In this document: positions 1 to 64,000 of the stretch, piece by piece | How positions within the stretch are numbered: the first letter of the stretch is position 1 | Layout: each line of letters opens with the position of its first letter | DNA from: Aptenodytes patagonicus | Lineage: Eukaryota; Chordata; Aves; Sphenisciformes; Spheniscidae | Assembly: GCF_965638725.1 (NCBI RefSeq) | Contig: NC_134961.1 | Location: forward strand, 2,852,001-2,916,000 | Length of the DNA stretch: 64,000 bases | Direction of reading: 5' to 3' | The notes under the pieces: model-generated | The model's database searches: none | Told to the model about the DNA's origin: nothing | What the model saw: the letters and a program-made list of their open reading frames with translations, nothing else | Program-made: the position numbers and the translations under genes

Positions 1-1886
1 ATTCTTTCTCTTGTAAGTAACGTGGGATGATGTACTGGAGTAACTCATTGAGCTCTCGGACAAATGCTCTTAATTGCAGAATCAGAGGGAGAGGCTGGGG
101 AATTGTTAAGAAACTCATGATTCATAGAAAGTATTTTCACTTTCTCCAGGATATGAGGAGAGAAAGTAGCAGAATTTAAATGGTATGAATAATATTGGAC
201 TACATAGTGTGGAAAAAAAAGCTTTAGCTTCATCTCATTCTTGTTTGAAAAAAAAATAAAACAAGAAAGCTCTGAGAACCTGAGGAGGAGTGCACACAGG
301 TGCCTTATCTAATGGGTGTTGGTTCTCTGCTCTGCTGTGTATGACAATATTGGACAACATAATGTGAAAACAGAAACACCAGCTTCATCTCATGCTTGCT
401 TAAAAAAAAAAGCATAAAACAAGAAAGCTTCCCAGAACCTCCGAAGGAGGGCACACAGGCGGTTCCTGTAATGAGCGTTGGTTGTCTGCGCCACTGTGCA
501 TGACTTCTAGATATTCTGTGTATAACATTATTATTGCAGCCTGTGGGCTTACATTTCTGCTTATGTTCCTGTTCCTGCAGGATGACTGTCCATGAAACAA
601 GCACATTTCTACTTATTTGCGTCTACCTAATGCTAAAGCTCCAGGCTGTTTCATAGTTCTGTGTATGGTTTCTGGCCATCCCAGGCCTGCATTGACAAAC
701 CAACGGCTTACAGAATGTCCGTGGTATCTAAAGGGAAGAGGGAAAATATTTATTTATTATTTTGCTTCTCGTACTGGTGCATGTCAAAAGTAGCTTTGTA
801 AGTGATGCTGGTTTTTATAGTATGGTTTGTTTCTTACCCCTCCAAAAAAAAAAAAGGTACTCCAAACAAAAAAGCTGGAGAAAAGTATGGGGTTTTTTGT
901 TTGGTGGTTGTGGGCTTTGTTTTTTTGCAAAGGATTGCATTCATGCTTTATTCATATGTCTATAGCTACATTTTAGAAAGAAGAAAACTTGCCTTCTGAT
1001 TTTCTGGCTCTCATGTACTTCTGGCATATCAGATCAAACGGAGTTCTGGGCCATCTTTTTGTTTATGCACACAATTTATCTATATAAAAAACTGCTCTTC
1101 AGTCATTTTGTCCTAGGAGCTCTGCTTGTAATGCTGGTGGAGGCTAAACAGCAAATGTACCTTAGAACAATTCTGTTTAACCATAGTTTCTGGAAAAAAA
1201 AAATGCAGGATTGCTTTCATCCCATTCTTAGAGCTTCATTGTTTAGTCTGTGTCCACTTGGCAGTGATGCTTATTGTTGGTAGCGAGAAATTCTTCTAGT
1301 GCAAACAAAAGACTCCACAGAAAAGCTCAGCCCTCTAAGGCTGTGTTTTTCTTTATTGGAAACTAGTGAACCCCATGCCATTTGAATAGGCTGCTTTAAA
1401 TATCTGAGCTAGTTCAGCATTGGCTTAGCTAAGCTGATTTTAACCCACAGTTTGAAATGGAGAAAGCCACCAAGGCTACTGTTTATGACAAGAACGTGTT
1501 CAGGCAGAACTGCTCATACTGTAAATTGTGACAATACTGTTACTTTGGATGCTAAAATGAGCAAGTGGAAGCCAGGCTTTACAAGTTTGGAGTGATTTGT
1601 GTTTTGGTACCTGGGGTTATGTTGGAACATTTCTGCTTTAAGGCCTCAGAGATGTGAAATAACTTATGAAACTCTTAGGATTTAAGGGTATGCACCAGTG
1701 GATTAAAGCAGTTTAAATCTGTCTTTAGATATAAGTACTTGTGCTGCCTTAATCCACTGATACAGAGATTTTGAAAATCAAACTAAAATAAAATCTTCAG
1801 TTCTGGACTCTGAAGCGTTGGTATCAATTGGTTTAATACACTTTCTTCTTCAATGGAAAGCCTCCTGACAGTGCTGTTTGTTCTAG
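1..1886. other. Sequence left of the first visible TBC1D24 exon
   Basis: No exon could be supported here. The stretch is AT-rich, with short A and T runs, and presumably belongs to a TBC1D24 intron, because the exon at 1887 starts inside the TLDc domain with a good acceptor. The earlier TBC1D24 exons, encoding the Rab-GAP-like TBC domain, must lie further left or be too short to recognise. The only structure seen is a diverged tandem duplication at about 183-504, listed separately. Confidence 0.5.
183..504. repeat. Diverged tandem duplication, two copies of about 160 bp
   Basis: Copy 1 (about 183-338) and copy 2 (about 339-504) share the same order of landmarks: GTATGA, AATATTGGAC, a GAAA-rich stretch, CAGCTTCATCTCAT or its variant, an A-run, AAAACAAGAAAGCT, AGAACCT, GCACACAGG, and GTTGGTT. 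They differ by many substitutions and small indels, so the duplication is old. I do not recognise the unit as a known transposon. It may be a local duplication or two fragments of one unnamed element. Confidence 0.7.
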
Positions 1887-1982
1887 GTCTGTGGTGCTTA
1901 TCTGTCAACTGACTGGAGCGAGCGCAGGCGAGGAGGGAACAAGCTGAGTTTCTTTGGAACTGGGGAGTGCTTTGTATTTAGG
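1887..1982 (+). CDS. TBC1D24: TBC1D24 exon (TLDc, first visible)
   Basis: The acceptor TTCTAG ends at 1886 and the donor GTGAGT starts at 1983. The exon is 96 nt, phase 0 to phase 0, 32 residues running from [10 protein letters not shown] to GTGECFVFR, a core beta-strand region of TLDc. Confidence 0.92.
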
Positions 1983-4328
1983 GTGAGTAAAATTTTATTG
2001 TCGCTACCCAGTAGCAAGGCAGAACTGCTGTACTGGTGTGAGTAACTCTTACTTCCCTTCCACTTGAAGAGGCTGGACTATATGCCCTCCTAGTTTATAA
2101 AGTCTACTGAACTCTTACTGTGGAGGAGAAAACTTTACTTTTCAGTTTTGTGGTAACCCTTTTTCTCCCCTTGCACAGAATAATTTTTTTAAAAGATGTA
2201 ATAAGGTAACTCGGAAAACACTGCATCATTTCTTCAATCACCTAAAAAGCAAAGGTATAAAGAAAGAAAATAACAGCTGGCCTAAAAGGCAGTTTGATCC
2301 AATCTTCACCGCTAATCGTGCGGGTGGAGTCTGAGGGGCTTGAATGTTCTTTGCTGTGCAGAGCTCTCTGCGTAGTGCATCTGCAGTAACTAAAGCTTTG
2401 CTCTTCTCTGCCCCTATGCAGCTGCAGCCAGAAGTGGAACGCTATGAGTGGGTGATCATAAAACACCCAGAACTGGCCACAACTGGTTCAGAGCCAGAAA
2501 ATCATGCCTCACCAGCTTCCAGCACCCTCTCTTCCGGCAGTGTCCCATCAGACCCCTCGGATCGCCTTTCTCCCTTCTTATCGGCTCGGCACTTCAACCT
2601 GCCTTCCAAAACAGCCTCCATGTTCATGGCTGGCAGCAGCGAATGCATCATTATAGGTAAGTCAGTGTGAGAATTTGAGCATAGATCCTACCAGCTCTTC
2701 CTATCCACCTTAGATAAGAGAGTCACCTATATTTACCATATATGTATTTCAGTATCGCTACAGTTAGAGATAAAAGTGGTCAAAACCTGATATTATTACC
2801 CAACAAAAATTTTCTGTAGAAAAACTTGCATATCAAGCATTTTAGAGTAAGATAGTAACTCATAGCTTTAAGCACAGCCATACCTTCATACTGCCTAATT
2901 CATGATGAGAAATAGTTCTTGAAGAGGAACTTACTTTGCACTGAGGCTTTTGAAACATGGGGTAAACTGTAAAACCTGTTCATTCTCTTGGAACTTTATT
3001 GGATCTGTGGTGCTGCTGACTTTGGCAAACGCCTGCTTAGTAAAGTTGTCACCTAAAGGGGGATTTACAAGGAACAGGTATAAAATTGTGGTTGTCCTTT
3101 TCCCAAAAAGCTTTACGTGACACTTGTTAGGAGAGCAACTAGCCTGGTGATTTCCTCTGTAACATCAAGCGTTGGCTGTTTTCCCACTTAGCAGCATGTG
3201 CTCTAATCGACCGTAAGTTGGGCTGCTCCAGTATCAGCTAGGCTGGTGAGAGCTTCAGCGCGTGTGTAACTGAATTAGAAATCACTGTTAATGATGTACC
3301 ACAAATATTTCAGAGACCTTTACTGTTGAGCATATATCCCACCAGCTCTTCCTATCAGCCTTAGATAAGAGAGTCACTTATTATATTTACCATGTATTAC
3401 ACTATGGGTAGTAATAAGAGAAATACAAGCTTGGGTAGTAGATATATAGAAATGAATGTTGTACACAATTCCAGCTGTAGACCAGAATTTCCACCCTTTT
3501 GATTCTTCAGATGTTTTCGGTAGCTGTTCTTAGACAGTTGCCCTGTAAGCAATAGGGGAATCTTCCTTTTTGTTTTCCTAACATTTCTGTCTCACTTCAC
3601 TGCATTCTCTGACTGTAAGCTCTGTGAATCGTGACATAGACCCACAGAGAATCAAAATGCTTTTAACTCTGACGTGTTTTATAATGATTTAGAAGAACAA
3701 GCCAGTGCTGTTACTTATTGATCTTGTTCTTCTCTCAGCTTTGATTTTTGACTGCTAATAGAATGCTTTGTTTTTTCTTTACTGGAGGGAAAATATGCAG
3801 TTGGTAGCTTCCAAGATTCTCCAGCACTGAAAAACAAATCTTAAATGCTGGCATTTGAGTCAGGCTTCTTGTTCTTACTGACTTGCATTACTGGTTTTTT
3901 TTTTTAATTAAAAAAAAAAATCATCCAGTTCTGATAGTGTCATTTAAAAGCTATGCATTTGATCATACTCTGTTACACCTGAAGACAGCAAGCAAACATC
4001 ACTTAGGGCTTCCAGTTGTTCCCATGAGAAAAGTATTTGTCCTTTTTTTTCTTTTTTTTCTTCTTTTTTTCCTTTTTCTTTCTTTTTTTTTCTTTCTTTT
4101 TTTTTCTTAAATAGCAGTTTCCCATGCTAAGAAATGCAGAGACACCCTTACACTTGTCCTTGTCTCTTCACAGGAGGTGGTGATGGCCAGGCTCTTTACC
4201 TCGATGCAGATCTGAACCACGGAAGAACCAGCCACTGCAATACTTTCAATAATCAGCCTTTGTGCTCTGAAAGCTTCCAGATCTCTGTCTTGGAGGTGTG
4301 GGGCTTCAGGGACACCATGAATGGTTGA
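1887..4328 (+). CDS. TBC1D24: TBC1D24, 3' part: TLDc domain, last three coding exons
   Basis: TBC1D24 is a TBC/TLDc protein of synaptic vesicle and membrane traffic; mutation in human causes epilepsy and deafness. Three exons join in frame: 1887-1982, 2422-2656 and 4174-4328, giving 161 C-terminal residues with a TGA at 4326-4328. Visible TLDc landmarks are [19 protein letters not shown], a proline/serine-rich loop, then [35 protein letters not shown] and VLEVWGF. The combination of the QPEVERYEW segment with the serine-rich loop points to TBC1D24 rather than OXR1 or NCOA7, which share the TLDc fold. The first TLDc residues and the whole TBC domain lie outside the window. Introns are 439 bp and 1517 bp with GT-AG ends. 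TLDc proteins as a family bind the V-ATPase, whose c-subunit gene is the next gene downstream. Family assignment is sure; the paralogue call rests on memory and synteny. Confidence 0.93.
2422..2656 (+). CDS. TBC1D24: TBC1D24 exon (TLDc, loop and core)
   Basis: The acceptor CTATGCAG ends at 2421 and the donor GTAAGT starts at 2657. The exon is 235 nt, phase 0 to 1. It starts [10 protein letters not shown], passes through a serine/proline-rich insertion, and ends with the conserved [11 protein letters not shown] strand. Confidence 0.93.
2671..3402. repeat. Duplicated intronic segment, two copies of about 80 bp
   Basis: Copies at about 2671-2752 and 3324-3402, in the intron between the last two coding exons, share GAGCATA, ACCAGCTCTTCCTATC, CTTAGATAAGAGAGTCAC and ATATTTACCAT in the same order and orientation. 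They lie about 650 bp apart with unrelated sequence between. The feature span covers both copies and the spacer. Confidence 0.75.
4039..4108. repeat. Polypyrimidine tract (T runs separated by single C)
   Basis: About 70 nearly pure pyrimidines, T runs broken by single or double C, lie 65 bp before the last TBC1D24 acceptor. The tract approaches mirror symmetry, which is the property of H-DNA formers. It may also act as a very long polypyrimidine tract for the acceptor at 4173, though a short TCTCTTCACAG tract sits closer. Confidence 0.8.
4174..4328 (+). CDS. TBC1D24: TBC1D24 terminal coding exon
   Basis: The acceptor CTTCACAG ends at 4173. The exon is 155 nt, entered in phase 1 and completing the GGG of the GGGDGQ turn. 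It encodes [19 protein letters not shown] through [13 protein letters not shown] and stops with TGA at 4326-4328. The glycine-rich turn, the LDADL strand and the CNTFNN loop are TLDc signature elements. Confidence 0.94.
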
Positions 4329-5761
4329 TGTGACTATCATTAATCGACCGGTCAATTGTCCTAGGATTCCCAAGGCAAATTCTAATGCAGGAGCCAAGTT
4401 AGAACATAATTTCTGCTGGCCTCAGTGTTTTTTAGTATTTACTAAGTGGTGCACTTGAATGCAGGGCTTAGTTGTTTACTCTTATTTTAGTTAAGACACG
4501 TCAAAGTGAAGTAATGTATCTGATTAACTCCTTAGCTCTTTACCTCTAGAGACCTAGATTCAGGTCCTGTTATTAGGTAAAAATGAAAATGTAATGGATT
4601 TCAAACCATCCTAAGTGGATACAAGTCCACATCACAGGATGGGTTTGCAGTTTGATGCAGTTCCTCAGAGGCACAGAGCTGGCTGAGGTACACTGTAGAG
4701 CTGTGTGCCACTGGCACCAGTATCTGGCTTGAGCCAGTAATATCAAATGTCTGCTCACAGGGAACATTGATGACCTCAGATTTGACGTAGAACAGTAGTT
4801 CATAAAATCATTGCCCTACTATAAGTAGACGTTGTGCAGACAAATCATGAGTAATTATCAGTACTATTTCGTAAGTTATGAAAGCCCTCAATTAACACAA
4901 GAACCATGATTGCTAATTATCCTTCTCCTTGTACCTGAACCCTTGACACATTCCAGTTGCATCTGTTTGAGGAGTCTGCCTCTGAGGAAGGCATCCAGAC
5001 TGGACAACGATATCTCAAAGGCTTGATTTTGTTTACATTCCTATTCCATATCAGTATAATGACTTCAAACTGACTCACGTTTCGGGCAGCTGAAAGCCAG
5101 AGCATATATGCAAGTGCTCAGAAACTTCCCTTTCTTCATCTTTCCTGGAAGCTGAAATGGAGCTTTAAATCTGAGAATAACTGTGCTGATATCCCTGCAT
5201 GTTGAGGGAATTAGACATTGTGATACAGAAGCGTATTGCTCTCCCCACAGGTAAATGAAGGGAGGTGGGAGGGAAATCTTCTATGTAATACTATTCTGGG
5301 AGTGGACGAGTTTCCCAGGAGAACTCCAGGCGACACCGTTTCTCCATATCATGAGTATCCCAGTAATGAGATCCTGAAAAAGGAAGGTAACGCTTTTTTG
5401 CCAGCAGTGTTCTGGTAGGGTTTGGGTGATGCGAAGAGGCTTTGCTCATTCCTGAGAATTCATACAGTTCTCTGCAAGCATGCCTTGCGGCATGTGATGT
5501 CTGGAGGCAATTGCCGAGTGTCTTTATCTAAAACTGCTATAGAACTTCTCCCACATGAAGCACAAGTACATAAACATCAATGGATAGTCCAGAGCATACG
5601 ACAGGATGCTCTCAAAGCTTCAGTGGGTAATTTGCTAGTAAGAAGATTTACCACAACAAGTAAAATGAGGGGAAAGAGGAATTGCTGGTTTTTTCAACAG
5701 TTCAATCTAAAAAATTGCTTTAGAATGGGGGAAATGTTATTATTACTTAAACTTGAAGTTC

Positions 5762-5796
5762 ATTAAAAGGAAAAATTAAAAATTTATAGTAATAAA
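5762..5796 (+). terminator. Candidate TBC1D24 polyadenylation signals
   Basis: ATTAAA at 5762 and 5775 and AATAAA at 5791 are followed by a GT-rich stretch near 5847-5875. This is the first strong cluster after the TBC1D24 stop and would give a 3' UTR of about 1.5 kb. A further AATAAA at 8827 could serve a longer form. Transcript ends are needed to decide. Confidence 0.4.
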
Positions 5797-8700
5797 ATCT
5801 CAGCTAGGCTGGACAGGGTCATGTTAATATTCAGAGATCACAGATGAGTCTTGTTGGTAACGTTGGCTTGTTTAGCTTCACGTCAATGTAAATACCATGT
5901 GTCTTGGTAAAGTGTTGCCTCTTGCAAAGTACATGAGCAAACTTGGCAAAAATGTGATTTGCTTCTTAAGGTGCCATTTTGAATTTTTGTCAAAATAACT
6001 TTGAAATATTAGACTGTGTATACAACAGTTTAAGATGTCTTTTGCACCATTTATATTTGGAATTAGATTATTTCACCCTGTTTGAGAGTCAGCACTGGGC
6101 CTCTCTTTCTTTCCCACTTCCCACTTGGTGAGTTCTGTCCAGCTGTCTTCTCATAGGTTTACCGTAAGTTTGATTGAACTAGAAGGGAAGGTCTAATTCA
6201 GTTATACTTACGTATTTTGATGAAGAGGAACTTTAACAGTCATATCTGGCTTTTTACAACTACTGGCTGATGCTGCCTTCTATTATTTTTTCAAAGCTAG
6301 CTGTATCACTTTGCACTTGCTAGTATCCCACAAGCTTCCTCAGACAAAACAAATCACTCAAAAAAAAAAAAAGTATCCCATTTAGTAGGTTCTCTTAAGT
6401 GTGGGTGGGATTTCAGTTTTGTCCCTATCTCCTCTCTTTCAAGCTTGTTTGAGGTGCCCTTGGAAAACAAAAAAAACAACAAAACACAATAGCATTAATT
6501 TTCAGCTTGTTAACTTGTCAGAAATTCCCTCGAGCTGTGTGTTGGCAGAATTTGTGGGACTTTAGTATTACACTCAAAATTAATAGGTTTTATCTGCAAA
6601 ATCTTTCCTGCAGCTGGCAGTGGTGATGTGATTTTCTCACTCCCCATCCCTGCTGGATGCAACTATGTCAGCGAAACCTGAGTACTATACCGTGTCTTAA
6701 GCCATATCCAAGAAACACTGTTCCTTTCCCTGCTCTGTTCTTAATGCACAGGGATTTGGGTGTTTGAAATCAGAAATGACTCATAGTTGCTCAGAAATTC
6801 ATCACAGGATATTAGTGTAAGAATCCAAGGAGCAGTACTGAAAATCAGTGAGGTTTAGGCATCTGAGTCTCGAGTGTCTTTTCAAAAGTCAATCGCAGGC
6901 CTCAGCTCAGCTTCCTTTGTGTCAGATGAGTACAACTTCTGACCCCCCGGCAGCGAAGGTCCACAAGAGACCGCTTTTTGGTAGCTTATCGAGATGGCCA
7001 GCCAGTCTTTCACGCGGGACTGAAGGTAAATGTTCATTCTTAACGTAAGACATGGTGCTGGGTGGCTGGCAGTGTCTAACAGCTGCTCTACGTCTATGCA
7101 TTTGCAACTGGCGTGGGTGTGCTTGCAGCACACACGGCGCCCAGAGCAATTTGAGCAATGACCTGTACGAGTTTGCACATCACAGCAGGGGATAAAAGGG
7201 TTAACAGGTGGTCCTCCTTCTGCTGGCTCTTCGTATTCGTATCAATCTTGAGGCACACGTTGCAGGGATGGTTTTGGTTTGGTACAGCACTACCCTGCTG
7301 CAGAGATCCTGCAGGTCTGGTATGTATGTTTTAAATTTGAATAGCCTGAATAAGCAAGAGGCTGCAATAATCTAGCAAGAGGAATTACACAGTGCTGTGT
7401 CATCTTCACACGACCCTTTTGTTCAGTAAAAATTAATGTTCCTCTTCACGTGTAAATCATCATGTGCAATTCTCGTTAGGTTGTGAGACACCTTAGCATT
7501 GTGACTTGGTCTTCTTTCCAGTAGGGAAGAGGCATTTTTTTGTCTGGGTAGTTAATGGTGGTTGCTGACCAAGTGTATATCAAAGTTCAGGTAATTAAGC
7601 CAACGGTTTGTGTTACATGCAAAACTCTTGAGGTGGAGGCCACGGACTGGTTTTTAAGACAATGACTACAATGGGCGCCTTATCAGAAAGTTAAAATTAT
7701 CTGAAGTACCCCAGCTGTAATAACTCTGAACAACTGTTGGTGTAGTTTGTGGTCCTGCTGGCAGCAATGACAGCGAGGGTGCCAGTGTCGCTTGATGAGC
7801 TGTTCGGTGTGGAGCTGGAGAGCTGAAGGCTGGGCGTCAGCTACCACAGTTCTTCAGGAGCATATTTGCTTTCCTGAGAAGCCATTTTTGCTTTGTAATA
7901 TTCTCTTGAAGGCAGAAAAGGCTAGAAACTCCTGACATCAGAAACCTGAATTTATTGTAAATGGCATCTAAGCTGTTTCCAGGCCACAGGAACTGTTTCC
8001 AGCTGTTAGCCAGGCTGGACAGACTTCATCGCTGGACCCGAAGCTGTCATTCCTACAGATCATGCACTTTGACACGCTCCCTTTTCTGATGAAGCACATT
8101 AATCGGCCTCCTGTTAACGGAGGCCAGTTAACAAAGGGAAGGGAAAAACTCCCATTTCCTCTGTGCTGCGGTAAGTGAAGACAAACTGGGGGGGTGGGCA
8201 GTACTGTTCTTTAAAGAGTTAAACTTCATGCCAATAGAGATCTGTGTTTAGCCACGGAGGGGTGGCACTTGCAGATCTGTCAACTGCTGTCCGTGTGTGT
8301 GCATTGAAATTGTGTGCTTTGTCCTTGGAAATCCGTCCTCGATCGTGGTGGGGAGTGAGCTCCGCTGCCCACTGACCGCACAGTGGCCATAGCGACGTGG
8401 ACACCACGGCCAGTGGGGACTAAGAGCTCACCTGCAGCCATGGCGCTGGAAGAGCTCGGCTCCTGCGACTGACACCCGGAGTCCGATTGTTGGACAGATC
8501 GGAGGCTTGGGCACCCAACTGTTAACATTGAGATGCCTTTCTGCCAGCTCTCTGTCGTGAATTTCAGACTATTCATAGTTGAGATGAGTGTGCATATTAT
8601 TTGGGGTGACGATTTTCTTCAGATGAGTGGTGGTGTGCTGCCGGTGTGAATTGGTTTTCTACCCTATCATTGGAATTGCTGCCCTACACTGATGGTATTT

Positions 8701-11700
8701 TTGTCACTGTGCAGAATCTTGGATTGTATTAAAAGGTGTTTGACTGTGGAGGCAACTTGACTTTGTCCTTCATTCAGTTATTTTCCTTCCTGTAGACCTC
8801 ATAGCAAATGGCATGCTGAAGCTGAGAAATAAACCCTGGAGCATGTGTTCTCTCACATGAACTCTTCACCACAATGAAGCGATCACACGGTTCCTGACTA
8901 TTTTAGGAGATCTCTCAAGGCTTTCACCGAGATCAGGTGCCAAACTGACTGTAAAAAACCTTAGATTGGCAAATTCTGAAATGAGCCTTCTTCCCTTTGG
9001 CGGGGCCAGAGACCGTGTTTTGGCCCAGCCCAACCTGGGTTTAAAATGGAGCTTGGAGTGTCTTCCAGCCGCCAACACTTGTAGATCAGACCAACGGTGC
9101 CGTTGCATCCTCTGCATGTAAATGCCGACATCGACTCAGCTACAGTCCTGCAGCCGCTGTAAGTCAGCACTGCTCTTGCTAGAGGCTGCGCCTTCCTTGT
9201 GCCAGCACAAACGTGACTGTTGGCAGCAGGCAGGCAGCTCGGTCGGGGAGCGGCTGCTTTAAAACTAGTATTTTTGTTCCTCTTGATGGCTTGGGTTTAA
9301 CCTGGATCTCTTCCCTGCCCGTGTCCCTGATAACGGCGCAGATGTGTTTTGCCATGGTTGAAAGGAGTGTTTCTAGTTAGCAGCACTGGTTTAAACAAAT
9401 GTTCCTGTTACTTAAACCTAGTCTTTGCCAGAGCCTGCAACTTAAATGTAAGACTTGTGGGAACTACAGGAACTTATTGGTATAGTTGGAGGATATCAAG
9501 ATCCTCTGTGCAAAATGCCTTTGGAAACTCCCCGCAGGCAATGACCAATGAAGTAAAAAAAGCTGTTTGAGTTTCCAGTGAAATTCCACTAAATTCTTGC
9601 GGCTTGAGTGAAACTCCTGGCAGGCAGGAGGGGAAAAAAAAAACAAAAACCACAACATATACGCCTCATACACAACATGGGGGCCTCCTGTGCTGCTGTA
9701 CACGGGTGTTTCCGAGAGCAAAGCTGTGGTCTAAGGCGATGCAATGTGGAAAAGAGGGATTGCTGAGCTTGCAGAAACAATTCACAGATTATTTTCATGC
9801 CAGCTCTCCGCACTGCGATGATGAGGGTTTGCTGCAAAGAAAGCCTGTGGCCACTAGAGGTTACCCTTTGCCTGGTCATCAGCTTCTTTCTCCCTCCGTT
9901 ACAAATAAATCCACTCTTGCAAGCCAAAAGTCCCAGAATTTAGTAAACGTTATCAGGCTGAGTACTTTTTTAAAAGAGATGAGAGTAGGGAAAAGGTGTA
10001 TGCATAGGCTTTCTCCATTTGATTTCCAAAAGTGAACTTGGCATTAAATACCGTAAATCACAATTTTACAACTCCCTTAAAGACCTTAAACTTACTAACA
10101 AAGGTGCTCAGTAGCAGGAAAATGTAACTGAGGGACCTTGAGGAGCTGAGCAATGCAGGCTGCTGGTTTTGAACCTTACAGCTACTTTAAGCCATGTGAC
10201 TGAGGACCTGAAAGGAAAATGGTATGCTTGATTGCATCAAGTAGTAGGAGCTCTTTATCACGCCCGGAGGGCTTGATGATGGGAAAGTTATGGGTGATGT
10301 CTCACGGGGCTGGTAGTTCATAATGAAGCTGGAGGAGCCTTAACTCCTGGAAAAGGAAGGCTGTCCTCTGTCTTGCCGTGGTGCTGCAGTATGAGAAGAG
10401 TGTGATGCTTGCTAGTTGTGCCTTTTTTTCTGGATTTTCTATACACAGTCTTTTCTGTAAATGTGACACGGATACCTGCTTCCTTGGGAGATGTTTTGTA
10501 ACCAGCTGATGGCACAAGACTGCTTGTGGCAGCAAACTTAAAAGTTTTCCTGCCTTTTAAAGTACCCCATTGGGTGTCTCCAGACCCGCCTTCCTATCAC
10601 TCTCCCCAAGCACCGCTTTGGGTTGCAGAGCCCCTGCATGAGCAGCTGGGAGGGTTGTGGCTTGACCCGTTGGCTGTGCTCTGGTGTCGTAGGCTGCTTC
10701 TGACTCTGTTTTCAAATCGCACAAATGGCTGCTCAGTGGAACTGGATCCAGACTTTAGCTGGGCGATATTTGAGAGTGTTCAGCTCCTGTTTTGCTAACC
10801 CGGTGCTGGCTTCTCTTGTGCAAATGTAGATAAGGCGCTAGGACTGTCTATGCTGTCGCTGCAGCTGGATACACACCTCCCCGTTGCTGACACAGCTTCA
10901 GTTCATTGCTTGCATGGTGAGTCACCTCCCTTTTTGTGGTTAAGTTGTCCTCCAAAGTTAAGGGCTGTGCCCTCCATCTGCCATTGACTGGCAGGGTTTC
11001 TGACTAGACTTGTCATCCTCCTGATCTCTTGCAGCCGCAAGGCGAAGGAGGCAGCTTTGGAAACCCATAGGGAAGAGTGCAAGTCCAGTGAGCCAGTGAT
11101 CAGTGCCTCGTCCTCCCAGCCTACGTGATGCTGGATCCTCCGTGCCATAAACAACTGGGAGTCCACGTTTTTGACCTGCGAGCATTGCAGACGGAGCAGC
11201 GCCAGCGTTGGCTCTACCAGCTCAGCAGGGCCAGCTGGCTGCAACCAGCACTCTCCTGCTTGCAGTGGCTGGGGCGCAGTCTATTTCTCTTCCTCAAATG
11301 TTCCTCCTCGTGCTGCAAAATCCTGCTTTCTTAAAGGCCTCTGGGTTGATGTGAAGACCCACTTTTGCCCCTCGCACTGTGAAGCGCTCTGCTGTGCTGC
11401 AGGGATTGCCTCAGGCAGCCAGTCCCTTTCAAGAACCGTTGCACATGGGCCTCTGCATCGCTTACCTTCTGCAGGGGTCTGAGCATGCTGTGCTCATCTT
11501 GTTGAGGCTCTGACTTCAAGCCCAACAAAGACCACAACTAGAGCGTGGTTGGTTGCTCACTACAAATCCCGCAGAGCAACAACTTGTCCAGTTTTGTTCA
11601 AGGGAGGTTTAGGACTGAAACTTCAAGAGCTGTCACTGTTTGCTGAGCTGGGTAGAGGTGTACATCCAGGCTGGTATTTTGTCCCTTGACCTGTTGCATG

Positions 11701-14700
11701 CTGAACCATGTATGTTTGACGGAGATGGCCCTTGGCAGCGAGAGGGCAGCTTCCACCTGCTCAAGCAGCACAAGGCCAGTGGCTATGGGGGTCTCGCTGA
11801 GCTGCGGTGCCCTGCAGCCAGCTGGCGGTTGAGCTGGCAGGATAAGTACACCTGCATCAGTCCTTTCTATCGTCTCGGCACCCACAGAAGCTTTGCCACA
11901 CGCCAGCTGTGTCTCCGCAAGCGATGCAGCACGCTGCAGCCACCCGCTCCCCTCACTTGGAGGACAGTATGTAGAATAACCCTCGGGGACGGTGGAATGG
12001 GGAAGTCCAGGCTTCCTCGCTGCCTCCACAGCCAAAGTGCTGCAGGAACTTCCTCGTGGCCACACTCACACAAATTTAGTGGGGGAAAGAGGCAGCAAAG
12101 TCTCAGAGATGCTGAGTTTCTCCAGGTTTGGCTGCCTGTTTCACAGAACCAGGAAGCAAGCCTCTATTACTGCCTCCCAGAGGGAAGGGCTGCGGCATGG
12201 GTGTAACCCTTGTTGGAGAGTAGAGTCCCCCCCGGTTACCCACCTTTGAGACAAAGCCAGAGGAAAACTGACTTCAGCAGTTCCACAGCTCACAGAAATA
12301 CTTGTTGACATCCTTCCTCTAAGGATCTGCCTAATTTTTACCGATTGTCATAACCTATATGCCTAAGTTCATTATGCTTTCTCCTACGCTACAGGACATC
12401 AGCCACAGCTCCTACGTAGCAGTGTGGTCTTGCGCTCCTTTGGGGCAGATAAAGGCAAAGCATTTCTCAAAGTCACAGCTTCACTTGCAGCCATGCCATG
12501 GGTTGTGCACCTGGGTTTGTTCCCCGCTCGTGAACTGTTGACTCTGGAGGGAGCAGTTTAGCTTCAAGGACTGCAGGGCTCTACTCAACCATAACTCTCA
12601 GATTTTCTGAGGGTGTGGGTCTTCTTGGGACAGCTTCCTTCCCTAATGAGCAATAACATAATCATGTACAGATTTTTGAAATTGCAGAAGTGGAAACCAC
12701 AGGGGGAATAACTGACCCCTTTTCCTCAGCAGAGGAAATTTGATTAATGTGTTTGACACAGCCTTGGGGGTGGAGGTAGGTGCAAGCGTAGAGGTTCCCA
12801 AGGAAGAGTCAAAGCACCTCTCTTTCTAGGATGGCTGCCTACCTTGCGCTTAACCCTCTGACAGTTTTGGAGCTGCTTCCAGCTCGAATTGGCATCTTGA
12901 AGAGAATTTCTAGCCTGCATTTGGGAGGGGAGATGTGCTTCTCCTTTGGCTGGTGGGAGCAGAGGTTCACTCGAGCCCCTTCCCTGGGCCAGAGCAACCT
13001 CCAGCTGGTGCCTGCCCTGACGCATGGGTAGCCCTAAAGAGCTGTTTGCAAAGAAGAGGGTCCAGGGCAGCCCAAAAGAAAAAGGAAGGGCAGGCTATTG
13101 GCCTGTAAACCAGCATAAACAAGCCTCAAGTAGAAGCCTTTGGCCTGAATTGTGTCTTATGACCTCTGCCGTGATCCGTGTCTTGCGCAGCCAGAACCTA
13201 CTTGCAAGGGCTGGATCTGTGTTTCCTTGTACACACGACAAGGGTACGCTGTCACGACCATCCGTACTAGGCAGTTCCTGCCCTGCCTTTACGCTGGTTT
13301 TTTTGAGGCAAAGGATGTTTTTAAGGCCTTAATGTTTAATCTGCACCCTACTAACCAGAAGAACTTGCAGAGGTTAAATGAGACTGGGAGATGGCTGCAC
13401 AAGGTCCTCTTCCTTTCCAGGGTCCGTGTGCCTCCAGCCTGGGAGGTTTTCAGAATCTCAGGGATGTGAAATCCAGCCACTTGCTGGGGCTGGTGAAAGA
13501 CACATGATGAACAACCACCTCCAGGGCAAAGGAGTTGTGCTGCAAGCCCAGGAAAGAGGGAGAATTAGAAAGCTTTGAATTTCTGGGCAGTGTTTTTGCA
13601 GAAACACGCCACTCTTGGCAAAGCAGGAGCAGACATGTTCGGCAGCAAGCCCTCCGTGGCCCTGGGCGCTGCCGCAGCAATGACTTTCCCCCCGGTCACA
13701 CCAAGGCCATGGGACCAGCTCTGTCCCTCCTGTCCTCAGGCATGGGCTCAGGCCTCCGTGACTGGGGATCGTTCAGCAGGTCCTTCTTGAAACCCAGAGC
13801 CAACCGGTGTCCTCTGAGCGACGGCTCTGCCCTGGCCTCAAACAACCCCCAGTGTTTTCTCTGAAGGACCTTTATCTTGAATTAATCTTCCCTGCTGCTG
13901 GTCGCTCACAGTCGCTGAAACAACCACGGAAGGGGTCTGTCCTGAAAGCCCCTGGGGGCCAAAACTCTCTCTGTCCCAATCACAAATGTTTCCTGCTGCC
14001 TTTCCTGCAGAGGGGCATGCAACTGGGTTTAGACCGTGCAGTCCCCAGGGGCGCCCCGGCGAGGTCCAGAGCATCGGGCTGCTGCCCCGGCAGGGAGCTC
14101 CTTGCCTGCACCTCTCAGTGAGTGAACAGCAAAGAGCCGAGTGCCGCAGGCTCTGCCGGGGCGGCTCCAGCACACAGCAGCTCTTCTGCAAGCATGGAAA
14201 TGGGGAGGGTTGGGCCATGAGGATGAGTAGGGTGCCAGGACAGAGCAATAGCTTGGGTGGTGCCTGTGCATCGGCAAATATTACTAATACATATGTAGCG
14301 GTGCAGGCTTTCTTAAATAATGAGCTATTCCTGAGCTCAGGCTGTCCCGTGTGATCCTGACTGTGTCAGCTGATGGGAAAAAATATCTTTATGGAAGAAA
14401 CGGCGTGTTCCTCGGAGAGGCCCAGGACTGTGCATGTCACACCTCTCCCCTATGCTCAGCCAGCTCGGAGCCAGCTGCGCGCAAGGGATGGGGTGAGGAC
14501 AGAGCGATGTCGAGTCCTGGAGGGAGGATGGAGGAGGGACCAAACTCAGATTTGGCTCGAGATGTTTGGCTCGCCGGAGATTTACTGCCCTGACCTTAGT
14601 TAAGGGGCTGGAATCTAATCACAGCCCCCTGCGTTGCAGGGAGGTGTCCTCCCTTTGCCGGCACACGCTAGGGGGTATCCAGCCACTTTCCCCCTCCGGG

Positions 14701-16359
14701 GACAGGAGGGTGGTCGGGGGTGAGTCCCGTGCGGGGCCAGGCTGTGGGGAAGCCATGGGGACGGCCCTCATCCCTGGCTGTCCCCGGTTTCCATCAGGGA
14801 CTAAAGGTGACAGTGTTTCCCTCTCTCTCAAAAGACAAAGGAGTCACAAAGCTGGATTTATTCCCACTGTAAAAACCCCTTGGTTTTATAAAACCCTGAA
14901 AGCAGTGCTGGAAAGCACGATGCTTCATTACCTGTGTTGTCATCTGGGCTTCGTGCCACAGCTGTCCCTACCTCTGGCTTTCTGAACCATGCCAGTATAT
15001 TTCAAAACCTGACAGTAAATAAAATACATAAAATCAGCTTCTTTTAATCTGTTCCATATGTGCTGCCCTTTAATTTCTGCACTGTACTTACGGGATATAG
15101 TCGAAAGAGGAACTGATTGTTTTCATGTGTCCCCCACATATTTCCACTGAGTCTCCTCTACCTCTTCCGCTTTTCTGAGCCAATATCCCTGTGTGATCTT
15201 TTGTCATCCACAAACACTCTTGCCCTTTTCATCCGCATCCACTGAACTTTGCCATCTTGGCTGTGTCTTCTTCAAAACCCGGTGGTTAATGTAGTCGTGC
15301 CTCTCGGCCCCCAGCAAAGAGCCCAAACTCAAGATCTCCCTGCAGCCCTGAGATGCCTGTTGAGCCCGTGACGGATGGCCAGCCTAAAAAACACTAAAAA
15401 GCTTTTTTTAGTGGGACTGGGCTTTGGAAACCCTGGGGCCATGGTCCAGATCTGCTGCTTTGGTGGCACTGAGGTGAGCAGGTCCATGGTACGCAGTAAT
15501 TTCTCCTACCAAATATCACCTTTCTTGGGTATTTCACCCTTGAGGTCAGCGCATCTCCTGCCGACAGCGGTGGATGTGGCTGGACCTTGCCTTTTGGCTG
15601 AGGCTTGGGGTGCACCTGTAATGCAAATATAAAAGGATAGTAGGAACCCGCCGGTAACCGACCTGCTCCCTGCTATGCTCAGAACTTGCACTGGACCCTT
15701 TGGAGGTCTCTGGATTTCCTTGTGGTCTTTTCTCTTTGCTAGGATAGCAAAGCGGTCTGATTAAGACCATCTTTGACTATGGCATGATGGAGCTTCCTCC
15801 AGAGGAGGTGTTTGACGTGATGCCATGCCCAGCACGGCCGAGGATGAGCATGGGCAGAGGAAACCCCAGCACCGTCCCCAGCCCGTCTCTGGCACCCCGG
15901 AAAAAGGCTGTGACAGCCCCAGGCTGCCACAGACCGTGGTCCCACCTGGACCTGCCTCCGCTTTCCCCGGCTGCAGCAGCCAGAGACGTTTGCTGCTCAT
16001 TCCCCTTCGCAGGCATACGCAGAGCTGGTCCAGCTGCCCTGGTCTGGCAAATCCCAGCCTTAGGGCTGGGGCTGACAGGGAAATCTTGTGCTTTTTCTTC
16101 TCTCTCCTGCAAGGTGGCTCTAAAATACAGTCTTCAGGGGCTGGGTACGTCCCTGGCTGCAAGCACCAGTGCTTTCTCTCCGGAGGATTAGAGGAGAAGG
16201 CAATGGGACAGGGCAGACCCTGAAAGCTCAGCCCAGCCCACCCCATCTCGGGAAGTGAGTTTTGCACAGTGGGTTTTGTGATCATTTCCAGCAGCCCAAG
16301 AGGAACAGAAACTCTTCCCTCCCACCACCGGGGCCTTCCTTGCAATCGTTGCGGTCTTT

Positions 16360-16395
16360 CTCATTCCTGATGAGATGCTCATTCCTGATGAGGCG
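16360..16395. repeat. 18-bp tandem duplication
   Basis: The unit CTCATTCCTGATGAGATG at 16360-16377 is repeated at 16378-16395 with two mismatches at its end. Each unit contains a small CTCAT...ATGAG inverted repeat. No gene context is seen. Confidence 0.75.
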
Positions 16396-19300
16396 CCCAT
16401 GCTTTTGGAAAACAGACGCTGGCCTCCACGGCCGGTGTGCCGGCACAGCCCAGTGGGTACCACGTGGCTGCCCGCCCCGGCGCGGGGCTCCGGTCAGCTC
16501 AGATAAGCAGATGTGCGCTTCTTCCCCATGATTAGCTAACCGTCCTCTCGCTACTGGCGCAATGTTTCACATCGGGTGTTGAAGGCGAGGAACTGCCTGC
16601 AAGCGAGATGTGAAACCCAGGAAACAGAAGAATGCCTCTTAAAATAAAAAGGCCTTGTGCCTTGCCCGGCAGCAGCTCTGGAGCCACCCGGGGCTCAGCA
16701 GGCAGCTCCCATTCCCTGGCAAACACAGCAAGGAAATAACGGCCTGAGAGGGAAATAACAAAAGGAAAGGAAAACACGTTCCTTCTCCCTTTCAGTTTGT
16801 CTTTGCTAAAACAAAGTGATAACCGAACGCTGTTTAATTTGGCTCTCCCGCAGCATTTTGTTTTGGGTGCTCCTGGGCAGCGATGACACGGCTGGGAAAG
16901 CGGATCTGGCTGCCGCATCCTTTGCCCGACAGCTGGGCAGGGAGGTGAGACCGCAGGGATGTCATGCCCCATTGTGAACTAATGGAGGCTGCCGGGGGCC
17001 GGAGCATGGTGCCCGTGGACCCCCAGGCCAGGCAGAGCAAGACTGGGGTGCTGCCAGCACCTGCACCCGGAAACACATCTGCAGGAAAACTGGTCACTCC
17101 AACTCACGCACAGAACAGTTGTTGGGGATAATCTAACCCTGTTATAGCAGATTTCTTCACCCAGTCAAAAATACCCTTTTCTATATGTATTAGTCAAGCC
17201 CGGTAGAGAAGCGTGTGCAAGAGGAGGGTGGGACGCAGGGGTACACCATGTCCGATGAGCCCCGGAGGAGAGGAGCTTTGGGGGCTCCCAGCCAGCTGCC
17301 ACCGGCACCGACACCAGCTCAATCTCATCTCTAGTTGTTGAGGCGTCCAAGGGCATGAGAAGCCCAGAGGAGAAGCCGGCACGGCACAGCCCGGTACGGC
17401 AGCCAGCTGGAGGCAGCGTGCTGGAGGTGATGCTCCATCAAAGTGCAGGAGCCAAGGCTGGAGGAGCCAAAAGCAGAGCAGCTGTGCCGAAATACCTGGG
17501 AAGAGCCAGAGGGATTGGATTTAATTTGCTAATTGGTAGCGGGGTACTCTGATGAGAACTGAGCCAGGCAGGGAGGCAGAGGAGGGGAGGCTCCTGCCCC
17601 GGCACAGCTTGGAGCAGGACAGCGATATTCTCAGCCGCCTCGCCACGCGGCAGCAGCAGCTCTGCAGAAAGGCGGTATGTCCTGCCAGCCAGCCAAGGTT
17701 TTATTTCCCTCTCCGCCTGCCAGCTCTGCAGGCCAAGGGAGAGATGGCAGAACAGAGGAGGAGCGAGTTTGTGGAGGGGGGGCAGAGCCGTTGCACTGTC
17801 CCAGCCCAGTGACGAAGGACAGATTCAGGGCAGCCCAGCACATGGTTCTGAAGCAGATCCTCCAGGCAGCAGAAAGCTTCTGTCCTCGCCTTTCCTGATA
17901 GAAACCAACCCATGTTTTCTCCCCAAAACTGAGCATGGTGCCGAGCAACGACCCAAAATCAGGCTTCTCTTCCTTGGTGCCCTGTGGCTGTTCGTTCTTG
18001 GCATCCACCGGCAGCTCCATCCCCAAAAAGAGGTGGCCACGCAGCCAGAGCGCGGCACCCCGGGCTTTGCCTTGCCCTGCCACGTCCTGCCCCCAATGCA
18101 CTCCTCACCCCCGGGTGCCTGCTGTCCCCCGGGCAGCTGTCTGCGGGGCAGCTGGGTTGCCAGCTCCCAGGGCCGGCAGGGAAATGTCCGCGGGCAGGCG
18201 AGTCCCAGCTGCATCCCGGGCTGGCTCCTGGCTCTCCTGCGTGGGACGGTGTCTGCCATCACTGCGGGGAAGGTAACAAATACCACCTGCTCCCGCAAGC
18301 ATCTGGCAGGAAAATCCCGCGGTTTGGAGGCTCCGGTGCCGGACCACCTTGCGCTTTGGGTTTACGCCGCTCGGGGTGTCTCCACACGGGAGCACAGCCC
18401 CACACGCGGCTCCCTGCCACCGAGCATCCCTCCCACTGGCTTTGCTGGAGCTTGCTTCTGCCAGGTCCGGCATCGAGGACAAGCTCTATCACTTGTGCAA
18501 AGTAACACAGACATGCGCAGTACTTCACATGCTGAGCTGCTGGTCACTGTTGATTGAAGAGCCGTCACCGCCAGCTTCCATCCCGCGGGAGAGCAGCACT
18601 CTGCATCCCTATCTCACCAAGCATCACATCTCCAAAAGTGTCTCTCCAGGACACATCAGCTGCTCCAGTCCCCCATCTGCAGACCAGCTTCCCGAAAACC
18701 AGGTGTGGGGTTGCGGTGGGGAGGTTTGCCGTGCTGGCTCTCAGTATTTGTCTTCAAGAGCTCCGAGATGCAGCACAAGTACAGGCTCGGCACTGGGAAA
18801 ACCATGTCGGCTCCTTCTAGCAATGCAAACCCGGTGATCAGGAACCCAAAATCTGCTCCAGCACTGCAGGTGCATCCAGCACTTTAAAGAGAGGGTTGCT
18901 GAAAGCTGTGAGGGGCGGCTAGGGCATCCCACACAGAGTAACCCAGCGCCTAAGAAATTCCTGCAATTTTGATGGGTCCATTTGACAGTAAAATTAGCCG
19001 GTCGTGCCACATCGGAGAGAATCACCCAACCAAGCAGCAGAAGCGGTGCTGTGCGACTTCTACAAGTAACTATGGTAACCCAGAGCAAATAAATGCTATT
19101 TTCAAACCACGGGCAGAACATCCTCGTGGGAAGCCCTGGCTGATCCCAGCTGCCGGCTGAGTGCTGGGGTCCAGGCATGGATGCCCTGCAGAGGGAGGGA
19201 CAGAGAAGACCAGCCGACGCACAGTGTGTGGTCCTGGAGAGGACCAGGGGCTCCTCCTGCTTGTCTCCTGGCATGTCAGGAAAAGTACGGTGGAAAAAAA

Positions 19301-19490
19301 ACCCCAGCTTTTCTCTGCACTGTCCTTGGGAGCTGAAGAAACTGCAGAAACAAGGATGATTTCCCAGCTGCGTTCACCCACAAGCATGGCATGGAAAAGA
19401 GGGAGATCAGAGGTGTTGTATAGGGTAGGAAAGTCCTGGACAGAGAGATGAGAAGGGAACAGGATTAGATTAGGTTAGATGAGGACAGAA

Positions 19491-19560
19491 AGAATAGAAT
19501 AGAATAGAATAGAATAGAATAGAATAGAATAGAATAGAATAGAATAGAATAGAATAGAAT
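19491..19560. repeat. (AGAAT)14 microsatellite
   Basis: Fourteen perfect AGAAT units are preceded by degenerate TTAGAT/TTAGGT words at about 19463-19480. A perfect 70-bp pentamer array is expected to be length-polymorphic. The motif resembles the ATTCTATG tail of bird CR1 elements, but no CR1 3' UTR lies beside it. Confidence 0.97.
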
Positions 19561-22500
19561 AGGATTAGAGGCCCCTAATTTGCCTCATCAAGAAGTCTAG
19601 CACTGGGTAGTGTCCCAGATAAGAAGGAGTTAACAGCTCAAGATGGAAATCAGTTAATTAAGACCCAAGTAGAGCAACAGAAACCTCATTTGTAAATCGT
19701 CCAAGGTTCTGACCTCCTGGGAGATGGTGTCAACCCAGGGACATGGGGAGTGGGGAGGAGCTGGGAAATGGTCCCCCCCGAGCCCCGTGACTCCGGCCGT
19801 GTGATTTTGGTGAGATGCCGCAGGAGACACCGAATGAGGAAATGCTCCAGCCGGGTTTGCTCCATTGCTGGCGAGTGTTTGCTGCCGAGGCTGAGGGCGA
19901 CGGGTCTGCTGCCAGCCTTCCTTTTCCCATCCCCACTCCCGGCACCAGCTCAGCTCCCCTGACCCCTTCAGATCCCCTTCCCCAGCCCTGGCCGAGAGCC
20001 CATCCGGGCTTGTCGTGCACCAAGCTGTGTGGCCCTAGAAGGTATAGAGCATTCTTAACACATTAACACCAAATCCCCTCGGGAAGACTGGGTGGCCAGA
20101 GCATCCCCTGCCAAAGCACCCCTGTCCCGCAGCAACGCGCCCCCATGCTGGCACCTCTGTGCCCAGACCTGCCAGAGGGGCAGGGTGCTCCCAGCTGGCT
20201 TTCCAGACCCCTTCCAGCCCTGCTTCATGACACGGGCGAAGCCACTGGCATCACTGCAATGTTTAGAAACAGGAGCTCGGAGCGGGTACAGATCCCCTGG
20301 CAAACAGCTGATCCAGCTTGCCGAAACCCAGCCGAGGTCAGGGCAGAGAAGCAGCCCTGCTGTTCCGAACGGCAGCACCGAGCAGCCTGCGGCCGGCTCC
20401 TGCTCGCTAAAAGCAGCCGACGAAAGCTGGAGCCCTGTGTTAAATCGCTCTCCGGCACGTTTTGTCCATGCAAAGACAGACACACGGTCCCGGGGTGGTG
20501 GGAAAGGCATCTGCTATAAGGCCACTCAGAAAGTGCCCCCCAAAAAGATGGTGGCACCCAGAGCCTGCACCCACTGGAAAGCCCATCTCAACCCTCTGCT
20601 CCTTTCCTCGGGATGGGAACAGACAACCTAAAATCACCCTTTGGCTGCGTTTGGTGCGGTGCCGTGCAATACCACCAGATGCACACTGAGCAGGGTTGCG
20701 AGAATTGAAAGGCAAAACTGGAGATGACAAACTCACAGCCTCCACGGCGAATGCGTGCGCGCATTCGGTGGCAGCCTGGTAAGCGTCTGCCTGGCGGTGT
20801 GAGGACGGTGAGTGCGAGTTGCTGTGGGAACAGTAATTTGGGTTGTTCTGCCTCTGGGTTTCTGGCTCTTTGCCTTTGATATTGCGTTCGCCTCCCAGTT
20901 TTGCGTTGAATTTTGTTCCCTCCTTTCGTCGTCCTTCCCCTGAAGAATAAAGCATCCCTGCACCTCCACGAGCCAGAACCAGCGCTGGCATGAGAGCCTC
21001 GGGTGACCCCGCTTAGGGGTGGCAGCGGGGCCAGTGGCACTCCGGGAGGGGCTGGATGGGGTCAGCACCCATGGGGGCAGAGCAGACCTGGCTCCGAGAT
21101 CGGAGAGACCCTGGCCAAGCGGTGCCCATCGCTCCGGGGTCTGCACTGGCCAGGAGACCCAGCTGTAGCAGCAGAGTGTTAGTGATGGTGGAAACACCGT
21201 GCTTTTAGAAAGCAATAGTGTAGGAAGGATTTAATAGCATTAAATTACTCTTGGGTACCCCCTGCAGCTCGCCTGGCACCCAGGCACAACAGGGAGCCAG
21301 ACAAGGTTACACGTGCTGTCACCAGCATCCAAACGCTCCTTCTCCTCCTCTGGCCCACGTGGGCTTCATGCATCCTCATGTCTACCCACTCCACCCATTG
21401 CAGCCACACCTGGGGCAACCAGTGTGGCTCAGCGGGCATCCCGGGAGGATGCTCGGCACACAGTCCCTCCGTTGGCCGTGGCCAGTCCAGGGTCATGTGG
21501 GGCGAGTGGAGGAGGACCGGGCAGTCCCGGGCAGATGGAAGGAGATGGATGCTCCTGCTTATAGCACCCAGACCTTCCCCGCGTGTGCACCCCAAAGAGA
21601 GGAGCATGTTTGCACTGGGATGTACGGCAGGAACCACGCCAGCCCCACCATGACCTCTCCTTGCCTCCACCTGGCTGGCTCCAGTAGCGGGGGGACGAGC
21701 GGGGCATAGGGGGGGCTAAATAAATACAGGGCACAGGAGAAAATGTAAAATGGAATATTTTGGAAGAAAGCATTGTCAAAAGCATAAAAAAATATCCTTT
21801 CTATGAATCAGCAATTTCTGGTGAAAACCCAATCAATTTATTAGACCATTAGTGCTGGAGAACTGAGACCCAGAGACATTGAGTGCATCCCAAATGAAGA
21901 GCATGGGAGGAGGAGGAAGAAGGGGGGAAGGATAAGAGGGCTTGGCTCGAGGCGCTTGTGCCCCCCAGGATTTTGGCTGTGACCGCAGCGCAGGGGCAAG
22001 GAGGCTCCCAGCATCCTGCAGCTCCAAAGGGTGGAAGGAGGGAAGCTCGGCCCTTGGGGGTCCCATGGAGCCAGCGCTCAGCCCTTCTGGAGACACAGCA
22101 TCCCCGAAGCGCTGACGCCGCCACAACTCGTGAGCTCGCTGCTACAAGGAGGCTCTTTGTTCACCGGTGATGGCTGTTCGGCTGGCGGATGGGAGCGACG
22201 GTGCGGAGACGATGCTGGATGATTTGCGAGAAGCCGCCAGCTGGCGAGGGGCAGTGGGGCCAGGGCGGCCGGCTGGCATGGAGGCGGGCGCAGGGAGAGG
22301 AGAAGGCAGCGTTACAGCACGTGGGGTAACGGGAGCCGCTGCATCAGGCAGCTGGGGCTGCCCAGCGGGGCCCAGGAGTGTCATGGGGAGACCTCAGTGG
22401 CAGCGGGTGCCCGGAGGCACAGGAGGAAAAGTATCCTCTGGGGATCCCTAAAATCCACGCTGCTCCCCGGGGCCATCACCAGCCCAAACTTGGTGAACAA

Positions 22501-22723
22501 ACTGCCAAGGCCGCCAGTGCCTGAGGGATGAGAAATTCACCCAACGACTGATTGCTCCAGACCTCTGGGGCGGGGATTGTCCCCCCCTCTTGAAAGGCTT
22601 CCTGATGTTAACTGGGGCTGCTGGAAACGCTCATTAGTAATAATAGCCACCGCCATAGCAACGATGACAGCACCATGCTGACAAACTACACATCCCAGGG
22701 TGCAATGCTGCAGGAAAAGCAGC

Positions 22724-22788
22724 GTGGTGGTGGTGGCAGTGATGGTGGTGATGGTGGTAGTGGTGGTGGTGCTGGTGGTGGTGGTAGC
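22724..22788. repeat. (GGT)n imperfect trinucleotide repeat
   Basis: GGT units are interrupted by GCA, GAT, AGT and GCT. On the minus strand this reads as a histidine run in one frame, which explains an apparent His-rich reading frame there. It is not evidence of a gene. Confidence 0.9.
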
Positions 22789-23764
22789 GGAGCGCGTGTG
22801 GGACACACAGCCCCTGCGCCCACCTCTGCTGGGGCTCGGGACGGGGTCCCCCTCCGGGGCTCTGACCCCCGGCAGTGCCCCACAGCCCTCTCCTCCCCTC
22901 CCACCGGCACTGCACTTTTCAGCCAGTCCCTGCCGCAGGCCACGTGCTGAATGCCCCCATGAAGACCTGGCAACAGAGCCTGCCGCAAGCCCATGTCCTC
23001 CACCGAGCCGATGTGTCCCGGAGCCGGTCGCCAGCAGGCACCCGTGGGAGCCGAGGGCTCTCTGCTGCCTGCTGCAGCGACGGGGCCTTTTGTGTTCAAC
23101 CAGCAGGCAGGGAATTTGCCAAGCAGGATTTAAATCCTGTTCTCGCCTTCCCTGTGAGCTTTGACAAGGCTGAGGTGTCCAGAAAAGTGGCAACAATGGG
23201 AAAAGGCAGGTGGCCCTCAGTTAATTAAGAGGTCTGGTATTTCAGGACATCAGAAGATCGGCGGGATTTGTGGCAGCAGCAAAAGCAGGCACAGACAACT
23301 ATTAATGAACACCCCAAATCCAGAATTAGCGTGGTTTTTTTCTAGAGTACCCTGGGTAACAGAAACGGCATCAGTCATCCTTCTAGGACGGGCTGTAGCA
23401 GTATCTCTCTGGGATGTTTCGGGATGGGGTTACCTCAGAGGGGGGTTGCCTGCACCCTGCCTGCAGCAGGGGGGGTGGGTGGCAGCACCCATGATGGGGC
23501 GATACCGTAGTTCAGACCCAGCCCACCCATTCCCCCCCAGCCCCGGGGGGAAAAGGATGAGCCAGAGGCACCGGTCGCCATCTCGCAAGGGAGCAGGAGA
23601 CACGGCGGGGAGAGGAGGAGGGGAGATGGAGAGCGCCAGCGGGATGCTGCCGGGACCGGACCCCGGGCGGAGGCGGAGTGCAGGGGCTAGAGACCCCCAG
23701 AGAGGACCCCAAGCCAGCAAGGCCCCACGGGCACAGCTGTGTCCCCCGTGGTGAGCCCACGGCA

Positions 23765-24080
23765 GGCCAGCACAGCGCAGGGGACAGGGCCCTGCACGGG
23801 GGACGGGGTACACGGGGCACAACACGTAGACAGGGCACAGGGGACGTGGCACCCGGCAGACGCCACGGGGGATGTGGCACCGGGGACGCGGCGCACGGGA
23901 GAGGGACCACAGGAAGCGGCACCGGGGACGCGGCACGTGGGACGGGGGACACAGGACACGGCGCACGGGATGCGCCATGGGCGAGGCGGCACGGGAGACA
24001 GGGGACACGGCATGGGGGACGCGGCACCGGGGACGCGGCAGAGGGGACACGGCCCGGGGAGGATGGCACGCGGCACAGGA
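23765..24080. repeat. Degenerate G-rich minisatellite upstream of ATP6V0C
   Basis: Variants of GGGGACGCGGCAC and GGGGACACGGCAC recur at irregular 11-30 bp spacing, for example around 23882, 23923, 24014 and 24028. The array runs directly into the ATP6V0C CpG island. The opposite strand therefore shows long frames rich in Pro, Ser, Arg and Ala, which are artefacts of the repeat. Confidence 0.75.
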
Positions 24081-24496
24081 GGCGCCGAGGAGGACACCGA
24101 GCTGGGGACACGTCCCGGCCCCGGCCCCGGCGCCCCCGGCCCGGGGAGGACCCGCCGCCGCGTGGGCGCGCCCTGGACACGCCCCTTATGCTAATGAGCG
24201 CTGAATCACGCTCAGCGGGACGCGGCCGCCGGGCAGGACTGAACCACCCGCGCGGAGGGGAGGGGAGAGCGAGTGGAGGGGAGCGGAGCCGGGGCCGGGG
24301 CCGGCGCGGCCAAGCGCCCCGCTCGCAGCACGGGGCGCGGAGGAGGAGCGGGCTCGGCTCGTCCTCGGGGGCGAGACCCGTCGTGGGAGCGGGGAATCGG
24401 GGGCGGGGGGAAGGGGCGGCGGGCGGGCGCCCCCCGGTCGCGCGCGCGTGGTGGCGGCCGAGGGCGGGGCGGGCGGGCGGGGCCGGTGGGCGCGGA

Positions 24497-24505
24497 TCAC
24501 GTGAC
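24497..24505 (+). promoter_or_regulatory. CLEAR-like E-box TCACGTGAC
   Basis: TCACGTGAC matches nine of ten bases of the CLEAR consensus GTCACGTGAC bound by TFEB, TFE3 and MITF; the 5' base is A instead of G. V-ATPase subunit genes are established CLEAR-network targets. It lies 44 bp before the TATA-like box, a typical proximal position. Confidence 0.7.
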
Positions 24506-24517
24506 GGGCGGGCCGCC

Positions 24518-24526
24518 GCCATTTTG
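24518..24526 (+). promoter_or_regulatory. YY1-type element GCCATTTTG, first copy
   Basis: GCCGCCATTTTG is the reverse complement of the CAAAATGGCGGC YY1 core. YY1 sites of this form are usually just at or downstream of the start in housekeeping promoters. A second copy lies at 24711-24719. Confidence 0.6.
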
Positions 24527-24540
24527 TCCTGCGGAGGCAG

Positions 24541-24547
24541 TATTTAG
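24541..24547 (+). promoter_or_regulatory. TATA-like box TATTTAG
   Basis: This is the only AT-rich hexamer in the GC-rich promoter core. If used, initiation would fall near 24570-24575. It is an imperfect TATA match, so it may be incidental. Confidence 0.35.
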
Positions 24548-24710
24548 GGCGCAGCGCCCGGGCCGCCGCGCACTCCCGCCGGGACGGAGCTCCGCGCCGC
24601 CGCCCTCCCTCTCCCGCCCCCTCCCTCGCGCTGCCCGCAGCCGGCCTCCGCCCCGTCTCCCTTCCTCCCTTCCCTCCCCGCCCCGCCCCGCCCGCGCCTT
24701 CCTCGCCTCC

Positions 24711-24719
24711 GCCATTTTG
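24711..24719 (+). promoter_or_regulatory. YY1-type element GCCATTTTG, second copy
   Basis: This second GCCATTTTG, in the context CTCCGCCATTTTGTGGC, is probably inside the 5' UTR 126 bp before the ATG. Paired YY1 sites flanking a start region are common in ubiquitously expressed genes. Confidence 0.6.
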
Positions 24720-24845
24720 TGGCCGAGCGCTGCCTGCGGAGGACCGGCGCCGCGGCGGAGCCTCCCGCCTCCCCCCCGCGCCCTCTCGCGCTCCCGCTCC
24801 CAGCGGCGCCTCGCCTCGCCCCGGCCCGGCCCGGCCCGCGCAGCC

Positions 24846-24921
24846 ATGTCGTCCGGCGCCAGCCCCGAGTACGCCTCCTTCTTCGCCGTGATGGGTGCCT
24901 CGGCTGCCATGGTCTTCAGCG
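24846..24921 (+). CDS. ATP6V0C: ATP6V0C coding exon 1
   Basis: 76 nt from ATG to donor GTGAGC at 24922, leaving in phase 1. It encodes [19 protein letters not shown] and the rest of the start of helix 1, to MVFS. Confidence 0.97.
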
Positions 24922-27900
24922 GTGAGCACCCGTCCGGCCCCCCGGGGGGTGGGGGGAGCACGGTCTGGCTCGCCGCCCTAGCGCCGGGGGAGCGGCTTCG
25001 CTGGGGACGCGGGGGGGGGGGGTTGGGGGGGTGCGGCAGCCCTTTTCCCGTCTTCCCCCTCCCTCGGCGGGGTGGGATCCCCGGTGGCGGGCCTGGTGCC
25101 CGGCTGGACGGGGCGTCCTCCCGGCCTGGCCGCGGGGGCGGCCCCGGGCCCGGGGATGGCCCCCCCCGTCCCTCCCCCCCAGCTCCATCCGGGCTACCGG
25201 GGCGCTGCGGAGGGGGTCTGCGCGGGTGACGTCACCGCGGAGCGCGCCGCCGGCGGAGCCCCCGCTCCACGTGACTGCGGCGGCGCTGCCGCCCGGGCCG
25301 GCCCCGCGGGGGCGGCCGTGCCTCCCTCCTCCGCGCCCCGCCGAGGGGAGCCCCTTCCCTGCCCCCTGGTTCGCCGCGCGTCCGGGCTGACCTGCCGGTA
25401 CGGGGGGGGGGTGACTTGTCGGCCAGAAACCCGGTGTCACCGCAGCCCCTAGTCCCGGCTCTACTAACGTGCGCCTCAGCATGTGCTGCGGGAGGCTGTC
25501 GTGCCTGCCGCCGCGCCTGGCTTCCCTCCGGGGCTTCCTCGGAGCTCCGGCGATTTCGGTATGGAGTCTGCCCCGGTCTAACGCAGGAGTCAGCCTTTGC
25601 GGGCTCTCCCGGCAGGGAGGGTTGGTCTGGCTCTCCTGGGGCTGGGTGCAGCACTTCTGCTGTAAATAGGACAAAGTTGCTTTTTAAAACATTCCTTGGA
25701 TAATGCAAGACCAATTTTTAATGGGGTTGAAACCTAAATATGCAAGCATTTTAGGAGTGAAGTCGGCTTTAAAGATGTTAATGACATTAAAAGGAACTGA
25801 TAGGCTCCTGAACTTCCCTTTAAAATGGGAGCGGCATGAAATACTGGAAAAGGGAAGCTCTTCCCTAGTGGCCATCCAGCTGCATCTTAAGTCATTGAGG
25901 TTCAGTATGGAGTAAATTGGGTCATTCAGCAGTGTCGCTCTCCATGTTGATGAACGTTTATGTTATAAATGCTGTTTTACACTAGAAAGACCATCATATG
26001 ATGCCTTGTCCCTCTCTTGGAGCCTGAATAAACCTTCTGCAGAAAATGACTGCTGTTCCTGACTGAGCATTTACTGTTTCCTGATAAGGTGCAGACCTGC
26101 CATTCTGTTTGGGGTGTGATGTGGGAGGGCTTCAGCTAGTTTTTTTTTTAAATGCAAGTGTTAACAGTAACCAGGAATACAAGAATTAGGAATCAGTCTG
26201 GCTTTCTCTTCTGAAGACTTAGCCAGTGCCTCCACATGCATGAGCATACTGACTTGTCTTCATCTGCCACCTGATTTGGCTCCCAGTTGAGGAATCAAAA
26301 CACTCAAGTATTGAATTGGCTGTAGCTGGAGTTGCATATAGCTGTTCATGTGCTTGGAGTCTTGTTAAAGTAGCCTCTGAGATGGTAGCTAGGTCTGCAA
26401 GGCGAATTTGTGGAAGCTGCTCTTGATTGATTAGTGTGGTAGATTAAACTGTAAATAGCTAAGTAGACAGTGGATTAAAACTAGTGTTTGAGAGGAAGCT
26501 GTCTAGCCATGCTGGTGTTGGCACCATTGACTGGTTTCATACCACCCATGTTCATGGCTTTAATCTTTGCAAAAAAAAAAGCCTGACTGGCTGTGTTTAG
26601 TCTTGCTCAGTTTGTACCCAGTGGTGGGATGCAGATGTCCTGTGCTGAGGGCAATTAATGGCCTGCCACCTTGGAGTTAAAACATTGTACCTGCACTTGA
26701 CAGGTCCTGGCAGGTTCAGGACTTCCCTGAGAACAGCATGGCTGGAATGCTGCAGGAGCTGATGTTGGGACTACTGACCTACCTGCCTCTTGGCTAATGA
26801 AGATAATGGAGGAATAGGCTTAAGACCTAGTTACTTCTTGAAAAAGTCAGTAGATGACTGCCTTTTGCAAAATAGCAGTGATTAAGGTCCTAAACACTGA
26901 GCTTTTTTCCTGAGGAAGGAGTCATTGGATTCCTCTTCCAAAATTGAACTCGGAAGCAAAAGAACATGGTTGTATGGCCTTTTAGACACTGGTTTTGTGA
27001 TATGCAAGCTTGCTTCAGTGGAAACATCAGTGAGGGATGCAAACTTGAGTCAGCATTTTAATAGGAATTCAAAGTGTTGCTCGGCATGTCTAAACTAGAA
27101 GTGAAGCATTTCCTAGAAGCTGTGGGTTTGATAGCATGGTACTGTGGGATTGCGAGTTAAAGGGGAAGGTTTGAGTTAGGTAATTCAAAGTGAGTGCTTA
27201 AGCTGTATTGATGAAGGTTTGGTAACTGTCATGTTGCTGCTGGTACATGACTGGTCCTTGGTGCAGAATCTGTCAGATGGTCCTAATACCAGCAGGTCTG
27301 AGCCATGCACTTAGTCTCTTGCTAGGGCCTAAGCACATCTGATGGGTTCAGTCACTGGAACAACAGGTCATAGATACTGCTGATGCAAAATTATTTCTTA
27401 GTTGTGAACATGGCTGAACTCCTTTTTTAGTGGAGCAGCTTGGATTTTTACGGCAATATGGCAGAGGCATCAACATAGGATAAACTAAAACTTGCAGTGT
27501 CATGTAGCTCTCCTAATAGGGAACTATCTAAAACTGTCCTAGATCAGTGTTAATTAGTGCAGTGATCATGTCTGACTCATGCTGTATCTAAAGATCAGAT
27601 TCTTGTGGAGCTTGTAGTTCTGAGACCTGTTTCTAGTAAACATGTTCAAGTTCTATACTGTCCAGGCTAGTTTGATGTGAAAACAAGCGACTTTATGCAG
27701 TACTGTTTGATGTTTGAACATTAACTGCTGATGGTAGATAGCAGAACTTGTTCTGGTCAGCTAGTACTGATGGCAGCTAGAAAGACTAAAGCAGGCTGCT
27801 ATGACCTTGGCTATCTTCGAGCCTGCTTATTCATTTGCTGATTACAACTTGTTCTGATAGCTAAAGTTCCTTTATTTTCTATGTGTAAAACATGTGGCTG

Positions 27901-30900
27901 GCTCAGTGTCAGGTGCTGTTGAGTGATCAAATTAATGTGGCTTTTCCATGCGAATTCAGCATGCCAAAATGGAAAAGCATGGTATTGGGCAAAGCTGTCT
28001 GATTCCATGCTTGCTGATGCTCTGTTGAAAAGCGTGATTTCCCAGGTGCACCCCACTGTGGCCTCCATAATGTGGTAAGGAGTTTTACTTAGACCTGCAC
28101 TCTGGATGGGCATTCAGTGCCTTCAATACTGCTTCATTATCAAACATCTGGAAGACTGCTAATGAAGAGAACTCTAGCCAGCAGTGTTAAGGTTAGTCCT
28201 GTGTATTCTCATTGTTGCTCCAGAGCCAATGAAATAGTGCTTTGTATTTTAAACTAGGGCTGCAGATATTGTAGCAGTTGGTTAGCTATTAAGGGACTTC
28301 CATGGTGAAATTGCTGGCTCAGAACATCTAGCTTGATGCAGCTGACAGCCCTGTGTAGTCTGATTCTAGAAGGCATCATGACTATAAACAACTTGCAGCC
28401 TTGAAGGCACCTGTGCTTCCTGAAATACTGTCTCTTGAGGGGTGGGAAGGTGGTACAGAGGAGAGCTGCTTGCTTCTCAGTAAGGAGCTGTAGACCTCAT
28501 CCTAAGAGGAGCTTGCAGACTTCTTAGCTGTAGCTTGCAGGTAAAAATGAAATGGCAAACAGAGTGCAGCTCAAGGTAGTCTTCTGTTCCAAATCATTAA
28601 AGAGTACTTCAAAGGCATTGTGGCACAGGCAGAAGAACTCAGTGGGTTAGATGTTTGAGCTACTGCCCTGTCTACAGTAGAGAGACTAGCTTAAGCATTC
28701 ATCCTTAATAGCAGGTAAATTAGTGGACTACTAAGACACAAGTATTGTAACAGAAGTAAACCAGATAGGCAGTATTTCTACAGCTCAGTTAAATTAAGGG
28801 AAAACATCTCAACAAGGGCATCATTTCCACTCAGTAAATGCTAGTCTTGGGATCACCTGAAAACCAGATCGAGCATCAGGATAAACCATTGGCTCTACAA
28901 AACTTGGCTCAAGCAGATATGCTGCTGCTTGTATTGTGGCTTCCAGGTGTACCTGATGGGACTCCTGTCTTACCCTGAAGTCACTGTAGACTACAAAGTC
29001 TGTAGGTGCTTCCCCTCTGAGAACATTCGGAGCAGCAGTGGAGATGAATGCCAGCTGCCTTGGGACCTCTTAGTCAACTTCCTTTTTTCCCTTCCTAAAA
29101 CTAGCCTCTTCCATCTGTCCAGAGCCTGACTGATTCAAGCAGCAGATGCAAGCTGAAAAACTTTCCAGCCTGATCAGGCTGTTCTGTGATGCTTGAAACA
29201 ATGGTTTCACAGAAGTACATGCTTCCACCTGCTTGCTGTCCTCACCAAACAGTAAGGTATAACTTGCTGAACTTGCTTCCTTCAGACTGTGAATCTTGTG
29301 AGCTTGAGGCTTCAAGTCAGGCTAGTCTGGCCACGGGAGTGTCTGCTGGATGCAGTCAGATGACCTTGGCTTTCCCACGCTTCAGAAATGAGTCAGTTTA
29401 GCTGTGGATGCCTGCTGGTGAGTGGTGTAAGCTGCTGTTAGACCAACTAGATGAAAAGGGCTCCTGCTAACTGGTATAACAAACTACTCTGCCAGTCAGT
29501 ACCTGGAGTGCAGTTGTCCACCCACTCTGTGAAATGAGTCATCTCTTAAGGTTGCAGGGGAGCTTATATGATGATAAATAACAAGTGACTGGACTTTGCT
29601 GCTTGCAGAAGAGCAAGCCTGTACTCTGGTGTAAAGTGTCAGCCTTACCATACCTTAAAAAAAAAAATTGGCTTTGTGTGCTACATCAGACAATCCAGAC
29701 TACCAATTGCAGCACTTCCAGCTACTTGGACTGTTGACTGCTAACTCCTTTTTTTTCTTTGGACTGCTGCTGTTGCAGCAGCTTCTTGAGAAGCTGGTAG
29801 ACTTTTAAGTTCTCAAATTTACTGAACAAGAGTAAATGGCCTGCTAGCCTTGCAGGTTTTTGATAATGCTGTAAGCAGACAGTGCTAGGCTTGTTTGAAA
29901 TCCCCACAGCCTCCCATAACATTAGGGAAGAACAAAAAGCATGCTGTCCCTAATCTTATAACAGGTGACTCACTAAAGATTTTTCGAAGTCTACAACTTC
30001 CTGTAGGGCAGCTTATCTGTTTACCCCTCCAGTTATCACTGGCTATAGCCAGTCTTCAGTCAGTGTGATCTGAATTTGCATAGGTGCTGGATACAGTTCC
30101 ACTAACGTGGCTGTCTCTTCTGTGGAGATGCAACTGGACATAGCAACAGGGTTTTTCCAAGGCAGCCATGAAGTATCCATTACAGTAATCTGAGGTAGAG
30201 CTGTGTTTGTGTTAAATGTGGTGGTGTGGGAGGGCCCTTAGAATACCAGTGGGAAGAAGCCTGTTTCTTTGAAAATGCCTAGGTTTCTGGCATGGCAAAG
30301 CAAGGACTGTACTTGACCTGGGTATCACCTCTAATGGTTTTCCAGTGACTTAAGAACAACCTGCTCAAGGATGAACAGGCATTGAGGTGAATTGATGCCT
30401 GCTGTCTGGTTCAAGGGAAGCCTACCTACTGTAGAGGGCAGCCCATTTGATAATGGATTAATTATAAAAGGCTCCAGATGTAAGTACTCATCCAGAATGG
30501 TCTTTCAGACTTGCTGTGATAGTAACCCATGGTATCTCAATTGAAAGTTTGACTTGTGTTATGAGCTTGCTTCCTAATGCAGGGAAACTCTGCCTATTAG
30601 TGCTCTGGAAATCTTTCACACATTGCAGTGTGAAAACCTGCTTCTGTGTGGTAGGACATAGGAGGAGTCACTGGCTCTGGACCAAATGCTGCTGGAGTGT
30701 TTGTGGCTGGTTCTGAACCTCGTATTCTTGGGCTGAGCATGTCTGAATGTATTGCAACTGCTGAAACTGCATCTATGCAAATGGTTCCCTGGCTTGAAGG
30801 CTCCTGAAAGTGGTCACTGTCCGTAGGTGTGTATCTGTCTGCAGAGCTTTGCAGAACTGATGCAAGGCTTTTGGTAATAGCCTCTTTCTGTATTGAGGGA

Positions 30901-33900
30901 GTGTTGCATGAGGTGACTTGCAGCTAACTTAGCTGCAAGATTAACATTCTTGGTGCATGACCTTACTGAGCACTGTAACTATAGCTACAAAAGATTGGTC
31001 CTAATACTTGGACTAGCACTTGATCTAAACAGCAGGCTGCTCGAGTACTGACAGTGAATATCAGAGGCAAAGCTCTGGCAGTGGCAAGACTACAACTAGT
31101 CTTCAGTCCTTACTGAAGCTATTGCCTATATGGCAAGTTACTTTCTAGTTCATACTTCATCTTGGAGCTGCACAGCTATACTACCTCTGCTACAACTTTT
31201 AACTAATAGAAAGTAACAGCTATGGCAAGGTGCCAGGCAGCATATCCACAGCCCTGTGGGAGTGTGTTTTGCTCCCAGGAGCAAAATCAACTCTGGCTTG
31301 TGAGTTCAAGGAGTTACTCCTTGGAAGTATTTCAAAATCAAGTTAACCTTTGAAACAGGCTTACTGGAAGTAGGTGGTCTTGAATGATGTGTGAAGTAAC
31401 TTCTCTGTATTATAACACCATTGAACTTATAAATGGCACAGTTCCATACACACAGACCAGAATGGTGTCCTTCTGCAGTAAAGCTAGGTAGGCAAAGTGC
31501 TTCTCCAGCTGCCAGGTAAATGTTTTGATAGCTATGTTTGTGTGCTTTAAAGGGTTAGTGTTGCAGCTTAATTGGTCTGTATGTTAGAGGTGATGGAGCT
31601 GTATGATCTGAAGCAAATATATGGAGTCTTGGTGTGTAACAATGGTACAGCTCTTGTTCCATTTTCACTGTCTTCTACATAGATCTCTTCAAACCCTGTT
31701 CACTGAGATGATTTTGGAAAACATGTCCTTCCACCTCATCAGAGGTATTTAAATGTAGCATGTGAAGCATATGTGCTTCAAATGTTCACAGCTGCCAAGA
31801 GGAAGAGGTACAGGTCAAGATGTGCAGGAGGATTGACCTAAGTGCCAAATGGCCCATAACTGAATAGCTGTGCCATTAGATGGCTGTGTCATGGTGGGAA
31901 GTGGATATCATCTTTGCCACCTGGACTGTAATATTGGGGTATTGTCAAAGGTGCAAGGAGAACTTCTCAGGCTAGTGAAGAGCAGTAAGACAAGCTGCCT
32001 TGTAAGATACTGGAGATGCAGCTGTGGGGGACTCCACTGTAAGCCTGTTGGTCAGGATGCTGATAAAGACTTCATTGGGAGCAGATGTGCCAAGCTCTGA
32101 AGTGGTGTGTTTAGCAGCTGTGACTGTCCAGCAGTGGGAGTGTAATAGATCTTCAGTGACATCTAAAAATGTAATGTTACAACTAGCTGCCACAGAGTAC
32201 ATGTAGACTTTATTTGTTAATGTGTCTAGACCAAGTTCAAGGCATAAGCTCTTGCCTATTCCCTAGAAATGGGATTTAACAACTGAGAATTGACAAACTT
32301 GTGCTGATCTGCCCCTCCCCAAAAGCTTAAGCAGGCTGGCTTTCTGTAAATGGGATTACAAAATCAGCTTCTGTAATCCATCACTGCATTAATTGCAACA
32401 CCTTTAAGTAACTTCAGACTTGGAGGAAGTAATGACTAATCTAATTTTAAAAAGTGAACTTCCCTCGTGAGCCTCAGCATTTCTGGAGAGGTTTATAAGC
32501 GATTCCAAACGAGAGAAGTGGTTTCTGCTAAATGCTATAGCCAGTCTAGAAGTCTAGATAGCCTGAATCTTGATTCCACTTACTTCCAGTCCTTAGAAGA
32601 TGCTTCATCCAACAGAAAAGGTTTCTAATTCAAGTTAGTGATTTCTTTCTAGACTTCCTAGGGGCTAGACCCTTAAACAGTACCATTGCTGATACTGCTA
32701 GCTAAGTCTGTGTGCTAGTTTCCAGGCTCAGCTTACATTTGCAGGTAAACCTTGTCTTCTGCTCTTGGCTCAGGCTTCCAGCTAAGCTGGATTCTAGTTC
32801 TGAATCACACTGAACAGCCCTTTATGTTGGTCTCATTTAGTGACAGTCAAGACTAACAAAAAGAGGATCCAGGTTACAAGAGGTTCATGAGCTTTGCTAG
32901 TACAGAACTAATTTGTAGTTGATATTGAGGCTTTCCCTTCAAGTTCTTGTGACTAAAACTGAACTTCCTTCTGATAGCGAGTCTGTTGTTGGTGCAGTGG
33001 TGCTACCCTTATTAATCTACTGAGCTTTCTTAGTGCAAAGCCAGGAGGATCACTGCTTAGTTCTTGACTGTTCAAAGATAGGCTTTATGTAAATGCTAAG
33101 TGAGAAGCAGGAAAGCACATATCCTAAACCCTTTGAATACCTCCCAGCAACTCTTTTAGGCAAGGTGTGCATCTCACACTTGGATGCTGGTGTAAGAGGC
33201 AGCTACAGATCTTTGTGGAACAAGCAGCTCTCCCCTGTAGAAACCTTAGTTTTTAAGTGAGTGGAGCAAACTCAAAAAGTAGGTCTCTGAACAGTACAAA
33301 GATTTGAAATCCCCATGGCTTTAATACTCTCCTAGTGGCCTTGTAGAGCAGACGAGCATTTTCATGCTAAATAGGAATGTTACCTTTGAATATCAACCTG
33401 ATGGTATCTGAAAAAGACTACCTGCCCTTCCACATACCTTGCAGTGCTGCTTCAAGGACTTAGTCCTGGATGGCTGCGGACCTGCACATCATCTCTTGGG
33501 TGATGGTGAGTGCAGTCCAGAGTTAAGGAGTTCCTAGAGTACTCCAGAGCAAGGCTGGAAAGAAAAGGGTCTTTCCAAGTACTTCAGAATCAAAGAATGG
33601 GGTATTTGTGGAAGCTTTTGTGTGAGACTAATACAAAGTTTTCAAGGCAGAAGTTACTTTTTGGGGTAGTGCTTTGGGACTCTTGATTCTAGCATTTCTT
33701 AGTTGGAGATAAGCCCATGTTCTGCTTTGAAAACCAAGCTTTGGATTACTGTGTTGATATCTGCATGCTCAAGTGTTTACACAGGTGATCAGTGAACCTT
33801 AGTGGTAAGGTGGTTGTGGTCCTCTAACCTACAAGCCATACTCTAATTTGTGGATTAACAAGTGTTTGGACCTGAATCCTTCACAGGTGGGGTTACTGAC

Positions 33901-36282
33901 ACATGAAGAGGGTGTCCTTTCTCCAAGGAATGAAGTGTAGCAATAATATGTGAATTTGTTGCTGTCTCAGTATGTGTCTGAAGCTGAAACAGCATGTTTG
34001 ACCCCAGGACAAAGCATAGGCCAGATGGGGCCTCTTCCACAAAACCTATGAAGGTTGCCAGGAGGTGACTTGTTAAATGTTGTGTGCATCTGAGAACTCA
34101 GCCCAAGTGGCTCAAAGTTCAGTGTCTATAAAATCTGGCTTTCAGCCAGGTTACATGGTGCTGTGGTAGCAAGACCTGCTTTGCTGTGTTTCCTCTGCAG
34201 TTCAGCTGAGTAGAGCCTCACAGTGTGGGCTCTGTGAGGGCACAAACTCTGAAGGTAGCATGCTCAAATTTGGACCTTGGGTTTTCATTCCTAGACAGGG
34301 AACGAATGTCTGCTGGGGAGTATACCTTGCTGTGAAGCTGGCTTAGGATATTCTGTTATCAGTACTGTTTGAACAGCACCTTTTTACTTATTGGCTTGGT
34401 CTAGGAGTCTGGATAGGTTACTTCCTTGTCCCTTAGGGGAATATTTCTGACTGACAAACCAAGTAGTCAGTGACCATGTTAGTTTTGCACAGTTCTTCCT
34501 TGTGCTGACTCAACTGTTCTCATACTGCAGCTTAGTGAAGGAGATGGTATTTGGGGATGTCTAATGCATTTTTTTCTCTTCCAGCCTTGGGAGCTGCATA
34601 TGGAACAGCAAAGAGTGGCACGGGTATTGCAGCCATGTCTGTCATGAGGCCTGAGCTCATCATGAAGTCAATCATCCCTGTTGTCATGGCGGGTATTATA
34701 GCTATCTATGGCCTAGTAGTGGCAGTCCTCATTGCCAATGCCCTCTCACCTTCTATCACACTATTCAAGTAAGTTGCTGCATCTGTCAGTTTTGTTTAAG
34801 TTTGTCCTGTCACTGTTTTGATGCTGCTGAATGGGTGGGTTTTGCTCAAGACCCCTGGAAGGACTGTCAATGCTACATGCACCTAACCTGGGCTTAGGAG
34901 TATGGACTGGATTTCAGCTGTCCTGCCTAATGCAGGACAGTGAATGTCCTGCCTCAGTGGTAGTGCTGCCTGATGAGTTTGCTGTATTAGTTAACAGATC
35001 AGACATCCCACTGCTAGAGATAATGCAGTGGTTTATGGCTTAAAAGAAACGGTGTACAGGCAGTATTAGGATAGGCTAAGCTTGGTTCATGGTGCCAAAT
35101 TCTAGACCTGGAATACACAGGTCTTTCCAAGACTGTCTAATCAGACTGTCTAAATAGTTCTCCTGTTGCCTGGGAGATGCAAGTGAATAATTAATATTGC
35201 TTGCTGCTTTATGTGCTGGTAAATCAATCCTCAAGCTATATATACATTGGGTCTCTACACCAGCTACAGTCTGAAAGTTAATCTACTCTTAGCTTTTGAG
35301 AACAGCTGGAACTGGCTTGATTGAGACCTCTCAGAATAAAACAATGCTTCTGAGGTCTAAAAGAGTAGATATCTGTCACTGTACAAGCTATAGCTGATGA
35401 GCAGTGTGGTTGGCCTAATAAACCATGATCTAAGAAACAGCAGGTACAAATGCTCCTTTGCAGTTACCAGGTAGCCACATACTGATAGGGACTGCTCCTC
35501 AGGTACCCCTGCCTGGAAAACCAGACCATTCCTGTCCAACTCTTGCAATGCAAGAGACCTACTAATCACCTGGATGTGCTATAGCTGTATAATAAGGTTG
35601 CTAAAGGTGGGAGACAAAAGCAGCTATTAACAGGCTACACAGCATGGTGGGACAGGCATTACTGCAAGTGCTAGCCCACATGGCTGGAGTAAGTACAACT
35701 CTGGCAGCATGCTAAGCCTGCAGCTGACTGAAGTGGCTACAGACAAGCTTGGTGGTCATGTGAACTCACAGGCCCAGTAGCTTAGCTTAGTGTATGAGCC
35801 ATACCTGAATATCAGCTAAAGATCTTGCATAGTTGCCAACTTTTTTTTTTAAGAATCAGAGCTAGGAGTCTCAGAAAGCATCTGCTTTGTGAGACATACC
35901 ATGTTTGCCTAAACAGTATAGAACTTCTTTCTGTAGGAAAGAGGTTCCCTTTAAATCTTTAAATGTTAATTCTTATTTCCTTTGGGGAGAGCAAAAAAAA
36001 AAAAAGGCTAGCCTGAAGTTGAAGGGTTGGGTGTCCTGTTGCTTGCCACTGAAACTCTTTTCGTCTCTGTCCTACAGGAGCTTTCTTCAGCTGGGTGCTG
36101 GCTTGAGTGTGGGCCTCAGTGGTCTGGCTGCTGGCTTTGCCATTGGTATTGTGGGTGATGCAGGTGTACGGGGAACAGCACAGCAGCCCAGGTTATTTGT
36201 GGGCATGATCCTGATTTTGATCTTCGCTGAAGTCTTGGGTCTCTATGGCCTCATTGTTGCCCTTATCCTCTCCACAAAGTAA
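24846..36282 (+). CDS. ATP6V0C: ATP6V0C, V-ATPase 16 kDa proteolipid subunit c
   Basis: This is the proteolipid of the membrane V0 ring, which carries protons across lysosomal, endosomal, Golgi and synaptic vesicle membranes. Exons 24846-24921, 34585-34768 and 36078-36282 join to 154 residues, one fewer than human because the N-terminus is [13 protein letters not shown]. Four membrane helices are visible at about 11-33, 55-77, 91-113 and 127-150, as two homologous hairpins. The proton-carrying glutamate is E138 in [19 protein letters not shown] after helix 1 and [15 protein letters not shown] after helix 3 are hallmark loops. The helix 2-3 loop reads [12 protein letters not shown] and differs from the human loop. 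The ATG follows GCAGCC with C at position -3, a modest context. Introns are 9663 bp and 1309 bp. A CpG island with a CLEAR-like site lies upstream. Intactness and the near-identical sequence to human make this a certain functional gene. Confidence 0.98.
25227..25234. promoter_or_regulatory. CRE palindrome TGACGTCA
   Basis: This is a perfect full-site cAMP response element in the 5' part of intron 1, about 300 bp after the first coding exon and still within the CpG island. It would bind CREB/ATF dimers. Activity is inferred from the motif only. Confidence 0.6.
25268..25273. promoter_or_regulatory. E-box CACGTG in intron 1
   Basis: CACGTG in the context TCCACGTGAC lies 33 bp after the CRE. The right half matches CLEAR (CACGTGAC) while the left half does not. 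It is a plausible second USF/MITF-class site for ATP6V0C. Confidence 0.5.
34585..34768 (+). CDS. ATP6V0C: ATP6V0C coding exon 2
   Basis: The acceptor CTCTTCCAG ends at 34584 and the donor GTAAGT starts at 34769. The exon is 184 nt, phase 1 to 2, residues A26 to F86. It covers the end of helix 1, the [16 protein letters not shown] loop and all of helix 2. Confidence 0.98.
36078..36282 (+). CDS. ATP6V0C: ATP6V0C coding exon 3
   Basis: The acceptor TGTCCTACAG ends at 36077. The exon is 205 nt, residues K87 to K154, covering helices 3 and 4 with E138, then TAA at 36280-36282. Confidence 0.98.
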
Positions 36283-36445
36283 ACATTACGGTATGATGTA
36301 AAGAGATGTAACAAATCCACATTTGAAAAAAGTTCCAGAATGAAAATGGTCTCTCCAATGTGTACAGTTGTCCCAATTTGGTAGTTGATCTCTTGTAAAT
36401 GCGCAATGTATGTTAGTGACTTGTCTGTCCTGTGTGTACTTCAAT

Positions 36446-36451
36446 ATTAAA
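36446..36451 (+). terminator. ATP6V0C proximal poly(A) signal ATTAAA
   Basis: ATTAAA 164 bp after the stop is followed by a GT-containing stretch (GGGGTGGCCTGTGTGC). It would give a short 3' UTR. It is likely one of two alternative ends. Confidence 0.5.
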
Positions 36452-36884
36452 TTGGATGGGCTGCTCCAAGCCTGCTGCATGGCTTGGGGTGGCCTGTGTG
36501 CAATTTTCCACCCATTGCTGTTAGTACTTTATGTATAAATATGAACTAGAAATGTAATTTTTTCTCTTCACTGGATGTTTATTTATAAAAGACTTGACAT
36601 GTTCATACATCTATGGAGCAAGGATTTTCAATTTCCCATGCTATATATATTAATCTTATATATAGGTAGATTACACTGTTGGGTCAATTGTAAGTGCAGA
36701 GAATTCCTTGGATGTAACTTTGATTCTAAAGATTGCTGTAGTGTCCTGGTATTGGAGTATGAGAATTTCGTGTTTTATTACAGCAATTGTCCGAAACACT
36801 CCTGTGTTTCAGTAGTAACCACGTATGCTCCGGCATCAGAGTCGTGCACCCAGTGTTGGGTTACAAACTTATACCATGTTTCCA

Positions 36885-36890
36885 AATAAA
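36885..36890 (+). terminator. ATP6V0C distal poly(A) signal AATAAA
   Basis: The canonical AATAAA after CATGTTTCCA lies 603 bp past the stop, with GT/T-rich sequence downstream (TGCTGTAATGAGTCC). This is the most likely main 3' end. Confidence 0.65.
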
Positions 36891-36899
36891 ACTTCCTCA

Positions 36900-39800
36900 C
36901 TACATTGCTGTAATGAGTCCTCTGCCTCTGATTTCATGCTTTTGCTGCTCCTTTAGGAAGAGGAGGGGTTCCTTCTGGGCGGAGGCGGGGAGTCACTTCA
37001 CTTGAAGTGACTGAGCACCATGCAGAAGTGATGCTGTCATCACTGCTAAAGCATTCCCTTTTTCTCCTAGGCAAGTAGCAGTGCTGTTTCCAACTGCTGC
37101 CCATGGGCAGTACTCATGGTGAGCAGGAATGCAAGGCTGTTGCAGTGCTGTGCTCATCCTGATCAAGCAGCACATCTTTGCTCTGGCACATGGTAATGCT
37201 GTGTAATAGGCTGTGCAGCATGGCCTGAGCAGACAAGGTCAGGGAGCAAGGGTGCAGGCTTCAGCATGTGACAAGGAGTAGGAGCTGCTGAAGAGCCTTT
37301 GGGCAGCTTGTCCTTGTGATGCCTCTGCTGAAACTTAGCTGGTTGGAAAGCTGCATGGTTAGCAGCAATTGCCTCTAAACTACCTGAACAATAGTCTCAT
37401 CAACAAAATGGGTTCATTCAAGAATCCTATTTTTAACTTGTAAATCAGGAGTGTTTGAGCTGAGAAGTTCTGCTTTTGCAGCTAGTGAATGCTGTGGCAA
37501 CCTTTTCTTGTCCTGAGGATTTATGAGTGTTGCAAAGCAACACTGAAGCTCAAATGGGAAATAGGTGTTGGACTGTTACAAATGTAGAGCTTGTTCCAAA
37601 TTGTCTTTGGGAAGTACATCACCTTAATCTTAGTTGTGTAGTTTGGAGAACAGGTCAAGCTTTACCTTGTTCAAGCCAAAATGTTAATATTACATGGATA
37701 CCTAGTACTAGATAATGCCTTTGTGATCAAACTAAGCTGAGGAATCTGGAGTGATCTGTGAGAACCTCTTCTGTTAGCCTGGTTGGGAATGGAGATGTGG
37801 TGGTGGTGTACATGTATTTTGCCCATGTACCTTATGTATACCTGTGCAGCAAACAAGTCTGGTCTAAGTACTATGAAGAGCTATGGCCAGAGCACGAGGA
37901 ATTCACTGAAGCTATGTCTGGAGCTTCTAACCTGGCAGGAGCATTCACCAGGCCTGGTGGCACCTTGTGCACCTTCTGGGTAGCTGGTCTCCAAACTGCG
38001 GACCATTCAGGAGACTTCAGCTGTGAGCCAATCATTCTGCTAGTACAGATTTTCAGACCTTTGTGAAGGTGTACTTTGAACAATTGTTGATCATCGATAA
38101 TTATTAACAAAATAATTGGTTTAGTCTGTGTGCTAAAAAGCTGATCTGGCTGCAGTCATTTAATAGGTTGTCAGCTGCTTGGCTTTGGGGTGGGCTGTAC
38201 TACTGGTTTCATGTTTTGGGAGGGTTTTTTTTCATGGCAGTCTGAGCAGTGGTGCTGCTTGGGCTGTATAGAGGTGTAAGCTGATTTAAGGAAAATCCTG
38301 GATGTCTGCTGAAGTATTGCCTAGGGTAAGGGAAAATTTCCTGGTCTGAATTGTGTTGATCATTTTCTTCAGCAAAAGTAGTAGACTCTCAACTTCTGAA
38401 TTAGACTTTACCCATGGGTTATAAACATTTATGGAAACGATAGCATAATTCTCTCTCAGCACTGATTGTAAGTACTTCCGTGCAGAGTCTGATAGAGCTT
38501 GCAGCTTGGAGGGGGTGAATCACAAATTCAGGCTCTCTGGAAAGCATGCCACGTATGTCTTGCAGTTCTGGTGAGAGGGACTGTATTTTGCTTGTGTAGC
38601 AGGACAGAAGAAGGTCCTGGCTGGGGCTGTAAATATGTTTAAGGTCTGGTTTTACCTTCTTTAAGGGAAACCTGCTGCCAGCCTTGCTTTTTGCCAATTT
38701 AAAAGAAGATGAGCAAATCGCATTTAAGAGAGCAACTAAATGCTGGTGGTAGCTCTCATCTCTAAGAGGAATAAGCAATTTAAAGGCACTGGTCTATAGG
38801 AACTCCTTAAGATCCCATTGGTGACACCTTGCAGAAGGCAGGATACTTATGTAACCAAATGCAGGCAAAATCCCATCAACGGTGTTTTGGTCTATGCCTT
38901 GGAACATCAAGCCTTTCTCATTAATATATAAACCCATGCGAATCAGGAGAACAAAGCATAAAACAAAAGCTGGGGTTAGCAAGCATAGGTGGAGGATTGC
39001 TTTACGCTGAGCACCTGCAAATATGCCAGGAGTAAAATTAACAATCTGAGCATGTTGCCTTGGCCAAGCATTTTCTGACAGTGATGCTCTAGATCCTCAT
39101 TGATGACTCCCAGGTGAAAACACACATTTCGAGTCCTTCACTGATGCTATTGCATCAGCAAATTTCTCAAGTGATTCAGGGCTTTCAGAAAATTACCAAC
39201 CTTTTGGTCCCTTTCCTTCGTTTACTGACAGCATGCTAGATCAGAGTGCAGTCCCATCTGGCAGGGATTGACTTTGTATTTGGTTTGGAAGAGGGGAACA
39301 GGCAGCCTCAGAGCATGAAATGACAAGACTCGTAGAGTGCCTGATGAAAAGAGGTGGCGTCTGCTGGCATGTAAATAGTCCTCTGTAATGTGGCAGATTG
39401 CGCGCCTGTGAGTGCGCTGCAGAGTGAGTCAGCCCTGCAGAGAAAGAATGGAGCAGGGTGGCTCTGCAGCAGCAGAGGGTAAATGTCCATTAGCAGTCGG
39501 TTCAGGCTAGGTATGGTTAAGGGATGCCTGCTGCCAGATGCTGCCTGCATAGACAATGCCTTCATAGAGCTTGCTGACCTTTCTCTTTTTTAAATCTTTC
39601 ATACTGGCTTTTTTCCCAAAGGCTGCAGATTTTTTTTTTTTTTTTTTACTGCTCTGTTGGGGAAGCATTTTTAAGTAGTAGGATTTTATCTGTGATTGCT
39701 CAGGGATTGTCTTTCCTTGGGAGACCTGGTTTACAGAGAAGCGTAGTAACCTGGAAAAGTAAATAAGCTTTGGGGAAATAAAAACCTCATTAAGAGAAAC

Positions 39801-42800
39801 TGATCCCAGAAACTAAGCCGCTGTTTTCAACTACAGGGTAACAGCAGATCTAATGAAAACAACTCTCAGTAAACCTTGTTTCCTTCACAGTCTACCTATG
39901 GGGATATTGATTTTATGGCTTTTTGCTGTTTCCATCCAGCCTTACTGTACAAACCATCACTGTTCCTCAGGTGAGAATTACCTCTGTCTCTGATGCACAG
40001 GACTTGCCACCTCTGCTCTTAGAGTATCTCTTTCTGCTCTACAGGTATTGGCCATCTTTTTCTCTTGACATAATTAAATTAAACCCAGAGTAAGTCTTCC
40101 TAGTGCCACTTATCCTGGAGTGGGAATTTTCTGTTTCAGGGTCAAAGGATTGTGTCCTGAAAATTCTATATTTTTGTTCCTATTACTCACTAAGGAATAC
40201 TGTTCCTTTTCTCTGCAAGCCACGCTTCATTTAGCTCCTGAGACAGTCACAGCTTTGCAACTCGTATCACTGAGTTTCTGTCAAGCTAGTTCCTGTATCA
40301 TGGCGCCCAAGCACACAGAAAAAAATCCTCCCCTAACCTAATGGGTGTAAGGCTTGAAGCTCTCCTAGGGGCCACACTGCAGGGTCCCGAGTGCCTCCCA
40401 CAAGGTATCTACAGACCATTGACAGTTCTCACTGACCTGTGGGAGTATGAGCTGGGAAGCAGGAGGGCAGGATGAGGTTCCTGGAGAATCAGTGGCTCGT
40501 GTTTGCCATCTTCCTTTTGCTGAGAGGACGAGATGCACTCACGACAGGCTCAAGTCCTGGCTCTTCTGGATTTAACGAGGGGATACTGGTGGCTGTTTCT
40601 GTCCTGGACCCTTTTTTGGCACTTGGAACTGTCCTGTCCTTGCTACTACATCTGTGCTTTCCTCCTTTGCCTTTGGGAGGGGGTGAAGGGGTGACCTCAA
40701 GTGGCAGAGAGCGGTAATGACCACCTACACCTAGTGGCTTTGTCTGCCTAAGGTAGGCCGAGGACAAATCTTAGGAAATCGCATATATTCCCAAGATTGG
40801 TAGTGTGTTCTCAACTCAGATGTAAACAGCCTCCTTGGCTCTTGTGTGCATTAGGACAATTCCTTAGACTTCTTTGTGAAGGCACATGAAAAATTAGAAG
40901 CCAAGGCTGTATTTCCACAAGCACTTCGTTTGGCAGCAGTGCTAGCCCAAGCCCTCCCTCTGGACACCTAGACCTTCTTTCACATCTGTAGCACACACTC
41001 CCCTGTTTCTCCCAAGTGCACTGGTACAACTTCTTATGCTGTCAGGCAGTGAATCTAATTTGGGAATTGAGCCAGGTTAAAAATAACTCCACCTGAAGAA
41101 AAAAAAAGTTTGCTAAAGAAAATGCAAGTGAAACTACAGCTTGTGATTCCCTCAGCCTATTACTGGGGCAGTAGAGAGAAAAAGCATGCAATTATTAGAG
41201 GAGTGTGCAATTATTGGTCATGCAAGACGGGGTTAATTTAATACTGAGAAATAAAAGGACAACATCCAAACAGATAAGACTTAAGCAGGACAGATACATG
41301 ACATGGATGACATACCTACAGCATCAATGAGGCAAATTGCCATACCTTTCATCTTGGCACCGGCTGTTCCATTCTTCCCAGCAGTGCAGAGGGAGGTCCG
41401 GGCCGTTTTCCAGCGTTTTGATTCAATGGTTTGCTTTGGGGCTTGCAGCCTAGAAAAATGTTGGAGATCTCTGTCGCCAAAGGGTTGGTGAAGCTGTGTC
41501 AATGGGGTGGACACCATGGCAGGATCTTTCATAGTGTATGTTACTATCTGTACGCAGTCAGTATTTGCATTTACCTAGATGTCTCTTCCACTGCCAAGAA
41601 AAGTTCACTGTCACAAGTTTGGTAGCATGCACGTTCATATGAAGGTGCCCTGTTTTGGCCACAGGCGGTTTGGGTGCTCTATGTGCCTTTTGACATCTGA
41701 ATTCAATTTAGCAGCTTGGAAGAGTACTTCCCTCCTCGCAGAGTCGTTTGCTCAAATAAGCAGGCCTGAGATCTGCTTTTAGGATTCATGTTCTAATCTT
41801 CCGGTTTTGGAGTCTCCTTGACTTCACCTGTACTGAAGCCACAAATCATTCCCACCAATATGTTGCTGGGTGCCCCAGACGTGGATAATTTCAGCCACGA
41901 TGAGGAAAACCTGCCTGAAGCTATTCTTGGCCTCAAATTCCCAAAACAGTGCTGCACATAGCTTTCCTGGCCTCAACTAGCATCATTCCCAGCTCTCCAT
42001 TTCAGGGGCCTTTACTGGCATCCTGCTGACAGTAAGAGGCAGCTTGTACTGTGGACAAGCACTGACATCATGGAATGATAAGTACAGCATAAAACCTCAT
42101 TAAAATTCAATTCCTGGCCAGACGGGGATGTTACGTTTCCCATCATTTATCTTTTCTCGGTGTGATTCATCAGTGAAGCTCACATCAGCACCCTGCCTAG
42201 ACACAGTCCTTGATGAGACACTTGACTCTCTCTGCGATACCGTGGGACACCAAACAGGATAAACACGCAAGTGAGAGTGCTAGGCAGACTGCTGCAGCAC
42301 ACAGCAGTCCCTGCGGAGCAAAGAGGACGGAGGGGAAATGGAAGCATCTGCCAGCAGATGTTTAGGAGTAAATGCTTAGACTGTCGGGGACACTGGCTTT
42401 AATTTTAACGAAGCATAGTACTTGCCTTTAACGTTTTGGAGATTGGACATTGTTGCCCCTCTGGCCACAGAGACTGCAGACCCTGGTGCCGTGGTCTGCT
42501 GGAGAGAAAAGGCAGGGGGCTGGCTATAGAGCACAGAACAAGCTTTCTGTCTTCTCTCCCAGGCTGCTGCTGACTTGTCAAATGACCTTAGGAGCCTGCC
42601 TACAGCAATGCTGTCAGCTTAGAAAGTAACATTTAAAAGAAGTAATGACTTACCTGTCCAGGCTGCAGTTAACTCTTTGTCCCTGTAGCTGAGACTGAGA
42701 AAGGAACAGTGAAGGGTGGGTTTCCAGAAACCTTACTTTGCCTGAGCCAATAAACAGTTCAAATTTCATTTTGTTAGTGTAATTATTACTCTGCCCAGCC

Positions 42801-44100
42801 AGATTTCCAAGCAGGTACATGCTTTGCAACACCTGTCTACCAGCTCTCAGGGACAAGGATCAGCTGGTGCTTTGTGACAGGCCCATCCAGCGCACCCGGG
42901 TCTGCCTGGGGTTGCCATTCAAGACATAAGTAATCGTGAGTCAGATGAAGCAAGGCCTGCACTGTTGTTTCCTTGCACAGTGGATGTAGCCCGCTGGCTC
43001 CTCATGGTACGGCGTGAGTGTTGTCCCATGCATGTGCGGTGCGCAACAGCAAGCAGAGCAGTTCTTCCAGGCAGTCTCATTCTGCAGAGAGGAACGAGTC
43101 CACTGTGACCGTTCAAGCCAAGGTTACTTATTCACAAATTCACACACTTACAAGCTATTAGGAACCACTAATTCATCTCCCCTGACCTCTCAGGCCTTTC
43201 AACTTTGCCTGATAAAAAGTAATACTTAGCGAGTAACATTTCATTCCATAAAGGCATTCACCCGTCGGCGTGTGACATGGTTGCCCAGCTAGCGGTGACA
43301 GTGCCTGTACAAGAGCTGCATCATGGCTCACTAAGGGCTGTGGGATCCTTGGCTGGAAGATGCCAGGTACTAGTGAACTTGTAAAGGTGGCTTGAGCTTA
43401 CTTGTCTGTCCTGGGGCTGAGTAATGGTTCTTGAGCGATGATGCTCTAGACCATCTGCGCTGAGGAGCTCCAGTTTGGAGTCAGTGGACACAGTGGAGAA
43501 GGATTCTGCCCCAAACATTTCTCATCAGAGCCTAAGGCAAGAGACAGCAGGAGGTGTGCGCAGACTGCCAAGAAGAAGGTCTTGGGGAGGTGGTTGTGAC
43601 GAGCAGATGATGACACCCGCACAGTCAGCACAGCAGCTCCTCCTCACACCTCTCCAGCTTCCCTGAGCTCACCCGGTCTGGAGTGTCCCTGGATAAGGCA
43701 GGTTCCCTTAGTACACGCGTTGCTCCCCACTGGTATCAGACCTTTCCAAAAGCATTTTGTCAGCTCCACATTACACGCTGCAGCAAAACACCAGCATATG
43801 CTGCTGCTAGCCCCCTTAGAGGCTCTGATAGGGAACGTTACTAATTTCTATTTAATGCTTAGAGTGATTAAACCAGACCCAGAGAGTAAATCCCCTGGGA
43901 CACTCGCTGCAAGGAGTGCAAGGCTTCCCAGGCGAGAGGAGCAGGCATCTCTACGGCGTTGTCCCCACAGCCCCCTCCGACGCCATGCCGGTGACAATGG
44001 CAGGCCATAGGCCCAACGGCCTGTGTGGGCCAGCAGGAGACCCCAGGCCCGAGGGGCAGCCAGGGCCGAGGACAGCTGTGGAAGGGAGCTCCTCCACCGC
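36900..44100. other. Intergenic region between ATP6V0C and AMDHD2
   Basis: I see no exon with splice sites and similarity on either strand. Short frames under 125 codons look random. Landmarks are a 10-bp perfect inverted repeat at 36991-37012, a T20-class run near 39629, and rising GC content after 43700 towards the AMDHD2 promoter. The part up to about 39000 keeps the CpG-poor, uniform texture of the ATP6V0C introns, which would fit read-through transcription but is only an impression. Confidence 0.5.
36991..37012. repeat. Perfect inverted repeat, 10-bp arms, 2-nt loop
   Basis: Arms AGTCACTTCA (36991-37000) and TGAAGTGACT (37003-37012) are exact reverse complements. It lies about 100 bp after the distal ATP6V0C poly(A) signal. 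The half-site CACTTCA resembles NKX/T-box type sites. A role in transcription termination or factor binding is speculative. Confidence 0.7.
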
Positions 44101-44207
44101 CGGTTCTCCTTCACCACCGGCTTTCAAATCAAGGTCGTGGCCGCGAGTCCTGCCCGCTCCCCTCAGCCCGGCAGCCGGCCCGCCTCTGCCGAGCCGCCGA
44201 CCTCCTC

Positions 44208-44218
44208 AAGATGGCGGC
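44208..44218 (+). promoter_or_regulatory. YY1 element AAGATGGCGGC
   Basis: A perfect YY1 consensus of the kind found at the +1 to +30 region of many housekeeping genes. A second, shorter ATGGCGGC follows at 44231. Confidence 0.65.
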
Positions 44219-44251
44219 GCCCTTCCCATGATGGCGGCTCCTTGCGGGACG

Positions 44252-44259
44252 GTCACGTG
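44252..44259 (+). promoter_or_regulatory. E-box GTCACGTG
   Basis: GTCACGTG matches the left eight bases of the CLEAR/USF palindrome. It is separated by only four bases from an 18-G homopolymer. Confidence 0.55.
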
Positions 44260-44263
44260 CGGC

Positions 44264-44281
44264 GGGGGGGGGGGGGGGGGG
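44264..44281. repeat. Run of 18 G in the AMDHD2 promoter
   Basis: An uninterrupted homopolymer of 18 G lies between the two promoter E-boxes. Such runs can form G-quadruplexes and are unstable in length. The exact count may also be a sequencing or assembly artefact. Confidence 0.9.
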
Positions 44282-44306
44282 ATCCCGGCGCGTCAGCTGA
44301 GCGGGC

Positions 44307-44317
44307 TCACGTGATTG
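44307..44317 (+). promoter_or_regulatory. E-box TCACGTGA fused to inverted CCAAT box
   Basis: The palindrome TCACGTGA (44307-44314) overlaps ATTGG (44313-44317), the reverse of CCAAT bound by NF-Y. Adjacent E-box and NF-Y sites are a known cooperative arrangement. The same TCACGTGA core occurs in the ATP6V0C promoter at 24497. Confidence 0.6.
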
Positions 44318-44730
44318 GAACCGGCGGCGCTGCGGACTAAGGCCGGCGTTCGCTCCGCCCCCCCGCCCCGCCCCCGGCCCCGCCCCCGGGTGTCCCGGTC
44401 CCTGCCGCTGCCCCGCGGACGGGGCGGGGGGTTGCACCGGGCCCGGCCCTGAGCGGGTCCCGCGGCGGGGCCTGGCCGCACAGGCCGGCGGGGCCTTTTC
44501 CTCACAGCGTCGGTCCGGAGCCCCGGGGAGAGGCGGGGGCCTACCCGCCGCCTGCCCCCGGGGCGGTGCTCCGGCACCTCCGCCCCTCACCGGCTCCCCG
44601 TTTCCGCGGCAGCCGCTCGCACCGGCGCCGAGGCCTTGCCCCGCTCCGCCACCCCCGGTCCCCGCCCCGTGCCCCTCACCCCCGGTCACCGGGGAAGTCC
44701 CCCGTTCCCGCCGGCTCCCGCAGCCCCGCG

Positions 44731-44813
44731 ATGCCGTCCAACAAATCCGTCTCGGACGCGCCCATCGTCCAGTTCACCAACTGCCGCATCCTGAGGAGCC
44801 ACCAGCTCCAGAG
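44731..44813 (+). CDS. AMDHD2: AMDHD2 exon 1
   Basis: 83 nt from ATG to donor GTGAGG at 44814, leaving in phase 2. It encodes the divergent N-terminus, then [15 protein letters not shown], the first strands of the small beta domain. Confidence 0.93.
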
Positions 44814-47800
44814 GTGAGGGCTGCCGGGGTACCGGGGTTGCTGGGGGGTACCGGGGGGCGCCGGGGCTCACGGCGGGGCTGCAGAGCTAACCTGGAGTGC
44901 CCGAGGGACTGTCCCCAGGTCCTCCAGTGCATCAGCTGCCGGCTCTCGCCCCCCTGCACTCCCACCGTCCCTCATCCCCTCCGCCTGATTTCTGAAGGAG
45001 ATGAGGCGTGCGTGTTGTACGGCCCCTCTCTGCTCCCCTCGTCTTTCGTTTTGCCTCCTCCGCCAGCCCCTGGGCCCCTTGGCCATCGCCACCACATTTG
45101 GCAGGCAGCCCATGAAAATCCCGTTCCCACGACTTTTGTAAAGCCAGAGGCCACACAGAGAGAGGGCTGCCAGTCATCTCACTGCTGGAAGAGCAGCTTT
45201 GCCCTAGTAGACATCGGAGAGCCCATGGCAGAGGGTGCCGGTGGGGTCTGCTCTGCCTGAGGCCACCCCTGTCCCTGGGGCTATGGCCACCTGCTCCCAT
45301 GTGCTCCACCACAGATGGCAGAAGAGCTTGGTGTGTGTGTAACTGTCCCTTCAGGGAGGACCTGTGGGTGCGAGAAGGGAAGATCCTCAACCCAGAGAAA
45401 CTCTTCTTTGACGAGAAGGGCTCTGCTGACATCCAGCTGGACTGCAAGGACAGCATCATCGCCCCGGGCTTCATCGATGTCCAGATCAACGGTATGGCAA
45501 AGCCACACACGCTCGCAGCGGGGTGGGGGTCCCACGTTTGTCCATCACTGACCTTCAATCCTGCTGTGTGCATACTGCCCATGACCAAGTGCGTTTCAGC
45601 TGCTCCAGGGAGATGTGAGTCACCGAACTAACGATAAAGAACAATTTTGCCCGTGATTGCTGCTGTTGCATAATTGATCCCCTTTGGCTGGGTGGTGGTT
45701 TCAGCCCAGCTTTCCTCTTAACCTCATTTTCATCAACAGTCCCTGCCCCTGTGCTGGCAGGATGCCCGCCCTACCCTTTCCAGGATGCAGGGAGGACAGA
45801 GCAGGACTTCTCGAGGGAACAAACCTTACCTGCAGTAGCTCTTTCCTGAGGGTCAAGAGAGGCTTGTTCTATAGTAGCTTATGTTGGAAGTTAGATCCCC
45901 TTTTCAATGGGGAATCCTCAGATTTTGCCCTGCATCAAAATAAAAAGTTGCAAAACGCTGGGATGCTGTGGGAAAAGCACTTCAGCAGGACAGCATTGGT
46001 TGGATTTCTACTCGTAGAGCCTTGCAAATGTAGGACAGGAGAAGTGCTGGTGGAGCCCTTCGCTTCTGGTCAGTGCTGTACAAATGGAGTGGCTCACTCC
46101 AGTCACACAAAATGTTTCTTCGGCGTTTTCAGGTGGGAAAACATCCACCGGGGAGGCTGCAGCTTCATCTCTGTTTTGTTCATGGTGCAGGAGGCTTTGG
46201 GGTGGACTTCTCCCTGGCTACAGATGACTTCAAATCAGGGATTGACTTGGTCAGTCAGAAAATCCTCTCCCATGGAGTGACCTCCTTCTGTCCCACCCTG
46301 GTGACCTCTCCTCCATCTGTGTACCACCAGGCAAGTGACTTTCTTCCCCTCTCATCTGCAGGGTGATAAAGGGCTGAGGTTGGTACTAAGAGGTGAGAGG
46401 GCCAAGGGCTGGGACTGCAGAGACTGGGATAACTGCCTTGGCGGAAAAGCCGTGGGCATGAGGAGCTGGACTCTACCCCTGGATTTCTTGCCCTTAACCT
46501 TTAGACATCGCTAAGACAGCGATGTCTCCCAGGCCAGCTTTGCACAACGGGGCTTGCAGCTGGCTTTTTCTTTGCGAGCTGTGTTTGGCTGATGGTCCCA
46601 AGTGGTCCAGCTACACAGCTCTCTCTGGACCCGAGGTCTGGGTTTGTTTTGGCAGGCTGGGGTGCTGTGTCTGGGGTGCCATGTCTGACAAACCCCTTTC
46701 TCTAGGTTCTCCCTCAGATCAGTATAAGAAATGGTGGAGCCCACGGAGCAGGTATCCTGGGTAAGTGGTTTTGTCCCTCGCTATCCTTTCTGATGATACT
46801 CTAGGTAGGCAATTATCTTGTTCATTGTTAAGGAGAAAGAAGCTACTGTAGGGACAGGACAAAATGGGGGCTGGAGCTATCTTGATGGGAGGGGTGCACA
46901 GGAGGGCACAGACCCGCTTTCTCCCTCAACCTGTGCCTGGCCTTTGCCGTGGTCTCTGCCATGATACACACACTGCTCCAGCCCTTTTGGGCCCCACAGG
47001 TTAATGGCAGTGGGGTGGCTTGGCTTGGCCAGTTGCCAGCGCTGCATCTTTCGCTGTGCTGAGCTCAGAGTTACCCGAGCCATGTGTTTTGCTGCGGGAG
47101 AATGGGAAGAGCTTGACTGGAGCAGGGTAGACACAGCAGGTTTCTTGGTCCTTGGCGGGGAAAGGGTCATAGCTTTGTGTTTCTGTTTGGGCAGGGACCC
47201 ATCTGGAAGGACCATTCATCAGCAAGGAGAAGAAAGGGGCGCACCCGGAGCACTGTCTCCGCACCTTTGAGGCAGGTGCCTTCCAGGACCTGCTTGCCAC
47301 CTACGGGTCCCTGGACTGTGTCCGGATAGTCACCCTGGCCCCAGAGATGAAGAGGAGCAGTGAGGTGATCCGGGAACTCACCAAGCAGGGCATCTGTGTC
47401 TCGCTCGGTAAGGGCTGGGGAGGAGGAGGCTTAGGGAGGCTCCGTCTCCCTGTGCCACATGGGCCAGGCAGCCCCTCTCTCAGGGCTGTAGCACCTCTAA
47501 TGGTGTCTCAGTGTGACTGGATGGGGTGGGATTTTCTTTTGCCTGGCCGATGTGGAGGTGACAGACCTGTCACAAATGGGGACCTCACTTGATGCTGCGA
47601 ATCTGTCGCCCTTTGTACGGTAAGGGCCAAACTTCATATTGATTGAAAAGCCCCTGCAGTTTAACACAAGGTAGCATTTGGTGCTGCAAATACACAGGAA
47701 AGAATAGCAGTCTTACTTGAATAAAGGTGTAATTGAGGGTTGACGATGTGGAAAGATTCAAACTCTGAAGTTCAACTGCTTTAGGCCTTGTTTGACAGGT

Positions 47801-50800
47801 GAAATAATTTTCCAAAGGTTATTGTTGAGTTTTGATAACTCTGTTTTTCAACTGGAAGTGCTGTAGGAGACCTCTACCTCCATTGCCTTGCCACTGGCAG
47901 CAAGGGCCTCCAAGGCCACTGACTTAAAACTGGCTGCATTTTTCTTGTCCTCTGTTTCACAAACTCTTCTTTGCCTCATTAAAGAAATCATTAAAGAAAT
48001 CCGGGGGGGTAGTTACTCAGGGTGAAATTAAACCTTAAGTGAGAAGGGCATTCGCACAGCAGAGCATCTCTTATCTCACAGCCACATAAAGAACCACAGA
48101 AAGGCAAAGTTTGCCCACAGAGCATTAGAGCTGCTGTCCGTGTTGGGGAAAACAGAATTTTCCTTCTTGGCAAAGTCCCCACTGTCTCTACTCCCTTGAC
48201 AGCTCTCTGTAAAGCCTTTAAACATCTGAGGACAGCAGACAGGCGTGTCCTTGGACCTCTAGCCTAGCCTGAGGGCAACTCTCTGGGAGCAAGGCAGCAT
48301 TTGTGATGGTTGTGATGTGAACAGTGAATGCGTTCAGGTGAAGCACCCACTGCCCGAGTCCCCCATGGTCATGGCCAGACACCTCTGTGCCGAGGCTGGC
48401 ATCTCAGACCTCAGCCCAGGGTGGGGCATCAGAGTAGAGTCCTAGTGACAGAGCGTGTCTTCACTCCTGTAGGGAAATAAATGGAGAGACGGGCAGAAAA
48501 ATCATGTGTTGGTCTTTGTTCCTAGGTCACTCGGTGGCTAATCTCTCTCAGGCTGAGGAGGCTGTGCAGCATGGCGCTACCTTCATCACTCACCTCTTCA
48601 ATGCCATGTTGCCGGTGAGTAGCCGAGGGCACTTGCCCTGCGCTGGTATTGCTTTTGGTGCTTGCCCTCCTGCTCCCCACAGATGCATATTCTCCCCAGC
48701 TTGTTTCGTAACAGGCCTTGCACTGAGGTTTCAGCACTGAACCTCTGGCTTCACATTTCTACTGCCTGATCTAAAAGAGAGTCAAGGCTGTATCAGACTC
48801 TTGAAATTCGAGGAAATGCCCAGATTTGTCTGGTAAAAGATGGAGAACCTAGCTGCCAGGCGCTGTTTGATAGAGATGGTAGCTGCGTCCCCTGATGGGA
48901 AGGGTCTCAGCCCACAAGTCCTGGTGATGCTCCACAGCTGGTCCTCTCTCCCCTCGGGCAGTTCCACCATCGTGACCCTGGGATCGTGGGACTGCTGACA
49001 AGTGACAAGATTCCTGCTGGGCGGAGAGTCTTCTACGGCATGATCTCTGATGGCATCCACACCAATCCCGCCGCCCTACGAATCGCCCACCGAGCCCACC
49101 CCAAAGGTGAGCCATGTCGGGCCCACGCAGCGTCACCAGCCATCCCGAGCACTGTGCCATCTCCCACAAAACACTCACGCAAGTGCTGTGGCATGCTGCC
49201 CTCACTGCCTGAAACAGGTCACAGCCATGTGTGCTGATCCACCAGCCCTCTTGCTTCGGTCGGATGTGGCTAGAGACGCTTTGGCCCCTTTCTGGGAGGA
49301 CCAGCATGGCGCAGCGCTCGGAGCTGCAGCAAGGTCGGCTGCAAAGCTAACGCAGCCTCTTTCCTTGCGTTCCTCAGGCCTGGTGCTGGTGACGGATGCG
49401 ATTGCTGGCATGGGGCTGGCACCAGGTCGGCACACACTGGGTCAGCAGGTGGTGGAGATCGATGGGCTGAACACCTACATTGCAGGTAAGTGCCGTCCTG
49501 CAAAAGAGCTGGGGCAGCGCTGCCACTCGTGTCTGTTCTGGAGAGCTCAGCACGCCTTGCAGTGCTTGTTGGTTGTGCCACCCTCTTGGGTTTTGGTGCC
49601 TGATCGGTTAATGGCTCTGCAGTGACTTGGCCCTGGGGATAATGAGGCACCTCGTGAAGAGGGGGATTGCCCCATCTTGGTGGAGTGAGGAGGAATCTGT
49701 CAATTTTCAGCTGTCCGCAACACCTTTGAACACCTTGTTGCCCAATGTCATGGATGCTAGATCCCCAGTGGGGTCAGAAAGGACAGAGAAATCCCACAGA
49801 TATTTATTGTCCCTTGTCTTTACTATAACACCACCACTTCTTGCTAACAAATATCCCTAAACTGCAAGCAATTGGAGACTGGGAAGGTATTTCGGAGAAG
49901 GATCATTCCTTTCTCAGTTCCCTTCCTCTGTCTCTGGCAGCAGGTGCCTGCGTTGTGAGCTAGTTTCACCCAGTCCAGCTGGTTTTATGGTGGAGCTGCA
50001 GGGTGACATCCCGGTACATCTCCCTGCGCCACCAACACAGACTCGCTCTCGCCTCACTCTGTCACTCGGCAGCCATGGCTGTGGGCCTTTCAACTCACTC
50101 CTCGTGTGACCCAGGATTTCTACCCCTTTTGGTCACATTATGCTTTCCCACTGCCCCGCTTCTCCTTGCTATGAGTTGTGGGACCTGCGCAGTGCCATCC
50201 CGTTCCTCTCCCAGGTACAAAGACCCTGAGCGGTAGTGTGGCAACCATGGACACATGTGTGCGACACTTCCAAGAAGCCACAGGTAAGTGAGCCTTGTCC
50301 ACAAGGTGTTGCCCCCTACGTTGACTTGGGAAGAGGTCTTGCTCTTGCCAGCTGTGTCCGCTTCACCAGGGAATGTTCCCTCTTGCCCAAGACAATGAGA
50401 AGGGCTGGGATCAGCGGCACTGGCCACAGATAAGCAACTTTTTGAGGGGAGGTTTCATCTTAACCCATAGCACTAATGAGAGGTGAACTCTCCTGCTCCT
50501 TTCTCACAAAGGTGAATGACTTTCCCCTCCCCATACCCTAGGTGTTCAGTTCTCCTCTTCCCGTTATCTCCCGTAGGGATGTTTCCCCTCCCCAGCTCCA
50601 TATGGCTGTGGCGAGGATGTTCTAGCTCAGGTCCCTGCCAGGCCGACAGTTGCCTTAGCCAAGGGGATTTGGGCTGCTCTGGCAATGGGGCTGTTTGTTG
50701 CCCTAATGCCTCCCCCTTCTCTGTTCAAGGGTGCTCAGTAGAGACCGCGTTGGAGGCAGCGTCTCTGCATCCCGCCCAGCTCCTGGGGATTGAACACAAA

Positions 50801-51335
50801 AAGGGGACACTAAATTATGACTCCGATGCAGGTACTGGTATGGGGACAGCAGGTACTGGTATGGAGACAACAGTGTGAGGGCTCCCGGGTGCTGGAGTAA
50901 AGCAGGGGCTGCTGCGAACGCATCTTCATCCCCTGCTTCAGTGGGAGCTGCAGGGAGACTCGCTCTGCCTGGGATTTTCTCTGGGCTTTTGCTTTAGGCT
51001 TTTGCTCCAGTGTTTTTCCCCTTGGATGCTGGTGGTGTTTCGTGAGCCCTTTGGAGAGACCAAAGGGCTCCATGCTCCAGCCAAGCATGGAGCAGAGCCA
51101 CCATAGCACAGATGGCACCACACTGCTGTCTCGCTGCCATGTCTGGGTGGGGAGAAGCTCTTTCCCACAGAGCCCAGCTCCTCCCAGCCAGCTTCAGCTG
51201 CTCCATTTATCTGACGCCTGCTTCCTTTCTCTCTTGTCCGATGCAGATTTCCTGATGCTGAATGATGGTCTGTATGTGCAAGCCACGTACATTGCGGGTG
51301 AGGAAGTCTGGAGACAGGATGCGTTAGGCATGTGA
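44731..51335 (+). CDS. AMDHD2: AMDHD2, N-acetylglucosamine-6-phosphate deacetylase
   Basis: This NagA-family amidohydrolase converts GlcNAc-6-phosphate to glucosamine-6-phosphate plus acetate, feeding amino-sugar salvage and opposing the hexosamine pathway in the cytosol. Eleven coding exons (44731-44813, 45355-45491, 46191-46330, 46706-46760, 47195-47407, 48526-48614, 48962-49106, 49378-49485, 50215-50283, 50730-50831, 51247-51335) total 1230 nt, 409 residues, the same length as human. Metal ligands are E143 in HLEGPF, H211 in LGHSVANL and H232 in THLFNAM; the catalytic aspartate is D294 in [23 protein letters not shown] and [19 protein letters not shown] are further family signatures. The N-terminus ([15 protein letters not shown]) differs from mammals; the ATG context is weak (GCGATGC, purine at -3). 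Intron 3 has a GC donor and exon 10 ends beside a duplicated donor. Every joint keeps phase, so this is an intact gene. Confidence 0.97.
45355..45491 (+). CDS. AMDHD2: AMDHD2 exon 2
   Basis: The acceptor CCCTTCAG ends at 45354 and the donor GTATGG starts at 45492; 137 nt, phase 2 to 1. It runs from [18 protein letters not shown] to [10 protein letters not shown], the entry to the TIM-barrel. The second donor position is less than ideal but the phase fits only here. Confidence 0.95.
46191..46330 (+). CDS. AMDHD2: AMDHD2 exon 3, with GC splice donor
   Basis: The acceptor GGTGCAG ends at 46190. The exon ends CAG with GCAAGT at 46331, a GC-type donor that otherwise matches consensus perfectly. 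140 nt, phase 1 to 0, [10 protein letters not shown] through [14 protein letters not shown]. Confidence 0.94.
46706..46760 (+). CDS. AMDHD2: AMDHD2 exon 4
   Basis: The acceptor TTTCTCTAG ends at 46705 and the donor GTAAGT starts at 46761; 55 nt, [18 protein letters not shown]. The downstream joint restores HLEGP. Confidence 0.95.
47195..47407 (+). CDS. AMDHD2: AMDHD2 exon 5 (metal ligand E143)
   Basis: The acceptor TTTGGGCAG ends at 47194 and the donor GTAAGG starts at 47408; 213 nt, residues 139-210. It contains [19 protein letters not shown] with ligand E143, the helix FQDLLATYG, and the strand VRIVTLAPE. Confidence 0.97.
48526..48614 (+). CDS. AMDHD2: AMDHD2 exon 6 (ligands H211 and H232)
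   Basis: The acceptor TTTGTTCCTAG ends at 48525 and the donor GTGAGT starts at 48615; 89 nt, residues 210-239. Both metal-binding histidines, in GHSVANL and THLFNAM, are encoded by this one exon. Confidence 0.97.
48962..49106 (+). CDS. AMDHD2: AMDHD2 exon 7
   Basis: The acceptor CCCTCGGGCAG ends at 48961 and the donor GTGAGC starts at 49107; 145 nt, residues 240-287. [15 protein letters not shown] and [19 protein letters not shown] are substrate-phosphate and barrel elements. Confidence 0.97.
49378..49485 (+). CDS. AMDHD2: AMDHD2 exon 8 (catalytic D294)
   Basis: The acceptor TTCCTCAG ends at 49377 and the donor GTAAGT starts at 49486; 108 nt. It contains [12 protein letters not shown] with the catalytic D294, then [16 protein letters not shown]. 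Confidence 0.97.
50215..50283 (+). CDS. AMDHD2: AMDHD2 exon 9
   Basis: The acceptor CCTCTCCCAG ends at 50214 and the donor GTAAGT starts at 50284; 69 nt encoding [19 protein letters not shown] and the next residues. The TLSGS turn is conserved in the family. Confidence 0.96.
50730..50831 (+). CDS. AMDHD2: AMDHD2 exon 10
   Basis: The acceptor CTGTTCAAG ends at 50729. The exon is 102 nt, ending GATGCAG before donor GTACTG at 50832. It encodes [19 protein letters not shown] through [10 protein letters not shown]. The donor is weak and is copied 21 bp downstream; see the tandem duplication at 50828-50869. Confidence 0.94.
50828..50869 (+). repeat. 21-bp tandem duplication containing the exon 10 splice donor
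   Basis: Unit 1 (50828-50848) and unit 2 (50849-50869) both read GCAGGTACTGGTATGG then GGACA or AGACA, one mismatch. Each carries CAG|GTACTG, so two near-identical donors lie 21 bp apart. Use of the second would insert seven residues, GTGMGTA, in frame and without a stop. Confidence 0.85.
51247..51335 (+). CDS. AMDHD2: AMDHD2 exon 11 (terminal)
   Basis: The acceptor GATGCAG ends at 51246 after a CT-rich tract. The exon is 89 nt, [19 protein letters not shown] then VWRQDALGM and TGA at 51333-51335. It completes the small beta domain that began in exon 1. Confidence 0.96.
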
Positions 51336-52940
51336 CGCTGGGCTGTCCTGGTGCCCTCCGAGGCTCCCCGGCACTGTGGTTAGCAGCTTTGGTAACCACG
51401 CCACTTCTTTTTTTTTATTTTTTTTTTAATTCCTTCCTGCAACTCCCTTAAAGGAGCCTCATACCAAAGAGCTGCGTTTTCCAGCGCAACCGCTGCTTCC
51501 AGTTACAGCCATGCCTGCAACAAATTTGTTGGTGCTCAGTTGGTGGAGTGGGGAAAGCAGGCAGACCTGTGTTTGGGGAGACTGTCAGTCCCCAGAGTGA
51601 CCTGAAGGACTGCACAGCTGTCCTGCATGGAGTCCCCAGACAGAAGTGCTCCTGTCGACGTCTTACAGCAGTGTGAAAGCTGTCCCAGCCTTTGCACTGT
51701 TTCATACAGCACACACTAACCTGCCCCATGCCCCAGGCAGGCTCAAGCCATTTCCATTCCTCTGCCTGCTGTTTGCCTCGCTCCCAGGCAGCCGTGGCTG
51801 GTTAGACATCAGCTTCCACCAGCTCAGCTCGCAGCTCTTCACGTTAAAAGGTTCCTGTTGTGTCAGCAGAAGTTGAGGATCACGTTCTGATCCCCCGGCA
51901 GTCCCTCTGTCGTGTGTCCTCTGGAGCAAGGCTGTCACAGCTTGCCAACTCGGTGCCATTGTGAGGCTGTGAATCCATGTGGGCTGAATTCTCAGGGCAG
52001 AGATCAAACCCAGGAAAAATGAGGCATTGCTGGTCCTTTGTGCCTTTTCCCTGCATGGGCATTGAGTCCACAGCACGTGGTTTCAGCTGGAGACATGGAC
52101 AGCATCCTGCCACAGAAAGCAATGTTCCTCTTAACTCTTTGTTCTGGCTAGGTGGGTTCTGCAGGCTCTGTGCCCAGCCATACCTCGCAGAGCCTTTGCA
52201 TCGTCTGATGGGTTTGTGCGTCCCTCAGGCCACAGACGGGAAGCTTTTGCTTTAGGGGATGCATCCAGACTGGTAGTGACGGGCTCACAAGCCCTCGGTC
52301 CAACTCAGGGACTGAGGGAGAGGAGAACTGCAGCGGGATTCTGGCCTTTCAAGACAGTTGCTGATAGCTCGTTATTCCCGTGCTCATTATTATCTTCTCC
52401 AATACTTGACTGTCAGCTCTTTTCCTGACACTTGGACACTTCTATGCGAAGACTGATGCTGATTTCAAACCTACTGCAGTCAGAAAAGTCTTGCGATAAG
52501 TCTTAGACAACCTGTGACAAGACTCAAACCAGTTAGATGTTTTTTGTAGTGAGGGGAGGGCTTAGACAAAGGCCAAGTCTTAGCAGGGGTGGAGGCTGTA
52601 AGGCAAGACAAAAGTCTGGTTGGGATTGACAGACGTGTGCCGATTTTTCCAGTACCTTTTTATAACCTTTAACAGCAACATTTTGAAGTGCTTTCCTAGC
52701 ACTTTAGAGCCCTGCTGGAATAACTGGCAGCCTTGGAGAATTTCTAACATCAACAGCCAATGTCAGGAGAAACTATAGCCTCCACGATTTGAAGCATTTG
52801 AAAGAGACATCAAATACTGTGCTGAGAAATGTGACGTGGTACAGCATTACAAGTCTCAGCAGGGGCACTTTTGACTGCTGTTGAAAAAAATCCAAGGGAA
52901 AAAAATGCGTGTGAAACAAGGTGTCTAACTTTTTTTATTT
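51336..52940. other. AMDHD2 3' UTR and flanking sequence
   Basis: No exon is supported. A T-rich block (51408-51428) lies soon after the stop. I find no AATAAA on the + strand before an ATTAAA at 52946, so the 3' UTR may be about 1.6 kb long, or a non-canonical signal is used earlier. Confidence 0.45.
52934..52939 (-). terminator. Minus-strand poly(A) signal AATAAA
   Basis: The minus strand reads GTAAATAAAAAAAG, a canonical AATAAA, eight bases after the stop of the minus-strand frame at 53786-52947, followed by T-rich sequence. A 3' UTR this short would be unusual. Confidence 0.4.
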
Positions 52941-52945
52941 ACAAA

Positions 52946-52951
52946 ATTAAA
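52946..52951 (+). terminator. Candidate AMDHD2 poly(A) signal ATTAAA
   Basis: ATTAAA, extended to ATTAAATAA, in an AT-rich 30-bp patch. It lies seven bases from an opposite-strand AATAAA (52934-52939), so the patch could end transcripts from both sides. Confidence 0.35.
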
Positions 52952-53786
52952 TAATCAAGAGGAAATCTAAAATAGAAATGGAATCAGACCATACCTGTAT
53001 ACGTGTATTACCCTTTTTTTGTCTGCGGAAAACACGCTGTACCCTACCCATGGTGTTGTATGGTGGCGTGGTGTGTATCAGGCTGGGATCCGAGCCGCCG
53101 GTGGCACCGTGGCCCTCGGGCCTCCGCGTCTCGATGGGGACAACGCTGATGTGGGCGCTCCCGAAGGTGCCGTGGGATTTGGTCCTGCCGAGGGAGGCCG
53201 CAGCCGGACAGCCAGCGTGCTGGCGGTGGAAACGTGGCCCAGCAGCTCCCTGTGGGGCTCGGGGAGAGGCGAGCTTGTGGGGGGACAAATGCACCGCGAA
53301 GGTGGGAGCTCGGCTCCTCTGATCCGCCTCCCGCCGAGGCGTCCTCAACCTCGGCTCGCCCAGCTTCGAAGGAAGGCTTTGTGCCTCGGCACCCCGGGCC
53401 TTCACCCGGCCCTCCCTGCGCAGGCCCCGGCGAGGGCAGGCTCTGGAGGGCCGGGCGGGCCGCCGCCGGAGGACGGTGCTGGTGCCGGTGGCCTCGCCGG
53501 GTCTTCCCCCGCGGTTGCCCCGGGCCGAGCGGAGGGGCCGCCCCGGTGGCGGTGGTGGCCCATGGCGGTCTGTGACGAGCCCCTGGCCCCCGGCCGCCAG
53601 CGGGGCCTTTCCCCGTCCCTCGCCGGCGGCTCCGTGCTGGGTGCCGGGGCCCCGAGGGGCGAGGCGGGCCCGGGCTGGCCGCGCTTTCCCCCCGGCGCGG
53701 CGGGCGGAACGGAGGCGCGGGACCCGGGGAGCGGCCGGAGGGGCGGCGGGCGGACCGCTGCGGGGGGAGGCCTTTGGGCGGTGCAC
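52947..53786 (-). CDS. Possible minus-strand gene, unknown product
   Basis: An open frame of 279 codons starts in the CpG island and ends with TAA at 52949-52947. I do not recognise the protein. The first 200 codons are Pro/Arg/Ala/Gly-rich and could be a chance frame in GC-rich DNA. The last 80 codons are different: from GRTKSHGTFGSAHISVVPIE through LIHTTPPYNTMGRVQRVF to RRQKKGNTRIQV the third codon position is nearly always G or C while positions 1 and 2 are mixed, as in a real coding exon. On the minus strand CCTCGGCAG ending at 53194 could be an acceptor and CAG|GTATGG at 52995 a donor, so the true gene may be spliced. It would be divergent from the C8orf33-like gene and convergent with AMDHD2. 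Confidence 0.35.
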   Translation of the reverse strand: MHRPKASPRSGPPAAPPAAPRVPRLRSARRAGGKARPARARLAPRGPGTQHGAAGEGRGKAPLAAGGQGLVTDRHGPPPPPGRPLRSARGNRGGRPGEATGTSTVLRRRPARPSRACPRRGLRREGRVKARGAEAQSLPSKLGEPRLRTPRREADQRSRAPTFAVHLSPHKLASPRAPQGAAGPRFHRQHAGCPAAASLGRTKSHGTFGSAHISVVPIETRRPEGHGATGGSDPSLIHTTPPYNTMGRVQRVFRRQKKGNTRIQVWSDSISILDFLLII

Positions 53787-54040
53787 GGCGGCCGGGCCCT
53801 TCCCGCCTTCATCACCCGGGCCCCGGCGGTTGTCCCGGGCCCGGCCCCGGCGGCCGAGGGGCGGCGCGCAGACCCCGGGCCTCAGTCGCTGGTGCCGTCG
53901 CCGGAGCTCGGGAGCTCACACGCTGTTCCGAGACCGGAGGTGGGCGGCGGCGGAGGGGCCCGGTTTCCTGCCCGTGGCGGCGCGGAGACTGCCCAGCATG
54001 GAGCGGGTAAGAGCTTTGCTCGGCCCCTCTCTGCCCCTTG
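53060..54040. promoter_or_regulatory. CpG island, possible bidirectional promoter
   Basis: About 1 kb of dense CpG and GC sequence ends at the first exon of the C8orf33-like gene on the + strand and covers the 5' part of the minus-strand frame. No TATA box was seen. Long overlapping open frames on both strands (for example 53019-54218 on +) are expected in such sequence. Confidence 0.7.
53998..54006 (+). CDS. C8orf33-like exon 1 (start, MER)
   Basis: ATG GAG CGG is followed by donor GTAAGA at 54007. The start context AGCATGG is strong and the phase-0 end matches the next exon. The frame is open upstream through the CpG island, so a longer N-terminus is possible. Confidence 0.55.
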
Positions 54041-57000
54041 CTTCTGTCCTGAGGCACCCTCTTCTCCACCGGCCCTTTGCCGAGGCACCTTTGTCCAGGC
54101 CCAGGCTCTTCTCCAGCCCGCAGCAGTGCCCCCGGCTCCCGGGAGGTTTTCTTTAAAGGGCTTCCCTGGCCCTTGTGCCTGCCTTTCCCAATTCCTGGTC
54201 ACCTCGTTACTCTGCTAAGGCAAGATTTTTTTCATTTCCTAACGCGTTGTAACGACTTTCTTGTCCACAGGCAGGCTTCTAAGCCTTGCTTTGCAACTGC
54301 TTAGCAGGAGGCATGCAGGGTAAAAATACAGCAAAGGACTTGTGTTTAAAGAGAAATTCTGTGTGTTGCCAGAGCTGTGCTGGAGAGAAGTTTCCTGCTG
54401 TGGAGACGTATTACGCTATAGAATAAGCTTCAGGAAAAATGAGAAATCTTCCATTTGGGGCCTTTAAAAAGGAAGAAGGAGAAAAAAGGAAGAAAACAAT
54501 CTGTGGGAAGTCTTGGCTTGCCAGGAGTGGGTGGCTTACAGCTAGTAAGAGTTTATTGTCTCTAATTTTTGTAATGAAGAGGGCTCATTTGGTGCCCTCC
54601 CAATAGGGAGTATTGCAGGGCTTGTGTCTCACCCTGTGCTGTGTTGGTTTATGGTATAAATTGAGCTGTTACACCACACACCTCAAGTGTAAAGCCAGAA
54701 AAGGGGTTTATGACCTGCTAGTCTGATCTCCCACATAAGAGGGGAGAAGACTTCAGAAAACTCAGTTTTGGAATCAATTTTGCAGGTGAGAGATTTGTGC
54801 TTCTTTTAAACATTGTGCCTTCCCCCATCCCATGTCCAAGGCTCCCCAAGGCACGTTCCAAGATGAGCTGGAGTGGTGCATTTCGCAGCTGGAAGCAAAT
54901 CTCCTTCGCCTCAGCCCAACCCCAAAACAAGGTATGTTGCTTCTCTCGCAGTCTGCAGCCATATTCCAACCTCAGTTCTGATTTAGCAGACCTGGACATT
55001 TTTCTGTTTCTTCTCTCCTATCTGTTTCCTATTCTTGTGTTATGTGGGATTTGTTCTAAATACAAAACAAGATAAAGCATTGAACTTTAAGAACTGTCTG
55101 TCTGGAAGCAGCTTTATCTTTCATTCCTGTGACATTCATTCTCTGTTTTCTGTACTTGTTCTCATGTTCTCATTTCCTCATCTAACAGCTTGTTGTTTGG
55201 TTCTGCTACAGCTCACTTTTGTTTTCCAATCTCAAGGAAATACTGTGTTAGTGCATCTGGCCCTTAAACGCCAGTAGGTTTATTTTTGTGAAGCTTGTTC
55301 CTCATCGTTATTGTTCCAAGGAGAAACTACATGAAAGATAAAATCCTATAAAGTATTTTTCAGAAGATCACACTTTGATCTAGTCAGTCCAACTTGTAAA
55401 TATATGAAGACATGTGTCCTGCTCCTCCTGATGGCTAGTACTTAACATTTAGAGGAGGGGTGTGGCTGCCCTTTGTAAGATGCCTGGATGAGTGGTTGCT
55501 GGTGCACCTGAGGAGGTAGCAGTGATTACTACTTGCCCACACACCATGCTTGAGCATCAGACCATTTTGTTACACCCGGTATCTAGTGTCCAGCAGCAGC
55601 GGGGGAAGGCTGCTCCTGGAGGGGATGCAGGAGCTGAGCACAGTGACAAGGCAAGCACTGGCAAGACTTGGCCAGAAAAGGGCCCATTTGCACAGTATCT
55701 GACCCAGGAGAGCAAAGCAGTACTGCTGATGGTAACCAGGCTCTGCCTGGAGTCCAGATTGCCAGAGGAGTCTGCAGTGATGAGGCAGATCAAAGCTCTA
55801 GCCAGGAATTCAAGTCCATGGATCAGGGTCAAGGTCTGGATCAATGAGATAGAATCATAGAATCATTAAGGTTGGAAAAGACCTCTAAGATCATCGAGTC
55901 CAACCGTCGACCCAACACCACCATGTCCACTAAACCATGTCCCTAAGCGCCTCATCTACACATCTTTTAAATACTTCCAGGGATGGGGACTCAACCACTT
56001 CCCTGGGCAGCCTGTTCCAATGTTTAACTGCTCTTTCAGTAAAGAAATTTTTCCTCATGTCCAATCTAAACCTCCCCTGGCACAACTTGAGGCCATTTCC
56101 TCTCGTCCTGTCGCTTGTTACTTGGGAGAAGAGACCGACCCCACCTCGCTACAACCTCCTTTCAGGGAGTTGTAGAGAGCGATGAGGTCTCCCCTCAGCC
56201 TCCTTTTCTCCAGGCTAAACAACCCCAGTTCCCTCAGCCGCTCCTCATCAGACTTGTTCTCCAGACCCCTCACCAGCCTCGTTGCCCTTCTCTGGACACG
56301 CTCCAGCACCTCGACGTCCTTCTTGTAGTGAGGGGCCCAAAACTGAACACAGTATTCGAGGTGCGGCCTCACCAGTGCCGAGTACAGGGGCACGATCACT
56401 TCCCTACTCCTGCTGGCCACACTCTTTCTGATACAGGCCAGGATGCCATTGGCCTTCTTGGCCGCCTGGGCACACTGCCGGCTCATGTTCAGCCGGCTGT
56501 CGACCAACACCCCCAGGTCCTTTTCTGCCGGGCAGCTTTCCAGCCACTCTTCCCCAAGCCTGTAGCGCTGCATGGGGCTGTTGTGGCCGAAGAGCAGGAC
56601 CCGGCACTTGGCCTTGTTGAACCTCATACAGTTGGCCTCAGCCCATCGATCCAGCCTGTCCAGGTCCCTCTGCAGAGCCTTCCTACCCTCGAGCAGATCA
56701 ACACTCCTGCCCAACTTGGTGTCATCTGCAAACTGACTGAGGGTGCACTCGATCCCCTCATCCAGATCATTGATAAAGATATTGAACAAGACCAGCCCCA
56801 AAACTGAGCCCTGGGGAACACCGCTCGTGACCGGCCACCAACTGGATTTAACTCCATTCACCACAACTCTCTGGGCCCGGCCGCAGCAGTGCTACACATG
56901 AGATCCTCAGCTAAAATAACTCCCAAGTGAGGGAGGGGAGAGGTTCCTCTGAAGCTTTTTCTAGCTCTTTCTTTGTAACAGGTCTTATTAGTGAGTAGGC

Positions 57001-60000
57001 CTTGAATGCAGCCAGCTAAACTCCTTGAAGCAGGGGGGAATGTGTGCTCAAGACCCTGACACCCAGGTACTATGAAGATACATCCCACTTTTTTTGGGTG
57101 GCTACTGCCCCACTGTGGCATTTCTGCCTTGCACTTGCGTGCCGTTACTCTATTCCTAGCATGGGACTCTCAGTGTTGGATCTGCAAGATACACATTTGG
57201 AGAATCCCAGAGAGATGCACTGCAGCCAAGAGAGATGAGTGTGTGCCCATTCCAAAATACTAGTCTAGTACATCAAGCTTTTCTGTGTCTTGAAATGTGT
57301 GAGACAAACACTGGAAGACTATGCATATCTGGAGTTCCCAAACAGGTCTCTGGCGACTGCTGTCACAGAACAACTACTGTGATTTTTAGAGAATTTACTC
57401 TGACACAAAGAATTGGGGTTACTGTTGTGGTCAGGCCAGTTTGTATGAGAGTCAAGCAAGAGTCCTGCTTTTCAAAGTATGCTCACTACTCAGATTTTTT
57501 TCCAGTTTTCCAGAGAAGAGACACCGAGCTAGGCTCTTGGATTTGTCTCTTGCTTTGGGGAAAGGGTCGTTAAGCCTTGTATAGCTTCTGTGCCATTAGT
57601 AGTGCACTTACTGCAGTGTAAGATTCTTAACATATATAATAAGTAGTTAAGATGTTTTGTTTTTTTTTTTTTTCCTTTAAGAACATTTCACAGTATTTCA
57701 GCTTCTAGAAGCTCTTGGAGTTTCCTTTCAAAATGCCAGTCATGGATTGTGGTATGGTGGTATGAACACAGAACACGTTCAGAGGAGACCCAGTCATCAG
57801 CATCCCACAATATAGTTTGTAAGGCCCACCATAACCTGTTTCTTGTCTCTCTTGGACTTTTTCTTGAGTGCAGCAGAGGAGGCACAGCACATTCTCAAGG
57901 TCCTGCGCTCCCGTGAGACTCCTTTTGTGAAGAAGCAACAAGTGATGAACCGTGTGTTTGGGGATTATCGTCTCAAGATGGCTGAGGATCAGAAGAGCAT
58001 GGAGAAAGCAGGTGAGCTTGAACTGTCCCTTCAGGGGATGGTGATATTTGGTTCTTTTCTGTAGATTTCTTACGTTGTAGCTTTTGATTGGATCACCTCT
58101 CTGCAGCAGTGCCTTACAGAGGGAGTTGCAGTAGCAGTGGCATCCCCGTAGTAGGAAACTGGCATATTGATAGAAACATTATTCTTTATCTTTTCTAGAT
58201 GTGAAACCTGGTGATGTGGAAGTACAGCAAAGCAATGGGCAGGCTTCAGATGGTGTGGTATATGGGAAACAATCTGACCAAATCTCTGAGGCAAAGCCAG
58301 AGTGGTTCATGTCATCTGACAACAGCTTCCGATTTGATTTTACACTTTTTGAGATCAACCCAGAAGCAACTGGCACATCTTTGGAAGCAGTCCCTGGTGT
58401 CAGTGGTGCTGAGCAGATACAAACCAATGTAAGAGCCACCGAGCAGGAGAACTGGAATGGAGCCTTGAGTTTTGCTGCCTCTGGACAAGAACCCAGGTTT
58501 GCTTTCAACTTTGCCATCCCAGATGAAGACTGTCCTCTGGTTCCATTAGTTCCAACAAGCCAACATATAGAGGGTACAGCAGATCACGAAGTGCTGGGTA
58601 ATTCACTGCCTACTGAATCAGCAGGTATGCCACGGATTTCGGCATTGCAGAAGCCTGAGTTGACTCAAACTACAGGTAGTGCACCCAAAGAGGATAGAAG
58701 CCATGTCACGTTAAAGATCCCCCAACCAGAGACTGCTCCCGGAGATGAGGCAGTGACAGAGAAATCAACAGCAGATGGAACTGCCCAGAAGAAGAAAAAG
58801 AAGAAGAAACAAAAAACATCTGTCAGTAAAAAGGAGATAGAAGAAACTGAGATCGACAGGAAGGCAAAGGCAGAAGCTAACAGATGTCAAAATAAAGATA
58901 ACTCCCACCAGGATGAGACCTCTCAGGTATTTAAATATTGATGGGATGCCATAATTTGTAAACCCTTGAGCAAAAGAGAAACTTTATCTCTTAGCATAGT
59001 TTAACAGTTAGTATACTGGCTTGAGATGAAAGCTGAAAGACAAAGATTGCTGCTTATTTCTTACAGCAGCTGTTTTCTTTTCCTGCTAGAGAGCTGAGGA
59101 ACCTAACTAGTGGAAAGGAAGTTAATGGTCCTTTGTTGTCTGCTTCAGACTTGTGCTGAAACATTTCATGTTTAGACTTGTGATGGCTAATCCTGGGAAG
59201 CTGGGTGCCAAGTTTTCTTAAAAAAAAATAAAAAATGGAGGTAACTGTCCTCACTCAGTGCCAAGCAGGTATCTGTGCGTGCTGAATCAGGCACTGTACC
59301 CCTGACTTGCATGTTACGGGGTAGGATGAATTGCTCACATAATGCGAAGGGCAAAGCTGAGGTGCAGAGCTGCTAGGTGGTGTTGCTAAGGCTGTGGCAG
59401 GGTCTGGTGCAAAGCCTAAGGGTGCTTCTGAAAAGGTTCCCACTGTAAGGCGTGGCCCAGAAATCGACTGAAGTTGCGAGTTATGTGTAGACACACCATT
59501 AAGGCACACCCTGAGGTTTTCTGATGTTCTGCTAAGGTCCAGGTCTTCATTTTATTTTTCTTTTCAGCACTTGTGTAGCTATTATTAACAAACAATGCCA
59601 GCTGAGCAATATTGAAATACAAAATTACAAAAAACTTGCTTTTGTTAATATTCTACACTGAAGTCGCACTGAGTGTTCACCTGCCTCTTGAAGCATTACA
59701 TCCAAAGTGCTGCTTCACCAACAACCTTATCAATAAAAACGCTGCTGTGTACCAGAAAGGTAGAAAGATTTGAAGGTGATGTAAAGCCCTTCCAGTCCAT
59801 TGGAAGGAGGCTGTTGTAAGGAAAAGAAGGAGACAGCATGAGGGCTTTGTGTTTGCATGTACATAACAGTTAAGAACTGCTTCAGCCCCAGAATGCCGCC
59901 CTGTTTCTCTCCCTTCCACTGCTCAGTTAGCCAGCTGGTTTTGCTCAATGGGACTTGGCTTCTTCCATCTTCATGGGCTTCAGCTCCCTTCTCCTCATGC

Positions 60001-61138
60001 ATTTCTGCTTGAGCAAGCATGCAGGAGCTGAGACACCAAGACTTGGCTTCTGATTTTGTCCATTGTTTGCTTTTTGATTTTGGGCAGGGTTTGGGGGTAG
60101 GGGTTTTTTTTGTTGTTAATGCTTATTCCTCCCATCTGTAACTTGATTTGACAGCTTCTTTCAGAGGAAAGGCCCTGGACAGCTTTCCAGAAAATGACAT
60201 CATCTGAATGGCAGCCAAATATTAAATCCATCACATAGAGGCAGTGAGTTGCAACTAAACGTTTGTCCAGTGCTTTAAGTTTATCCAATGAAAAGCACTA
60301 TAGGGAAAATGTCATGAAGTCTATAAAGTGATCACCAGAACATGAAATTTGGAATAGTCCTGACTTTATGCAGATACCATTTTTCCTGTGTAGCAACTGC
60401 TGCTGTAATTTTTGGATGACTTATTTCCTCATGCTCACTCTGCTCCATGTTGCACAGCAGTCAGATGACCAGCTGTGGAAAGAGGTGGACTGGTGTGTGG
60501 AACAGCTGGAACTTGGCCTGAAGACACAGAAATCCACTCCAAAGCAGGGTAAGCATTCAAGTAAACGAGAGATCTCCCCTGCGGGGAGGGTTGGCAGGCG
60601 TGTGGGGGCAGAGCCAGTGGGAAGTCAAACTGTGCGTTGTTTCTCCTTTGCACTGCTTCAGTCGAGGAGGCTCTCCGTGCGATCAAGACACTGCGCAATG
60701 ACAAGGCTCCACTGGTGAAGAAGCGTCAGCTCATGAGAGCCATGTTTGGTGACTATAGGAAGAAAATGGAGGAGGAGCGGTGCAAAGAGCTGAAGCTCAT
60801 GGAAACAGGTAGGAGAACTTTGCATGCTGGGGGAAGTGAAGAGGAAAGGGCTTTGCTCCTGCCCTCTGTATTGCTTTGCAGAGTGGGACCTCGCTATATG
60901 AGATGACTAAACATCTCTTACTCTTTTCTCCCCTCTTTAAGCTGTGAAATCTGCCAGGGTCGTGGAAGTGAAGGGAAACATCCGCAACAAGAACTGCCAG
61001 TTCATCCGGAAGTGCTCAGGAGCTTGCAGGAAAAGCCAAGGTCCAGCAGGATCCCCTTCAGAGTCACCCAGGACACTTAACACAGGCTCATTCAAGTTCA
61101 CAACTTCCCAAGAAGAGTTTCGCTTTAATTTCTTGTAG
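53998..61138 (+). CDS. UPF0488/C8orf33-family protein with duplicated module
   Basis: The family is named after human C8orf33 (UPF0488); its function is not established. Seven coding exons (53998-54006, 54841-54931, 57874-58011, 58199-58926, 60458-60548, 60662-60808, 60942-61138) join to 466 residues. The family core appears twice. Copy A (about 9-127): [17 protein letters not shown]-like PTPKQ, then [20 protein letters not shown] and SFRFDF. Copy B (about 324-466): [38 protein letters not shown] and EEFRFNFL at the C-terminus. Between them lie a second aromatic motif (RFAFNF, 179-184) and a lysine run (277-285) that may be a nuclear or nucleolar signal. The human protein as I remember it is about 229 residues with one copy resembling B. 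The ATG at 53998 has A at -3 and G at +4. Exon 1 adds only MER and is the least certain part. Confidence 0.85.
54841..54931 (+). CDS. C8orf33-like exon 2 (module A, part 1)
   Basis: The acceptor CATGTCCAAG ends at 54840 and the donor GTATGT starts at 54932; 91 nt, phase 0 to 1, from [19 protein letters not shown] to PTPKQ. Length and phase equal those of exon 5. Confidence 0.82.
55850..56886 (-). mobile_element. CR1 LINE, 5'-truncated, antisense in intron 2
   Basis: The minus strand encodes the C-terminal part of a CR1 reverse transcriptase: [17 protein letters not shown] with the catalytic aspartate pair, [33 protein letters not shown], and an open frame from 56864 to 56118. The 3' end at about 55850-55900 has the bird CR1 hallmark, GGTTGGAAAAGACCT on the + strand beside AATCATAGAATCAT, the octamer tail. 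The 5' limit is about 56886, where similarity stops after [10 protein letters not shown]. The element lacks most of ORF2 and all of ORF1, so it cannot move by itself. The uninterrupted 248-codon frame suggests a fairly recent insertion. Confidence 0.95.
57874..58011 (+). CDS. C8orf33-like exon 3 (module A, part 2)
   Basis: The acceptor CTTGAGTGCAG ends at 57873 and the donor GTGAGC starts at 58012; 138 nt, phase 1 to 1. [18 protein letters not shown] then [18 protein letters not shown]. It is homologous to exon 6, which is three codons longer. Confidence 0.93.
58199..58926 (+). CDS. C8orf33-like exon 4 (module A end plus linker)
   Basis: The acceptor ATCTTTTCTAG ends at 58198 and the donor CAG|GTATTT is at 58927; 728 nt, residues 80-322. 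It begins DVKPGDVEV, matching [10 protein letters not shown] of exon 7, then SFRFDF (122-127), RFAFNF (179-184), a Ser/Thr/Pro-rich stretch, and an acidic/basic tail with seven lysines in a row. Without splicing at 58926 the frame adds VFKY and stops at 58941, and AATAAA occurs at 59227, so a short isoform is conceivable. Confidence 0.9.
60458..60548 (+). CDS. C8orf33-like exon 5 (module B, part 1)
   Basis: The acceptor is CACAG|CAG, a NAGNAG pair: starting at 60458 gives an extra Gln, at 60461 none; both keep frame. With the first, the exon is 91 nt, phase 0 to 1, exactly like exon 2. [20 protein letters not shown] then [10 protein letters not shown]; donor GTAAGC at 60549. Confidence 0.93.
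60662..60808 (+). CDS. C8orf33-like exon 6 (module B, part 2)
   Basis: The acceptor TGCTTCAG ends at 60661 and the donor GTAGGA starts at 60809; 147 nt, phase 1 to 1. [18 protein letters not shown] then [18 protein letters not shown], and a charged helix [18 protein letters not shown] is the family signature. Confidence 0.94.
60942..61138 (+). CDS. C8orf33-like exon 7 (terminal)
   Basis: The acceptor CCCTCTTTAAG ends at 60941; 197 nt, [18 protein letters not shown], a basic stretch, then [12 protein letters not shown] and TAG at 61136-61138. The C-terminal EEFRFNF is the ending I recall for the human family member. Confidence 0.95.
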
Positions 61139-64000
61139 GAAAGTCTTTTAGACTAAAATTGCGGCTGAAAACTGTGCCAATTCTTCTATAAACTTAAGAA
61201 CAGTGGAAAGATGCTGTGCAGCAGAAAATGTTACGCAAGAATCTGTGTGTATTTCCTAAAGAAAGGTTTGAAACAGATCTGCCTACTACGCATACGACCC
61301 CAGGACTCAGTCTACATAGTCTGTCCTCGCACTGTAGAAAGGCACCTTTGTGAAAGATCAGCACAGAGTCTGGAAGGATCTGTTTTTCTTCCTATAGAAT
61401 TGACATTAACTTAAGAATCTGTCTTTTATACTGGGAGATTTTCCCATTCTCCTATTGCTTTTAAGTAGAGCAGACCTTTTATAGCAGATGAGGCAGCGAT
61501 GCATACAGAAGGGAATGGTTTGTAATGAAGATCCAGCTTCTGTGAAGATCCAGCAGTGTAAGCATACTGGATAGTTGAATGCTTCCACTCCATGTGAGTC
61601 TGTGTGAATGCAACTTCTGGTATCCAGAAAGCACTGACCAGTGTGTGTAATCACTGCCATCTAGAGAGTATGAGTTCAGGATCTTGGAGGAAAATAAGTG
61701 AGAATCATCTTTACTCATTCATCTCTAATTGACAGGTATAGACTTAGAAGAGAACTGCAAATGGTGATTTAATCTAGCCTAGGGATGTGAGGACAGTTGT
61801 TTCCAGACAGGGAAGGACTTTTGTTGCTGAAGCCAGGTTCTGGCCTGCTAGGAAGGATGCACAATCAGTTCTTAAAAAAAGAAGTTTGCTTTATAAGTAG
61901 CCCAGTTACAACCACTCAGAGGATAAATCAGCTGCATGCCAAACCTTGGGTGGCGGTAAAATGAACTGTGAGAGCCCAAAGATTCTCTTGCATTTGATTT
62001 GTATTAAATTTTTGCTTTCTGAACAGTTGAATGTGTCTCCAGTGTTTTGATACTGCTTCAGCCACTGTACCCACTTCCTATGTTCATGCAGAAAATCTTC
62101 CCCACTCAGCCTAAAAAAGCTGAAGGAACAGAAGTCCTTTAAAAGGAAACATGGTAGCAGGTGTCCCTAGGGTGCAGTGCTTTCCTTCCTTTTTATAGTC
62201 CAATCAGTCATCCTGTATGAGAAGCGAGAAATGGGAGTGTAGGCAGATTCCAGGATATACTGAGAGCAGCTGAGAGATGGTGGAAAACATTTGCTGGGAA
62301 AGACTTCAAAAAACCTGATGTTGGCTACAAAAAAACCTTATTTTATTACTGAGCTCTGATGCGGTCAGTTGCATCTATGAGAATTTTTTTTTTTGTTTAA
62401 ATATTTTAAAGAATGCCTGTCTAGGCATAAGGAGAAACCAGACCTGGGTAACATATCTCATGAGGAGAAATATGCAGAGAAGACTTTAAGTCTTCTGGAA
62501 ACCAATAGGTTAAAACTGGAATCAGTAGGTTAGCAGATTATTATTTTACTTGCCGAGGAGCACTGATGTTACTTTGACTGTATGGAACAACACTATATGG
62601 TATTTTTTGGATTTCCAGGATTTTATATTAAACATACAAAAGCCGTGTCTTGTTAAACTTACAGTGTTTTCATGACATTTACCAAGATTAAAGAGCATCT
62701 TGTACATGACCTTGAAACTACAGCTGTTCTCTTTCCTAGCTGTTTATGCAGTGTGTGTCTGGGAAATAGTGATTTTTTTTTTTCCTTGTCTTGTTTCAGG
62801 TGAAGCTAGAGTTGCTAAAACGTTATAAAATCCTGTGCTGTGGAAGGCTGCAGGAGTATTTTGGGAAGCATTCTTACATAATTGTCTCGTGCTTATACTA
62901 TTCGTTAGGCATTCACAATTAGAATAAAGATACCAGTGAGAGGGACATTTGGTGTAACCTAATCCAGCCAGCTTATCTCCAAAGAGGGCAGAGAAAAATG
63001 CATTCTAATACGTGAGCGGCTCCTGTGGTTTGACAGAGGTCTTCACGTAATGCTGACTCGTAAAGCCAGCCCATGTTCCTTTCGCGGTGCTTCATTATTG
63101 GAGGACTCAGAAGGCAAATGTTCATCAATGCAGTACTTCATAGCCCTGAGTGTCATTCCTGACCTGTGGACTTGAGTGCAAGACCAGAGTCGGCTGGGTC
63201 GCTTCCGCAGGTCACTGTGTGATCTTGGACAAGGCATTTTGCCTTTCTGTGTCAGCTCTCTGTTTTCGTAGTCAAGGTGCGTTTTTGGCAGACGTGCCCA
63301 AGTTATTTCATTAATGATTGTGTTTTGAAGAGGCTACTCTATAGTATTTTGCATCTGAAATTACAGCAGTCTTTACTTCACTTTTAAGTTTTGTAATGTT
63401 TGAAGCATCTCTGCTGCATTATCATTTGTTCGAAAGGAAACAAGCCATGTTATTAGAAGTTAGGAAATGCTGTTGTTGCTCTATCAGTCTGTTCCCCTTT
63501 ATAGGAGCCACAATGCAGTCCTAATGACATTTTTTAAAAAAATGATGTTTTCTCCTTTTAGCATTTCTTTCTTTAGCATTTCAATGCTGTTTAGGGTTTT
63601 GGTGACATCTCTTGTTACAGCAGTGTCAGGTTTGGGTCAGGGCTTTGCTCTATTAGTTACTGTAATACATGTGGCTGGAGGCATGGTCCATGCCCTAAGG
63701 CATTAATGATGTACACCGGTGGGGGAGAAAGGAGATGTTCTCATCTGCTTGGAGTTCTCTGTTCCAGTGTTCTTGCATTAAGGAAACGTAGATCAGTTTT
63801 GGTAGAAAATTGAGCTCAGTTCTGACCTGCCTGTCTCTTTCTGCATCCTCTCCTCAGGTTCATGCCGTGCATTTGAGATGGGTGCAGAAGGGGTGACTGA
63901 ATTTGCAGTACCATATCTCTTTGGTGACTGCCCACCTAAATGTATTGCAGCAGTGCCAGGCCCAGGCTTGTAGGCAGCAAACTGCTTACAAGATCTTCCA
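61139..64000. other. 3' UTR and right flank
   Basis: The sequence following the last stop is presumably a 3' UTR to about 62.0 or 62.95 kb. After that I see no exon with family similarity on either strand. PDPK1 follows this block in human, but none of its coding sequence is recognisable here. Confidence 0.45.
62923..62928 (+). terminator. Candidate poly(A) signal of the C8orf33-like gene
   Basis: AATAAA in TTAGAATAAAGATACC, 1.8 kb after the stop. ATTAAA at 62003 is followed by T/GT-rich sequence (TGTGTCTCCAGTGTTTTG) and may be the main, nearer end. The choice is open. Confidence 0.4.

Follow-up and report, generated by a model that had tools for sequence, protein, structure and literature searches.

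The mammalian C8orf33 protein has a single DUF4615 copy, and we take the Pfam family DUF4615 (PF15393) to be the family of human C8orf33 (UPF0488). Drosophila CG14286, presumably also a UPF0488 protein, is a possible outgroup for the family. CG14286 is listed among retrogenes that changed chromosome element (PMC2879276). A function for C8orf33 in repair-pathway choice and rDNA stability was recently assigned: in human cells the protein is found in the nucleolus and on chromatin, where it restricts the binding of KAT8 to breaks and so promotes end joining (PMC12624059). In the available text of that paper, 'truncat', 'UPF0488' and 'DUF4615' have 0 occurrences and the three passages with 'domain' concern other matters; with no DUF4615 mention seen, nothing in that text ties DUF4615 itself to KAT8.

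A described parallel for a doubled domain comes from the vertebrate TGF-beta receptors, chicken included, in which the ligand-binding domain has been duplicated within single genes, as we propose for the penguin gene described here; in the older of these duplications, the membrane-distal copy evolves faster and is associated with inhibitory function (PMC13187141). They are a useful precedent for the first copy in the penguin gene, although they differ from it in concerning extracellular domains, in having ligand tests and in belonging to an unrelated protein family. The dmrt1 gene of Solea senegalensis (PMC7605655), a different gene and species, has, by the title of the paper, an intragenic duplication in a conserved vertebrate gene. 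In the titles and abstract beginnings of the C8orf33, UPF0488/DUF4615, exon-duplication and synteny literature that we listed, a doubling of the DUF4615 domain is nowhere described. The symbol C14H8orf33 appears in cattle, buffalo and horse studies, where titles name an animal.

The penguin gene lies in a 64-kb stretch of DNA (the window). We consider it quite probable, from the sequence, that this one gene is a C8orf33 homologue encoding a 466-residue protein with two tandem DUF4615 domains, and it is probably the orthologue of C8orf33. It would thus have two domains and a long linker where the human protein has one domain. Its seven exons (Table 1), with GT/AG at 6/6 introns, form a single spliced frame of 466 codons plus a stop, which reproduces the coordinates and phases previously given for exons 2–7. 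Exon 4 is open across 242 codons, whereas none of 20000 first-order simulations stays open. The claim that the module starts and ends in phase 0 is borne out by the exon phases (0–1, 1–1, 1–0 in copy A, exons 2–4; 0–1, 1–1, 1–stop in copy B, exons 5–7). Exon for exon the copies keep register, and the start and end phases of the module agree, which is the criterion for internal tandem exon-module duplication; the joins from exon 1 to 5, 2 to 6 and 3 to 7 all keep the frame.

Table 1. Features of the doubled C8orf33-family locus (positions in the window)
Feature	Position	Strand	Description
CpG island / putative promoter region	53000-53999	.	two 500-base blocks: o/e 0.82 and 0.90, GC 0.69 and 0.82
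Exon 1, coding part	53998-54006	+	nine bases ATG GAG CGG (M E R), ends phase 0, donor CGG/GTAAGA; outside the coordinates of the earlier note
Exon 2	54841-54931	+	91 nt, phase 0 to 1; first helix region of copy A (WCxxQLE) and TPKQ
Retroposon reverse-transcriptase fragment, intron 2	56121-56891	-	Pfam RVT_1 44.3 bits, cut-off 29.6; outside the protein
Exon 3	57874-58011	+	138 nt, phase 1 to 1; helical hairpin of copy A with FGDYR
Exon 4	58199-58926	+	728 nt, phase 1 to 0; long low-similarity linker, FRFDF and FAFNF, lysine-rich end
In-frame stop, unspliced exon 4 (VFKY stop)	58927-58941	+	open frame 58174-58941 ends DETSQVFKY
Exon 5	60458-60548	+	91 nt, phase 0 to 1; first helix region of copy B (WCxxQLE) and TPKQ
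Exon 6	60662-60808	+	147 nt, phase 1 to 1; helical hairpin of copy B with FGDYR
Exon 7	60942-61138	+	197 nt, phase 1 to stop; tail of copy B, FRFNFL at end

The two copies align with a local score of 174, against a mean of 35.9 (sd 5.7, maximum 69) for 2000 shuffles of copy B, and BLASTP gives E 4e-20 with identity at 38/82 columns and gaps at 4/82. Exon 2 against exon 5 scores 64 and exon 3 against exon 6 scores 105, neither matched by any of 1000 shuffles; exon 4 against exon 7 scores 34, equalled by 84 of 1000, and the scores of the six off-diagonal pairs are attained by 129 to 854 of 1000. The earlier note had exons 2–4 matched by exons 5–7, which holds for the first two pairs but is much weaker for the last, and since exon 4 alone gives no match to the DUF4615 profile we set it aside as a full third-exon match. 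The start xVKxxxVEV claimed for both tail exons is found in exon 4, but exon 7 has one residue more (VKxxxxVEV); similarly, FRF(D/N)F is present in each copy, but exon 4 holds both FRFDF and FAFNF as motifs of the FxF[DN]F type and exon 7 only one such motif. Phase, the VKx(3-4)VEV start and the FxF[DN]F motifs are suggestive of homology between exons 4 and 7. The FGDYR segment stands as described: Q-x-M-xxx-FGDYR-x-[KQ]-M, written as a degenerate DNA pattern, has exactly two matches in the window, in exons 3 and 6 (mean of 100 shuffles, 0.00). Sequence comparison thus gives good support to a tandem duplication, within a single gene of the C8orf33/UPF0488 family, of a module that is in frame and runs from phase 0 to phase 0.

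Against DUF4615 (137 profile positions, cut-off 27 bits), the full protein scores 237.6 bits in two stretches; copy A scores 94.5 and copy B 161.2 bits, which places both in the same Pfam family, taken above to be that of human C8orf33. Copy B spans positions 1–137. Copy A is reported at 2–137, yet exons 2 and 3 alone account for 93.1 of its 94.5 bits (2–72), and when it is cut after FRFDF the match reaches only position 103 of 137, so FRFDF is not placed at the domain end by the profile. Human C8orf33 ends in FRFNF, as does copy B. Taken singly, exon 5 scores 33.8 bits (positions 1–26), and exons 2 (24.2 bits, 2–26) and 7 (24.0 bits, 77–137) fall below the cut-off. A DUF4615 search of the 1.35-Gb assembly gave three matches among eight scored candidates, all of them exons of this locus (6, 3 and 5), with 77.4 bits for exon 6 and 53.1 bits for exon 3. 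No second DUF4615 locus was found in that assembly, where exon 2 itself was missed, so a very diverged copy could escape, and two DNA probes from exons 2–4 found no retrocopy in the genome. The profile scores of copies and exons, and a comparison with a provisional human sequence, agree that copy A is the more diverged, as had been proposed.

The duplication is old, judged by synonymous sites near saturation (pS between copies 0.54–0.89, a wide interval; dS at least about 0.97), and for the same reasons of saturation and width we set aside dating by synonymous change. The pN/pS of copy A against copy B (0.47, 95% bootstrap 0.33–0.66, 62 codons) points to amino-acid constraint since duplication. 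Intron dissimilarity was likewise set aside as a clock: when the region was compared with itself by plus-strand blastn (E 1), four matches of 14–26 bases came up and the homologous exon pairs were missed as well, so the silence of the introns is weak evidence. In a vulture study, the dN/dS of C8orf33 was 0.59 and 0.71 across species in the two comparisons made, with branch values of 1.12 for the cinereous vulture and 1.95 for the turkey vulture (PMC4618389), a sign that C8orf33 changes fast in birds.

The gene lies near ATP6V0C and AMDHD2 in the window, a location for a C8orf33-family gene that is new here; of six frames that are candidates for AMDHD2, none matched a Pfam family above its cut-off. 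We assume that wdr90, rhot2, rhbdl1, wdr24 and anks3 are 16p13.3 genes. ATP6V0C and AMDHD2 are human 16p13.3 genes (PMC12824621), and therefore the human chromosome 8 position of C8orf33 is probably derived. Judged by the human positions of ATP6V0C and AMDHD2, the penguin gene order would not match a chromosome 8 site. In the sole, c8orf33 belongs to a ten-gene set with wdr90, rhot2, rhbdl1, wdr24 and anks3, whose members changed place jointly among the species under comparison (PMC7915175). This fish block looks like 16p13.3.

One gene for both copies is likely, because the sole CpG island of 52000–63499 is at exon 1 and the genome search brought up no further DUF4615 locus; a single transcript that joins them across a putative 58926–60458 junction is likely too. 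The fused protein would instead be a gene-model error if copy A were a gene in its own right, with its end in exon 4 (stop 58941), and copy B were transcribed next to it from a separate promoter. Such an arrangement would suit the in-frame stop 15 bases beyond the exon-4 donor, the AATAAA sequences at 58891, 59227 and 59732, a donor (CAG/GTATTT) that is by eye the least canonical of the six, and an in-frame ATG that the open frame 60332–60718 offers ahead of exon 5. It is nevertheless improbable, as the phase-0 end of exon 4 is followed by a GT, exon 5 starts in phase 0 after an AG, and no CpG island precedes exon 5 within 52000–63499 (o/e 0.05 at 60000–60499; 0.05–0.54 over the other 21 500-base blocks). 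The stop just beyond the donor and the nearby polyadenylation-like signals do make a copy-A-only product by unspliced exon 4 possible. Copy A, being the more diverged, could also be an assembly artefact or be decaying, which we regard as very improbable: the copies differ at 44/82 aligned columns (gaps included), too far for misassembly, and copy A has an open frame whose codons are under constraint.

On the separate question of timing, copy A may have been gained in sauropsids or lost in mammals. With a provisional human sequence, copy B and human are identical at 38/59 positions, and copy A is identical to each of them at 30/58; the site patterns, on few sites and provisional human letters, are B=human 13, A=B 5 and A=human 5. 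Copy B and human are thus the closest pair of the three, which, given equal rates, would put the duplication at or before the bird–mammal split. This sits poorly with a single-copy ancestor whose DUF4615 was duplicated in the bird and reptile line, copy A then evolving faster, an account that agrees with the single-copy mammalian protein and with the wide synonymous interval, which allows a date after the split; we hold it to be credible but not probable. We favour, as somewhat probable, a two-copy gene ancestral to amniotes or older from which mammals lost copy A, perhaps on a move from a 16p13.3-type block to chromosome 8. The penguin neighbours and the sole gene set fit such a loss, as does a lysine-rich stretch found ahead of the human domain and likewise, at the end of exon 4, ahead of copy B. 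Against it, a two-copy sequence was seen in this window only, the site patterns come from few sites and a provisional human sequence, relocation and exon loss need no link, and the sole neighbours named differ from those in the window. The neighbourhood and the human comparison together lean towards an older duplication, after which mammals would have lost copy A.

We suggest that an exon module with phase 0 at both ends was duplicated long ago to give two tandem DUF4615 domains, and that the tail exon of the first copy would then have grown into the long linker, lysine-rich at its end and probably flexible, that joins them. In each copy, a flexible tail carrying an FxF[DN]F peptide may follow a small helical unit. 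Copy B would retain the ancestral C8orf33 role, a function that we transfer from the human protein; through the faster-changing copy A, the protein would make a further contact, changed in part, with a partner of the same kind. This role for copy A is a guess, and a rather doubtful one. The compatible phases would also let exon 1 be spliced straight to exon 5, which would leave out copy A and give a one-domain form. More broadly, and tentatively, the two-domain protein could be the form ancestral to amniotes or to vertebrates, mammalian C8orf33 a relocated half gene without the N-terminal domain and linker, and the extra bird domain a means of adding or tuning a second chromatin contact. If so, the known repair-choice role of mammalian C8orf33 describes only half of the original machine. 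The doubled gene hints that it is the human locus that has been relocated, its position being the derived one, and gives a clear, cheap vertebrate-wide test of gain versus loss. A natural two-domain C8orf33 is also a direct way to probe DUF4615, by asking which copy binds the partner and whether the copies cooperate or oppose each other. It leaves the general view of biology unchanged.

In prokaryotic and viral contigs, a search for DUF4615 relatives gave 57 and 179 protein-pattern matches, of which tblastn confirmed 0, a result uninformative for vertebrates; the FGDYR pattern had 0 matches in each collection, and tblastn of copy B at E 0.1 against the 29 viral stretches with the WC..QLE pattern found none. 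Pfam matches of the protein or its parts to PDE4_UCR, XPD_arch, DUF4662, DUF5059, NopRA1, HTH_OrfB_IS605, RR_TM4-6 and ECM10 were all well below cut-offs and were rejected. Scans of the 64-kb window with tRNA and Rfam models gave 0 and 0 matches. No solved structure was similar to copy B at E up to 10; exon 6 is predicted as a two-helix model with a mean pLDDT of 91.7. We take the reverse-transcriptase fragment in intron 2 to be CR1-like. Intron 1 is 834 nt in the penguin gene and 88 nt in human C8orf33 (PMC10325915).

The sequence leads us to conclude that the C8orf33 homologue, a little-studied gene, carries a real, old, in-frame domain duplication. Copy A (exons 2-4) and copy B (exons 5-7) share 38 identities in 82 columns (BLASTP E 4e-20), with a local score of 174; the best of 2000 shuffles scored 69. 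Both match DUF4615 (PF15393), which we take to be the family of human C8orf33, at 94.5 and 161.2 bits, respectively (Pfam cut-off 27 bits), and the whole 466-residue protein scores 237.6 bits in two stretches. The DNA pattern of the FGDYR core, the motif of exons 3 and 6, matches exactly twice in the 64-kb window. The earlier note proposed an exon-by-exon duplication, and for pairs 2/5 and 3/6 the alignments indicate two real copies, as each score is equalled in 0/1000 shuffles; the six crossed pairs are chance-like (129-854/1000). Pair 4/7 is weaker than was claimed (84/1000). No account of the doubled domain was found in the literature searched; public annotation may already hold a two-domain model.

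Exon 4 alone gives no match in the DUF4615 profile search, and exons 2 and 3 alone supply 93.1 of the 94.5 bits of copy A. Homology of exons 4 and 7 is suggested by the following observations: their shared entry phase, the VKx(3-4)VEV start (0/20000 shuffles of exon 4), and the FxF[DN]F tail motifs (at least one in 16/20000 shuffles, two in 0/20000), although both patterns were picked after viewing the sequence and the shuffle figures are thus flattering. Exon 4 carries two of these motifs, FRFDF (residue 123) and FAFNF (residue 180), a pair that resembles a repetition of the tail peptide. MAFFT sets FRFDF opposite the exon 7 motif; the profile end in copy A is reached only at FAFNF (copy A 6-181), and with copy A truncated behind FRFDF the match extends no further than position 103. 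The exon is open across 242 codons, a length equalled in 0/20000 first-order simulations, and we read it as the old tail exon, enlarged and mostly rewritten.

The exon coordinates, lengths and phases in the earlier note were correct: the spliced frame has GT/AG at 6/6 introns (834, 2942, 187, 1531, 113 and 133 bases, in order) and runs for 466 codons plus a stop. The first coding exon, of only nine bases, lies beyond the range that note stated. Intron 2 is much longer than its 113-base counterpart in copy B partly because of a retroposon fragment, presumably CR1-like. The acceptors at 57874 and 60458 are of NAGNAG type (GTGCAGCAG, GCACAGCAG), which may let either exon, 3 or 5, gain or lose one codon.

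Coordinates of the C8orf33 homologue and neighbouring features in the window
Feature	Positions	Strand	Basis
C8orf33 homologue exon 1, coding	53998-54006	+	joined reading frame
C8orf33 homologue exon 2	54841-54931	+	joined reading frame
C8orf33 homologue exon 3	57874-58011	+	joined reading frame
C8orf33 homologue exon 4	58199-58926	+	joined reading frame
C8orf33 homologue exon 5	60458-60548	+	joined reading frame
C8orf33 homologue exon 6	60662-60808	+	joined reading frame
C8orf33 homologue exon 7	60942-61138	+	joined reading frame
Retroposon reverse-transcriptase fragment, intron 2	56121-56891	-	sequence match
V-ATPase 16 kDa proteolipid subunit exon (ATP6V0C)	35893-36279		Pfam 71.7 bits; 6vq6 E 8.8e-39
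GlcNAc-6-phosphate deacetylase frame	47173-47589		best match 7nut, E 4.2e-30

We infer that junction 58926-60458, from exon 4 to exon 5, joins the copies in one transcript. The sole CpG island within 52000-63499 is that of exon 1 (53000-53999), and the block preceding exon 5 has a CpG o/e of 0.05. With the exon 4 donor unspliced, read-through reaches a stop after VFKY at 58941, and AATAAA occurs at 58891, 59227 and 59732, so a shorter, copy-A-only form is possible. The exon 1 to 5, 2 to 6 and 3 to 7 joins keep the frame; skipping of copy A would thus give a 147-residue one-domain protein. No second DUF4615 locus was found among 8 scored candidates in the 1.35 Gb assembly (618 contigs), a set that might not include a strongly diverged copy, since even exon 2 is too weak to appear there; two DNA probes from exons 2-4 detected no retrocopies.

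Over 62 aligned codons, the copies differ with pS 0.715 (bootstrap 0.54-0.89), dS about 2.3, near saturation, dN about 0.45 and pN/pS 0.47 (0.33-0.66). We judge the duplication to be old, the pS interval being too wide to tell on which side of the bird-mammal split it falls, and both copies retained amino-acid constraint. Self-comparison of the region gave only four intron or flank hits of 14-26 bases between the modules, which is weak evidence, as the homologous exon pairs were missed too.

The deacetylase frame we take to be AMDHD2. Six candidate AMDHD2 frames were chosen by eye; the first five gave no Pfam match (0/5), and the sixth, 50516-50875, matched Amidohydro_1 at 18.4 bits, below the cut-off of 25. 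Human C8orf33, from its name, presumably lies on chromosome 8, and we take wdr90, rhot2, rhbdl1, wdr24 and anks3 to be 16p13.3 genes. In the fish sole, these five and c8orf33 belong to a set of ten genes moving together across the species compared (PMC7915175). Human 16p13.3 holds ATP6V0C, with TBC1D24, AMDHD2 and CEMP1 in or near the same small region (PMC12824621). The named fish companions differ from the window's own neighbours, and the positions in window and fishes agree at block level; from this agreement, the human position is probably derived. The proximity of ATP6V0C and AMDHD2 likewise suggests that the gene was relocated in mammals.

The earlier note offered either gain in birds or loss in mammals. 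Against a provisional human protein sequence, and hence as a lead only, identities are 30/58 (A-B), 30/58 (A-human) and 38/59 (B-human); at 59 core sites, 25 are all alike, 13 have B like human, 5 A like B, 5 A like human, and 11 all differ, the three sequences giving an unrootable tree. A duplication gained in the bird line only would need a human branch longer than that of B, and the 5 and 5 sites therefore speak against it unless rates differ; we hold it possible but rather doubtful. The equal branches, together with the probable relocation, make us lean, with modest confidence, to an older duplication whose copy A was lost in mammals. Other histories take the slight remaining weight.

Human C8orf33 is described in PMC12624059 as nuclear, mostly nucleolar and recruited to breaks, where it restricts KAT8 on chromatin, reduces H4K16ac, and promotes 53BP1 and end joining; a term search of the same source returned no domain mapping. 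Exon 6 (48 residues, two-sequence alignment) is predicted to fold into two helices, residues 2-11 and 17-47, with mean pLDDT 91.7. We suggest that the protein would comprise a pair of small helical contact units and, between them, a flexible linker whose end is rich in lysine, copy B retaining the old role and copy A having an altered one; the sequence part alone of this model is established. A precedent for an altered copy A would be the TGF-beta receptors, where the distal domain of older duplicates is faster-evolving and associated with inhibition (PMC13187141).

Outside the window, an open frame at about 2952167-2952760 of the contig (L010 6167-6760) matches the Lamin Tail Domain at 32.2 bits, under the cut-off of 34.3, and at least one further similar-looking LINEVN-type frame lies in the 40 kb downstream of the window; these are perhaps a repeated lamin-tail-like gene.
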